From: Hyaloperonospora brassicae
Lineage: Eukaryota > Oomycota > Peronosporomycetes > Peronosporales > Peronosporaceae
Assembly (NCBI GenBank): GCA_947650285.1
Contig: CANTFL010000320.1
Coordinates: forward strand, 372,001-436,000
Reading direction: 5' to 3'
Length of the DNA: 64,000 bases
Shown: one piece after another, positions 1 to 64,000 of the stretch
Layout: each line of letters begins with the position of its first letter
Position numbering within the stretch: position 1 is the stretch's first letter
The notes under the pieces: generated by a model
The model's database searches: none
Seen by the model: only the letters and a program-made list of their open reading frames with translations
Told to the model about the DNA's origin: nothing
Program-made: the position numbers and the translations under genes

Positions 1-2
1 TT

Positions 3-1532
3 TTGCAGGACATTGAGCTTCCGCGCTACAAACAGCTTTTGGCCTCGGTCGTCTGCGAAGCAGATGGGCTTTCCGAGGAGCACTTGGACACGAAGGCCAC
101 ACTCGAGCGACTGGAGTCAATGAAGAACTTTGTTGCGATGGTGGAAAACAAGGTTGAGAGTGTGAAGACTAAACTGGAAGAGAAGCACCGTCTACAACAG
201 AGTGTGGACGCGGTAGCCAAGGACGCCAAAGCACTGATACGCAATCTGAAGTACGTCATTGAGGAGATGGATGAGGAAGTCGAAGCGGCTACGAAGCTAG
301 AGGATGTATCGACCGCTGGTGTAGTTGCTGCCAAGCACCAGTTCGACACTGTGCTGGTGCCCAAGGTCCAGAACGCCGTTGTGACCGAGAGCGAGAAGCT
401 TTCCGAGAAAAGGGAGATATTGGAGGACGCTGGTCGCACGAGCGAAGTAGCTCTCATTGACAAGACAAATGCTCGTGTGGAGAAACTCTTGGACTCGCTG
501 GCCGAGAAGCGCGGATACTACGAGGAGGAACTTGCGACTGTTGAGAAGCGTGATGAGGTGTGCCGAGAATTCGCGACGCTGTCTACTCGCATCAAGGAAC
601 GATGCGCGCATAGCACGCAGTCGATCAACATTGTGGAGGGTTCGCTCAAGGATCAGTTCAATTCGATGGTAAACCTGCGCTACACACTGTTTCGAGCCAA
701 TACCAGTGTCATGGTCGAGGAGGACGTGGAGGAGAAGCTCGACGGGCCTGAAACTGCCGGAATTGACACGCCTGCTAGTGGGGAGGTCGATGAATCTGTG
801 TTTGAATCGGAGACCGCCTCGGAAGGTGATGAGGTCGACAAGCACAAGGGTACGACTGCTATCATGGCAGTGACGAAAGCAGCGCAGATCGAGGAGGCGA
901 AGGCAAAGACAGAGCAACTTGTCGTCCCTCTTACCGAGGATATGGATCAGCTGGAGCGCATCAACGAGGAGTTGGAGCGGCTGCAAGTGCATACGAATCC
1001 GTTCACGACGGACACGATCCACGGGTTGCGTGCGCAATTTACTTCGCTTGAGACGGCCGTGCGTGACAAGGTCAAGTCGCTGGAGAAGGAGTTGGTGCTA
1101 AGCGAGTTGGGCAGCCTTACTCCTCAGCAGGCGAAGGAGATCAAGGAAGTGTTTGACCACTTTGACTTGGACAACGACGGCGTCCTTGCTCGCGACGAGT
1201 TTATCATGGCATGCAAGGGTCTTGGTCTGAGTCTGAGCGAGGACGACTGTCACGACTACTTTGACAAGATCGACGACGAGGACAACGACGAGATTACGTT
1301 CGATCAATTTTCGACTTTCTGCACGGAGCAGCTGCAGAGTGGGTCCACGAAAGACGACGTGCACGAGGCACTGGACATTCTCACCGGCGAGCAGCTGACG
1401 CTTGAGCAGATTGAGGAGCGTTTTGACGCGTCGCAAGTCGAGTTTATCAAGAAGAATGCACCGGAGCTTTTGGAGGCGGATGGCAAGTCTGTGGACACGA
1501 AAAGGTTCACGGAGTTCATCTTTAGCGTCTGA
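3..1532 (+). CDS. Alpha-actinin-like EF-hand protein, C-terminal part (5' partial)
   Basis: An open frame of about 509 codons enters from the left edge and ends at TGA 1530-1532. The first codon is TTG, not ATG, and the preceding bases end in TTTTGCAG, so this is probably an internal exon starting at a 3' splice site near base 8; the real N-terminus lies outside the window. The fragment is mostly charged, helical, coiled-coil or spectrin-like sequence. Near residues 388-399 there is a canonical EF-hand loop (DLDNDGVLARDE), followed by a degenerate second EF-hand near residue 424 and a C-terminal segment resembling the Ca-insensitive EF-hand domain of alpha-actinins. In that family the missing N-terminus would carry paired calponin-homology actin-binding domains, so a role in actin cross-linking is inferred. 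Family identity is fairly sure; full architecture is not visible. Confidence 0.75.
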   Translation: MQDIELPRYKQLLASVVCEADGLSEEHLDTKATLERLESMKNFVAMVENKVESVKTKLEEKHRLQQSVDAVAKDAKALIRNLKYVIEEMDEEVEAATKLEDVSTAGVVAAKHQFDTVLVPKVQNAVVTESEKLSEKREILEDAGRTSEVALIDKTNARVEKLLDSLAEKRGYYEEELATVEKRDEVCREFATLSTRIKERCAHSTQSINIVEGSLKDQFNSMVNLRYTLFRANTSVMVEEDVEEKLDGPETAGIDTPASGEVDESVFESETASEGDEVDKHKGTTAIMAVTKAAQIEEAKAKTEQLVVPLTEDMDQLERINEELERLQVHTNPFTTDTIHGLRAQFTSLETAVRDKVKSLEKELVLSELGSLTPQQAKEIKEVFDHFDLDNDGVLARDEFIMACKGLGLSLSEDDCHDYFDKIDDEDNDEITFDQFSTFCTEQLQSGSTKDDVHEALDILTGEQLTLEQIEERFDASQVEFIKKNAPELLEADGKSVDTKRFTEFIFSV

Positions 1533-1860
1533 ACGAATACAGTGTAAGGCTTTGCCTTATGTCAAGTCCGTGTGGTATGTATCGTTTGCTCAATCCGTCA
1601 CTAAGCTTGAGTGAGCCTCACTTTGTAAGGCGATCAGCTTTCATGGCCCGATTTTAATCATGATGGATTGAACGCGAACGCGATAACGACGGGCTGCTTG
1701 GTTGTCGCTGCCTACGACGACGACACTCTGTTTACCATTCGACATCGTCCCGGCCCTTCTTGTACCTGTTTCCTGTGCTTTTTTATTCACTTCTCAATCG
1801 AGCGGAAGAGCGTTCGACGTCGCCAATGACTCAACGTTCTCTGCGAGGAAAACTTGATAG

Positions 1861-2082
1861 CATGTAGTAGCGCCTTCTGTAGCCCAGCAAATGAGCCGAG
1901 GTGTCAGAGGTATGGCAAATGATGCTGCCGATGTAACTGCACGACAATGTCGAATGTCGACGAGGCGTATAAATGAAATCATGCAGAGACTCAGTTCATC
2001 CAGCACAGCGTTTGTAGATGTGCTTGTTGTACTGATGTTGACAGCCGCATACTTTTTCGGCATGTACGAAACATCAATCTAA
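1861..2082 (+). CDS. Candidate small tail-anchored membrane protein or last exon (weak)
   Basis: A short frame, open from 1861 with its first ATG at 1891, ends at TAA 2080-2082. It would give 63 residues from that ATG: a polar, helical N-terminal half followed by a single hydrophobic segment (FVDVLVVLMLTAAYFFG) and a six-residue tail. This layout resembles the end of a tail-anchored protein such as a SNARE, but I see no SNARE heptad register long enough to name it. A possible upstream exon starts at ATG 1846, but the gap to this frame is too short for a normal intron. It may be chance. Confidence 0.25.
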   Translation, partial: HVVAPSVAQQMSRGVRGMANDAADVTARQCRMSTRRINEIMQRLSSSSTAFVDVLVVLMLTAAYFFGMYETSI

Positions 2083-2199
2083 GCACCACCTAAGACCCCG
2101 TGTCAGATAATCGATGACTTACTTTAGGCAGCAAATAGGGTGCTACATGCACGAAAGAAAAAGCACGTTCTACAGACGCATCAACATCCAGTGCCGACA

Positions 2200-2248
2200 T
2201 TTGGTGCTGCGTGTTGTCACAATCAATTCCTTTGGTGCTGCGTGTTGT
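2200..2248 (+). repeat. Short direct repeat, 18-bp unit
   Basis: The sequence TTTGGTGCTGCGTGTTGT occurs at 2200-2217 and again at 2231-2248, a period of 31 bases. No function is evident. Confidence 0.8.
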
Positions 2249-3100
2249 GACAAACACTTCTTGGACGCAGCAACGTGCAGTTGTAAAGCGCACGCTCTTT
2301 GGAAAGACGTGGAACGTAACTTCGTACGGCATAACGAAACTCAAGGAAGGAAGCAGCAATCGCGACGACCCTTATCGAAACAAGTGCTAATACTCGCGAG
2401 GCAGCTGCACGAACTTTTGTGGTTAGCGACACGAGCCATTGTATCGAAGAAGCTACGACTCTTCGTCCGTGACTGCAAACTTTAGGTCTCGCTTGCCATT
2501 GAAGGCAGCTCGAAATCTAGCGGGTCAGTATAGAAGTATGATAGCGACGTGCGAGATAAACAAGTGCGGCAAGAAGCTGCATATTGCTCGTCTACTGTGT
2601 ATGAGCCGAAAACACCACTCACCTGCCTCTCTATGCGTTGCACATACTCGATACCTCTGGTCCATTGTGTGACTTGCCGTACCGGTATTCTCGGGCGCTA
2701 TGTGTCCAGCGTAATGCACTCATGACTCGATTGTACATCGATTCTATAAAAAAGCACTTTATCTCTCTCTCTCTCTTTTTTTTTCCTGTACTACAATCAA
2801 CGACAACTCCATCACTTGATGACAATGACTAAACCAAATCGAAAACCGAGCACGCACTTTTGCGCTTTATTTATATACATCCAATCCCGTCGCAACACGG
2901 CCGATCGCTGCACATTCCGTGCACGTCATTGCTGGAAACCCACCACGTAGTCAGTCGGAATTTCGTCCAACCAGAATCGACACTGCGTCGAGGCGCATCT
3001 ATACCCCAACCCGATCGGACCACAACTCCCAAGAAAGTCAGTACGATCTTTGCTGCCACCTCGAGCTGCTTGCTGCCGCCGTTCCTCTCCGTCTCTTGCC

Positions 3101-6079
3101 ATGGCCACCGACGCGACCCGCGCAACAGATGCACAAGAAGACGCAGATCAAAATGATGTGTCGTCTTGTCTCCTTACGCTCCAAGAGCCGTCGCTGGCAT
3201 CGAGCAACGAAGAGCGACTGTCGCTGGCTTTATTGGGGCAGGAAGGCAGTGTCTTGGGCCACGCGTCGTCTCGCGCGCACGGCGACGTGACGCGGGAGCT
3301 CTGTGTAGACGTTACTTGCGGCCTCTCGGAGCTCTCGGTACGTGAGCGGCAGCGCGAGTGTGGCCTGAACGAGCTCGCAGGGAGGGAAGACGCGTCTATT
3401 GTTGTCAAGTTTGCAGGCCAGTTCCAGGACCCGCTCATTCTGCTACTGATGTCTTCGGGTGTCGTGAGCGTCGCGATGGGACACACGGACGACGCCATGT
3501 CCATTGCTGTGGCCATCACGATCGTTGTGACGGTGGCTTTTGTGCAGGAATACCGCTCGGAAAAGACACTGGACGCGCTCAAAGAGCTCGTGCCGCCACA
3601 TTGCAAAGTGCTGCGAGATGGCACAGTGGTAGACACGCTAGCGAAGGAACTAGTGCCTGGCGACATTGTGGTCGTGGACGTAGGGGACCGCGTGCCAGCT
3701 GATGCGAGGTTGGTGGAAGCCGTGGACCTTGAGGTGGACGAGTCAAACCTCACGGGTGAAAACTCACCTGTCGTCAAGATGACGGACGTCATTGCCGACA
3801 GTCATTTGCACCCGATTGCTGAGCGCAAGAACATCATTTATATGGGCACATTGGTGCGCGCTGGTCGCGGACGAGCTGTTGTGGTCGGTACTGGAGCGCG
3901 TACTGAGTTTGGACAGGTCTTTGACGTAGTGCACAAAGTAGAGGAGCGCAAGACGCCACTGCAGAATAGTATGAACACACTCGGCAAGCACCTCAGCATG
4001 TTTTCACTTGCCGTCATCGCAGTGATTGTGGTAATCGGTGTGATCCAGCACAAGGGTGTGTTGACGATGCTTCAAATCGGTGTCTCATTAGCAGTGGCTG
4101 CCATCCCAGAGGGTCTGCCGATCTGCGTGACTGTTACGCTGGCATTTGGGGTCATGAAGATGGCAAAACGCCACGCTATTGTGAAGAAGCTTCCTGCTGT
4201 CGAGGCACTTGGCTGTATCAATGTCGTCTGCGTGGACAAGACGGGCACCATCACGACGAACAAGATGGAGGTGATGGAAATATTTGTTCCGTCTGAAATT
4301 GTGACTGCTCACGTCAATGGCGTTGGCGAGCAAGATTCGCAGGCGTCTCCCTCTAGCACGGCCCAAGAGAAAGCTCGTCCGACCGTCACTATGCGTGGGG
4401 AACCTGTCACAGAGGCATCGCACCCTCATGTTTACCATTGCTTGCTGTCCGGTGCACTGTGTAACAATGCAACGATTGTGGACCGTGAGGTCATTGGCCA
4501 AGCAACGGAAGGTGCCGTCTTGCTTTGCGCGCAGAAAGTGGGAATTTGTCCCTCGATAACGCAGCAATTCCGTCGTGTTAGCGAGGTGCCTTTTAGCTCG
4601 GAAAAGAAGTGGATGGCTGTGTGCTGCGAGTCACCATCGGGTGGTCCAGCTCGCTGGCATCTGAAAGGCATGACAGAGGCTATTTTGCCACGCTGCGATA
4701 AGATTGAAGATGACCGTGGTTGTGAGAAGGAGATGACGTCGACTGACCGTGAGCACATCTTCGTGGCATCCCAGCAGATGGCGGCTCGTGGTCTCCGCGT
4801 TCTAGCACTGTCGTTCGGCGAGCACTCAGACCGTGGCATGGTCTTTGCTGGGCTTTTGGGAATCTCAGACCCGCCTCGCGCAGGGATTGAAGCGTCTATC
4901 CTTGAACTGTCTACGTGCGGGGTTAGGACCGTGATGCTTACGGGTGATTCAAAGGATACTGCTATTGCGATAGCTGCCAAAGTGGGCATCATTTCGAACC
5001 AAAGTTTTGGCAATGCTGATTACGACGGTAGGAGAAATAGCGCGGTGGAAGAGATGGTAATGTCGGGCCAGGAGCTGGAGATTATCGACATGGTGGAGCT
5101 CGAGCAGCGCATTTTGAAAACATGCGTGTTCTACCGGACATCGCCTCACCACAAGCTGAAGATTGTGCAGGCTCTTCAAGAGGTGGGGTTAATGGTGGCG
5201 ATGACTGGCGACGGTGTGAATGATGCACCTGCACTGAAAGCAGCAGACATTGGCATTGCCATGGGCATAAACGGGACTGATGTTTCAAAAGAGGCTGCTG
5301 ACATGATTTTGCTCGACGACAACTTCAGCACAATCTTGTGCGCCATGGAAGAAGGCAAGTCAATCTACCACAACATCAAGCATTTTCTGCGCTTCCAGCT
5401 CAGCACGAGCATCTCTGCACTATGCTTGATTGCGTTTTCCACGCTGTTCAACTTGCCGTCTCCCTTGAATGCCATGCAAATCCTGTGGATTAACATCATC
5501 ATGGATGGCCCCCCAGCACAGAGCCTTGGCGTGGAGCCAGTTGACCATGATGTGATGAGAGAAGGCCCGCGGTCTAGAGACGCCAATATCATTACGCGCG
5601 CGATGATCTGTCGTGTGCTGACATCAGCCTGCTTCATCGTATGCGGCACCCTTTACGTCTTTTGGGTGGAGTTGAGTGTGGATGGTACGGTAAGCAAGCG
5701 CGATCGCACGATGAGCTTCACCACTTTTGTGATGTTTGACATGTTTAATGCGCTCTCGTGCCGGTCAAACGACAAGTCCATCTTCGAGATCGGCATTTTT
5801 TCCAACACGTTCTTCGCCTTCGCAGTGGGGGCATCGCTACTGGGCCAGCTCCTCGTCATCTACTTCCCACCGCTCCAGGCGGCGTTCCAGACCGAGGCAT
5901 TAACGGCTGGCGACCTGATCTACATCTGCAGTATTGCATCGACCGTGCTCATTTTTGACGAAGTCCGCAAGTGGCGCGAGCTACGTGGGACAATGCGCTC
6001 GCCCGTTGCCGCCGGCTTCAAGCAGACGAAGAGAAAGAACTCGGGGGATAACGGCGGAAAGAGCTTTGATGTCGTGTAG
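3101..6079 (+). CDS. PMR1: P-type Ca2+/Mn2+-transporting ATPase, SPCA/PMR1 type
   Basis: A 992-residue single-exon pump starting at ATG 3101, which has a good context (TTGCCATGGCC); the frame is open 17 codons further upstream but without ATG. Visible P-type hallmarks: the TGEN actuator motif, a phosphorylation site CVDKTGT with Asp379, a TGDS hinge near residue 613, and GDGVNDAP near residue 703. Calcium-site residues fit a single-site secretory-pathway pump: Glu337 in the M4 motif IPEGLP, and Asn798 and Asp802 in the M6 motif NIIMDGPPAQSLG, which is typical of the SPCA/PMR1 class and unlike SERCA. There is no C-terminal calmodulin-binding extension as in plasma-membrane pumps. Known family role: loading Ca2+ and Mn2+ into the Golgi. 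It is tail to tail with the HRD3-like gene, 134 bp apart. Class assignment is strong; Golgi location is by homology. Confidence 0.93.
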   Translation: MATDATRATDAQEDADQNDVSSCLLTLQEPSLASSNEERLSLALLGQEGSVLGHASSRAHGDVTRELCVDVTCGLSELSVRERQRECGLNELAGREDASIVVKFAGQFQDPLILLLMSSGVVSVAMGHTDDAMSIAVAITIVVTVAFVQEYRSEKTLDALKELVPPHCKVLRDGTVVDTLAKELVPGDIVVVDVGDRVPADARLVEAVDLEVDESNLTGENSPVVKMTDVIADSHLHPIAERKNIIYMGTLVRAGRGRAVVVGTGARTEFGQVFDVVHKVEERKTPLQNSMNTLGKHLSMFSLAVIAVIVVIGVIQHKGVLTMLQIGVSLAVAAIPEGLPICVTVTLAFGVMKMAKRHAIVKKLPAVEALGCINVVCVDKTGTITTNKMEVMEIFVPSEIVTAHVNGVGEQDSQASPSSTAQEKARPTVTMRGEPVTEASHPHVYHCLLSGALCNNATIVDREVIGQATEGAVLLCAQKVGICPSITQQFRRVSEVPFSSEKKWMAVCCESPSGGPARWHLKGMTEAILPRCDKIEDDRGCEKEMTSTDREHIFVASQQMAARGLRVLALSFGEHSDRGMVFAGLLGISDPPRAGIEASILELSTCGVRTVMLTGDSKDTAIAIAAKVGIISNQSFGNADYDGRRNSAVEEMVMSGQELEIIDMVELEQRILKTCVFYRTSPHHKLKIVQALQEVGLMVAMTGDGVNDAPALKAADIGIAMGINGTDVSKEAADMILLDDNFSTILCAMEEGKSIYHNIKHFLRFQLSTSISALCLIAFSTLFNLPSPLNAMQILWINIIMDGPPAQSLGVEPVDHDVMREGPRSRDANIITRAMICRVLTSACFIVCGTLYVFWVELSVDGTVSKRDRTMSFTTFVMFDMFNALSCRSNDKSIFEIGIFSNTFFAFAVGASLLGQLLVIYFPPLQAAFQTEALTAGDLIYICSIASTVLIFDEVRKWRELRGTMRSPVAAGFKQTKRKNSGDNGGKSFDVV

Positions 6080-6213
6080 GACAGGTAATCCGTCTCTGCC
6101 GCGCACAACACGAAGACAAGTTGAATCGACAGAATTGCGCCGCTGTCTTCCACTGTTCGCCAACATGTTATCATCGACCCCTCAGTGTTTCCATATCTCT
6201 CGTAGAGCTAGCC

Positions 6214-8493
6214 TTACCACACCCAGATCTTCTGCACAATCCCCTCAATGAATAATAGGATGTTCAGACCTGCGAGCGCAAGTACGCACGGTACATTTGC
6301 AGGAAACGAAGCTTCGCTGCACTTGATATAGCAGCTTCGAGCAGCCGCAAGATCTCGAGGCACGCCGTCGCCCGTCGCCAGCATCGAACCGCAATCGTAG
6401 CCAGCCTGTACGTTGCCTAGCTCCGCTGCAAATCTGTAGCGCTCTAGTGCACGTGTGTGATTGCTTGAGCACACACCGGCCCAGGGCTCATGGAAGCATA
6501 CACCAGTCTTTCGGATTGCCTCGGAGTCGTTCAGCGCCGATGCTTGCGAATATAACGTCAGAACTTCACGCAACAACGGACTGCTCGAGTCCTCCGTTGA
6601 CTTGGCAAGTCCTAGCCATTGCCACTTGAGAATTCGATCGCCATAGTGCTCCAACAGGAAAGCAGCATTGCATTGACCATCTTCATCCCCCAGCTCTGCT
6701 ACAAGCCGGTAATGCAAGTACGCGCGTAGATAATCACCTCTCGTGTAGCATTCATACGCTTTGGTCAGCGAAAACGGAAGCGCCGATAGCACATTAGGAT
6801 GCAAAGCCACTGGTCGGAATAGCGACAGAGCAGTCCGGCAAGAGCGCGGCGTGCCGATGCCTCGAAAGTGCATTACGCCCAGTTCGAATAATGCCCGACT
6901 CGATTGGCCGTCGGTGTCATCTACTGCTGCCTCGACATGTGAGAAAGCCATCTTCTCATCGACCGGCAAATCTCCATCACCTTGCAGGTAGGCAGATCCC
7001 AGGAACAAATGCGATTCAATGTATCCCAGTGCAATCGCTTCTTCGAAGAGCTCGAGCGCTCGTGTTACGTTTTGGGGAATGCCGTCTCCAGTAAAATAGA
7101 TGACGCCAAGTCCATGCAAAGCAAACGCCTCCTTCTGCCGAGCTGCGCGGTCAAAGTACACAATTGCTTGTTGTACGTCTCGATCAACACCGACACCTCT
7201 TGCGAGAAGCATACCATAGTTACCTTGGGCAACTGGATTACCGGCGTCTGCAGCAAGACGAAAGTATCGTGCTCCGAGTTCTCGATCAGCCGCCACGTGA
7301 GCTGCCATGTTGCCGAAGAAATAGGTGTCAGCTAGATGTAGCATCGCCTGTGGATAGCGCTCATCCATGGGGTTATTCGCAATGTCATGGTAAAGCTCGA
7401 GCTCATGAACTGCAGCGTTCTCGTCGTGCAGCGGATTCAGTCTTTCAATATCGTAGTCATCAATGAAACTACCTCCTGGAGGATATAAAAGCTCATCTGA
7501 GAGCCGCGCGACCCCCACAATTTGCTCGCCACCTTCACTATCAATAATGTGCACATTTTGTTCGGCACACGTGTGATATAAAGGCACAGCAGCTTCACAG
7601 ACCGAATCTGCGTCAGTCGAAGCGTCTGTCGCACTGGATTTTCTCGGCGCCGAGATCCTGCCGGACAGAGTCCCATACGCCACTGCTAAAGTGGCTGTAA
7701 AGTCATGCACTGCCAGCAACTTCGACAGCATCCGATCGCCGCGGATCTGCTTCTGCTGCCGGGACAGTCGCACGATGGTCGAATCCTCCATTTCCCCGGG
7801 ATCAGGGATGCCGATGAGGTCCAGCATGGCTCGCACACTCAGTGCCGACTGCACACCTGCGTCTGCTGCAACGTAAAGATTGTTGACAGCATCAATAAAA
7901 GTCTGTTCATTGCTTGACGCTGCATCGGGTTCAAAAAGTTGCTGGAGCGAGAGCGTCGTCACGGCAAACGCCCAGTCGTCTGCTCTCTCCGGGTCCTTAT
8001 TAGTCAACCGATCGTCCACTACTTTCTCCAGCTCTTCCACGATCTCAGCGGTAAACCCCTCGACTTCCATGCGATTTATCAATGCCACAAAAGCTTCTGA
8101 TGCCTTCAATAAGACCAGAGACGCGGTTTGCTCAGTCGCCACGGCCTCTTCTTCCTCCTCCTCCCCCTCGTCGTCGTCCTCGTCGCCTCCCACAGCAGGT
8201 TCCCAGTGACCCACTTCATCAATTAACACGGACTCTTTCTTGCGATCCAGTGGACGCCCGAACTGAAGCTCCTCCTGCTGCTGCTCGTTGCTGAATACAG
8301 ATCCGTCGACTTGAACTTCCCACGTCTCGACTTCCACGGCGTCTGTGGACGACGCGAGCGCAGGCTCCGTCGCGTCCGTCGCCTCGTGAGCATCTTGCAG
8401 CTCTGCAGCGCGTGGACCGGACGCGGCAGACGCCGTTGCGAGCACGTACAGCGCGGGGAGCAGCGCACGGACCAAGCGCAAGCCGACGATCAT
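6214..8493 (-). CDS. HRD3: HRD3/SEL1L-like Sel1-repeat protein (ER-associated degradation)
   Basis: About 759 residues from ATG 8493. That start is chosen because it opens directly into a signal peptide (MIVGLRLVRALLPALYVLAT); the frame continues 36 codons upstream without signal character. After the signal peptide comes a low-complexity acidic region with a run of Asp and Glu, then many Sel1-type repeats recognisable by the pattern G-x-G-V-x-x-D-x-x-x-A. A segment near the middle (GIGTPRSCRTALSLF) closely resembles the conserved block of SEL1L/HRD3. The C-terminus has one hydrophobic span (VLALAGLNILLFIEGIV), giving a type I membrane protein facing the ER lumen. Known family role: partner of the HRD1 ubiquitin ligase, delivering misfolded proteins for retrotranslocation. 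No intron is needed. The assignment to ERAD rather than another Sel1-repeat family is likely but by homology. Confidence 0.85.
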   Translation of the reverse strand: MIVGLRLVRALLPALYVLATASAASGPRAAELQDAHEATDATEPALASSTDAVEVETWEVQVDGSVFSNEQQQEELQFGRPLDRKKESVLIDEVGHWEPAVGGDEDDDEGEEEEEEAVATEQTASLVLLKASEAFVALINRMEVEGFTAEIVEELEKVVDDRLTNKDPERADDWAFAVTTLSLQQLFEPDAASSNEQTFIDAVNNLYVAADAGVQSALSVRAMLDLIGIPDPGEMEDSTIVRLSRQQKQIRGDRMLSKLLAVHDFTATLAVAYGTLSGRISAPRKSSATDASTDADSVCEAAVPLYHTCAEQNVHIIDSEGGEQIVGVARLSDELLYPPGGSFIDDYDIERLNPLHDENAAVHELELYHDIANNPMDERYPQAMLHLADTYFFGNMAAHVAADRELGARYFRLAADAGNPVAQGNYGMLLARGVGVDRDVQQAIVYFDRAARQKEAFALHGLGVIYFTGDGIPQNVTRALELFEEAIALGYIESHLFLGSAYLQGDGDLPVDEKMAFSHVEAAVDDTDGQSSRALFELGVMHFRGIGTPRSCRTALSLFRPVALHPNVLSALPFSLTKAYECYTRGDYLRAYLHYRLVAELGDEDGQCNAAFLLEHYGDRILKWQWLGLAKSTEDSSSPLLREVLTLYSQASALNDSEAIRKTGVCFHEPWAGVCSSNHTRALERYRFAAELGNVQAGYDCGSMLATGDGVPRDLAAARSCYIKCSEASFPANVPCVLALAGLNILLFIEGIVQKIWVW

Positions 8494-8783
8494 TGCGTCT
8501 CGCGCTGAATGTCGAGTGCGTCTTGTGATTGGTGGAAAGGAAAAGGGGTACACGGTCGAAGCGAGACTCCGATTTACGGGCTGTTTGCGGTCTGCTCGCA
8601 AAAAAGGGTAGTAAAAGGGACGAACCGACAGCAGGGCCTCCCTCGCGGACTCGCAAACGACGAGTCGACGAAAAAGGAATGCTGAGATTGGCAGCTGGTA
8701 TGGATATCGCTGTACAGACGGAGGTCTAGAAACAGGCAGCGAACGACGGCGCCCGTAACGATATTATTATGCTTTTCGGTGTT

Positions 8784-8815
8784 TGTGTGTGTGTGTGTGC
8801 GGAAGAGAGAGAGAT
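8784..8815. repeat. GT and GA microsatellite
   Basis: A GT dinucleotide run is followed directly by a short GA run. It lies in non-coding sequence upstream of the HRD3-like gene. Confidence 0.85.
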
Positions 8816-9570
8816 AACTATGTTTAGTGGTCTCCTGCTTCATTACTGAAGCGATGTGGACGTCACTGATTTTCATCCGGTATGATCTGACGCTACTCGT
8901 GTCTAGCGCTTCGCCTCGGTAGAAAACGCTAAGCACAGCCGCACAAACGCCGAGTGGATCAAGCATGCCTCCATCAAGAACGTATGCACAATGACACGAC
9001 GACCGAGGCATTTTGTGTTGAGAGTGCCGTAACGCTGATGCGCAGTCGAAGAAGTGGCAGGTGCATGAGCTGAAAAGAAAAGGGTCTTGGTCTGACCAGG
9101 GTAGCCCTAAAGAGTGCTATCGCTGCCTGCTCTCGGTAGGACAACGACGTTGCGCATATGCTGCAACACTTGCATCTACCAAGATATCGTTCGTGTCAGC
9201 AACCAGACCCTACACAGAAGAATGGATCAAATGGTTTGCGACGTATGGCTGGGGAGTACGTCGACCTTATGTGCAGGGCAATTGCGTCGCAAAATGTCAA
9301 AAGGTTCTGATACAGGATTGCAAGACTTTGCGAGGCGTTGAATAGAGATCACCAACACCATGAGCTTGTCGATCGCGCGTGATCTTATCACCTCCTCTCG
9401 TTTACTGATACACAGTCAGTCTCCTCTGAAGCTTAAAAAGGAGCATGACTGTCAAACGGGGTCGGAGCTTTTTGTCAACTGTCGATTCCAACACGTGGCA
9501 TTTCTGGTCAAAAAAGCGCATGACCAAAAAGCAACCAAGTTGTGAGAAAAGTAGACGCCCTTTTCTGTCG

Positions 9571-9607
9571 CTATCATATCTTGCTTTGCTGATTCGAGAT
9601 ATGATAG
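9571..9607. repeat. Inverted repeat with 11-bp arms
   Basis: CTATCATATCT (9571-9581) and its exact reverse complement (9597-9607) flank a 15-base loop. It sits in the middle of a long intergenic region with no adjacent gene end, so a terminator role is not supported; a small transposon remnant is possible. Confidence 0.6.
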
Positions 9608-10568
9608 ATTGCAGTCTCATAGCGCCGACGGCGGTGCACCTTTTTATGATTGATAAACACATACCGTATATCGTGACATATCCCGAGCGGACGTAAAAAG
9701 CATAGCAACGGTCGGATGAAAGCGCTTGCTCATTTCACTCAGTGGACGAGTTGCTATACTGCACACAACACGTATCACTTCGTCTGCTGGCACTGGCGCA
9801 AACCATATTTGCCACCGTGCCGGTCCACACATGGATGCCGTGCTGTCGCTTTCTACGTCAGTGCTACGTCCTTTTCATTTTCACGCGAAGTAAAACGGTA
9901 GAAACAACAAAAAGCAAAGTCAACGATACGCGGTTTTAGCATAAAAGCGCAAGCTCGTTGCGGATAACGGAACGCAAAGACATCAAATCTGTAGCGCGGG
10001 CTCGTGGCAGACGAACGGAAAAGTCAAAGACGCTGTCTAAAGCCCAGCGATCGAGGCTACACTGCTGACTAGCTCCATTCTTCTGTCCATTCTTCTTTCT
10101 CCCTCTCGACAATGATGGATAGACAGCGCGCGACATAGCACAAAGCAAACAGGTGGTACCGCACAGTAGCAATCGTGACGCGCCTGCGTCAACTCCACAG
10201 CTCCGCAGCGCACTGCCGTATCGGTGGAAACAAAATCCACTGTGTCGACGCTCGATGCGCGCAATCCGACCCTTTTTCTGCCACCCCGTCCTGCCTTTTC
10301 CGCTGAGAACTGCCTGTTTTCTGCACCCACTTGTCACGGCGCGTCAACGTCGACCCGACAGCTCAGAGCGTTCGCGTCCGTGCGCTGTGCAGAGACAGGC
10401 CAGACCCATTCGCGTGACACGTCGCTGTCAGGCCGAAACGTTGAAGTCACTGGCCGCCGCCTCAACGCACGACTGTCGCTCATTCCTCAAGTTCCTTCCG
10501 AGAGCCAAAAGGTCTCTCAGTGCGTCTCGTGTACTGCGCAGAAGAAGGACCGATTGACCGATTGACCG

Positions 10569-11687
10569 ATGCACTGCAATAGCGCGACAGCCGACGCCGC
10601 GTGTCTCGCGTCTTTGATGCGTTGCAGCCCGAGCAGCGAGTGGGAGGAGACGCTCGATAACTTTGGCGCGCTCTCGGGTCTCTTGGGTCCGTGCGCTGGC
10701 CTGGACGCGCCCGAGTTGGCGAGTCTCGACGCGTTTTTGCTGGCCCCAGTCGACGACTTTGTCGACCCGTGCGCGGACCTGAACGCCACGCCGGACTCGC
10801 TCATGTGCGCAGCGGACCAAGCATTTCTTGACGAGAAGGAGCACGACTTGGCCATGTTGTTGGCTGGAGACGTGGACTTACATGCTACGCGCGACGAGCT
10901 GCAGCATTTGATGGAGTGGAAAGCAGAGCCTCAAGTACTGGACGAACCACTGCAGTCGTCACAGCGAGCGCTGGCTCTGCCAACAACAGCGCCCACAGTG
11001 ACGGCGACGACGACGTCAGCAGCATCTGTTTATTGCCATCGCAAGCGGAAGACAGCAGAGCTGCATCGACTTCGAGACGGAAAAGACTGCACGAACGACG
11101 AGTGTCGTCCAACGGGCAAGAAGGTGAAGAAAGCGGAAGTACCGGTGACTGGGTCGACAGCGGTCGAGGCAAAGACGTGTGAACAGACGGAGAGAGTATA
11201 TCGACGGCGATACGACATTTTGCACGGCATATTGGAGGCGTGGAACACGGGGGGCATTGAGGATCTTGAGGAAATTGCGGAGAACGTGTATGACGACCAG
11301 GTCACTCTGTATAGCCCCGATCACCCGGATTGTTTACGTGGCGTGGAAGCAGTAATGTCCCATTGGAGTTTACTGCTGGATGCCTTTCCTGACGGCATCA
11401 TGGAGGAGTACATTATCGAACGCGAGGAAGGCAATGGCGACAAGATGAAGGCCACGTGGACCTTTAGCGGTACGCAGGTCTTCCCTATCTTTGGCGTCCA
11501 GCCTCGACACAAGAAGGTTTGCATTCGGGGTAAATCCTTTTTCGCATTCAAGAACGACCGAATTCGGCAGATAGTGCTCTCGTGGGACTACCGCGACACG
11601 CTACAGAAGCTGACGGGGACACCTCTTGACACGACCAGCAGCTTTGAAATAAGTGCATCGGCTCCAACACTTGTTTTTCACTCTTAA
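10569..11687 (+). CDS. SnoaL/NTF2-like domain protein with acidic and basic N-terminal region
   Basis: A 372-residue single-exon frame from ATG 10569 (context GACCGATGC) to TAA. Residues 1-130 are acidic and rich in Leu, Asp and Ala, resembling an activation-type disordered region. Two basic patches follow (HRKRK, then GKKVKKAE), plausible nuclear localisation signals. From about residue 213 to 345 there is a SnoaL-like (NTF2 superfamily) domain: an opening helix with YDILHGILEAWNTG, then YDDQVTLYSPDHPDCLRG, a long beta region, and a closing strand ending in SWDYRDTLQ. Such domains are often small-molecule pockets or dimerisation folds and need not be enzymatic. No leucine zipper or other DNA-binding domain was seen, so calling it a transcription factor would be inference. 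It is convergent with the methyltransferase gene, 34 bp apart. Confidence 0.7.
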   Translation: MHCNSATADAACLASLMRCSPSSEWEETLDNFGALSGLLGPCAGLDAPELASLDAFLLAPVDDFVDPCADLNATPDSLMCAADQAFLDEKEHDLAMLLAGDVDLHATRDELQHLMEWKAEPQVLDEPLQSSQRALALPTTAPTVTATTTSAASVYCHRKRKTAELHRLRDGKDCTNDECRPTGKKVKKAEVPVTGSTAVEAKTCEQTERVYRRRYDILHGILEAWNTGGIEDLEEIAENVYDDQVTLYSPDHPDCLRGVEAVMSHWSLLLDAFPDGIMEEYIIEREEGNGDKMKATWTFSGTQVFPIFGVQPRHKKVCIRGKSFFAFKNDRIRQIVLSWDYRDTLQKLTGTPLDTTSSFEISASAPTLVFHS

Positions 11688-11721
11688 CGAACAAATGACG
11701 AAACGTTGACAAGTGGCTCTT

Positions 11722-13864
11722 TCATGCCGTGACTCGTTGAAGAAGATAGATACGCCCTGGAATGGGTTCACCGCTTTCCTTGCGCACGGCGACGTCTTCT
11801 TGTAGAGCAATAGTAAACGCAAAGCGGGTTGCCAGAGACTCGATGTAGCCATGCGAGTGTTGGAACCGGCCAGACGGGGCCAAGCGAAAACCTGTTGCGC
11901 CACCCTCAATCCTTTTGCTGGTGTCAGGGTGGAAAAGCTCGATCGAAAAGGCCATCCATCCTGTGGAGGCACGAAGCGTGCGTGCGGCCGACTCAAACAC
12001 TTGCTCCAGCGCCCCTACGTAAATCCACACGTCTGCGGAGATAATGAGGTCCAGCGACCCATCAGCGCACGACTCCAGGAATGGCGCAATGTCGGCCGCT
12101 GCGAAAATAAGCACGACGTCGGTCAGCCACCACGCAAATTCTCGTGGACCTTGTAAGTGACTAATAAACAGTCAATGCGTGTACATACTATGTAGCTCGT
12201 CGTAACTCCCTTGGGCACGTGTCTTTTCAATCATCAACGGCGAAATGTCCACCTTTGAGCCGAGTGGAACATGGCAAAAGTCAGTGCAAGCAGCCAGGCC
12301 AGAATGTGAAAGACAACCAGCTACTCACCCCGATGATGTGCTTCACATGTGGACGAAGAAGGCGGCCGCAAAGACCGGTGCCACATCCGACATCAGCCAC
12401 AACCCAGTTTGGCTTGATAGTCCAGCCCTTGAGAATGAACCCAGCTGGCGATAGTTTCTGCAGAGCCTCGACAAGTTGCCAGGGTACGCGATACTCCAGA
12501 CGTGCCACAAGTTTATCCTCAAAGCTGTCGGCAAGCTCGTCAAAAACCTTTGCAACATAAGCAGGAGCAGCTGTTCTAGTCTTAGCGCTCCCCTGCAGTG
12601 TGGCGAGCGTGTGTGCCGCGCGAACATGACTTTCTGGATGCGCTGAGAGGATCAAGCGATATCCGGCGACTACAAGGTCGGGTTCTTCCAGATAGTGCAC
12701 AGATCTGATACGACACTACGAATGAGTAACACAGTAGCTTGCTAACACAGTAAGGTGTGCCGCGTACCGAAGAACTGTATGTGCTACAAAGTCACTGTCA
12801 TCGAGGGTGACGACACGCAGCATGCTAGGCACAGCAAAGTATGTTTCGCCTACAGAAGAGCAGTTCATGAACACATGACGTCGGAGTCAGCACAACGAAA
12901 GCTAGGGAACCAAAAGCACCACTGCACGTACCAATTGTGTGCAAGATCACGGCAAGATTAAAGCTGGACTTTGTGCAAGTAGGACACCGAATCAAAACGT
13001 CGACGAAAGTTGACGCGGCTTGGAGAAACTCTCCCGATTCAAACAGCTCCAGAGCTTTCTCACGCATCATTACAAGCAATGTATCCTCGACTTCAAGAAA
13101 CATCGGTGGAAGAGCGAATCGCGTGCGAGTTCCAGTGACTTGCCACAACGGCTGCAAAGCATCCCAGGCGAAGGCAGGCGCTCCATGATCCTTCACGAGC
13201 TCTCGGAGCACTTCCCCTGCAACCAATCGTTCAGCACTTGCATACGCCAACACGGTAAATACAGCACGTCTTCCTTTTCACTCACACGACGATAGTGATT
13301 CGACCCAGGACGCCGGTACGATCCTATCTTCGCAAAGCTGCCGAAGTTTATTCTGCACGTCGACACTCATGCAACTGAGTCTTATGCTAGCTGTCCCCAT
13401 ACCCGGCATAGAAGATACGTTGGCACCTCTAGTTGCTGCATCGTTTTCTCCGTCATTACTTGTCCCTCCATGTCCAGCATGACGCACGCCGGCAGGTCCG
13501 CCACTTTGTACACTCTGCACCGCGACCGGAACGTTCTGACCGCCAGAGACAGAACAGTATTGTCAACGTCACGCACGCACACACACACACACAATCAGCG
13601 CTGTTGTGACAGCGCAGCCGCTTGCACGTACGACGGATCGAGACGCTGTACGTTCGCGTCGCCGCAGCGCTCGCTGTCGTCCGTCCGACACACTTGCAGC
13701 ATTTCAATCAGCTGGTGCTCGCGACGCCGCGCGTTGACTGCATCGAGAACTGCGCGTAGCCTCGGCATCGCGACATCGTCTACAGGGTGCGTCCAGCTGC
13801 TTGTGAAGTACAGGAGCGTGTACGCCGCGGCGCCTACTTTTGCGTGCAGCGCTGGCGTCGCCAT
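11722..13864 (-). CDS. TPR-containing SAM-dependent methyltransferase, spliced, about seven exons
   Basis: Exons proposed on the minus strand: 13864-13628, 13535-13288, 13236-12932, 12849-12768, 12704-12329, 12252-12189 and 12149-11722 (stop TGA). The last five are well supported: each junction has GT and AG borders and phases agree. The first two introns are my best fit and could shift. The N-terminal half includes a helix pair resembling tetratricopeptide repeats (ALELFESGEFLQAASTF). The catalytic half has the region FDELADSFEDKLVARLEYR, the SAM-binding motif ADVGCGTGLCGRLL, then DISPLMIEKTR after a splice, DLIISADVWIYVGAL, and a C-terminal SGRFQHSHGYI block. This order matches predicted methyltransferases of the COG4976 type (TPR repeat plus methyltransferase). 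The substrate is unknown. Intron 6 is only 39 bases. Confidence 0.82.
13571..13593. repeat. AC/GT microsatellite inside predicted intron 1
   Basis: An AC dinucleotide run lies within the proposed first intron of the methyltransferase gene (GT on the coding strand). The many GT steps make the exact splice donor uncertain. Confidence 0.8.
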
Positions 13865-13976
13865 CGGGTATGTGGCGGTCGTGAAGTTGCTTTGGGATCA
13901 GTGTGTTTTATTCGGTTAAAGTAACGCTTATGTAGTGTAAAAGTAGGTGCACGTCGTACCTTCCTGGCCAAATACA
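13865..13976. other. Short upstream region of the methyltransferase gene
   Basis: About 110 bases between the methyltransferase start and the left end of the repeat block. It presumably holds the promoter, squeezed against the transposon boundary. No motif is recognised. Confidence 0.4.
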
Positions 13977-14281
13977 GGGGGGGGTAAAAAATGCCCAGAT
14001 AATTGAAAAGAAAAATGCTCCAGCTAATTGGAAATAAAAACTGCCCAACGTCCTAGAATACCCTTAAGTTAGTGTGGTACACATAAAACCACACGTCCCT
14101 AATCGTTTTCGTTTACCATTTTACGGCCGTGACCAACCCCCGCCCTGTTTGGGAAGCCGCGGAGAGGGTTCTGCCGCGGGCGTGCTGCGCTTGCAGCCAC
14201 CAGTTGCAGGCGCAGACGCGAGATATGAGGACGTAAACGCGTCCTCGTAGCATCGGTCCCGGCCGTAAGCACAGTCAATTG

Positions 14282-14470
14282 GTGCTAATGTTGTTGATAC
14301 TAATGTTATTGCGTTCGTTGATGTTGTTCAAGTTGCTTTATCAATGTTGCTGCTGATGTTGCTGCTGCTATTGTTGTTGTAGGGTGCTGTAGTTGCTGAT
14401 GGTGTTGCTCTGTTGATGATGCTACTGCTGGTTCTACTTCTGTTAAGGCTGTTGTTGTTGTTGTAGATGC
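14282..14470. repeat. Degenerate TTG/TGC trinucleotide tract
   Basis: The sequence is dominated by imperfect GTT, TTG and TGC triplets. On the minus strand it gives a low-complexity frame rich in Thr, Ala and Gln, which I regard as a by-product of the repeat. Confidence 0.7.
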
Positions 14471-14608
14471 GGTGGTTGCCATTGTTGTTGCTATTGTCGA
14501 TATTGCTGGTGCTGTTGCAGCTGCAAGATTCAGTCGTTGCAGTCGATAAGGCGCGTGCACGAACGCCCGCATCACGTGCGCGCTGGTGCTCAATGAATGA
14601 CAGTATAC

Positions 14609-14653
14609 GTGTGTGTGTGTGTGTGCGTGTGTGTGTGTGCGTGTGTGTGTGTG
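14609..14653. repeat. TG microsatellite, about 45 bp
   Basis: A near-perfect TG run interrupted by two C bases. Confidence 0.9.
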
Positions 14654-14918
14654 GCTAGAATAAGACGAGTATGGTGCTGCTCCTACCGAGCTGCATTTAA
14701 GACTAGTGACTCGGTTTAATATGACGATGAAATTTAAGCAACTTGCACTTTGAATTGCCAGCACCTACTGTGAGGGGTTGAGTAGGTTGCATCGTGCTCA
14801 TATAAATTGCGTTGAGAATCACCTCAACCAGAAACAGAACTTGTATAGATGTAATGCGTTGAGTATTTTAGGACGTGGGGCATTTTTTTATATTCCAATT
14901 ATCTGGGGCATTTTTTAT

Positions 14919-15066
14919 GAGTAAATCTCAAAACCAGTACCACAAATGCACAAAAGTTCCAAAAAACATATACTATACTCAACCTAAGTATAAAAAACAC
15001 GCTAAATAGTGTCAACCACATTATACTAAACTGCAACATGGGTTAAGAAACTGCTTGATTGCTTGG
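14919..15066. repeat. Left arm of long inverted repeat (partner 21671-21817)
   Basis: Starting GAGTAAATCTCAAAACCAG, this arm aligns along its length with the reverse complement of 21671-21817, with substitutions and small indels. Shared blocks include AGTGTCAACCACATTAT and AAGAAACTGCTTGATTGCT. Together the arms flank the Copia insertion and the broken unknown frame, as terminal or subterminal inverted repeats of a DNA transposon would. Confidence 0.7.
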
Positions 15067-15254
15067 GAGAGCGAGAGGGTAGTAAATGAAACAGGCAACG
15101 ACAGTAAGCGCGGCAGCAAGTAAGTTGAAATACATTCGATTGGCCCATTCGTGCCCAATGCTAACAATTCATATAGCTACCAGCTCGCACCGTGCCTCTT
15201 TTTATATCGTCATGTAAGCAGCTGTAGAAGCCTTAAATTCCGTGTCTGACCAAT

Positions 15255-15415
15255 CTTCCCTTTGTGGACCAGCAAGGATCGTTCGGGGTGAACGATTGGG
15301 GTAACATCGGTGGTCAGGGCGGCACGCCTAGGCTCGGCGGTCTAATGGCCCAGACCCTATTACGGGCTTTGATGCTAGAAAGCGCGGAGTTGTTTAGAAT
15401 GTGTGGGGCCCTATG
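15255..15415 (+). pseudogene. Left half of an unrecognised frame interrupted by Copia
   Basis: A plus-strand frame rich in Gly and Gln (for example VDQQGSFGVNDWGNIGGQGG) runs into the Copia target site CTATG at 15411-15415. The target duplication reappears at 20731-20735, where a Pro/Gly-rich frame resumes. I do not recognise the protein. Because it lies between the inverted arms, it may be a remnant of a gene carried by that transposon. The frame is short and coding status is unproven. Confidence 0.35.
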
Positions 15416-15826
15416 TGTTGGAAACTGCGTGAGTTGTTTAATGCACTTGTGTGCGAAGAGGTAGAAGTAGAAGTGAATATATTAGTGTGTTATCTTCGTT
15501 CGCTAACACCATAATATAAACATGCACTGCAACTTGACCGTAACATGATTGCGTCCGTTCTCCTGCTTTTCTTCATAAGACGCCTCCATGTCGCTCAACG
15601 GTCATGTCGCCACCTCGTCCCGCCATCTGGTCCGGCACCATCCTGTCACGACACCTGTCTACGTCGTGCTCTCGTCGCACCATCTGTCACCGGTCGTAAC
15701 CTCGTCTCACCATCTATCAAGATGTTGGTGGACTCGACCAATCAGGTGTCACTGTCACATGTTCTTGCAGTTGAACCTGCTGTGACTATGACTGACAGAA
15801 ACGTTTCTGAACAGGCATTTCTAACA
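15416..15826 (-). repeat. Copia LTR (3' LTR in element orientation)
   Basis: 411 bp, TGTTGG to CTAACA on the plus strand. In element orientation it follows a polypurine tract, AAAGAGGAG, immediately to its right. The stop codon of the RNase H frame (TAG) lies inside the first six LTR bases. Confidence 0.95.
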
Positions 15827-16462
15827 CTCCTCTTTAGTGTCATCCTGGGTGGTCTTCAACCCGAACATCGCGCGCAGCTCCTTCATTCTTGGTGCCAGCA
15901 GTGACTTCGTCAGGATGTCGGCCATCATGTCTTGAGACTTGACAAACTTTGGAGCCACGATCCCGTCCTTTGCATATCCGCAGATAAACTTGAACCTGAT
16001 GTCCACGTGCTTGGCGCTTGTCGTGCTCTTCTCAGACTCGAGCTGCTTGATGGCCGCTTGGTTGTCCATCCACATTGGCATCGGCTTGATCACCTTCAAC
16101 TTCAATTCGTTGAGTAGTTCCTTCATGCCGAGCAGTTCACGTCCGGCCTGCGATGCTGCGATGAACTCCGCTTCCATCGTGCTTAGCGAAACTCCGGACT
16201 GCTTCTTGCACAACCAAAGGACAACAGAGCCATCCATGGTTAACACACAACCAGACATAGACTTACGGTCCGACTTTTCTGCCGCAAAGTCGGCGTCGCT
16301 CCAGCACTCGACACGCATGTCCGTTGATGCCGATCCGCTGCCACCAAGATATAACTTCAGGTTTTTATCATCTTCAGGTAACGCATGATCCTCTTGGCGG
16401 TCTTCCAATCCGTGAGTGCCGGCTTGTGCGTTTGTCTTGTCTCCTTGTGCACCGCAAAGCAA
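15821..16462 (-). pseudogene. pol: Copia RNase H domain
   Basis: A 213-codon open stretch with the Copia-type RNase H intact: catalytic Asp in CWSDADFAAE, Glu in STMEAEFIA, Asp in MWMDNQAAI, and a late Asp region in SQDMMADILTK. It ends with KEEC and a stop inside the LTR. It is separated from the RT segment by a frame break near 16462-16489. This is the best-preserved domain of the element. Confidence 0.85.
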
Positions 16463-16488
16463 ATGCCCGGCCGCGTGAACCTCGCAAT

Positions 16489-17512
16489 CTAAAGCAGGCT
16501 TCCGACCGTTGAATGGAAAGACTTCATGTTTGGATCGTCCTTCGCACCTCTTGCTGGAAAATATTCTTGATCAACCTCATCCTCTAGGTTGCAATCATCG
16601 CCGATCGGGGATCGCAATCCGTTTGCCGAGTCCAACCCGAAGTCCTTTAGCAGCAATTCGATTGTCACTTGTTGATCCAGAATGTAGCCCTTCGATTCGT
16701 CCAATTGAATGCGTAGACCCAAAAACTTGCTCACGACGCCCAGATCCTTGATCGACAAGCACGCCATGTCCGTGAAGAAGCTGTCCACTGCACTTGTTTT
16801 GGTTCCTGTGACGAGCAGATCATCAACGTAGACACCGACCACCGTGCATATGTTACCTCCGTACTTATAGTACAAGCACATGTCCGTCGTGCACTGTCGA
16901 AACCCGCTCTACTGTAACTTGGAATCCAGCAACTTGCTCCAGAGCCGTCCAGCTTGCTTTAGTCCATATAGCGACTTCTTCAAAAGTAGTGCCAACTCGT
17001 TGGTCGACCTCGTTCCCAGACCCTTGCGTTCGTCATCGGCTATGTCCATCCCCATGGGCACCTTCATGTAGATGTTAGATGATCCTCCTTTTCTGCCTTG
17101 ACGTATGTGTTTGGCACGTCACCGTGACGAGATGGTACCTTCCAGCGTCTTGAAAGCATCAGGATCATCTTCACCGTGCTCGAATCCATCACAGCTGCAA
17201 AAGTGAGATTGGAATCATTACCGAAGACTTGTTCGTTTCCACAGACGACCAGACGAGCCTTGTACCGTTCGATGTCCCCGTTTGCGTCGGTCTTCGTCTT
17301 GTATACCACTTGTTGTGAAGTACATGGGAATATTTGGGTGATACGACGACTGTCCAGACGTCGTTTGCCTTCAACGCGTCCAGCTCTTCGGTCATAGCAA
17401 CCTTCCATTCTTGGTGGTGTTTGCTCTTGATAGCTTCACCATAGTGTTTTGGATCTCGTGCTATGAGTGCGTTGACGACGTTCCTCGATCCAGATGTATC
17501 TTCACTCGGCAC
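16489..17512 (-). pseudogene. pol: Copia reverse transcriptase (frameshifted)
   Basis: Two or three overlapping frames together give an RVT_2-type reverse transcriptase. The N-terminal part has W-K-V-A-M-T-E-E-L-D-A-L and N-D-V-W; the catalytic block reads VGVYVDDLLVTG, with the YVDD active site intact; a C-terminal part continues with KFLGLRIQ. At least one frameshift and a displaced segment near 17,060-17,200 break it. Confidence 0.8.
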
Positions 17513-17736
17513 CTCTTCAACTTGTTGTATGTCCGTTGATCTTGTACCGTGTCGCTCTCTCTTCCATCCTGACTGGCGAACCTTGCGATGTTAACTGTTA
17601 CGGTTTCTCCCACACCGTCGCCCCTGACCATTCGAACTATCGACCATCGTTGACTCCTCCTGAGGGTCGATCTTTTCTTGAAACGGGTCGAGGTGCTCTT
17701 CAGTTGGCAACGATTCAATGTTTTATACGTGCTGAG

Positions 17737-18635
17737 TCACCAGGACCACCTTGTCCTTCGGGATGTAAACCTTGTACCCCTTCGTCTCATCGCTCTTGCC
17801 GATGATGATAGCTGCCCTTCGGCGCTCACCGAGGGACATGTTTTCGCATCGACGTGGACCATGCAGACGGATCCGAACGTCACAATGTCGGTAATCCTCG
17901 GCACCTTCTTCGTTAGAAATTCCATCGGGGATACCCCGCCCGGGTTAGACTTGGTCCTGATTCGGTTCAAAATGTAAGTTGCGTACTCCGCCGCATCACC
18001 CCAGGAAATCAAAGGCAGGTTCGAGGCGAACACCATGCTTCGGACCATGTTCATGATCGTCCGATGCATGCGTTCATCCTTGCCGTTGCTTGCTTGGTTC
18101 CTGGCCTCGCTCACTTGACGCGAAACCCCGTTGCCTTGCAAAACATGTACAGAGTCTTGTACTCCCCGCCTCTATAAGTGCATAGCACATAAATCTTGCA
18201 TTGGCACTCGCGTTCAAATCGCACGGAAAAGTACTTGAACTTGATCGCAGCAACGTCCTTAGTCTTGTCCAAGAACACACGGCAGTAGCTGGACCGGTGA
18301 TCAGTGAAATTAACCAGGTACCGATTACCCAGACGATCTCGTGGGGTCATCGGTCCCTTTAGGTCGCTGCATATCACCCCACCTATAACACCAATGAGGG
18401 AGTTTATGCCGGTGTCCACCTTTGACTGCGCTCGCTTGGTTTGCTCCCCTTGAGCACAATCCAAGCAGTTCATGCGTCTCGTGTCTGTCAGCTTAATGTA
18501 TGATGCGGGGCCCTTGGTCATTTTGATGATAGTATCAAAACAAAGATGACCAAGCCGGCAATGGAAGTGCATCAAGGTACCACACTGAACATCCGAATCG
18601 GATTCATATTCAGGTGAATTGATCACAGACATCAT
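17737..18635 (-). pseudogene. pol: Copia integrase (frameshifted, catalytic Asp lost)
   Basis: Two frames cover the pre-integrase zinc finger (HFHCRLGH, then CLDCAQGEQ) and the catalytic core. The first Asp (ICSDLKGP) and the Glu (GKDERMHRTI) are present. At the second Asp the sequence reads CTYRGGEY: the TAT at 18174-18176 replaces the Asp expected before GGEY. A frame break falls near 18,110-18,140. The enzyme would be inactive. Confidence 0.8.
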
Positions 18636-18959
18636 TGCCTCCCGTGGTTAACCCGTGACCATCGCATGAGTTCCCAACATCTTGAAGACCAGCACATTGT
18701 TGGTGCGGTCGACATCCATAATTGGTGTACCTTGTGACCCGTAGGCCAACACACGAACCCTGATTGATATTCGAGTACGCATCCTTTCGCCTCGGGCTTA
18801 CCATATTATATCATATTCCGCTCGAGGTTGTAAGCGTATTGCACATCGAGGAGTCAGATGGTCTTCACGAGCCCGAGCGCAATAACCTTAATTTCAACGC
18901 TCCCTTGCTTGGTTACTCGAAGCACACCTCCGTCGATGGCTGCAGTCAAACATTCACCC

Positions 18960-19152
18960 GATAGTCTTCGAGGTTGACCAGCAGACTTGGGTCGTTGACC
19001 AAGTGTCTGCTGGATCCACTGTCGAGGATCCAGTTATCCTCATGGAGGTCATCTCTGTTTTTAATTGCGAAGGTGAAGTCTGCACCTCCGGTTTTCTTCT
19101 TTGCCTTCGGACACCTCGCCCTGATGTGTCCGACTTCTTCGCATCCATATCA
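18960..19152 (-). pseudogene. gag-pol: Copia zinc knuckle and aspartic protease
   Basis: The zinc knuckle is C-x2-C-x4-H-x4-C type (YGCEEVGHIRARC), but its first Cys codon is a stop, TGA at 19150-19152. About 30 codons downstream is the protease active site WILDSGSSRHLV (Asp codon near 19021-19023). Confidence 0.8.
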
Positions 19153-19365
19153 CGTGCGGTTGTCGCGGTTGTTCAAGTTCCTTCTTGGCCTTGACGCGAC
19201 CCTCTCCTTCGGATCCTTCCGTGTCTCAACAGCATTGATCACGTCTCGACCCAGGTTTTTCGCGTACGAATCAAGCTCAACTTGCAGGGCAAACTGAGCC
19301 AACTTTGTCGGCTTGTCGCAGAGAGTCGGGTTGGTGTATGTATAGCCTTGACAACATCGTCATCC

Positions 19366-20315
19366 TCATACTTGGTCTGCATAGTTGACGATACCTTGCA
19401 GGACTAAGTTGTTCATACCTCCGCACGCATCACTCAAGGCCGTCAGGTACAGGTAATGGTCCATCCAACTTCTTTGTGACGCCTTTGGTGCCGTGAAGAG
19501 CTTCATACTCTGCGCGGGTGACAACCTGGTGCTGAACGGTTCAAGCATCATTGTCAAGGAGTGGTCCAGAGTCTGGTTTTCGTTCCACCAAGACTCCACC
19601 TGCCGAAGGTAGTAGATCTGGGCCTTTCCCCCGAGATGTTGTCCCAGCACATCGACCTTGATGTCTTCCGGCCACCAAAACCGCATTCACACTCCGCGAA
19701 CGCGACTTGCTGAACAAACTCCTTCCCCCGTTCGAGGAAACCGCTACCAAGTCATTGTTAGAGCTCCTTACCGTCGAACGGTTGAAGTGAGAGTTTCCTT
19801 TCCCTCGCATCCGGCATCTCGAAAACCTGGTATTCCGTGTTAGTGAAGAATCTATCCGGCATCCCAAGTCCGGGATATGCGTCCGGGTCTACTTGTTGCC
19901 TAGAGCGTGCCGGTTCCAGCATCGATTCCTCCCTGGCACCCGCCGCACCGTAATCATCACGGTGCACACCGGCTTTTCAAAAGTCTTGCTGCCTTGCTCC
20001 GACGTCGATCGGAGACTTCTTCTGGGGGGGACCATCCAATGCTTGGATAGTCATACCCGCTCCCAGGATTGGACCAAAAAGAGACTCTTCAGGTTTCTTG
20101 ACGGTCTTGGTGATCTGGTCTGTCTGGGACGACTCCAAGCGATTAATCCAATCGCTTATGTCCCCGAGCATTGACATCATATGGTCCATCGCCCCCATGG
20201 GCGCTGCCAACTTCTCTTCCAGTTGTTCCCCGTCGGTCATCTTACGACCTTCGGCAACTCTGGCCGGTTTGGCTTGTGCAGCCGCACCAGGCTCGCGCTT
20301 GATCGTTGGGCTCAT
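19366..20315 (-). pseudogene. gag: Copia gag (broken)
   Basis: The frame starts at ATG 20313-20315, inside the primer-binding site, and continues in pieces. Recognisable blocks are YQVFEMPDARERKLSLQPFDG, then the gag core with WWPEDIKVDVLG, YYLRQVESWW and PAQSMKLFTAPK. These match oomycete Copia Gag as I know it. Frame changes occur near 19,970 and 19,690. Confidence 0.75.
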
Positions 20316-20319
20316 AACC
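20308..20319 (-). other. Copia primer-binding site, complementary to a tRNA-Met anticodon arm
   Basis: Directly after the 5' LTR (element orientation) the sequence is GGTTATGAGCCC. Its complement, GGGCTCATAACC, has the form of an elongator tRNA-Met anticodon stem and loop with CAT as anticodon, not a tRNA 3' end. This suggests priming by an internally cut tRNA, as known for Drosophila copia. The gag ATG lies inside the site. Confidence 0.65.
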
Positions 20320-20730
20320 TGTTGGAAACTGCGTGAGTTGTTTAATGCACTTGTGTGCGAAGAGGTAGAAGTAGAAGTGAATATATTAGTGTGTTATCTT
20401 CGTTCGCTAACACCATAATATAAACATGCACTGCAACTTGACCGTAACATGATTGCGTCCGTTCTCCTGCTTTTCTTCATAAGACGCCTCCATGTCGCTC
20501 AACGGTCATGTCGCCACCTCGTCCCGCCATCTGATCCGGCACCATCCTGTCACGACACCTGTCTACGTCGTGCTCTCGTCGCACCATCTGTCACCGGTCG
20601 TAACCTCGTCTCACCATCTATCAAGATGTTGGTGGACTCGACCAATCAGGTGTCACTGTCACATGTTCTTGCAGTTGAACCTGCTGTGACTATGACTGAC
20701 AGAAACGTTTCTGAACAGGCATTTCTAACA
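20320..20730 (-). repeat. Copia LTR (5' LTR in element orientation)
   Basis: 411 bp, differing from the left LTR by very few substitutions; one visible difference is GGTCC versus GATCC. Confidence 0.95.
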
Positions 20731-20735
20731 CTATG

Positions 20736-21499
20736 GGTATACCCACACCCGACAACCTCGCACCTGGTCCAACTGGAGCTGACATACCTGTGGGCACTGG
20801 CCTTCCCAATCCGTATAACCAAGGTGATTAGGGCATCTAAGGGTAAAATGTAACTATAATACGCATCTACCTATTGCCGCTATTGGCGGCCAGGGACAGA
20901 ACCCTCCCCAGTCTTACCAACATCTAACCGCAGCAAGAGTACGCTAGCCCGAGCAACTACGACAACTACGATCCCATAAGTGATGATGATGATGCGAATG
21001 GCACCATCGACGAGCGGCAGATGTTTGCTTCGGCTATCTTTGGCGTCGTTCCCGGTGCACCGGCCCCAATGCCTGGGGCTCGACGTGTCGGAGGGGGAAC
21101 GCACGCTCCACGATTACTGCTACCCGTCAAACAAGTTGTACCTCCACGCGTCGTACATCGATCTGGAGCGACCACCGCCAGCAGCAGCAGATTCCCCCAG
21201 ACCAAGCTTCCATGGACCAAGCGCCGCTTTCGCAACAACATCTCGCAAAGGTCAAAAGGGATCTGCTCAATGTCTCATTTGGCGCACCCGTAGCTCCACA
21301 AGGACCAGTTGCGTTCCAACAGCCACTGCCGCCACTAGAGCACCACCAGCCGCAGATAATAGCACCGCAAGAGGAGCAACACTTATCGATGTACGCAAAC
21401 CCGGTTGGAATGGGCCCACCGCTTCCACTCGCGCGTGTTCCCGAAGGCATCTCGCCAGCTGCTTTAAACAATCCTTCAACAGTATCATGCCAACCTTAA
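20736..21499 (+). pseudogene. Right half of the interrupted unknown frame
   Basis: After the Copia target duplication, Pro/Gly/Gln-rich and Asp-rich segments (IPTPDNLAPGPTGADIPVG, then SNYDNYDPISDDDDANG) appear in different frames. A final frame of 95 codons (21212-21499), rich in Pro, Gln and Leu, ends at TAA just before the right inverted arm. Stops and frame changes make it a pseudogene at best. I do not recognise a family. Confidence 0.35.
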
Positions 21500-21670
21500 T
21501 TAAGGCTTCAAAACAAGACGATTTAATAGAGACACGACGGTAGCTGGTAGCTATTTGGTAAGTAAACACCGGGCGCAAAAGGGCCAAAAATGTATATTTA
21601 CTTTGATTGTTGCCTCACTTCCTGCCTAACTTCCTGCCATTGTAGGAATTACTTGCTGCCGCCTCGCCTA

Positions 21671-21817
21671 TCCCTAGCAATCAAGCAGTTTCTTATTCCA
21701 TGTTGGAGTTAAGAATAATGTGGTTGACACTATTAAGTGTGTTTTTATACCTGAATTGAGTATAGTACTGGTATTGGGACTTTTGTACATTTGTGGTACT
21801 GGTTTTGAGATTTACTC
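21671..21817. repeat. Right arm of long inverted repeat (partner 14919-15066)
   Basis: Reverse complement of the left arm, ending GAGATTTACTC at 21817. Just beyond it lies GATTATTTGGGGCATTCTTTACCCCCCC (described by position: 21833-21861), which mirrors the G-rich left end at 13977. Confidence 0.7.
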
Positions 21818-21861
21818 TTTTTTTAATTTTCCTGATTATTTGGGGCATTCTTTACCCCCCC

Positions 21862-22470
21862 AAATATAACGCCCCCATGTTTTTGCTGTCCATCTCAACA
21901 CTTGCGAGTGAAGAGTTGGTGATTGAATATGATTAATCTACAATAGGGTTGAAAACGGTAAATACGAAATCTGCCGGATTTAGCAGTTGTAAAGGGTCTT
22001 CCAGACCAATGACACAAATTTGGCCTTGCCAGAGACTAATCCCGGCCATGCAAAAAGTAGTGTTTTAATGAAACAGCAAGAGTGTGTTTTATACGATGAT
22101 GGGTCTTGTTATCACGCAACTTGATGCCTCCCATGCATCGGTCTGGCATTGAGGCAGCGGGGCTACGCAAGATGTTGTTTGATCGACAGCTGCTCACTCC
22201 GAGTATAACGGTGGTAGTGGTTCAAACACAATGCATGGGTACGCGAGTCATGTGGTGTACTGGTTCCATGACTGCATGCGTACGAAGTACTCTAGATGGA
22301 AGAAGACTCGTGTCAGCCAACTAGAAATATACTCATCTGGTTTTTACGGTAGGAAGTAAAATCTTCCACCTTACACTTGAACAGGATCTTGTCACCGTTT
22401 TAGAACCAAATTTTTAAGTCTGTTGTTAAAGTCAGTGGAGTAAGGGTCTTGTTATGGTACAATCGCTAGC
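21862..22470. other. AT-rich stretch, nothing recognised
   Basis: Short frames only and no similarity that I can name. Confidence 0.4.
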
Positions 22471-22949
22471 GCCTTGTGCTGGTTGTTCCTTAAATCGTTG
22501 CTCAGTAAGCAAAGAGGTGATCATGTGACATAATATTATTATCTCTAATAATGGAAAAGAGAATGTTACGTTGAATAATACTCCAAGAATATCACGATCT
22601 ACAGTGATATTGCAGCAGTAACTCAAGGGTCTACTTATTGGTTAGTAGAGACCGTCATGTAATCCGACCGATCGCTGTGACGCGCGCAATGGCTAGTGAG
22701 TAGGCATTATCACACATGATTGTATGCTAATATAATTAAGTTTGGTACTAATCGATGATATATATTTAGGACTTGATTACATTTACCAACAGTTTACTTT
22801 TTTCTACTATTAAGCGTTGTCGTCTACTAGTAACACCTTCCAAATGCGTGCGCGTACGTGCGGTAGCAGGACACTAGATCCTACTGTTGTCAGTGGGGGT
22901 CAGCTACGCACTGAAGTTAGTTTGTAGTCACCGCTAGTGACTTGCTACA
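22470..22949 (+). repeat. Decayed LTR of the inner Ty3/gypsy family
   Basis: Aligns with the 5' LTR of the inner family in plus orientation. Shared landmarks in order are ATATCAC...GTGATATT, AAGGGTCT...ATTGGTT, GACGCGCGCAATG and an ATATAATTAAGT-like AT block. It ends CTACA followed at 22950 by CCTGGTAGTACTTTGTA, the family primer-binding region with one change. Substitutions and indels are many, so this copy is much older than the three copies at 28-59 kb. The left boundary is approximate. Confidence 0.6.
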
Positions 22950-23559
22950 CCTGGTAGTACTTTGTACAATGCCGCAAATCGGCTCAGTCATGAAACGATC
23001 GGTCTGGATACGAACAGTCCTAACTTCGATTTAGATAGCATACAAATATATAGAGCATGTAGAAATCAATCATTCAAAAAGGCTCAAATCAACGGAAAAT
23101 CTTCACGTAAGAGCAACTAAGATGCGTTGTCACTCATACGTCCGCCAAAATCCTCTCCGCGCGCCCACACCGTTGGTTACGCTAACAAATCGTGCAGTAA
23201 GTGGTGCCAGGGTTGAGGTTATGTACATGAGTAATTCCATAATGAGGTACGATGTGGTTTAGAAATTCCTTAGAACAAGCAAGCACCTTATGTACAGAAG
23301 ACCAAAGAATTATATTCAAACATTTTGAACCTCAGCCTTGGCTTACATAAAATTTGAAGTAACCTGAATCACGAGCTATTTTGAGCAATTTACTCTACCA
23401 CTTCTGCTTCTTTTAGTACTAATTTTTCGTCAAATTGCGCCCGATAATTGTTCATTTCGTCTACTCAGTGAACAATTGAGAACATTTACACTCGCCATCT
23501 AGATCAAGTCCAAGGCCGAATCGAAGTTTTACCTTGCGTATATACGACATACCATTCTA

Positions 23560-24990
23560 ACCCTTGATTGAATTTACGGAGAGCACGTATTCAGCAGCCA
23601 GTTGCAAAGATAAAAAAATCTTGCTAGGGTTGGACAACTTGCCGGACGATCTCGGATTAGATCGCCAAGCACTGAGCTCAATCAGTCGAATTTTTTCTAA
23701 TCCCCACTCCTCTGTCCACACCTGCCTGATCTTATGTATGCTCCATGAGCCACAAGGCTGGCAAAAATGTGTTAAATTCTGGAAAACATTTATAAACTGC
23801 GTTGAGTGTAGTAGCGCATATTGTTATTCTGTACTATCGTTGTGGATACCACAGATGTCTATGAATAGCAATCGCTAATGACCACTGCTATCTGGGTAAG
23901 ATATATCGACGCTTTTTGGGATACTGAACTATGACTTGCTTGTCCATCCATCCTTGGGTCCGGTCCGATAGACCACGCCTGGGACATCGTCTGGTATGCC
24001 ACAAATCAGATAATTTTCGAGATTTGTTTTAAAGAATCATGAACGCTGGATTAAGCCTTGCAAATTTCCCGCCGTAAATTCGAACCACCATAGTCACTCC
24101 AACATCACCTGAGAAAACGTCAGCATATTACAAGTTTTTGTCGCCGAGAAAACCTAGAGTCTTATGATTGTCACCATTGACGATAAAATGAGCTTCGTTG
24201 ATACTTCAGACAAAAGTTTCATCCATTTTACTTATAAATTTCGTACAACTTATCCAATATGGTAGTATACTCTTTTTCCAATTCGGAGCTGAGTGGATGA
24301 GCTCGTCATAAGTTTGCCATTTCATCGTGCAAATGACGATGTTGTGATACTCTTGACAGACGAAATACATATTGATGTAATGCGATCATAGAGCGTATCC
24401 CCATCGAGCAGACCACGAAAGGCTGAATAAAATTTACCTTGTGGCGTCTTTAAAAATTCGACCACGATTCGCAACGACATTGGACTTATCTTTAACCCAG
24501 CTTTGCGAAGTCGGTCAAACTTCACCACCAATTCCGCATAAACCCAGGTGACGCATGGCTGGCGTTTACGACCCCGACCATCCATTTCCTTCTCCTCCAA
24601 GCGACGGCGAGGCCACGTTGACACACGGGTCAATTTCCTTGATTATATTAATCTTGCGACGCTTATACAGCAAACCGGCGGTGATCGTGTCTATATCCTT
24701 CCACCAACGAGATGCCTTCTATAAGTTCGCTTTTTGCTCTCCTCGAAATTGATCTCGGTAATTGCGAATAATGCGCGACGCAATCTTGGCCTTCCCGTTC
24801 AGTTTGTCAGTTCTGCTTCAGCAAACATCCATTGATCGATGCAGTGTCGGTCATACAGAGTACTGACGTGCTGTAGAATCCGTTTTCCAGCTAACTCTGA
24901 ATCATCGTTTATTGTCAACTCAACACCTAGTGAAGATTGCAGGACAGTGTTTTCGTAATCACCGTCATCGTCGTCATCTCTTTAAGCAAA
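23560..24990 (-). pseudogene. Dead pogo/Tigger-like DDE transposase
   Basis: Pieces in several minus-strand frames follow the order of the oomycete pogo/Jerky-type transposases. Near 24,550-24,720 is an ASRWWKD-like N-terminal segment. At 24,322-24,633 is GRGRKRQPCVTWVYAELVV with FDRLRKAGLK. Near 23,945-24,015 is a catalytic-core fragment with PDDVPGVVYRTGPK. Near 23,600-23,720 is a C-terminal fragment with IRQVWTEEWGLEKIRLIEL. No frame stays open over more than about 100 codons, so it is inactive. Neither inverted ends nor a TA duplication could be fixed. Confidence 0.65.
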
Positions 24991-25379
24991 TAAAATCAAA
25001 ATGCCGACGGACATTTCAGTCGAAGCTATTTGTCGAAGGGCTTGAGCGCAAAAGAGCTCTTGTATAGAGTTCTCTTGCCGATTTGGCGTGACACCGTAGC
25101 TACTTAATATATAATAAAAAAGATTTCGGGTGGTCCACATATTATTATGCGTGCTTACAGCAATTAGAGTTCCCACAAACATAAATGTGGCCCACGATAT
25201 TTGTGTTTTTTCTGAATAGCTCTAAACTCGAAATATAGGTGGGTCACACTAAATACCGTAAACAATGTAGTTATTAGATAGCCGCTAATATGCAGTTTTT
25301 AAGGTTTTTGTACAGCTCATGATTGCGCATTAGCTAAAGAAACTGACGAAAGTGTTTGCTGTGAACATCCACTTCTATC

Positions 25380-25715
25380 TTTCTACCCACAGAAATTTTA
25401 TGGAAGAAAATATTGTCTAAGTAACTTGGTGCAAAGTCTCTCACCGATATCAACAATCCGTTACGCATCTATTGATGCCATGAGAAGCGCAATTAAGCTC
25501 TATGTCATCACAATCATGTTCATAGCATTTATTTAATGTTGCTCTCTGCCTTTTCGGGATCAACCACTCACGCATAAGAATCTGATAGAAGCCATTTGTC
25601 AGATCCATGGAAGATTGTTTTTGGCAATCACCAATAATTGCGTACCTTCTCGGCATCATTGCCTGAGCCGGTACCGTTACAGCATTATAATTGTTGATTC
25701 GTCACTATCCGCTAT
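25380..25715 (-). pseudogene. Ty3/gypsy reverse transcriptase scrap
   Basis: Minus-strand residues SSMDLTNGFYQILMRE match the RT block SSMDLMDGFYQILMRE of the inner family. Flanking bases align with the RT of copies 1-3 through the block ending in the FDD region, with indels. It is an old truncated copy. Confidence 0.65.
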
Positions 25716-25859
25716 TATGGTGTTTTTATTATAGCAGTTGTTTAAATTGTAAAAGTAGACTTTGAGCGCACCAATTCGAACCAACGCCGAGCTAAGTTAG
25801 CTAATTAGGATGGTATGCTAAGATATGTCGATACCCCTTCGCAAATCATCCCTCCGAGC

Positions 25860-26520
25860 TCAGTTGTGTCTCTCTACAACAGGTGCATCTAAAAAAATTT
25901 CCTGGAGGCTTTCCTAAGCTTAGTAGCCTGTAAACATCTTTCGTCCTGCGACTTCAAACTAATGAGTGAAAGCCGAAACTTAACTCTCTTTTACAGGTCA
26001 CGGAGAACAGTATACGTATTTCCATAAAAATCGCGGTTCCATTTATCGGGTCACCGGATTTTTGCTCGACAAGGGTTAAACAGTGCCGTCTTCAGATTAC
26101 CAAATTATAATTCTACAGCTAAAATTGCGCCGTTTATTCGTAGCAGGCTTGTCGAATAAAAGTTTTTAACGTTTGCTGATAGCAATTGGTCATTACGCGC
26201 TATCTTGATCTCATGGCGCTACCAGTTGATACTTCTACAAGCTTACCCCTCTCTATATTCGATGGCAGGCATAAACTAGAAAACGCAGGTACGTACCGAG
26301 AAAATTTTGGCGTATCATAGGCTTTGACATTTTACTCTGCATTTATTGTATCTTGCTCTCATATAGTAGGACCACCCACGGGACTCCTACTCTGTCTCGT
26401 TGCCTAGTAAATTTTAGAAAGCAAAATTCATTTATCTTTCGAGACTCGCCGAGTTCCATTTGTCAGGTTCATTATGTCGACTTCACTCGAAATGGCGATG
26501 ATGTCTTAAATTGTTGATCA
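25860..26520. repeat. Decayed LTR related to the outer element
   Basis: Shares ordered blocks with the outer LTR at 27.07-27.99 kb: ACAGGTCACGGAGAACAGTATACG (near 25,995) with ACAGGTCACCGGGCGCAGTATACG (near 27,330), and GGCGCTACCAGTTGATACTTCTAC (near 26,215) with its counterpart near 27,560. It is diverged and indel-rich, an old solo or truncated LTR. Confidence 0.55.
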
Positions 26521-26729
26521 AATTTGAACATGTCGAATTCAATGCATCGAGACCAGCTGTTGGTCGAGCTCGGTATGCCTCGTCGAGTTTAGTTTAACTT
26601 ATTGCGCTCCCGGATAGGCGACTCGGCGAGTGTGGTTCGATAAGCTCGACGTCCTGCACGTCTATTTTGGCCAGATAAGCGACATTATACCTAGTAAATT
26701 TCCCTAAACTCATTTTAAGCTCACATACG

Positions 26730-27066
26730 ATCGGAGAAATGTGTGAAAAGTTGACCTACTCATATGGCTCGCTGATGAGGGATTAGATAAGAACTTGTCG
26801 ATCTCTAGTTATTGTTTATAAAGCAGTCGCCTATACTTGATGCAGCAGGAATTCGATTTATATCATATTGATCTCACGTAGAATAGAGTGCATTTGTCTG
26901 TCGAAAGATCGCGCGGTGCGGAGTGATGTAATGCAAACATTAGTTCGATTCAATTATGATAGCGAATGTGTGGTAAAGCAATAACGATATTTTTACCGTT
27001 AAGGTGGAAGAGGGATCTCACAGATTGCAGGCGTCTGTTTAAGTCCGAAAAGAAGCTTAATTGGAG
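26730..27066. other. AT-rich flank of the outer element
   Basis: No gene recognised. The five bases before the outer LTR are TGGAG (27062-27066), the expected target duplication if the element is complete. Confidence 0.4.
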
Positions 27067-27993
27067 TGTGGTATAGTAATTAATTAGTTCTGTAGTGTAA
27101 CAGCCTGAATGTAACAAACACAACAATCGCCGTGTCGGCTCACAGGATAGTATGTTAGGATAAATCCATACGTGGTTCGCCCATTCGGGGTTCAGTTGTG
27201 AATCTCGCCTAACCCATTTCTTTACAACCAATTGCTCCAGAGGACTGCCTGAGCTCAGCAGCTTCGAAACCTCTCTCTTCCTGAGGATTCACACCAAAGG
27301 ATGATAGCCGACGCTTACGTGTTTTGACAGGTCACCGGGCGCAGTATACGCCCGACTAGAAAAACTAAGGATCCCTCGGCTGAGGCCCACCGGCTTGTCG
27401 AACGACAAGCCCTTCAGCGGTGCTGTCTATTGAATCACCGGCTTGTCACTTGACAAGACTCACAACGGTCCCTTCACTAGGTTTACCGGCTCGTCGATGA
27501 CGAGACTCCTTCTTTCGCTAGTAGCGGTCGCCGCCCAACTCGGGCCTTCTTAATCTCTCGGCGCTACCAGTCGATACCTCTACAAGCTATGCCTCTCGAG
27601 GCTCGATGGAAGGCATAATCTAGCCCACGCAGGGGTTTACCTTGAGCGTACGCGTGTCTTGTACTTAAATATTCTGCACTGTATTGAGGGTTATCTCCTC
27701 TTCTCTCCCTGATCTCAAAAAGGCTATTGAGTGGTTCTCCGTCGTCCCACTCATATTTCTATACTTATACCTACTGTTATGGACCATTCGTCATCTCTCT
27801 ATCTCGTCAAATCTCCCCTTGGCTCGTCAAATATTCGCTTGTCGAGTCTTGACTGACCGAGTCTTGACTTGTCGAATCTTGACTCGTCGATTCTTGACCC
27901 GTCGAATCTTCTCTCGTCTAGTCTCCTGCCATCGAGTTTTCTCATGTCGGATCCGCCCCTACCATAATCAAGTCAATAGTAGAGAATACCACG
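27067..27993 (-). repeat. Outer element LTR, left copy (3' LTR)
   Basis: Starts TGTGGTATAG at 27067. The right boundary is set at ATACCACG (27986-27993), which mirrors the start and gives about 927 bp, with the expected final CA changed to CG. It contains a tract of near-repeats of CTTGACTCGTCGAGT (about 27,830-27,920). The first 244 bases match the right copy. Confidence 0.7.
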
Positions 27994-28210
27994 TTCGGAA
28001 ATTCCCTACATTGCAACTGCCCCGGTCATGATACGAAACTAACCGGCGAGTGTCTCGACCAGTGTCTTTGTCTCCACAAATCGTCCTGCAAAAGCCTACT
28101 CTTCTCTCTGGGGTCGACCCATGATACGCAACGACTCGTCATGCTTGCTCTCTTCCCCGTAGCAGGATTGACGTCATTCCCTTTTGTAATGCATCGTTCT
28201 GTTCAGTCTC

Positions 28211-28601
28211 TGTAACCGGGCACACCCTTGCGTAACTTAACGCAAGGGATTTGGGTGCCCCGACGGACGTACACGTGGCAAGCGAGGAAGCGTAGGTAGG
28301 GTAAAAGTAGAACTGTTATATTAATAGAATTAAGTCTTTAAACTACTGTCTCTTCGTTTGACTTAGTTCAACTATATTAATATAACTGGATGTATGGTGA
28401 CGTCTCGTCACCACTCATTGCGCGCGTCTTGCGGCGATTGGTGGGTTGATATCATCACGATATCAACCAATGAACAGAACCTTTGGTCGACCCTTCAATA
28501 TCACCACTTTGGTGATATTGTTCAAAGAATATTCAACTTCATATTCTTTATTGTCACTTTCCTTTAAGTGACAATTCCATGTAACGGGCTGCCCCGTTAC
28601 A
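28211..28601 (-). repeat. Copy 1 LTR (3' LTR)
   Basis: 391 bp, starting TGTAACCGGG and ending CCCCGTTACA. Followed on its right by a C-run (28607-28613), the polypurine tract in element orientation. It contains several perfect hairpins, including ATATCACCA-CTT-TGGTGATAT. Confidence 0.95.
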
Positions 28602-28734
28602 TCACCCCCCCCCTTAACTGATAGTCACCGTGTGAATATCGAAAATATGGCGGCCACCCGTTGGCCACCATTGGGACAGGGAGAACTTGTTGGGTCCGTT
28701 CCATTCACTTTCCACCCGACCTTGCATAGTCAAC

Positions 28735-30340
28735 ATGTCTACGCGGGGTAACTCAAGACACGCACAGCCCGCTGCTGTGCCAGCCTCTGCGGCAGACGAT
28801 TCGTCGTCTGCTGCTCCTTCTTCGCCTGCAGCAACAGGTGCTGCAGGTGCACGCGGCGCCTCACCGCGTGCGCATGATGACCTCGACGTAGAGTTCATCT
28901 ACTCTGGCGAGTCAGACGTGTCTGACTCGGGCAATGTACCAGAGGCGTCTCGATCACCGGCGACGCCTCAGTGTTCGCCAAGACTACTGCCGAACGAATG
29001 GACTCGTGATTTGCGTCACAGTCTGTTCGGCAGTTATGACGATGATCAGGGTGGTGAGGAATATTATTCCTTACCACCGTCGGCTCGTGCGTCTTCTCAC
29101 GAGCGTGATGACGATGGCGTGATCTGTCGTCAATCTGGGAGCCGTGGTACCGGCAGATGTACCACTGTAAAGCATGATGAGCCGAATCCGTGGCGTTTGC
29201 CCGAACAGCTTATCAATAGCCTGTCTCACGAGACAGGCCAACACCATCGAATACCCTTATTCGATGCAACCGAGCTTCACGGCTTGAGTTCCAGCGCGAA
29301 GAACTTTCGCGCTGAAGAAGATTTTTATCTCGATGTCTTTCTTAGACATCGATGGTACAACAGCAACCAAAAGCGTGACAAAACATCGCTTTTGGCTGCG
29401 TGGAACGCGTTCGTCCAAAACGTAAAGAATTTCGGACGAGAAGGGTGTCTCAAGAAACTTGAGGCGACACGCCTCAGGTTCGAACGGCGAACGCCAACCG
29501 GTGCTAGGTACCGGTTGCACTGTTTGTCGAGTGAGGCAGGCATTCCTTGCCTCACATGGGGAGACCCTTGTGCGAGTTGTGTTGACAACTCGCAGCGTGC
29601 ACATAGGGATGTGTATTCCCTAAGTTCACCCTGGGGAAGGGCACACGTCTCGGCTGAGATGCGTGACGCGATTGCAAACTTGCAATCCGTCTACAAGCGC
29701 CTAGGGCGCGTGTTTACCGATGGGCCACAGGACTCATCGAATGAGTCTCGTCATACTGGCGGACGAGATGGTCAACATCCATCAACAGCTGAGAGCGGGG
29801 CTCCCAGCTGTTCCAAGAGGGTGGATACCCCCGCCACTGGACGAGGTAGCTCGCCTTGATCCTGAATCGTCACGGTGATTCAAGATACGCTCCACTAGAA
29901 AGCGTTGATCACCGTGCGCATCCACCAAAGGATGTGGTGGAGGAGAAAAGACCTCCTCCAGATGATTCGGCTCACCATCTCGACCCTTAAGAGATGGATC
30001 GCGCAATCGATGAATTGCGAGATGACTTGAAGCACGAGCGCGACCGGCGCTACGCTTTGACTGATACCGTGCGGAAAAACCGCAAGGATCACGAGGCTGA
30101 TCGGGCGAGGGATCGCGCCGATTATGCCACAGCGCAGCTTCAGGTCGAGCGGGATGTCCGCTCCATATTCAACGAGCTGGCGACAGCTTGGGGGAGATAT
30201 CTCGGTTGAGTTCCGAGGTATCATATCTGCGCGACCAGACGGATCGTCTGGAGCGCGAACGCAAGATCTTGATGGATGTTCTTGAACGTGGGGGCTATTT
30301 ACATCGGAAGAAGAAGGCTCGTACTGACAGTACGGCCTGA
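28735..30340 (+). CDS. Antisense reading frame of the inner family, copy 1 (frameshifted near 29851)
   Basis: On the strand opposite pol, ATG 28735 opens 374 codons to TGA 29857-29859. The protein begins with an Ala/Ser-rich low-complexity region, then an acidic Ser-rich stretch, then a more structured part with NSLSHETGQHHRI, LFDATELHGLSSSAKNFRAEEDFYLDVFL and FGREGCLKKLEATRLRFERR (described piecewise). Relative to copy 3, one base is missing near 29851; past it the frame would run on through 29998-30340 into a strongly helical coiled coil (MDRAIDELRDDLKHERDRR onward) ending RTDSTA. No known domain is recognised. The frame overlaps the sense chromodomain frame in antisense. Whether it is expressed is unknown; its near-intact state in an otherwise broken element argues for recent coding constraint. 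Confidence 0.5.
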
Positions 30341-33300
30341 GCATCCCCACGTTAAACGTAGGATGCGTGCGCATCTTACGTGGCAATTCGAGTGTGTATG
30401 CATTGCCCTTGCGATGCAACACTCGAAATGGCCCAATGTACTTCGGCTGTAGTTTACTACGGCCGACACTAGTGACTGCATGTCCAGGTAAGTTTACCGT
30501 AGACAGTAGTACTAGGTCGTTAACCTTAAATGAAAGAACATTTTCTCTTCCATTCTTGTCTGCGTTCCATTTCTGACGGTCCATCGCATTTGCGATGGAG
30601 TCCTGAACGAAACGGACTAACGCTTCTCGAGTTAGCAGGAAGTTCTCTGCTGACTCTTTGTTTTGTCTTTCAGTGCGCTTCGTGCGCACTGCTAAGAGAT
30701 TGCTCTCTTCTTCAGCGAGGTTGTCTTCTTCCTCGCTGGAATAATCGTTGACGATGCTGAATATACCAGCATCGTCATCATCATCCAAGTCAATAATACC
30801 GTCACCGCTATTATTGAGATGATCTTCTTCATCGATGTCAAGTAGATCGACATCGGCATCATACGTGACGACGTTAACGTCGACACGTGATGAGCAAGAG
30901 CCAAAACGGTTTTTGCTCGAGCGAGTCCCTCCCCCCCTTATCCATGAGTCACACTCTAGAAGGGTGGGCACACGTGGATGGCGTAGGCTATTCACGTAAA
31001 ACGGTGTATGCTGTGTTGAAGCATGCACCGAATTATTGATGGCGAATTCCACCATGGGTAGGAATTCGCTCCAACTCGGACACGAGTGGACATATCCTCG
31101 AAAAATCTCTTAGAGGACACGGTTCGCACGTTCCGTCTGACCATCTGTTTCGGGATGGTCAGAAGTGGACATCTTCAATCGTGTTCCGAGAGTACGGAAC
31201 ACGGTTTGACAAAATGCCGCCGTGAACCGAGGGTCACGGTCGGATACGAGTTCACGGGGTAACCCGTGGAGTCTAAAGACCGTGTATAGAAAGACACGAG
31301 CACAACCTTGAGCCTTGATCGACTCAGGGACAGCATCAAGATGGACCATCTTGCTGAATCGGTCAACAAACACAAGAATACCATTATTCTTGTGAGCGTC
31401 TTCGGGAAACCCGAAGACGAAGTCCATCGAAACGGACTACCAGCACTCTGTCGGAACAGGCAGAGGCTGCAATGGCGCACGTGATGAAGGACTAGGCTTC
31501 ACCCGTTGACAAACCTCGCAAGCACGTATGTACTTGCGAACAAACTGATACTGGCGTGGCCAGTAAAAGTCACGACTTACCGTGAGGTAAGCCTTTTCCC
31601 TTCCACGATGGCCGCTTGTTGGGGCATCGTGACACTCATACATGATGCGCAAACGCAAATCATGATGAGCGGGTACGACGACACGAGGCGTGTCGTCGGC
31701 AACAGCTGTATAGTACAGCAATTCGCTGCGTGTACTATACCGATCCGATGAGGATCGGTACAAAGCCGGTAAATCCCTCATGGATTTACTGGATGGATTC
31801 ACCAGATGATCGATCAATCGCAGAAGATCCTTATCTTCCGCGTATGCCTTTCGTACGTCGTCAAGTAAACTTGACGACGGGACACTGACTGACAGTGTCG
31901 CAACAGTGGGCTTATCCTCACTGTTGGATTGTGCGTCCGGCTCGAAATCGGGCCGGCGCGAAAGCGCATCAGCGACGACATTGAGTCGTCCCGGTTTATA
32001 CTCCACGGAGAAGCTATACTCCGCGAAGAAAGACAGCCACCTCGACATCCTTTGCGAGAGGTGTGGGCTGTTTACGGCCGTGCGTAATGACGCGTGGTCC
32101 GTGTAGACGACAAACGGTCTATCTCCCAAGAGATAGACGCGAAACTTAGCCAGTGCGTACTTCATGGCAAGGAGTTCCTTGTCATGCACTGGGTAATTGC
32201 GCTCAGCTGCTTGCAGCTGACGCGACTAATAACAGATGACGCGCTCCGCGCCATCTGCATCGAACTGCATTAACGCACAGCCGATTGCGAAATCGCTGGC
32301 GTCACAGACCACATGAAATGGTCTTTCCTGATCTGCAATCGCCAAGATCGGCGATTGCATCAAGCTTTGCTTGATACCTTCAAAGGAACGCTGGCACTCA
32401 GCGTTCCATGACCACTTGACATTTTTCTTGAGCAAGCAAGAAAGATGAACAGTCATCTCGGCGTAGTTGCGCGAGTACTTGTGCAAGTACGCCGCTAGAC
32501 CAAGGAACTTCCTTAGTCCCTTGACATCGACTGGCACTAGCCAGTCGGTGATCTCCTTGATCTTTTCGGGATCAGGGCGTACGCCGTGTTTACCCACAAT
32601 GCAACCAAGAAGCGGTATTTCACTAGCCGCGAATATACACTTCTTGAGGTTGGCGTACAACTTAAACTTGCGCATAAGTTGAAGAACCTGACGAACGTGA
32701 GTTCTGTGAGCTTCAACGTCCGTCTTTCCGTCCATAGCCCGGCTATGGACGAACACATCGTCGAAGTAACTCGGTGCGAAGTCTCGCACCGGTCTCAACA
32801 GATTTGTGACACATCTGTTGAATGTTTCAGGGGCATTGCTCAGCCCCTGTGGCATCACTAGCCACTCCCACAGCATCCCGCTGGGGGTACTCACTGCCGT
32901 GAACGGGATGTCCCGTTCACGCATCAGGATGTGATAGAATCCATCCATCAGATCCATGGACGAAAAGATGGTACTCTTTGACATACCATCTATGATGACG
33001 TCCTTCCTCGGTATCGGCGTCTGAGCCGGTACCGTTGCAGCATTCAACTTGTTGAATGCGTGCACTATCCGCCACCCTCCTGTGGCCTTTCGCACACAGA
33101 AGGTCGGAGAGCTGTGAGGGGATGTTGATTCCCTCACATGGCCCGCTGCTAAGCGATCGGCAAAGAACTTGTCGATCGCTAGTACTTGTTCACGAGGCAG
33201 TGGCCACTGCTTCATGACACAGTACTTCGAGCCCGGTTTGAGCTCGATCTCGTGTCGAGTGCCTTTGTCCTTAGGCAACTCGCAAGGTACGGATTCAGGG

Positions 33301-34556
33301 AACACATCCTTGAATTCGATCAAATCCTTATACAAAGGATTTGCCTGAAGTGACTCCCAGGATTGGGACGCGTATCGCTCAATCCGAGTCTTCTCATCGA
33401 GGACACTTTCGTCCATCGATGAGCTGCTGAGAACCCGTTCGTTCTCAGCAAATACTGCGGCCGACCAAATATCGGCCACATACTCATCCTCCGTGACGAG
33501 TATGCAGATCTGCTTGACTTTGCCACTACGCAGATCACGCAAGAACCGTTTCGGTTCTAGCGTTGGCAACTGAGTTATCTCCGAAGTCAACTTCGGAGGC
33601 ACAATCAGATCAAGCGTATAAGCGCCTACGCTTGATCCGTCATTAACCAAGATGTTCAACGTCTCGGTTTCTTCCTGGGAACTTGCTTCCACAGGTTGCT
33701 GAGGGCCTAATCCCTCAGCAAGCGACTCTTGAGGAATTCCTTCCTCAAGTACGTGGGTACTTATTCCCTCGACGTCTTCCGACTGTGGCTGTGCAACCAC
33801 AGTCAGGCACCGATCCTCTACGGTCGACTCTCCAGTCGACCTAGGATTTCCATGTTGCCCCTTGGGGGCAACAGGTTTCTTTCTTCTAAGATGCTGCCCG
33901 CTAGGCATGCATCCATGTCCCGGTCCACTCGACTTATTCGAGTGGTGGACCTTCAGCGCAGCCTATACTTCTGTACAGCCGCCGGGAGCTTGCTCCACAG
34001 TGTAGTGATCAACTACGCTGTGATCTTGTGCAGTCATGCTAACGACCGTACCGCAAGTGAGGCCATCGCACTCACTAGCAGAACATCCACCCGCTTGTGG
34101 ACGCTCCAAGATGTTCATCAGATGGCCATCTGATGAACAAGCAGCAGGCATCTTCACGGATCGATGCTGCCAGATCACCCTTGACTCGTACTTTCTGAGC
34201 CAAGGTAATCCCAGGATGACATCAAATTTGTCATCCAGATCCAGTACGATGAAGTCATCATCGTACTGTTCGCCCTCTAACGTGTAGTGGATTCCTACTA
34301 CACGTTTCTCAACGGTTATCGATGCGCCTGTTGCAAGGCGCACCGTCATCCTTGTGAGGGGAATGTCGCGCTCAACTAACTTGAGCCTACGACCCTCTAG
34401 TGACTGGCGACGAACAAAGTTGTTCGACGCCCCACAGTCTACTAGGGCACGAAGCGACAAATCATTTGTCGCTTCCAACTTCAAGGTGATGAGCGAAACG
34501 TCACCACCAGGTGCAGAGACACACAATGATTGTGTATCTGGAGCAACTTTCGTCAA
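29714..34556 (-). pseudogene. pol: Inner family pol, copy 1
   Basis: Protease, RT, RNase H, integrase and chromodomain are in order. Protease active site: ALVDCGASNNFV (DCGA instead of the common DTGA). RT active site: SYFDDVFVHS. The RNase H frame starts after an in-frame TAG at 32226-32228. Integrase has an HHCC finger (CHDAPTSGHRG, CEVCQRV) and core Asp, Asp and Glu (SMDFVFGFP, VSDRDPRF, TDGQTERAN). Stops: TAG at 33963-33965 (a Gln codon in copies 2 and 3), TAG 32226-32228, TAG 31437-31439, and one in the integrase at about 31107-31109. The chromodomain region is frameshifted after [15 protein letters not shown]. Inactive. Confidence 0.9.
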
Positions 34557-34606
34557 GAGATTTGCAAATTCTCTTGAGGTTGCTGGATCAGTAGGGCGCT
34601 CCGCTC

Positions 34607-35760
34607 CTACTGATCCCGACCATTTTTTGATGGTCCGTCTCGCTGTTGTGGCTTCGCAACAGCGCTGGACCCACGCCCATTGCCCTTTCTGGCGAATGGT
34701 CGTCCATTTCGCTCAGTACTGTTTGGTACTGGGCGTGGAGCACTACACTCATATGCGTAGTGCCCTAACTTCTGACAGCGATTGCACCTCTGCAATCTCT
34801 TGTTGTTCGAAGAGCGAGGTCTCTCGCTCTCAACATAGCAGAGGTCCATTGGTTCTGGACCTCCGATCTCTTGTCGTCTCGGTGGACGGTAAGAGTTTGA
34901 GCTAGCATGAGCCTGTCTCATGCGAAAGTCTTCCTGTTCCGCGGCTGATATCGCTTCTTCAAGCGTATTCAGCTCAAGGCGGAACAGATGGCTCCTGACG
35001 GGCCCTTCTGCGAGCCCTTGCATGAACACCGTAATCAACGTGTGTTCATGGACTGGGTTAGCAGTTATACTACTCGCAAGGAGTCGTATATGTTGTGCGT
35101 AAGCGTGCACATCACGCTTACCCTGCTTGAGTTTCAGGAGCTCTGAACGAGCCCTGAACTCAGCCCGTGGCGGCTCAAACGTTTGTCTGAGCCGGGACTT
35201 GAAGTCATCTAGCGACCTAAACACATTTGGGTCGCTACTCTCGAGCCCCAGGGACCAAGTTTTGGCACACCCTGCGAAGTGGGTCTGAGCAAATGTGAGT
35301 TTCATTTGCTCATCTTCGACGCGACGAGCCCTTAGGGCTCTGTCGAGTTCGACAAACCACAGTAACAGGGAGTCTTCCGGGACCCCACTGTACTTGGAGA
35401 TGTCAACTTTCATGACCTCGGGACGACGCGCATGCGCCGTCCCGCCCACAGCAGCATGGAATTGCTGCTGTCTCAACAGCTCCGTCTGTTGAGCACCGAG
35501 TTCTCTCAACTGCTCGGCCTGTTGAGAGCCTTGCTGGTGAAGCAAGGCTACTTTCTCCCTCTCGAGAGCAAGTTCATTCTGAATGAACTTGGCAATAGCG
35601 GCATGTTGTTGGTCTCTGTCTAGAGACTCCAACATGGTGCTAACGACGAGTTCGCCTACAGTAGAACTCATTCGTTCTACCGCACCCCATTCGATGTCAC
35701 TCAAATGGGTAAACCCTTCACGCGTGGCGTGAAAGGTGTCTTCTTATCCAACATGAACAT
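34607..35760 (-). pseudogene. gag: Inner family gag, copy 1 (frameshift at start)
   Basis: Capsid-type Gag with a CCHC knuckle CNRCQKLGHYAYEC. Compared with copy 3, one base is missing about six codons after the ATG (35758-35760), so the rest reads from the correct frame only without an ATG. The body of about 365 codons is open. Confidence 0.85.
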
Positions 35761-35804
35761 GTTGGATGATGTGGTCCTTGGGAGGACTACAAAGTGCTAC
35801 CAGG

Positions 35805-36196
35805 TGTAACGGGGCACACCCTTGCGTAACTTAACGCAAGGGATTTGGGTGCCCCGACAGACGTACACGTGGCAAGCGAGGAAGCGTAGGTAGGGTAAAA
35901 GTAGAACTGTTATATTAATAGAATTAAGTCTTTAAACTACTGTCTCTTCGTTTGACTTAGTTTAACTATATCTAATATAACTGGATGTATGGTGACGTCT
36001 CGTCACCACTCATTGCGCGCGTCTTGCGGCGATTGGTGGGTTGATATCATCACGATATCAACCAATGAACAGACCCTTTGGTCGACCCTTCAATATCACC
36101 ACTTTGGTGATATTGTTTAAAGAATATCCATCTTTATATTCTTTATTGTCACTTTCTTTAAAGTGACAATTTCATGTAACGAGCTGCCCCGTTACA
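35805..36196 (-). repeat. Copy 1 LTR (5' LTR)
   Basis: 392 bp. In element orientation it is followed by CCTGGTAGCACTTTGTAG; TGGTAGCAC, two bases in, is the likely primer-binding site. Confidence 0.95.
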
Positions 36197-36201
36197 GTCT
36201 C

Positions 36202-39200
36202 AATCACCGGATAAGTCGTCTGGTCCCGTTATTTTTGCCGCTTGCGTCATGGTGGATGTTGTTGGCTTCCTCGCCCACGTCCACTTCCGTCCTGACTTGT
36301 TGTGATACACGGTGTTCTCGTGATTCCTTCGCTTTAGACACACTGGTCTTCTAGTACAGTCGGTTCGGGAAATGCCGTTTAGCTCATCGATTTGCTTCTT
36401 GGGGCCTCTGCCTTCTTGCACGTGGACGTTGCATTATCGAGTTCGCCTGATCGAATCGAAGCTGCGGTGGGCTTGCAACGGTTGCAGCCTTTTCACCAAA
36501 GTTGTCCGCCGCCTAACTCGTCCGGGGTGGTACCGCCGCCTTGTGGTCCTTAATTGCAAGCGTATTTACCTTCGAGAAGTCGCCTTGGTGATGTTTCGGA
36601 TGTCGACGTAGAGCGCTTGAGCATCGTTGCTGATCTCCGTCGAACGCTGAGACGTATGGACCACCAAGCCCAGCAGCGTGAGATAGATCTGCCACGGATT
36701 GTTGCCACGCTATTGGAGACGACCAGACCGCTGCCCGATGCCTCTATGCGTCAATCCATCCAGCAGGCTACGTCGCTCGCTGACTTGGCCGCCATCGCCG
36801 TTGGAGATGCTGTCGTGACTTTTGACCAAACGTAATCGGTAATTCGGCTATGCGTAGCACTTGCGTAGTTGGAGCGGAGTAGCGCAGCTCGTCGTCGATG
36901 AATGGAAGCCGGTATCGCCGAGTCCGTTGATTTGCGGGCTTAACTGAATACTACCCGGGTGGAAGCTGCTACTCGGCAAGCGGCTACGTTGAGGACTACC
37001 GACGTCATCGAGGTACTGAAAAAGTCGATCTTCACTCTTGAGGCGGAATCCTCTCGTGTTTTACCCAGCGCGCGGAACGACTTGGGTCAGCAGAAAAGAT
37101 CACCTCTAGCTTGCAACTGGAAATCCAATCGCGGGACCGCAAAATCTCTCGCCTTACTGGTCGACTCGCCGAGTCCTGAGCTTAACGAGCCGCTATTCAC
37201 GGAGTCGCGACGGCGTATTATCGCCACTTGCAAGAAGCTACCATGGACATGTGCGATGGTGGCGACCACGCCTTGCGCTCTGCTCGGAGACTCATTGAAG
37301 ACCAGCGTCGCGTAATCGACAGATTGCGGAACAGGCTTCGGAATCATTGTGTTCCATGGCCCCTTGATCCCAGTTTCTCTGCTGCAGTTATCACCGGAGT
37401 CGACGCCCCGGGTTTGGATCCGCGTGAACTCGACCTAAGTTCTCGCTTGTGTCGTCTTCTCGCTCAGCGGTTTCCCGAAGTGATCTAGCTCGGCTCGGCG
37501 GCGGGTTCTCAATCACTGTCGCTTCCGATAGACTCGGTAGGTTCATCATCGAGTGGTGTTTCGACCAGTGAAGCTCGTTCTGTGTTGATGCATCCCATTC
37601 AAATTGCACGATCCTTGCCACTCTCAACATCGTCGCCGTCGACTGGCTCGCGTATCACGTACTTGCCGCCTTCACCGCCTGCATCTCCTTCTCTTGGTAA
37701 GGAATCGACTGAAGTTACTTCGAGTGAGCCGTCGGTTCCCGTTGCCCCAGTCCAGTCGTCCCACTCGTCGAGTACGATTTATACGTCCAACTAACTGTTG
37801 TCGACGACGTCTGGGCCTTCACTTCATGCTTCACTGTCGGCTGTTTATCCATCAAACCCGACTGATTGCGGTGGCAAAGTGCCATCCTTGCCATCGCCTG
37901 TTACCTCCCCGAGCTCGACGAATGTGGCTGACTCTACGGCTTGGAGCAGCACAAGAGATCGTCGCTTGTCCATCTCAGCGAGTTCGTTGAGTATCTCGAC
38001 GGCCGTGCAGTCGCTTGTTCTTCGAAGCCGCGGTCGAGCTGGTCCTTCACTTGCGTCTGCTAGGTCTCGACGAGTGTCTACCTGTGCCCGGACCGACGTC
38101 GTTGATGACGTCTTTGTCTATAAACGCGGATTCTCTCTCACCGATTATGACGTCAGGCATGTCAACTACTGACCCCACGTCCGAACGTCTGGACCCAGCA
38201 CCTTCGCCACGTGTTTCTGTTGTCGCGCGCTCGCGTGCTTCTCAAAGTCGGGGTCGTGGTCGTCGCCTGTCTGGGTCAGCTGGATCTCGACGAGTTGGTC
38301 CTCGATTTTCTGGATCAATTTCGGTGGCTTCGTCGGATTTTCCAACGTAGGTGACCACTTCGACTTGGATGGCGTCAGTGGCTTCTTCGACCTCGTTGAC
38401 GTCAGATTCTGTGTCTCCGACTGTGGTTGTCTCAATCCTTCTGTCGCCTCCAGCGTCGTCTGCCGCTCCTGCTGCCTCTTCGCCGCCGATCTTAATTGAC
38501 ACCACCTCGTATCCCACGACGTCTATGAAGAAACGCAAGTAGGGTCGCTCGTCCGCGTCCATGCCCGCCAAACGTTCCCGGAAGGCACCTTCACCGGGGA
38601 ATACTTCTCCTCTCTCTCCAGCTGCATCTAGAACGGTGTCGACTCGTCGATCCAGCATTTCTTCGCCTAAGGCTATTGACACGTCTAAGACCGCTGTCGC
38701 CCCTTCCTTCCCCGCATCTATGGTGTTGGAGCTGCCTCCCTCGTTGTGTGTGCCCATGTTGGTGCTTTGCACCCGCGCGGCCTAACCTATGGCACGTGAT
38801 TCTCGTCATACCCCCGCAATGCGGCAAAGGGTGGATATCACGTTCTATCACCCCGGTTCGGCTCGAGATTGGTCCCATATTATTCCCGCTCGGTCGCCTC
38901 TCCGCATGGAGAGTATCCGTGGCCGACCTTTCATCGCGGCTACTCCCGTGTCAGAGAATGCTCTTCGCGCGATGATGGACCTTTTCAGCCCGTCTCACAT
39001 CTGTCAGGTGACTCTCGGTTTGTTACCTGACTCTCCAATGTTTGTGGCAGCTACATGCCTTCGAGATGGTCGGACCAGAATCGCGTCTTCAAAAAGGTAT
39101 CTCCGGACCAACAGTATGCTGGACGCTGTTTGTGACGCCTAGGTTCAAATCTGCGGGTTGGGCATGAAGCCGACGACGATGAGACTGTTGATTATCAGTC

Positions 39201-39852
39201 GAAGGTGCACGTTGCCTTGTGAGAGAGGAGTCAGTGGCTCGTCGAGTCCAGCGTTCTGGTGGGAATACACCCGGACTTTGACTCTACACGGTCGACTGTT
39301 GATGTAAGCACTCTTTTCACGCTTTAATCGGACTACTCCGCTGCTCGCAAGCTTCGCGGATACCCCATCCGGCTGGCGGTAAAGCCTCTTAACCGTATCT
39401 TGGTCGAAGCTGTCATCGTGCGGATGCCTGACGGCCCGGCTCCTGCGCTTGATCCCAAGCTCTATTATGAACCTTCTGTGCCCCACTACCTACTCGTGAG
39501 ACACGCTTGGATTCCGTCCAGTCCTGACTGGTTTGTTGAGCTCAGTGCGTTGGATGCTTCGGAGCCATGGAGTGTTTTGTGGTTGACTTAGCCGGCAGAT
39601 CAACCTTACAACACTTGCTTCTGGCCTCACCATCCTGCGGTACCAGTATTTGTGCCGGCGGGAGTTGCAGCGAGCGATGTAGTGTCTCGTATTGTCGAGG
39701 ACGTCGACCGAAACGAATTCGCTCCTCGAACTGTCAGCTCTGTTGCACCCGTTCCTAAGAATCGTCGCTACACGCAACTTTTCGCCTCCTCGGTCGCCCA
39801 GAATTCATCTTCGCGACCCAACGAGTCTGTCGATAGTATCGCCGACATTTAA
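36202..39852 (+). pseudogene. Antisense frame of the outer element (broken)
   Basis: This 3.6-kb stretch lies 3' of the outer pol, on the opposite strand. Plus-strand pieces read like one protein broken by frameshifts. A coiled-coil N-terminal part includes ERLSIVADLRRTLRRMDHQA, later RDRKISRLTGRLAES and IEDQRRVIDRLRNRLRNH. The middle is Ser/Pro/Thr-rich (37.5-38.8 kb). A folded C-terminal part includes RVDITFYHPGSARDWSHIIP, SENALRAMMDLFSPSHICQV and SKRYLRTNSMLDAV. I recall similar hypothetical proteins in Phytophthora but no named family. The minus-strand frames here have no element-like domain. It resembles the antisense frames reported in some plant Ty3/gypsy elements. Confidence 0.5.
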
Positions 39853-40064
39853 TTCACGTAGTTGTCATGGCCGGTAGCTCGTCTTGACGAGTCTTTGTTC
39901 GTCGAGTCTTCCCTCGCAAGTCTTGACTCGTCAAGTCTTCTCTCGTCCAGGTTTAACCCGTCGAGCCTTTAGGTGATATATTTGAGCAATTCAGTCTTTT
40001 TCTTTCTTGTACCTCGTGCAAAATGGACGCAGTCGCTTACTCCTACATCTCTGCCTGCTTTTAA

Positions 40065-41387
40065 TCACAGATATAAGGGTATTGATGACCGTGGTGCGTG
40101 GCTAACACTCATCTTCACTCGCACCATCCTTGATCGATTCTCTTGCTTCTTCTGCCGTAGGTGATCGTACAGCAGACCTGCGCATGACAGATTGGATACG
40201 GGCTCCCATGTCGGTATGTCATAGCCCTTCCACTTCACCAAGAACCGTCGCTGAGTCCTGCCTATGCTAGTCGAGAGTGGTATGTCATCATTCACGATCG
40301 CTTCTACTTCTTATCTTCCGCTCGCTTCACCTGTCTCCCAATTATCTTCTGGTAGGAGTTCTTCATCGAAATCGAAACGGTCAGCCTCCGCGAGTCCAGT
40401 TATCAACCGTCTAGTAGGGCGTTCACCATGATCCCTGAACTTTTTGAAGCGTGACACATGGACGATAAGATAGAATCGATACCCCCTCCTGTTGGGTATC
40501 TTCAATTCGAAAGCAAAATCCTCCACTCTTTGCTTTATGCGGAACGGCCCATGCCATCGATGAGATAGCTTCTTCTTTAGACCAGATTTCACCTTCTTCA
40601 TGAACAGCCATACTTGATCCCCTTCTTCGAGCCTGTTCTTGACTGGCGACTCTCCTCCCTTATCTTGTTGACTTGCTGCTTGAATATAATCAGATCGCGC
40701 TGTTCGTGGGAGCGTCCGTCGCTCCACCGATCTTAGTCCCTGATTGTGATCACTTGCTCGTCAAGCTTTCGCTCGCACTTGGTATTCCTTCGCGAGCCTG
40801 AGCGCTATCTCTCGTTGTTCATTAGATTCGCGTCTCCACATGACCGGGTCTGCTGAGTCTATCACTTTGCCTACCCCAACCGGTGTTCGTCGGATCATCT
40901 CGGTCATGGCCTTCAGTGTAGAATGCGCGTCCCAGCCGTGAACTAGGTAGAAGGGAATTTATTCCTCGTCGAGTCTCTGTAGTTATTGATCGCGTGTAAC
41001 AATCGCTCGGCAATGTCGTCCCAGTCTGCTTTAAGCGTGTTCTCCACAAACACTCGCACTGTCTATATCATCGTCTTCAAGCTGTGTTATTGCTGTAAAT
41101 TTACTTGAGGTCTGTAACGGCAACGTAGCTCGCGGTTTTGACCCTATCATCTCGGCGAAAGTGTGAAAAACTTCACTTATGAACCTCTGGTCTCTATCAT
41201 GGCGAATGAGAATGGGAGCTCCAAAACGATGGAAGATGTTTTCTTCAAAATCCTTCGCATATTTAAATGTTCCTGTAGCACTCATGTCCTTCGCAATCAC
41301 GAACCCCGTAAAGTGTTCTTGGAACAGTAGCAGCGCAGTATTCTCTCGTCGAGTCGTTGGTAAAGGAGTCACAAAGTTCATTGACAC
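40065..41387 (-). pseudogene. pol: Outer element integrase core, C-terminal tail and chromodomain
   Basis: 41031-41387 gives the integrase core from SMNFVTPLPTTRRENTALLL, with RHDRDQRF carrying the second Asp; the first Asp has become Asn (MNF). A break follows. 40311-40727 gives the C-terminal tail (GDQVWLFMKKVKSGLKKKL, HRWHGPFRIKQRVEDFAFEL). 40065-40295 gives a chromodomain: RRFLVKWKGYDIPTWEPVSNL. The sequence N-terminal to the core, including the zinc finger, is absent from the window. Confidence 0.85.
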
Positions 41388-41779
41388 TGTAACGGGGCAG
41401 CCCGTTACATGAAATTGTCACTTTAAGGAAAGTGACAATAAAGAATATAAAGATGGATATTCTTTAAAACAATATCACCAAAGTGGTGATATTGAAGGGT
41501 CGACCAAAGGGTCTGTTCATTGGTTGATATCGTGATGATATCAACCCACCAATCGCCGCAAGACGCGCGCAATGAGTGGTGACGAGACGTCACCATACAT
41601 GCAGTTATATTAGTATAATTGAATTAAGTCAAACGAAGAGACAGTAGTTTAAAGACTTAATTCTATTAATATAACAGTTCTACTTTTACCCTACCTACGC
41701 TTCCTCGCTTGCCACGTGTACGTCTGTCGGGGCACTCAAAACCCTTGCGTTAAGTTACGCAAGGGTGTGCCCCGTTACA
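41388..41779 (+). repeat. Copy 2 LTR (5' LTR)
   Basis: 392 bp, TGTAACGGGGCAGCCCG to GTGCCCCGTTACA, followed by CCTGGTAGCAC. Confidence 0.95.
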
Positions 41780-41823
41780 CCTGGTAGCACTTTGTAGTCC
41801 TTCCAAGGACCACATCATCCAAC

Positions 41824-42977
41824 ATGAACATGTTGGATGAAGAAGACACCTTTCACGCCACGCGTGAAGGGTTTACCCATTTGAGTGACATCGAATGGGG
41901 TGCGGTAGAACGAATGAGTTCTACCGCAGGCGAACTGTCGTCAGCACCATGTTGGAGTCTCTAGACAGAGACCAACAACATGCCGCTATCGCCAAGTTCA
42001 TTCAGAATGAACTTGCTCTCGAGAGGGAGAAAGTAGCCTTGCTTCACCAGCAAGGCTCTCAACAGGCCGAGCAGTTGAGAGAACTCGGTGCTCAACAGAC
42101 AGAGCTGTTGAGACAGCAGCAATTCCATGCTGCTGTGGGCGGGACGGCGCATGCGCGTCGTCCCGAAGTCATGAAAGTCGACATCTCCAAGTACAGTGGA
42201 GTCCCGGAGGACTCCCTGTTACTATGGTTTGTCGAACTCGACAGAGCCCTAAGGGCTCGTCGCGTCGAAGATGAGCAAATGAAACTCACATTTGCTCAGA
42301 CCCACTTGGCAGGGTGTGCCAAAACTTGGTCCCTGGGGCTCGAGAGTAGCGACCCAAATGTGTTTAGGTCGCTAGATGACTTCAAGTCCCGGCTCAGACA
42401 AACGTTTGAGCCGCCACGGGCTGAGTTCAGGGCTCGTTCAGAGCTCCTGAAACTCAAGCAGGGTAAGCGTGATGTGCACGCTTACGCACAACATATACGA
42501 CTCCATGCGAGTAGTATAACTGCTAACCCATTACATGAACACACGTTGATTACGGTGTTCATGCAAGGGCTCGCAGAAGGGCCCGTCAGGAGCCATCTGT
42601 TCCGCCTTGAGCTGAATACGCTTGAAGAAGCGATATCAGCCGCGGAACAGGAAGACTTTAGCATGAGACAGGATCATGCTAGCTCAGACTCTTATCGTCC
42701 ACCGAGACGACAAGAGATCGGAGGTCCAGCACCAATGGACCTCTGCTATGTTGAGAGCGAGAGACCTCGCTCTTCGAACAACAAGAGATTGCAGAGGTGC
42801 AATCGCTGTCAGAAGTTAGGGCACTACGCATATGAGTGTAGTGCTCCACGCCCAGTACCAAACAGTACTGAGCGAAATGGACGACCATTCGCCAGAAAGG
42901 GCAATGGGCGTGGGTCCAGCGCTGTTGCGAAGCCACAACAGCGAGACGGACCATCAAAAAATGGTCGGGATCAGTAG
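41824..42977 (+). pseudogene. gag: Inner family gag, copy 2 (one frameshift)
   Basis: From ATG 41824; a net one-base loss near 41,937-41,945 shifts the frame, after which 360 codons are open to TAG 42975-42977. The CCHC knuckle CNRCQKLGHYAYEC and the basic tail FARKGNGRGSS are intact. Confidence 0.85.
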
Positions 42978-42999
42978 GAGCGGAGCGCCCTACTGATCC
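42956..42999 (+). promoter_or_regulatory. -1 ribosomal frameshift signal at the gag/pol junction
   Basis: A slippery heptamer A AAA AAT (42956-42962) is in the gag frame. It is followed by a 5-base spacer and a perfect 11-bp stem: 42968-42978 with 42989-42999, loop of 10. The gag stop TAG lies inside the stem, and the pol frame is open through it in the -1 frame. The same heptamer is present in copies 1 and 3; copy 3 has one A-to-G change in the stem that keeps a G-U pair in RNA. Confidence 0.75.
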
Positions 43000-45900
43000 A
43001 GCAACCTCAAGAGAATTTGCAAATCTCTTGACGAAAGTTGCTCCAGATACACAATCATTGTGTGTCTCTGCACCTGGTGATGACGTTTCGCTCATCACCT
43101 TGAAGTTGGAAGCGACAAATGATTTGTCGCTTCGTGCCCTAGTAGACTGTGGGGCGTCGAACAACTTTGTTCGTCGCCAGTCACTAGAGGGTCGTAGGCT
43201 CAAGTTAGTTGAGCGCGACATTCCCCTCACAAGGATGACGGTGCGCCTTGCAACAGGCGCATCGATTACCGTTGAGAAACGTGTAGTAGGAATCCACTAC
43301 ACGTTAGAGGGCGAACAGTACGATGATGACTTCATCGTACTGGATCTGGATGACAAATTTGATGTCATCCTGGGATTACCTTGGCTCAGAAAGTACGAGT
43401 CAAGGGTGAGCTGGCAGCATCGATCCGTGAAGATGCCTGCTGCTTGTTCATCAGATGGCCATCTGATGAACATCTTGGAGCGTCCACAAGCGGGTGGATG
43501 TTCTGCTAGTGAGTGCGATGGCCTCACTTGCGGTACGGTCGTTAGCATGACTGCACAAGATCACAGTGTATTTGATCACTACACTGTGGAGCAAGCTCCC
43601 GGCGGCTGTACAGATGTACAGGCTGCGCCGAAGGTCCACCACTCGAATAAGTCGAGTGGACCGGGACATGAATGCATGCCTAGCGGGCAGCATCTTAGAA
43701 GAAAGAAACCTGTTGCCTCCAAGGGGCAACATGGAAATCCTAGGTCGACTGGAGAGTCGACCGTAGAGGATCGGTGCCTGACTGTGGTTGCACAGCCACA
43801 GTCGGAAGACGTCGAGGGAATAAGTACCCACGTACTTGAGGAAGGAATTCCTCAAGAGTCGCTTGCTGAGGGATTAGGCCCTCAGCAACCTGTGGAAGCA
43901 AGTTCCCAGGAAGAAACCGAGACGTTGAACATCTTGGTTAATGACGGATCAAGCGTAGGCGCTTATACGCTTGATCTGATTGTGCCTCCGAAGTTAACTT
44001 CGGAGATAACTCAGTTGCCAACGCTAGAACCGAAACGGTTCTTGCGTGATCTGCGTAGTGGCAAAGTCAAGCAGATCTGCATACTCGTCACGGAGGATGA
44101 GTATGTGGCCGATATTTGGTCGGCCGCAGTATTTGCTGAGAACGAACGGGTTCTCAGCAGCTCATCGATGGACGAAAGTGTCCTCGATGAGAAGACTCGG
44201 ATTGAGCGATACACGTCTCAATCCTGGGAGTCACTTCAGGCAAATCCTTTGTATAAGGATTTGATCGAATTCAGGGATGTGTTCCCAGAATCCGTACCTT
44301 GCGAGTTGCCTAAAGACAAAGGCTTTCGACACGAGATCGAGCTCAAACCGAGCTCGAAGTACTGTGCCATGAAGCAGTGGCCACTGCCTCGTGAACAAGT
44401 ACTAGCGATCGACAAGTTCTTTGCCGATCGCTTAGCAGAGGGCCATGTGAGGGAATCAAGATCTCCTCACAGCTCTCCGACCTTCTGTGTGCGAAAGGCC
44501 ACAGGAGGGTGGAGGATAGTGCACGCATTCAACAAATTGAATGCTGCAACGGTACCGGCTCAGACGCCGATACCGAGGAAGGACGTAATCCTAGATGGTA
44601 TGTCAAAGAGTACCATCTTTTCGTCCATGGATCTGATGGATGGATTCTATCACATCCTGATGCGTGAACGGGACATCCCGTTCACGGCAGTGAGTACCCC
44701 CAGCGGGATGCTGTGGGAGTGGCTAGTGATGCCACAGGGGCTGAGCAATGCCCCTGAAACATTCAACAGATGTGTCACAAATCTGTTGAGACCGGTGCGA
44801 GACTTCGCACCGAGTTACTTCGACGATGTGTTCGTCCATAGCCGGGCTATGGACGGAAAGACGGACGTTGAAGCTCACAGAACTCACGTTCGTCAGGTTC
44901 TTCAACTTATGCGCAAGTATAAGTTGTACGCCAACCTCAAGAAGTGTATATTCGCGGCTAGTGAAATACCGCTTCTTGGTTGCATCGTGGGTAAACACGG
45001 CGTACGCCCTGATCCCGAAAAGATCAAGGAGATCACCGACTGGCTAGTGCCAGTCGATGTCAAGGGACTAAGGAAGTTCCTTGGTCTAGCGGCGTACTTG
45101 CACAAGTACTCGCGCAACTACGCCGAGATGACTGTTCATCTTTCTTGCTTGCTCAAGAAAAATGTCAAGTGGTCATGGAACGCTGAGTGCCAGCGTTCCT
45201 TTGAAGGTATCAAGCAAAGCTTGATGCAATCGCCGATCTTGGCGATTGCAGATCAGGAAAGACCATTTCATGTGGTCTGTGACGCCAGCGATTTCGCAAT
45301 CGGCTGTGCGTTAATGCAGTTCGATGCAGATGGCGCGGAGCGCGTCATCTGTTATTAGTCGCGTCAGCTGCAAGCAGCTGAGCGCAATTACCCAGTGCAT
45401 GACAAGGAACTCCTTGCCATGAAGTACGCACTGGCTAAGTTTCGCGTCTATCTCTTGGGAGATAGACCGTTTGTCGTCTACACGGACCACGCGTCATTAC
45501 GCACGGCCGTAAACAGCCCACACCTCTCGCAAAGGATGTCGAGGTGGCTGTCTTTCTTCGCGGAGTATAGCTTCTCCGTGGAGTATAAACCGGGACGACT
45601 CAATGTCGTCGCTGATGCGCTTTCGCGCCGGCCCGATTTCGAGCCGGACGCACAATCCAACAGTGAGGATAAGCCCACTGTTGCGACACTGTCAGTCAGT
45701 GTCCCGTCGTCAAGTTTACTTGACGACGTACGAAAGGCATACGCGGAAGATAAGGATCTTCTGCGATTGATCGATCATCTGGTGAATCCATCCAGTAAAT
45801 CCATGAGGGATTTACCGGCTTTGTAACGATCCTCATCGGATCGGTATAGTACACGCAACGAATTGCTGTACTATACAGCTGTTGCCGACGACACGCCTCG

Positions 45901-47874
45901 TGTCGTCGTACCCGCTCATCATGATTTGCGTTTGCGCATCATGTATGAGTGTCACGATGCCCCAACAAGCGGCCATCGTGGAAGGGAAAAGGCTTACCTC
46001 ACGGTAAGTCGTGACTTTTACTGGCCACGCCAGTATCAGTTTGTTGGCAAGTACATACGTGCTTGCGAGGTTTGTCAACGGGTGAAGCCTAGTCCTTCAT
46101 CACGTGCGCCATTGCAGCCTCTGCCTGTTCCGACAGAGTGCTGGTAGTCCGTTTCGATGGACTTCGTCTTCGGGTTTCCCGAAGACGCTCACAAGAATAA
46201 TGGTATTCTTGTGTTTGTTGACCGATTCAGCAAGATGGTCCATCTTGATGCTGTCCCTGAGTCGATCAAGGCTCAAGGTTGTGCTCGTGTCTTTCTAGAC
46301 ACGGTCTTTAGACTCCACGGGTTACCCCGTGAGCTCGTATCCGACCGTGACCCTCGGTTCACGGCGGCATTTTGTCAAACCGTGTTCCGTACTCTCGGAA
46401 CACGATTAAAGATGTCTACTTCTGACCATCCCGAAACAGATGGTCAGACGGAACGTGCGAACCGTGTCCTCGAAGAGATCCTTCGAGGATATGTCCACTC
46501 GTGTCCGAGTTGGAGCGAATTCCTACCCATGGTGGAATTCGCCATCAATAATTCGGTGCATGCTTCCACACAGCACACACCGTTTTACGTGAATAGCCTA
46601 CGCCATCCACGTGTGCCTACCCTTCTATAGTGTGAATCTTGGATAAGGGGGGGGAGGGGCTCGCTCGAGCAAAAACCGTTCTGGCTCTTGCTCATCACGT
46701 GTCGACGCTAACGTCGTCACGTATGATGCCGATGTCGATCAAATCGACATCGATGAAGAAGATCACCTCAATAATAGCGATGACGTTATTATTGACTTGG
46801 ATGATGATGACGATGCTGGTATATTCAGCATCGTCAACGATTATGTCAGCGAGGAAGAAGACAACCTCGCTGAAGAAGAGAGCAATCTCTTAGCAGTGCG
46901 CACGAAGCGCACTGAAAGACAAAACAAAGAGTCAGCAGAGAACTTCCTGCTAACTCGAGAAGCGTTAGTCCGTTTCGTTCAGGACTCCATCACAAATGCG
47001 ATGGACCGTCAGAAATGGACCGCAGACAAGAATGGAAGAGAAAATGTTCTTTCATTTAAGGTTAACGACCTAGTACTACTGTCTACGGTAAACTTACCTG
47101 GACATGCAGTCACTAGTGTCGGCCGTAGTAAACTACAGCCGAAGTACATTGGGCCATTTCGAGTGTTGCATCGCAAGGGCAATGCATACACACTCGAATT
47201 GCCACGTAAGATGCGCACGCATCCTACGTTTAACGTGGGGATGCTCAGGCCGTACTGTCAGTACGAGCCTTCTTCTTCCGATGTAAATAGCCCCCACGTT
47301 CAAGAACATCCATCAAGTTCTTGCGTTCGCGCTCCAGACGATCCGTCTGGTCGCGCAGATATGATACCTCGGAACTCAACCGAGATATCTCCCCCAAGCT
47401 GTCGCCAGCTCGTTGAATATGGAGCGGACATCCCGCTCGACCTGAAGCTGCGCTGTGGCATAATCGGCGCGATCCCTCGCCCGATCAGCCTCGTGATCCT
47501 TGCGGTTTTTCCGCACGGTATCAGTCAAAGCGTAGCGCCGGTCGCGCTCGTGCTTCAAGTCATCTCGCAATTCATCGATTGCGCGATCCATCTCTTAAGG
47601 GTCGAGATGGTGAGCCGAATCATCTGGAGGAGGTCTTTTCTCCTCCACCACATCCTTTGGTGGATGCTCACGGTGATCAACGCTTTCTAGTGGAGCGTAT
47701 CTTGAATCACCGTGACGATTCAGGATCAAGGACGATCTACCTCGTCCAGTGGGGGGGGGGTATCCACCCTCTTGGAACAGCTGGGAGCCCCGCTCTCAGC
47801 TGTTGATGGATGTTGAAGGTCTCGTCCGCCAGTATGACGAGACCCATCCGATGAGTCCTGTGGCCCATCGGTAA
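42978..47874 (+). pseudogene. pol: Inner family pol, copy 2
   Basis: Protease and RT are open from the gag overlap to TAG 45356-45358 (at least 776 codons), with DCGA protease site and FDD RT site. RNase H follows in the same frame after the stop (KELLAMKYALAKFRVYLLGD, YTDHASLRTA). Further stops are TAA 45824-45826, TAG 46145-46147 before the integrase core, and TAG 46628-46630 after it. Integrase finger and D, D, E residues are present. The SH3-like tail reads KLQPKYIGPFRVLHRKGNAY. The chromodomain (RFLVERILNHRDDSG) is shifted by a ten-G run at 47751-47760; copy 3 has eight. Confidence 0.9.
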
Positions 47875-48852
47875 ACACGCGCCCTAGGCGCTTGTAGACG
47901 GATTGCAAGTTTGCAATCGCGTCACGCATCTCCGCCGAGATATGTGCCCTTCCCCAGGGCGAACTTAGGTAATACACATCCCTATGTGCACGCTACGAGT
48001 TGTCAACACAACTCGCACAAGGGTCTCCCCATGTGAGGCAAGGAATGCCTGCCTCACTCGATAAACAGTGCAATCGGTACCTAGCACCGGTTGGCGTTCG
48101 CCGTTCGAACCTGAGGCGTGTCGCCTCAAGTTTCTTGAGCCACCCTTCTCGTCCGAAATTCTTTACGTTTGGGACGAACGCGTTCCACGCAGCCAAAAGC
48201 GATGATCTGTCACGCTTTTCGTTGCTGTTGTACCATCAATGTATAAGGAAGACATCGAGATAAAAATCTTCTTCAGCGCGAAAGTTCTTCGCGCTGGAAC
48301 TCAAGCCGTGAAGCTCAGTCGCATCGAATAAGAGTATTCGATGGTGTTGGCGTGTCTCTTGAGACAAGCTATTGATGAGCCGTTCGGGCAAACGCCACGG
48401 CTTCGACTCATCACGCTTCACAGTGGTACCCTTGTCGGTACCACGGCTCCCAGATTGACGACGGCTCGCGCCATCGTCATCACGCTCGTGCGAAGACTCA
48501 CGAGCCGGTGGTGGTGAGGAATAGAATTCCTCACCACCCTGATCATCGTCATCACTGCCGAACAGACTGTGACGCAAATCACGAGTCCATTTGTTCGGCA
48601 GTAGTCTTGGCGAACACTGAGGCGTCGCCGGTGATCGAGACGCCTCTGGTACATTGCCCGAGTCAGACACGTCTGACTCGCCAGAGTAGATGACCTCTAC
48701 GTCGAGGTCATCATGCGCACGCGGTGAGGTGCCGCGTGCACCTGCAGCACCTGTTGCTGCAGGCGAAGAAGGAGCAGCAGACGACGAATCGTCTGCCGCA
48801 GAGACTGGCACAGCAGCGGGCTGTGCGTGTCTTGAGTCACCCCGCGTAGAAA
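47245..48852 (-). pseudogene. Antisense frame of the inner family, copy 2
   Basis: Counterpart of the copy 1 antisense frame. The ATG has become ATT (48850-48852), one stop falls after the DVFLIH block and one after CVDNS, so it is broken. The C-terminal coiled coil (47376-47591 and on to 47245) is preserved. Confidence 0.6.
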
Positions 48853-48982
48853 TGTTGACTATGCAAGGTCAGTGGGAAGTGAATGAAACGGACCCAACAA
48901 GTGCTCCCTGTCCCAATGGTGCCCAACGGATGGCCGCCATATTTTCGATATTCACACGGTAACTATCCGTTAAGGGGGGTGA

Positions 48983-49371
48983 TGTAACGGGGCAGCCCGT
49001 TACATGGAATTGTCACTTAAAGGAAAGTGACCATAAAGAATATGAAGTTGAATATTCTTTGAACAATATCACCAAAGTGGTGATATTGAAGGGTCGACCA
49101 AAGAGTCTGCTCATTGGTTGATATCTTGATGATATCAACCCACCAATCGCCGCAAGACGCGCGCAATGAGTGGTGACGAGACGTCACCATACATCCAGTT
49201 ATATTAGCATAATTAAGTTAAGTCAAACAGAGAGACAGTAGTTTAAAGACTTAATTCTATTAATATAACAGTTCTGCTTTTACCTTACCTACGCTTCCTC
49301 GCTTGCCTTTTGTACGTCTGTCGGGGCACCGATACCCTTGCGTTAAGTTACGCAAGGGTGTGCCTGTTACA
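48983..49371 (+). repeat. Copy 2 LTR (3' LTR)
   Basis: 389 bp, preceded by the polypurine tract TAAGGGGGGTGA (48971-48982). The last bases are TGCCTGTTACA, lacking two bases of the usual end. Confidence 0.95.
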
Positions 49372-50708
49372 ATAACGACTCGTCGAGTGTGATAGAAGGT
49401 GTGATGGAAGCTTGTAACAACAGGAGAGAAATTCACATCGTGTTCGCTCACTCTCTTGACCTTCAGATAATACGGGGAGAGTAATACAGCAAAGCTGAAG
49501 GCTCTTCCGTTCAATGCCTTGGACGTGAAGAGCCATTCCATTGTCGAGAATCAAATGTAGACGTGGATAACTTTCCCTGCGAGAAGCGTATAGGTAATAT
49601 TAAACAACCGAAACGAAGCTAGCACTTCGCGCTCTGCAGGGTGGTAATTGATCTCTCCTTCCTTCTACACTCGACCCCAAAACCAGACTGGGTGCAACAT
49701 TCCGTCGGGCATATGCATCAACGTACTGATCAATGACCAATCAATATCAAAATCGACCACAGGGAAGTCAGATGTGAAAATAAAGTGACGCAGGACTGGA
49801 ACCTTGACTATTTGCTGTTGCAGCGCAGCGAAAGACGTGCGCGCCGACCTGGTTTACTTCTGACATGATATAGTCTTCTTTGAGTTAATACAGTGTTGCT
49901 CCAAACACCACCATGTTCTATGAAACGTCTGTAATGGTTAATCGCGCTGAGAAACGATTGCATCCCCTTTTTCGACGCTGGGAATGGCGACTCATCGAAT
50001 TTCACAAGTTAAGTCGGGTCGGCCGCAATGCTCTGTGCTATTACTTTGTGCGATAGGAAATCCACTTGGGGCTGTACAAAGATGCTCTTTGTGAAGCTGA
50101 TGCTAATTCGATACTCCGTGAAGCGTACCAGCAACCGGTAGAATGTCGCTAAACATTCGTCGATGTTTTTGTCTCCAAAACATATATCTTCTACAAATGG
50201 TCGTCGACAGAATACGGGGACGGCAATTGAGTCATCGGATTCGACTGTGGCAAACATGCTGCTCGCCGGAACATTGACCAGAAGTCGCAACGGATCAGAC
50301 TCGTTGAGTGCTCGATAGTCGGCTTCGAGTATTGTCAACGCTAGTCCTCCCAAGCCCAATTCGTCGAACTCTGTGGTTTCGGTTGCACGCTTATTCGCCG
50401 TCCATCTTCGAAAACCTTAATCTTGGTGGCGAAGTCTTGCCAACCCTATTTGGCTGAACATACCCCCACAACGATAAGTTGTCGATTTGTTGGGAGATCA
50501 TGGGAGCGGTTTTAAGTCAAAACGACATACACAACCACTCAAATTACCCCAGGGCACATACAAACGCTGACACATGCCGCGCTCGGTCCGTCATCATTAC
50601 TGGCCAAAATACACTGAACGCATCGAGTGAGCAAAGCCACTGATAGCCGTCAAAATAGGTCATCAAATCGTAGACTATGGGCATTGCGTATTCCATACTA
50701 GCCGTGAC
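49372..50708 (-). pseudogene. pol: Outer element RT C-terminal half and RNase H
   Basis: Minus strand from 50708: MEYAMPIVYDL, then WLCSLDAFSVFWPVMMTDRA, the RT block directly continuous with the half at 58.7 kb. Later scraps resemble RT thumb and RNase H-like sequence (EWLFTSKALNGRAFSFAVLL). Several stops. The RNase H part ends at the copy 2 boundary. Confidence 0.75.
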
Positions 50709-51099
50709 TGTAACGGGGCACACCCTTGCGTAACTTAACGCAAGGGTTTTGGGTGCCCCGACAGACGTACACGTGGCAAGCGAGGAAGCGTAGGTAAGGT
50801 AAAAGCAGAACTGTTATATTAATAGAATTAAGTCTTTAAACTACTGTCTCTCTGTTTGACTTAATTCAATTATACTAATATAACTGGATGTATGGTGACG
50901 TCTCGTCACCACTCATTGCGCGCGTCTTGCGGCGATTGGTGGGTTGATATCATCAAGATATCAACCAATGAGCAGACTCTTTGGTCGACTCTTCAATATC
51001 ACCACTTTGGTGATATTGTTCAAAGAATATTCAACTTCATATTCTTTATGGTCACTTTCCTTTAAGTGACAATTCCATGTAACGGGCTGCCCCGTTACA
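50709..51099 (-). repeat. Copy 3 LTR (3' LTR)
   Basis: 391 bp, TGTAACGGGGCACACCC to CCCCGTTACA, followed on its right by a C-run, the polypurine tract in element orientation. Confidence 0.95.
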
Positions 51100-51229
51100 T
51101 CACCCCCCCTTAACGGATAGTTACCGTGTGAATATCGAAAATATGGCGGCCATCCGTTGGGCACCATTGGGACAGGGAGCACTTGTTGGGTCCGTTTCAT
51201 TCACTTCCCACTGACCTTGCATAGTCAAC

Positions 51230-52836
51230 ATTTCTACGCGGGGTGACTCAAGACACGCACAGCCCGCTGCTGTGCCAGCCTCTGCGGCAGACGATTCGTC
51301 GTCTGCTGCTCCTTCTTCGCCTGCAGCAACAGGTGCTGCAGGTGCACGCGGCACCTCACCGCGTGCGCATGATGACCTCGACGTAGAGGTCATCTACTCT
51401 GGCGAGTCAGACGTGTCTGACTCGGGCAATGTACCAGAGGCGTCTCGATCACCGGCGACGCCTCAGTGTTCGCCAAGACTACTGCCGAACAAATGGACTC
51501 GTGATTTGCGTCACAGTCTGTTCGGCAGTGATGACGATGATCAGGGTGGTGAGGAATTCTATTCCTCACCACCACCGGCTCGTGAGTCTTCGCACGAGCG
51601 TGATGACGATGGCGCGAGCCGTCGTCAATCTGGGAGCCGTGGTACCGACAAGGGTACCACTGTGAAGCGTGATGAGTCGAAGCCGTGGCGTTTGCCCGAA
51701 CGGCTCATCAATAGCTTGTCTCAAGAGACACACCAACACCATCGAATACTCTTATTCGATGCGACTGAGCTTCACGGCTTGAGTTCCAGCGCGAAGAACT
51801 TTCGCGCTGAAGAAGATTTTTATCTCGATGTCTTCCTTATACATTGATGGTACAACAGCAACGAAAAGCGTGACAGATCATCGCTTTTGGCTGCGTGGAA
51901 CGCGTTCGTCCCAAACGTAAAGAATTTCGGACGAGAAGGGTGGCTCAAGAAACTTGAGGCGACACGCCTCAGGTTCGAACGGCGAACGCCAACCGGTGCT
52001 AGGTACCGATTGCACTGTTTATCGAGTGAGGCAGGCATTCCTTGCCTCACATGGGGAGACCCTTGTGCGAGTTGTGTTGACAACTCGTAGCGTGCACATA
52101 GGGATGTGTATTACCTAAGTTCGCCCTGGGGAAGGGCACATATCTCGGCGGAGATGCGTGACGCGATTGCAAACTTGCAATCCGTCTACAAGCGCCTAGG
52201 GCGCGTGTTTACCGATGGGCCACAGGACTCATCGGATGGGTCTCGTCATACTGGCGGACGAGACCTTCAACATCCATCAACAGCTGAGAGCGGGGCTCCC
52301 AGCTGTTCCAAGAGGGTGGATACCCCCCCCACTGGACGAGGTAGATCGTCCTTGATCCTGAATCGTCACGGTGATTCAAGATACGCTCCACTAGAAAGCG
52401 TTGATCACCGTGAGCATCCACCAAAGGATGTGGTGGAGGAGAAAAGACCTCCTCCAGATGATTCGGCTCACCATCTCGACCCTTAAGAGATGGATCGCGC
52501 AATCGATGAATTGCGAGATGACTTGAAGCACGAGCGCGACCGGCGCTACGCTTTGACTGATACCGTGCGGAAAAACCGCAAGGATCACGAGGCTGATCGG
52601 GCGAGGGATCGCGCCGATTATGCCACAGCGCAGCTTCAGGTCGAGCGGGATGTCCGCTCCATATTCAACGAGCTGGCGACAGCTTGGGGGAGATATCTCG
52701 GTTGAGTTCCGAGGTATCATATCTGCGCGACCAGACGGATCGTCTGGAGCGCGAACGCAAGAACTTGATGGATGTTCTTGAACGTGGGGGCTATTTACAT
52801 CGGAAGAAGAAGGCTCGTACTGACAGTACGGCCTGA
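51230..52836 (+). pseudogene. Antisense frame of the inner family, copy 3
   Basis: Same protein as in copy 1 but with start ATG changed to ATT (51230-51232), TGA at 51845-51847 and TAG at 52088-52090. The last part is open from 52106 to 52486, where copy 1 is frameshifted, and is followed by the coiled coil (52490-52705, then in a shifted frame to TGA 52834-52836). It overlaps the sense chromodomain frame. Confidence 0.6.
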
Positions 52837-55800
52837 GCATCCCCACGTTAAACGTAGGATGCGTGCGCATCTTACGTGGCAATTCGAGTGTGTATGCATT
52901 GCCCTTGCGATGCAACACTCGAAATGGCCCAATGTACTTCGGCTGTAGTTTACTACGGCCGACACTAGTGACTGCATGTCCAGGTAAGTTTACCGTAGAC
53001 AGTAGTACTAGGTCGTTAACCTTAAATGAAAGAACATTTTCTCTTCCATTCTTGTCTGCGGTCCATTTCTGACGGTCCATCGCATTTGTGATGGAGTCCT
53101 GAACGAAACGGACTAACGCTTCTCGAGTTAGCAGGAAGTTCTCTGCTGACTCTTTGTTTTGTCTTTCAGTGCGCTTCGTGCGCACTGCTAAGAGATTGCT
53201 CTCTTCTTCAGCGAGGTTGTCTTCTTCCTCGCTGACATAATCGCTGACGATGCTGAATATACCAGCATCGTCATCATCATCCAAGTCAATAATAACGTCA
53301 TCGCTATTATTGAGGTGATCTTCTTCATCGATGTCAATTTGATCGACATCGGCATCATACGTGACGACGTTAACGTCGACACGTGATGAGCAAGAGCCAG
53401 AACGGTTTTTGCTCGAGCGAGCCCCTCCCCCCTTATCCAAGATTCACACTATAGAAGGGTAGGCACACGTGGATGGCGTAGGCTATTCACGTAAAACGGT
53501 GTGTGCTGTGTGGAAGCATGCACCGAATTATTGATGGCGAATTCCACCATGGGTAGGAATTCGCTCCAACTCGGACACGAGTGGACATATCCTCGAAGGA
53601 TCTCTTCGAGGACACGGTTCGCACGTTCCGTCTGACCATCTGTTTCGGGATGGTCAGAAGTAGACATCTTTAATCGTGTTCCGAGAGTACGGAACACGGT
53701 TTGACAAAATGCCGCCGTGAACCGAGGGTCACGGTCGGATACGAGCTCACGGGGTAACCCGTGGAGTCTAAAGACCGTGTCTAGAAAGACACGAGCACAA
53801 CCTTGAGCCTTGATCGACTCAGGGACAGCATCAAGATGGACCATCTTGCTGAATCGGTCAACAAACACAAGAATACCATTATTCTTGTGAGCGTCTTCGG
53901 GAAACCCGAAGACGAAGTCCATCGAAACGGACTACCAGCACTCTGTCGGAACAGGCAGAGGCTGCAATGGCGCACGTGATGAAGGACTAGGCTTCACCCG
54001 TTGACAAACCTCGCAAGCACGTATGTACTTGCCAACAAACTGATACTGGCGTGGCCAGTAAAAGTCACGACTTACCGTGAGGTAAGCCTTTTCCCTTCCA
54101 CGATGGCCGCTTGTTGGGGCATCGTGACACTCATACATGATGCGCAAACGCAAATCATGATGAGCGGGTACGACGACACGAGGCGTGTCGTCGGCAACAG
54201 CTGTATAGTACAGCAATTCGTTGCGTGTACTATACCGATCCGATGAGGATCGTTACAAAGCCGGTAAATCCCTCATGGATTTACTGGATGGATTCACCAG
54301 ATGATCGATCAATCGCAGAAGATCCTTATCTTCCGCGTATGCCTTTCGTACGTCGTCAAGTAAACTTGACGACGGGACACTGACTGACAGTGTCGCAACA
54401 GTGGGCTTATCCTCACTGTTGGATTGTGCGTCCGGCTCGAAATCGGGCCGGCGCGAAAGCGCATCAGCGACGACATTGAGTCGTCCCGGTTTATACTCCA
54501 CGGAGAAGCTATACTCCGCGAAGAAAGACAGCCACCTCGACATCCTTTGCGAGAGGTGTGGGCTGTTTACGGCCGTGCGTAATGACGCGTGGTCCGTGTA
54601 GACGACAAACGGTCTATCTCCCAAGAGATAGACGCGAAACTTAGCCAGTGCGTACTTCATAGCAAGGAGTTCCTTGTCATGCACTGGGTAATTGCGCTCA
54701 GCTGCTTGCAGCTGACGCGACTAATAACAGATGACGCGCTCCGCGCCATCTGCATCGAACTGCATTAACGCACAGCCGATTGCGAAATCGCTGGCGTCAC
54801 AGACCACATGAAATGGTCTGTCCTGATCTGCAATCGCCAAGATCGGCGATTGCATCAAGCTTTGCTTGATACCTTCAAAGGAACGCTGGCACTCAGCGTT
54901 CCATGACCACTTGACATTTTTCTTGAGCAAGCAAGAAAGATGAACAGTCATCTCGGCGTAGTTGCGCGAGTACTTGTGCAAGTACGCCGCTAGACCAAGG
55001 AACTTCCTTAGTCCCTTGACATCGACTGGCACTAGCCAGTCGGTGATCTCCTTGATCTTTTCGGGATCAGGGCGTACGCCGTGTTTACCCACGATGCAAC
55101 CAAGAAGTGGTATTTCACTAGCCGCGAATATACACTTCTTGAGGTTGGCGTACAACTTATACTTGCGCATAAGTTGAAGAACCTGACGAACGTGAGTTCT
55201 GTGAGCTTCAACGTCCGTCTTTCCGTCCATAGCCCGGCTATGGACGAACACATCGTCGAAGTAACTCGGTGCGAAGTCTCGCACCGGTCTCAACAGATTT
55301 GTGACACATCTGTTGAATGTTGCAGGGGCATTGCTCAGCCCCTGTGGCATCACTAGCCACTCCCACAGCATCCCGCTGGGGGTACTCACTGCCGTGAACG
55401 GGATGTCCCGTTCACGCATCAGGATCTGATAGAATCCATCCATCAGATCCATGGACGAAAAGATGGTACTCTTTGACATACCATCTATGATTACGTCCTT
55501 CCTCGGTATCGGCGTCTGAGCCGGTACCGTTGCAGCATTCAATTTGTTGAATGCGTGCACTATCCTCCACCCTCCTGTGGCCTTTCGCACACAGAAGGTC
55601 GGAGAGCTGTGAGGAGATCTTGATTCCCTCACATGGCCCTCTGCTAAGCGATCGGCAAAGAACTTGTCGATCGCTAGTACTTGTTCACGAGGCAGTGGCC
55701 ACTGCTTCATGGCACAGTACTTCGAGCTCGGTTTGAGCTCGATCTCGTGTCGAAAGCCTTTGTCTTTAGGCAACTCGCAAGGTACGGATTCAGGGAACAC

Positions 55801-57051
55801 ATCCCTGAATTCGATCAAATCCTTATACAAAGGATTTGCCTGAAGTGACTCCCAGGATTGAGACGTGTATCGCTCAATCCGAGTCTTCTCATCGAGGACA
55901 CTTTCGTCCATCGATGAGCTGCTGAGAACCCGTTCGTTCTCAGCAAATACTGCGGCCGACCAAATATCGGCCACATACTCATCCTCCGTGACGAGTATGC
56001 AGATCTGCTTGACTTTGCCACTACGCAGATCACGCAAGAACCGTTTCGGTTCTAGCGTTGGCAACTGAGTTATCTCCGAAGTTAACTTCGGAGGCACAAT
56101 CAGATCAAGCGTATAAGCGCCTACGCTTGATCCGTCATTAACCAAGATGTTCAACGTCTCGGTTTCTTCCTGGGAACTTGCTTCCACAGGTTGCTGAGGG
56201 CCTAATCCCTCAGCAAGCGACTCTTGAGGAATTCCTTCCTCAAGTACGTGGGTACTTATTCCCTCGACGTCTTCCGACTGTGGCTGTGCAACCACAGTCA
56301 GGCACCGATCCTCTACGGTCGACTCTCCAGTCGACCTAGGATTTCCATGTTGCCCCTTGGAGGCAACAGGTTTCTTTCTTCTAAGATGCTGCCCGCTAGG
56401 CATGCATTCATGTCCCGGTCCACTCGACTTATTCGAGTGGTGGACCTTCGGCGCAGCCTGTACATCTGTACAGCCGCCGGGAGCTTGCTCCACAGTGTAG
56501 TGATCAAATACACTGTGATCTTGTGCAGTCGTGCTAACGACCGTACCGCAAGTGAGGCCATCGCACTCACTAGCAGAACATCCACACGCTTGTGGACGCT
56601 CCAAGATGTTCATCAGATGGCCATCTGATGAACAAGCAGCAGGCATCTTCACGGATCGATGCTGCCAGCTCACCCTTGACTCGTACTTTCTGAGCCAAGG
56701 TAATCCCAGGATGACATCAAATTTGTCATCCAGATCCAGTACGATGAAGTCATCATCGTACTGTTCGCCCTCTAACGTGTAGTGGATTCCTACTACACGT
56801 TTCTCAACGGTAATCGATGCGCCTGTTGCAAGGCGCACCGTCATCCTTGTGAGGGGAATGTCGCGCTCAACTAACTTGAGCCTACGACCCTCTAGTGACT
56901 GGCGACGAACAAAGTTGTTCGACGCCCCACAGTCTACTAGGGCACGAAGCGACAAATCATTTGTCGCTTCCAACTTCAAGGTGATGAGCGAAACGTCATC
57001 ACCAGGTGCAGAGACACACAATGATTGTGTATCTGGAGCAACTTTCGTCAA
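52209..57051 (-). pseudogene. pol: Inner family pol, copy 3
   Basis: Protease-RT open for 776 codons (54721-57051, ending at TAG 54721-54723), RNase H 54253-54684, integrase 53449-54216, SH3-like tail within 52391-53440, chromodomain 52209-52502. The chromodomain is readable here: [17 protein letters not shown], then [18 protein letters not shown]. The four in-frame stops match copy 2. All catalytic residues seen in copy 2 are present, so apart from the stops it is close to complete. Confidence 0.9.
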
Positions 57052-57101
57052 GAGATTTGCAAATTCTCTTGAGGTTGCTGGATCAGTAGGGCGCTCCGCC
57101 C

Positions 57102-58256
57102 CTACTGACCCCGACCATTTTTTGATGATCCGTCTCGCTGTTGTGGCTTCGCAACAGCGCTGGACCCACGCCCATTGCCCTTTCTGGCAAATGGTCGTCC
57201 ATTTCGCTCAGTACTGTTTGGTACTGGGCGTGGAGCACTACACTCATATGCGTAGTGCCCTAACTTCTGACAGCGATTGCACCTCTGCAATCGCTTGTTG
57301 TTCGAAGCGCAAGGTCTCTCGCTCTCAACATAGCAGAGGTCCATTGGTGCTGGACCTCCGATCTCTTGTCGTCTCGGTGGGCGGTAAGAGTTTGAGCTAG
57401 CATGAGCCTGTCTCATGCTAAAGTCTTCCTGTTCCGCGGCTGATATCGCTTCTTCAAGCGTATTCAGCTCAAGGCGGAACAGATGGCTCCTGACGGGCCC
57501 TTCTGCGAGCCCTTGCATGAACACCGTAATCAACGTGTGTTCATGTAATGGGTTAGCAGTTATACTACTCGCAAGGAGTCGTATATGTTGTGCGTAAGCG
57601 TGCACATCACGCTTACCCTGCTTGAGTTTCAGGAGCTCTGAACGAGCCCTGAACTCAGCCCGTGGCGGCTCAAACGTTTGTCTGAGCCGGGACTTGAAGT
57701 CATCTAGCGACCTAAACACATTTGGGTCGCTACTCTCGAGCCCCAGGGACCAAGTTTTGGCACACCCTGCCAAGTGGGTCTGAGCAAATGTGAGTTTCAT
57801 TTGCTCATCTTCGACGCGACGAGCCCTTAGGGCTCTGTCAAGTTCGACAAACCACAGTAACAGGGAGTCTTCCGGGACTCCACTGTACTTGGAGATGTCA
57901 ACTTTCATGACCTCGGGACGACGCGCATGCGCCGTCCCGCCCACAGCAGCATGGAATTGCTGCTGTCTCAACAGCTCCGTCTGTTGAGCACCGAGTTCTC
58001 TCAACTGCTCGGCCTGTTGAGAGTCTTGCTGGTGAAGCAAGGCTACTTTCTCCCTCTCGATAGCAAGTTCATTTTGAATGAACTTGGCGATAGCGGCATG
58101 TTGTTGGTCTCTGTCTAGAGACTCGAACATGGCGCTAATGGCGAGCTCGCATACGGTAGAACTCGTTCGTTCTACCGCACCCCATTCGATGTCACTCAAA
58201 TGGGTAAACCCTTCACGCGTGGCGTGAAAGGTGTCTTCTTCATTCAACATGTTCAT
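57102..58256 (-). CDS. gag: Inner family Gag, copy 3 (intact)
   Basis: An uninterrupted 384-residue Gag from ATG 58256 (MNMLNEEDTFHATREGF start). It has a coiled-coil N-terminal region rich in Gln (QQAEQLRELGAQQTELLRQQQ), a capsid core (YSGVPEDSLLLWFVELDRAL, FKSRLRQTFEPPRAEFRARS), a CCHC zinc knuckle CNRCQKLGHYAYEC near residue 335, and a basic, Gly/Arg-rich tail for RNA binding. The -1 slippery heptamer lies just before the stop. It is the only full-length gag of the three copies and could in principle supply Gag to the others; expression is not shown. Confidence 0.88.
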   Translation of the reverse strand: MNMLNEEDTFHATREGFTHLSDIEWGAVERTSSTVCELAISAMFESLDRDQQHAAIAKFIQNELAIEREKVALLHQQDSQQAEQLRELGAQQTELLRQQQFHAAVGGTAHARRPEVMKVDISKYSGVPEDSLLLWFVELDRALRARRVEDEQMKLTFAQTHLAGCAKTWSLGLESSDPNVFRSLDDFKSRLRQTFEPPRAEFRARSELLKLKQGKRDVHAYAQHIRLLASSITANPLHEHTLITVFMQGLAEGPVRSHLFRLELNTLEEAISAAEQEDFSMRQAHASSNSYRPPRRQEIGGPAPMDLCYVESERPCASNNKRLQRCNRCQKLGHYAYECSAPRPVPNSTERNGRPFARKGNGRGSSAVAKPQQRDGSSKNGRGQ

Positions 58257-58300
58257 GTTGGAAGTTGTGGTCCTTGGAAGGACTACAAAGTGCTACCAGG

Positions 58301-58691
58301 TGTAACGGGGCACACCCTTGCGTAACATAACGCAAGGGTTTTGGGTGCCCCGACAGACGTACACGTGGCAAGCGAGGAAGCGTAGGTAGGGTAAAAGTAG
58401 AACTGTTATATTAATAGAATTAAGTCTTTAAACTACTGTCTCTCTGTTTGACTTAATTCAATTATACTAATATAACTGCATGTATGGTGACGTCTCGTCA
58501 CCACTCATTGCGCGCGTCTTGCGGCGATTGGTGGGTTGATATCATCACGATATCAACCAATGAGCAGACTCTTTGGTCGACCCTTCAATATCACCACTTT
58601 GGTGATATTGTTTAAAGAATATTCAACTTCATATTCTTTATGGTCACTTTCCTTAAAGTGACAATTTCATGTAATGGGCTGCCCCGTTACA
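58301..58691 (-). repeat. Copy 3 LTR (5' LTR)
   Basis: 391 bp, followed in element orientation by CCTGGTAGCACTTTGTAG, the likely primer-binding region. Confidence 0.95.
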
Positions 58692-58696
58692 GTGAC

Positions 58697-59215
58697 TAAA
58701 TTGATTAGCTGATAGTCGATGCATAACTCGATGTCAGCGCCATTCTTCTTTGGGACGATTAATATGGGCGATGTCCATGGATTCTGGCAAAACGAGATCA
58801 ATCGTCCCTTGAATAGTTTCTTCAACAACTCGTAAAGCTTCGATAGGTAGCAAAGGGGGACCCGTCTAGCACGTTGCTTGATGGGATCATGGACTTGGAC
58901 GTCGATATCGCAGACCCTTCCGTATGCTTGAGGTGGTAGCTCGTTACCACAGGAGATCATGATTCCTTCGTGTTTTCGCAGCACACCGATCAACTTTGCT
59001 TGTCGGGGTTTAATACGATCTCTGCATATGAAAATATCCCCGGTGTGATTCAGCTTGTTTGGCGCTACTTCCGTAAAATCCATTAAAAACGCGAGTTCTT
59101 GAGCATAATCTACCAGGATGATGTCGCTCGCGATATGCTCGAACATTGGCGTTATAATCAGAGGGAGTTTAGATGGGTCACCGTATCCTTCGCATTGAAT
59201 GCCTTTAACGCACAC
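58697..59215 (-). pseudogene. pol: Outer element RT, N-terminal half
   Basis: Contains LVDYAQELAFLMDFTEVAP, LIGVLRKHEGIMISCGN, VCDIDVQVHDPIKQRARRVP, LYELLKKLFKGRLISF and SPILIVPKKNGADIELCIDY, then stops at the copy 3 insertion. The order and wording match the large Phytophthora Ty3/gypsy polyproteins I know. The frame continues on the other side of copy 3 at 50,708. Confidence 0.85.
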
Positions 59216-60216
59216 GGGAATCGTCGGTCTAGGTCGCCAAACTGTGACTCGTACCCGCGTGTCGTCGTATCGTCTCGTCTTTCGTCGAGTCGGCGAGAAA
59301 AATGGTTCGGTATAAGCCTGTCCGTCTGCTGCGCACGACTCGTCGAGTGTGGATGAATCGCATAGGTTGATACTACGGCTATCACTTACCGTTCACGTGA
59401 CCGAGAACAGATTTCGTGAGGGGGTAGTGTTGACTGAGCCTTGTCTGGCGGTCGTTTCTTTTGTCAGTCCCGTTTTGTGTCTCGGATCGTGTGCACGACC
59501 GATCTCGATCTGGGTGGATTCATTGTCATTGTGCTCTATGGGTTATGTCGACTTCCTCGTCAGACGCAGTCGTCCTGCCCTGGCGGACGTCATCATCCCG
59601 TCGTAAAATTTCTGTAGGTCGTGTATAGGCTCGACGCTCGACAGCAGGTGGTTATTGACTCAGCCATTCCTCGTACTGCTGCTTCTCTTTACTAAACAAT
59701 CATCCGTCCATAATGTTCTTATATGCTAGCACCTACCAGTCGCTATACTTCGTCGCGTTGATTCTGACGTATCCGTCATCCCGCGGTAGAAATTATGTGT
59801 CGTAACTATTGAACGACTAAATAGTACGCTAGACACGAAGCGATTTTCGTCGAGACGTTCGGCAGCCGTACTCTCGTAGCCATCCCTTTCTCGGTAGACG
59901 ACGGATCCATGACTCATGGGTCGACTTGCTGGGTTGTTTTCGCTGCAGCCGGAATTCTTCGTACAATCGACTCTCGACATCCAATGAGCTAGCTGGTCCT
60001 CCAGCGACCTCTTCTCCGTTTGAAGTGTCTTTGACCTTTTTAGCTAACCTTAATAGGGGTATGGCGATTTCAGACGGCTATTCAGCTGTCGCGTTGAACA
60101 TGTTTAGTCGTTTATTGGCTGTTATCAAGAAATCGGTCCCGAGGATGAGGTCCACCCCCGCATGATGCGACATAATCCACACATCAAATTAATAAACTGC
60201 TTCCCATACAAGTGCA

Positions 60217-60528
60217 TCATTCGCCTTTGATCGTGATATGGTGACGACCTTCGACCTCCCGATCCTTGTACACCAATCTGTTCATCCGTGCCATGTGACC
60301 CTTGAGCTTAAGTTTTTGCGCGAAAGACTCACTGATTGCCGAGATGTTAGCTCCATTTTCAAGCAGTATATTAGTTCGTTCACAATTCATTCCCCCCATA
60401 ACAAATGCTCGCATTCTTACTCTCCGTTTTAACTTTCTGGACGACCACCATACTAGTCGCTCTACCTGTAAAAACTTCAATGGTCTCTCCGGATCCATAT
60501 TTCGCCGAGAGTTGGACGATGCATCCAT
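60217..60528 (-). pseudogene. pol: Outer element aspartic protease, active site changed
   Basis: The retropepsin core reads TNILLENGANISAISESFAQ. The family motif here is normally D-T-G-A; both Asp and Thr are changed (Glu-Asn-Gly-Ala), which would abolish activity. Confidence 0.75.
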
Positions 60529-60889
60529 CCGAGCAATCGCTCATCTACCATCGTCTTTTTCATTGGTAGTGGACGACTCTGGTTGATATTCCATTCGATT
60601 TATCCTTCCACACGTTTCATCGCCAGGCCTTCTTGTGTCTCCAACAAAAGCGAACAAGTAGTTCGCGTCGACTACTGGTTCCACTGGCTATGTCAGCCCA
60701 TTGTTTCCCGACACAGTCAAAGTCGGCGAGCCTTCTAATTTAAATGTCCTGGCGAATAGATGTGTGTGGGTTCTTCGGGCACAGTTGTTCGATCAATAGA
60801 TGACTTGAAGATCTTGGTGAGTCGCTCGAACTCCGTGAACAGTTCACACCTGCCATCGTCATGAACTTGTTTGCAGGATTTGATCACCC

Positions 60890-61270
60890 CACTCCTACAA
60901 TTTTAAAGTTTTAGCGGATTAGGTTCATTCGCATGTATTAAGCTAGTCGTACAAATTTAACTGGTATTTTTAGCAATGCATTTGCACCACAAATTGATAT
61001 AATTTTTTATAATGTAAAAATATTATGAGAGATATAAATAATGGATGATTAATTCTTGTGATCCACGCAACATTACTCCACTAAAACATAGATGTAAAGC
61101 ATTTTTCGCAGATGTAAAATCAAAATCTACTAAAAGTTGTTTGCAGATTATATTATTTGTTGATTTTTTTTATATCATCTAAACGCGTAATAAGTTATTC
61201 ACAAATTATGTAAATATCATTTAACAACCTTTTGGTAAATTCTGATTAACTCACAACTTCAAAAGTATGC
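60890..61270. other. AT-rich island inside the outer element
   Basis: About 380 bases much richer in A and T than the flanks on both sides, with no open frame of note. It may be part of a further small insertion between gag and protease, but no ends or target duplication were found. Confidence 0.4.
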
Positions 61271-61276
61271 AGCATG

Positions 61277-61620
61277 CATTTAAGCACCGGAAACTCTTTC
61301 AAGAAATTTCATCAAAATTATACGCTCTTTAAAACCCCAATCGGAATCTGCAAAAGTGAGCGTCGTATTCTGCTGCACTACACGCGCCACAAAGACCCCA
61401 TGGTTGACCTTGTCTTGAGAGGTCTTGTCTATGAAGATGGTGTACGTGATGACGTTGATCAGATCGTGCTTCATGCCCAGCTGGTACGCCCGTCCTACCC
61501 GTAGCGTTGGAACCAGATTGTACCCGCTCGTCGCGTTCTGTAGGTAACGTCACCCTGTTCACTTCTCTGACCACCTCCATGTAATTGGTGTCAGGGTCCA
61601 ACTCTTCGTCACTTGAGTTG
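61277..61620 (-). pseudogene. Unrecognised protein fragment next to the AT-rich island
   Basis: The minus-strand frame ends at TAA near 61277. Its readable part, in pieces, includes YNLVPTLRVGRAYQLGMKHD and INVITYTIFIDKTSQDKVNH, then ARVVQQNTTLTFADSDWGF. It looks like a genuine protein fragment, with an internal start at 61474 giving 64 residues, but I cannot assign a family or say whether it belongs to the outer gag region or to another insertion. Confidence 0.4.
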
Positions 61621-62202
61621 TCGTAGTCGCTTTACTCATCTTGCGACTCGTACAGATAGGCGTGTTGCCTAAGTCCTAGTTATTCAACTGCAGCCCGCAA
61701 ACCGTTCTTTGGCCCGAAGCGAGGGTGACACGGCGGCTACTATCGTCCTCGTTTCGCCTTGTCCGTCCTTCGCGCCGAGGATGTATGTACCTATTAATCA
61801 GTCGGTGTTATATCATGTCCTTCTCGATGATCGAATAAGCGATGATCACGTCTCCCTCGCTGATCGAATCGGTCATCGTCACTCCCTTGTAGTCGAGTCG
61901 GTGGCCATCACGTCTATTATCACGTCGACCATTTGATGGTCGCATACTGTCATAACGACTGTCTCTGCGAAAATTAACTCAGGACTCATATCTGTGGAAA
62001 TCGAATATTCGATTGAAACTCATTCGGTCTCGTTGCTTCTTGCGCTATTAGCCCCGCAACGGATAACTGATGACATGCTTCACTCGATTTATATCACATA
62101 GTCGTTGCGGGTAGATGAAAATCATTGATCATTATCTCCACAGTTAATAAAGAAGTGCTCTACATGGTCTTCGGACTCGGCCCCTCCTTTCTTGTATTGA
62201 AT

Positions 62203-63716
62203 CTATGCTGCTCGAGCATATCCGTTCGAACGGAGGAGGAAGTCGCACACATTTTCAGATTCCGGACGCTTCGCCGAGTAATATCTAATACTTGCCGACA
62301 GGTCGCCATGTGAACAGTAATACTCCAAAAACGTCTTGATGATCAACTTCCATTTCAGTTGCGCTTTCTTCGACAACTGTCGACAAGAACTATTGGCTGC
62401 CTTCCCCAGGATCAACTGAAATCGCTCACACCAGTCGTTCTGAGGTTTGCACGTCCAATTCATCTCGTAATCGAGCATTTTGATCCACTCGAGAGCTTCG
62501 TCGGACCAGTATCGTCTTCCCTCGAGCTTGGCAGATTTTCCCAGTGGGGCATGCGTTCGTATCTCGAGTACTTGTCCCCGTTTACTCACAGATCCTTTGA
62601 AGCTCAAAAGACGATTGCAGTTGTTCGTCAGATTACTTCCGCGTTGTTTTCGGATCTAATCATTCTTATCATCATCGTCGTCGTCGCCGTAGGGTCTTCG
62701 CCCATCTTCTCCTCTCCTTTTTGAACTTTTTCCTATCGTCGGAGGGGACGACCCTTGTGTCTCCATGTAGACGTCTTCTGCGTAAGGCGCTCTATCTACT
62801 CGAGAAAATATCTCCGGTTTCGTCTTACCTGCTCACCCTCGTGAGCATTCGTAAAAGCTGTAGTCTCGCTCGATCTTGCTTTTGACTCATAACGCGGTGG
62901 TATCGGCGCCTCCTCCTCCATCGAAGAGACTTCTTCATGCAACTGTTGCATTGTCATGTTAATGCTTGGTATTCCGTCAATTTTAAATGCGTCCCTGAGC
63001 TTGGATCGCCATCCCTTCATCTCTTTGTCTACCACTTGCGGGTTAGAGATTGTCTCAGCCAGCTTGAGGTCTTGCGACGTCTTGCACTCGTATCCCATCG
63101 CACGTAAAAGGTAAATAGTGTACGCCGATAGTGTTCCAATGCTCAAAACGGTGCAGGTCATGTTCAACATGGTGCTGAGATTCAACCATTTCGTCTGAGT
63201 AGATCGTTCGATGTCGAACTGCTTGATCCACTTGCTCTTTTTCGTCTCCTCAGTAATTCGATAAAGGATCCGGTTTGCCTGAGGAGTAGAGATTCCTATC
63301 GGGGTTCTGAAAATTTTTGATTGAAATACTCATTAATACCAACCTGAGTTCGTCATCATCTTCCTTTACTTGCTCAGCCTGCACAAATTCTCTCACCACT
63401 CGTGCATGCTTCTCCTTCATTTTCTGTACGTGACTCACAAGCCACGCGTTTAACACAAGCTTATCCTCATCTCCCTCGAGTACTCCTCCATTGTCGTACT
63501 CATCACTTCTATCTTATTCCTCCTCCTCACGGTCATCTTCTTCGGAATCGTCAATAACAGGCTCCCTCTTCACTTCAACCTTTATTTCGGTGTCGTTCAT
63601 TATCGCTTGGTTGGACACAGCGCGCACCGAACTCTCAGCATTCGCTGAGGTCTCGCCTTGTCACTATTTTTGATTGGATGAGCATATCACTCAGAGTTGG
63701 TTGTTTGGTACCTGCT
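62203..63716 (-). pseudogene. gag: Outer element gag (broken)
   Basis: The capsid core lies at 62203-62607: WSDEALEWIKMLDYEMNW, then KPQNDWCERFQLILGKAAN, LSKKAQLKWKLIIKTFLEYY and YYSAKRPESENVCDFLLRSN. Upstream frames at 62796-63185 (QQLHEEVSSMEEEAPIPPRY) and 63250-63456 give the N-terminal charged region. The frames are separated by breaks. It fits the Gag of the same Phytophthora element group as the outer RT. Confidence 0.7.
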
Positions 63717-63737
63717 AAAAAAATCACACCCTGAATT

Positions 63738-63756
63738 CCCGGGTCGCGGCACCAGT
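63738..63756 (-). other. Outer element primer-binding site
   Basis: In element orientation, after a 2-base spacer the 5' LTR is followed by TGGTGCCGCGACCCGGG, complementary to a tRNA 3' end with its CCA. I do not assign the isoacceptor. This fixes 63757 as the inner edge of the right LTR. Confidence 0.75.
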
Positions 63757-64000
63757 TGTGGTATAGTATTTAGTTAGTTATGTAGTGTAACAGCCTTAAC
63801 GTAACGAACACAACAATCGCTGTGTCGGCTTACAGGCTAGTACGTTAGGATAAATCCCTACGTGGTTCGCCCATTCGGGGTTCAGTTGTGGATTTCGCCT
63901 AACCGATTCCTTACAACCAATTCCTCCAGAGGACTGCCTGAGCTCAGCAGCTTCGAAACCTCTCTCTTCCTGAGGATTCACACCAAAGGATGGTAGCCGA
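63757..64000 (-). repeat. Outer element LTR, right copy (5' LTR), truncated by window end
   Basis: Matches 27067-27310 along its full visible length with scattered substitutions (for example CCATTCGGGGTTCAGTTGTG in both). About 680 further bases should lie beyond the window if the left copy boundary is right. Confidence 0.9.

Follow-up and report, generated by a model that had tools for sequence, protein, structure and literature searches.

Perfect hairpins of family-specific size along whole Ty3/gypsy elements of Hyaloperonospora brassicae

Three LTR retrotransposons of one Ty3/gypsy family (W) in the genome of Hyaloperonospora brassicae carry about 10 short perfect inverted repeats per kb, which run the whole length of the elements through LTR, gag, pol and an antisense open reading frame (ORF), and two related families, L44 and L064, show the same tiling with hairpins of other sizes. 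The upkeep of this pattern through evolution points to a role of the hairpins in the life cycle of the elements, and they probably are functional and upheld by selection rather than by mutation bias. As the best explanation, to which we assign a probability of roughly 0.45, we consider selection at synonymous sites for hairpins that would be recognised by a partner, perhaps Gag, which the element itself encodes. Our searches of open-licence papers listed no description of an LTR retrotransposon covered from end to end by perfect hairpins of a fixed size.

Stem excess and element anatomy

The analysed window is a stretch of 64 kb (assembly GCA_947650285.1, contig CANTFL010000320.1, positions 372,001-436,000, forward strand), and the sampling covered the three families W, L44 and L064 in this one genome. 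Using a mechanical finder for non-overlapping perfect stems of at least 8 bp with loops of 0-10, we identified 86 stems each in copies 2 and 3 and 80 in copy 1, where they span positions 28225 to 36170. Over 15 dinucleotide shuffles, copy 2 retained 1.5 stems on average (maximum 5), copy 3 1.2 (maximum 3) and positions 30000-36200 of copy 1 1.1 (maximum 2). The parts of the window outside the copies are close to the shuffled level, with three stems in 1-22000, two in 22000-28200, none in 36300-41300 and one in 58700-64000. Repeats of the same size in other orientations are rare, copy 2 holding 2 mirror and 3 direct repeats vs 86 inverted ones. All of the 30 W loci examined, 27 of which are located outside the window, show the pattern; the 392-nt LTR of the genomic copy L074 alone harbors six hairpins, the first of which begins one base outside the LTR.

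These counts agree with an earlier note on this DNA, which had described copies 1-3 as packed with hairpins and the host genes, Copia and the outer element as free of the pattern by eye; its chance estimate of one 8-bp stem per 6 kb is about right, and all 13 stems that it had listed between 43109 and 44005 consist of perfectly reverse-complementary arms (Table 1). The note had named a stem density no higher than in codon-preserving shuffles as the result that would speak against it, and we found that such shuffling abolishes the signal.

Table 1 Features of the three W copies in the window.
Feature	Position	Strand	Remarks
Copy 2, LTR element, W family	41388..49371	+	86 stems of at least 8 bp; LTR pair 93.1% alike; ends TGTAAC/GTTACA
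5' LTR of copy 2	41388..41779	+	hairpins continue through LTR
3' LTR of copy 2	48983..49371	+	LTR comparison
gag frame, copy 2	41889..42974	+	Pfam Retrotrans_gag, Ty3_capsid; CCHC knuckle motif
pol frame, copy 2	42872..45355	+	protease, reverse transcriptase, start of RNase H; Pfam RVP_2, RVT_1, RT_RNaseH_2
pol tail, copy 2, SH3_Tf2-1 domain	46647..47687	+	Pfam
Antisense ORF region, copy 2	47248..48868	-	matches 539-aa antisense ORF of copy L074
Copy 3, LTR element	50709..58691	-	86 stems; LTRs 97.4% alike; GTGAC target-site duplication
Copy 1, LTR element	28211..36196	-	80 stems; LTRs 28211-28601 and 35805-36196
Antisense ORF, copy 1	28636..29859	+	open over 407 aa
12-bp stem, loop 1	43109..43133		arms checked
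10-bp stem, loop 8	43278..43305		arms checked
11-bp stem, loop 5	43316..43342		arms checked
8-bp stem, loop 7	43348..43370		arms checked
28-nt perfect palindrome	43445..43472		arms checked
9-bp stem, loop 9	43562..43588		arms checked
8-bp stem, loop 5	43639..43659		arms checked
8-bp stem, loop 4	43743..43762		arms checked
8-bp stem, loop 8	43780..43803		arms checked
9-bp stem, loop 4	43835..43856		arms checked
10-bp stem, loop 6	43863..43888		arms checked
11-bp stem, loop 8	43947..43976		arms checked
20-nt perfect palindrome	43986..44005		arms checked

All three window copies extend from LTR to LTR, copies 2 and 3 share the same terminal hexamers, and the target-site duplication of copy 3 comprises 5 bp, while none was seen at copy 2. 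Ty3-type Gag, protease and reverse transcriptase/RNase H were confirmed by Pfam. In copy 2, the CCHC motif of gag is present with Pfam knuckle matches below the cut-off, the pol frame stops early, and the antisense ORF region shares its last part with the end of pol, the two running tail to tail. Pfam Chromo matches L44 and L064; the W frame in the window gave no such match, and the putative W chromodomain was recognised by eye only, in the pol tail of L074. By these predicted domains the three families are classed as chromovirus-type Ty3/gypsy elements, and among the families sampled the hairpin tiling is confined to this one clade. They resemble chromoviruses (Metaviridae) in their LTRs, CCHC gag, protease, reverse transcriptase and the tail with SH3_Tf2-1 and chromodomain, but differ by the whole-element hairpin tiling and by the overlapping antisense ORF, a combination of which we know no description in chromoviruses.

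Several possible correlates of the hairpins were rejected. An antisense ORF overlaps pol in all three families and can therefore not separate them, and a tie of the hairpins to its presence was dropped, as was a tie to the CCHC knuckle, for which the gag of L064 lacks a Pfam match, yet has the motif. An identity as regulatory RNA was likewise discarded, with no Rfam match at gathering score in 41300-49400 and no tRNA gene in the 64-kb window. A search of viral contigs found no relative. Among the listed relatives of the reverse transcriptase protein are sequences of Peronospora matthiolae, Pythium oligandrum, Globisporangium and Phytophthora.

Hairpin geometry and turnover

Each family has its own typical geometry, i.e. 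stems of 8-10 bp with loops of 4-6 in W, 8 bp with loops of 3-5 in L44 and 5 bp with a loop of 3 in L064. W holds 28, 29 and 26 stems of exactly 8, 9 and 10 bp (loop 3-10) vs 0.5, 0.3 and 0.1 after shuffling, L44 has 38 stems of 8 bp vs 0.6, and L064 has 115 stems of 5 bp vs 30, with 55 vs 4.7 loops of 3 among its stems of 5-6 bp. The 8-bp cut-off of the earlier note hides the same phenomenon in L064, whose stems mostly measure 5 bp, and we rejected the view of L064 as a hairpin-poor outgroup since it is saturated with stems of 5-6 bp. The stems end sharply, with complementarity near the expected 0.25 past the second outer pair, and are mainly local, as the excess is nearly absent at loops beyond about 13. 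In a reverse transcriptase piece, W and L44 have no stem in common at homologous columns. The closing pairs are pyrimidine-purine at 85:23 in L064 and carry a 5' G in 39 of 74 cases in L44, whereas W shows little or no such bias; a common stem motif was rejected, given that the printed stems differ in sequence and that closing-pair biases occur in two families only.

Copies were compared over a span of 4350 nt. Of 514 stem pairs in the three window copies, 493 are common to all three, 15 to two and 6 to one. L026, a W copy outside the window, has 58 stems in this span; each window copy retains 38-41 of them intact and has 15-19 with exactly one broken pair, which confirms the earlier observation that a copy often spoils one base of a stem. 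This comparison and the allele spectrum also support the view of the earlier note that perfect stems were ancestral and decayed later. We scored gains and losses of pairing by allele frequency in 30 W copies and compared them with random substitutions (206 gains, 1417 losses). Alleles found in at least 4 of the 30 copies comprise 8 gains and 9 losses (p 0.0006), those found in 2-3 copies 4 gains and 15 losses (p 0.29, no difference) and private ones 8 gains and 49 losses (p 0.69), i.e. gains and losses of pairing are nearly balanced among the widely shared alleles, and losses prevail among the private ones. In old insertions the stems decay.

Between two open-frame lineages of the L064 family, the stem number is upheld despite turnover, mostly via third codon positions. 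In one 1.3-kb piece the two copies, L064 and L080, are 90.2% alike, third codon positions accounting for 105 of their 127 differences, and they hold 31 and 30 stems, 21 of the 31 being kept and a third turned over. Simulated synonymous drift (200 runs) left means of 16.3 and 15.1 stems, about half of those observed, with maxima of 27 and 22.

Explanations for the upkeep of the hairpins

Selection is inferred because the number and size of the hairpins, not the individual hairpins, are preserved. With less certainty, a putative partner encoded by the element would read the hairpins, which would be numerous, interchangeable and of a geometry typical of the family; this partner would most likely be Gag/nucleocapsid in packaging, or reverse transcriptase on single-stranded intermediates. 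Such a mode of action would be analogous to the packaging signals that have been proposed to lie dispersed over the genomes of single-stranded RNA viruses (PMC6281560). A large set of interchangeable hairpins along the genome would fit the turnover at constant number seen here. As a rule, packaging signals are bound by the coat protein, a part that Gag would play in these elements, and known examples tolerate bulges and G.U pairs. Some observations weigh against a reader, namely the lack of a G.U preference in W and L44, which RNA binding would usually allow (MS2 behaves the same), W arms that are not enriched in G+C, the weak or absent closing-pair bias of W and the similarity of alleles in 2-3 copies to random substitutions. 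In addition, a great number of small sites would have to be under selection, which is demanding.

An unlikely alternative is that the hairpins hold both strands in local folds and thereby prevent sense transcripts from annealing with antisense ones, or RNA with its copies, into long double-stranded RNA, which host silencing would cut. Compared with codon shuffles, four W copies fold with z scores of -14 to -19 on the sense strand and equally extreme ones of -14 to -22 on the antisense strand (L44 relatives much more weakly, -0.7 to -3.9), and the local nature of the hairpins, the antisense ORF overlapping pol in all three families and the missing G.U preference of W, as expected if both strands pair, also fit. 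For RNA that Qbeta replicase copies, strong local structure has been proposed as a means of avoiding double strands (PMC6913131). However, hairpin coverage extends far past the antisense ORF, and differing sharp sizes in families within one host are left unexplained.

The template switching proposed in the earlier note is likewise unlikely. In this reading, reverse transcription would fold back and copy one arm of an imperfect hairpin onto the other, perfecting stems in each cycle with no benefit needed. The Watson-Crick and about strand-symmetric pairing in W, the restriction of the trait to one clade and hence one type of reverse transcriptase, and the stronger improvement of stems by shared than by private alleles would be consistent with it, and template switching can create and maintain hairpins in RNA genes (PMC8794818). 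Such a mechanism would make and mend perfect stems, and it predicts that one arm is overwritten. No one-arm excess was found in a comparison of limited power: among 22 stems with at least two changes that are non-stem in the compared copy (two of them repeats), the changes lie on one arm in 4 and on both arms in 18, and chance gives about 6 of 22 on one arm by an arithmetic estimate. The proposal is further weakened by 39 clustered changes in 30 copies, none of which contains a reverse-complement patch by eye, by private changes gaining stems at the random rate (8/57 vs 206/1623) and by narrow family-specific size peaks, which are not expected from a copying bias.

It appears improbable that selection acts on the stable folding of the genomic RNA itself. 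Genome-scale ordered RNA structure, also within coding sequence, is known in RNA viruses; the W hairpins are alike in their genome-wide spread, but they belong to a retroelement that integrates in DNA and form separate, perfect stems of a fixed size. The coding RNAs of MS2 and Qbeta (Leviviricetes) similarly fold far below shuffles on both strands, and W folds even deeper (z about -10 vs dinucleotide shuffles). Yet MS2 and Qbeta hold 0.8 and 1.4 perfect stems of at least 8 bp per kb vs 13.3 in L026, a roughly tenfold difference, and their stems are mostly imperfect, unlike the perfect, sharp-ended, narrow-sized stems of W, whose family-specific sizes this explanation does not account for. On the genomic sense strand, the loops of W are rich in A (0.33 A vs 0.25; A/T asymmetry p 0.008-0.02), which would favour a folded RNA; the asymmetry is not significant in L44, nor in the antisense-ORF region of W taken by itself. 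G.U exceeds A.C in the L064 comparison (30 vs 14, a small sample summed over six overlapping directions) and is preferred in Qbeta (28 vs 16 stems of at least 8); W and L44 show no preference for G.U over A.C, so that folding of the sense RNA does not by itself readily explain the hairpins. The test is a weak one and carries little weight against a stable genomic RNA, because MS2, a true RNA genome, shows no preference either. The folded RNA genome suggested by the earlier note gains from the extreme z scores on both strands and loses, by this weak test, from the missing G.U preference in W and L44.

Chance or composition is ruled out by both types of shuffles and by the lack of a mirror- or direct-repeat excess, an assembly artefact has the stem excess in 27 W loci elsewhere in the genome against it, and with nothing found in favour of either their probability is negligible.

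Returning to selection for hairpins with an element-encoded reader, a more specific version, which we regard as doubtful, is that each family writes its own hairpin code along its whole genome, narrow in stem and loop size, which would match and co-evolve with its reader and keep related genomes in one nucleus apart. The signal is strong enough to show in the DNA sequence by itself, and the families, with stems of 5, 8 and 8-10 bp within one host, provide a ready comparison for what counts base pairs, for which Gag, reverse transcriptase and host silencing are candidates. W hairpins with a single mismatch (N=8) comprise 58 G.T, 49 A.C and 66 other mismatches, counted in overlapping windows and hence not independently.

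Hairpin density in the window copies and their relatives

The three Ty3/gypsy copies of the window belong to one LTR family, here called W. All 13 stems listed for copy 2 in the earlier note are indeed perfect, and a mechanical scan for non-overlapping stems of at least 8 bp with loops of 0-10 nt found 80, 86 and 86 of them in copies 1, 2 and 3, respectively, i.e. about 10 per kb; the means of fifteen dinucleotide shuffles each were 1.5 for copy 2, 1.2 for copy 3 and 1.1 for positions 30000-36200. The scan also bears out that the pattern is confined to the copies within the window, since the remaining sequence is near background, with three stems in 1-22000, two in 22000-28200, none in 36300-41300 and one in 58700-64000. 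The hairpin stems have sharp ends, and in the 3' part of the genomic W copy L074 the LTR carries stems throughout, with none in the 1381 nt past it.

The elements are chromoviruses with Gag, protease, RT, SH3_Tf2-1 and a chromodomain, the latter recognised by eye in W. Among the 120 matches listed of 1472 protein relatives, every organism-named one is an oomycete, and the top one is from Peronospora matthiolae (85%). When best-scoring candidate loci were compared, so that all copy numbers are lower bounds, 30 W loci (including the three window copies) carried 45-58 stems per 4350 nt, i.e. 10.3-13.3 per kb, 17 loci of the sister group L44 (two of which are one place) 1.3-6.4 per kb, and 14 RT loci outside the clade five stems of at least 8 bp in 51 kb in total. 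Nine additional W relatives have 7.3-13.3 stems per kb. L44 and W are 52-59% identical in the RT region (one decayed copy, 44%).

The excess over codon-preserving shuffles, a comparison that the earlier note had proposed, holds in the W RT piece: within 1350 nt, 14-16 stems were counted in each of L009, L026 and L048 and 8 in L066, all of them W copies, compared with means of 0.3-0.5 and 0.3, respectively, in 100 shuffles. Folding energies of these four copies lie 14-19 SD (sense) and 14-22 SD (antisense) under codon shuffles; those of L44 relatives and of L064, a third family of the clade, lie just 0.7-4.7 SD under them. Set against dinucleotide shuffles in windows of 300 nt, W (L026) reaches a mean z value of -10, MS2 one of -5.4 and Qbeta one of -4.6, and W (L026) has 13.3 perfect stems per kb, whereas the two phages have 0.8 and 1.4.

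Stem sizes and their upkeep

L064 looks hairpin-poor at 8 bp, but this is an appearance, as the family is saturated with shorter stems (26.7 of at least 5 bp per kb vs 7.3 shuffled). When maximal stems were sorted by exact length (loops of 3-10 nt), lengths peaked at 8-10 bp in W, 8 bp in L44 and 5 bp in L064, and loops at 4-6, 3-5 and 3 nt, respectively; four control loci were near their shuffles, with a small surplus at 5-7 bp. Of 108 L064 hairpins, 85 close with a pyrimidine-purine pair, and 39 of 74 L44 hairpins have G as the 5' base of that pair; a strong bias was looked for in W closing pairs and none was found. Shorter stems of L050 (L44 group) are richer in G+C (0.73, 0.67 and 0.60 at 8, 9 and 10 bp vs 0.55 overall), and W stems show a weaker trend with length and no overall enrichment.

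L064 and its relative L080 are 90.2% identical, and 105 of the 127 differences between them fall on third codon positions. Stems number 31 in L064 and 30 in L080, L080 keeping 21 of those of L064; when synonymous drift was simulated to an equal distance, means of 16.3 and 15.1 stems remained. From this we conclude that hairpin number is held between these two and that individual hairpins turn over. No W stem coincides with one of L44 at homologous columns of the RT piece. Inside the L44 group, four of the six L043 stems are common to L044 (73% alike), and 43 of 49 pairs in these stems are unchanged in the close relative L050, one being doubly changed.

Among alleles of the 30 W copies, polarised by four relatives, those in at least four copies gained pairing 8 times and lost it 9 times, those in two or three copies 4 and 15 times, and private ones 8 and 49 times; random substitutions gained it 206 and lost it 1417 times. 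By a coarser local count, 19 alleles in at least four copies improve and 7 worsen, and the private ones divide into 23 and 74.

Selection, strand and copying

Selection acting on synonymous sites in favour of set-size hairpins seems to us a likelier cause than a copying bias. An element-encoded reader would be the simplest cause of family-specific sizes within one host. If sense RNA alone folded, G.U might be better tolerated than A.C. Inside W stems, the counts of G.T and A.C are 10 and 13 among shared variants, and 21 and 15 among private variants; L026 has 74 stems of at least 8 bp with G.T allowed and 78 with A.C allowed, the lengthening being about equal, and L44 likewise lacks a preference for G.T. 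Strand symmetry favours the alternative that both strands are kept folded, by which double-stranded RNA would be avoided, an explanation we regard as rather unlikely; for RNA copied by Qbeta replicase, strong local structure has been proposed to serve such avoidance (PMC6913131). The G.T/A.C comparison has limited power, since the true RNA genome of MS2 gives 24 vs 22 (Qbeta 28 vs 16). Because of this control, together with L064 comparisons (30 G.T vs 14 A.C, in directions that are not independent), a single comparison of W with a decayed copy (9 vs 2) and an A-rich composition of W loops on the genomic sense strand, the hairpins may have a sense-strand component.

Template-switch correction, which would overwrite one arm with a copy of the other (compare PMC8794818), is rather unlikely: 22 stems with at least two changes (2 repeats) comprise 4 one-arm and 18 both-arm cases, about 6 one-arm cases being expected by chance, and no reverse-complement copying was seen by eye in 39 clusters of W changes. 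Under selection for set-size hairpins, Gag would be the first candidate reader, because packaging could exploit many interchangeable sites. We found no published account of such hairpin-tiled elements in the literature searched, most of it open-licence papers.

The antisense frame and other element features

A long antisense ORF (539, 465 and 472 aa) is present in each of the three families and overlaps the pol end tail to tail. The W ORF has at least 12 matches (two in Peronospora matthiolae, ten ENA sequences) and no clear BLASTP similarity to those of L44 (E 0.52) or L064 (E 0.019); the L44 ORF is RS-rich.

Positions of the antisense ORF in window copies and genomic loci
Element	Position	Strand
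Copy 1	28636-29859	+
Copy 2	47248-48868	-
L074	1890-3506	+
L071	350-1744	-
L072	2945-4360	+

About 620 nt of L074 are open on both strands, yet contain six stems, and its part coding for the antisense ORF only (1890-2883) has about 17 hairpins per kb, the densest among the L074 regions measured. The otherwise tiled L026 has two gaps of 185-190 nt (element-sense ~2962-3153 and ~4037-4223) free of stems of at least 7 bp with loops of up to 12 nt. No target-site duplication was seen for copy 2, the LTRs of which are 93.1% alike; copy 3 is flanked by the 5-bp duplication GTGAC (50704-50708 and 58692-58696).
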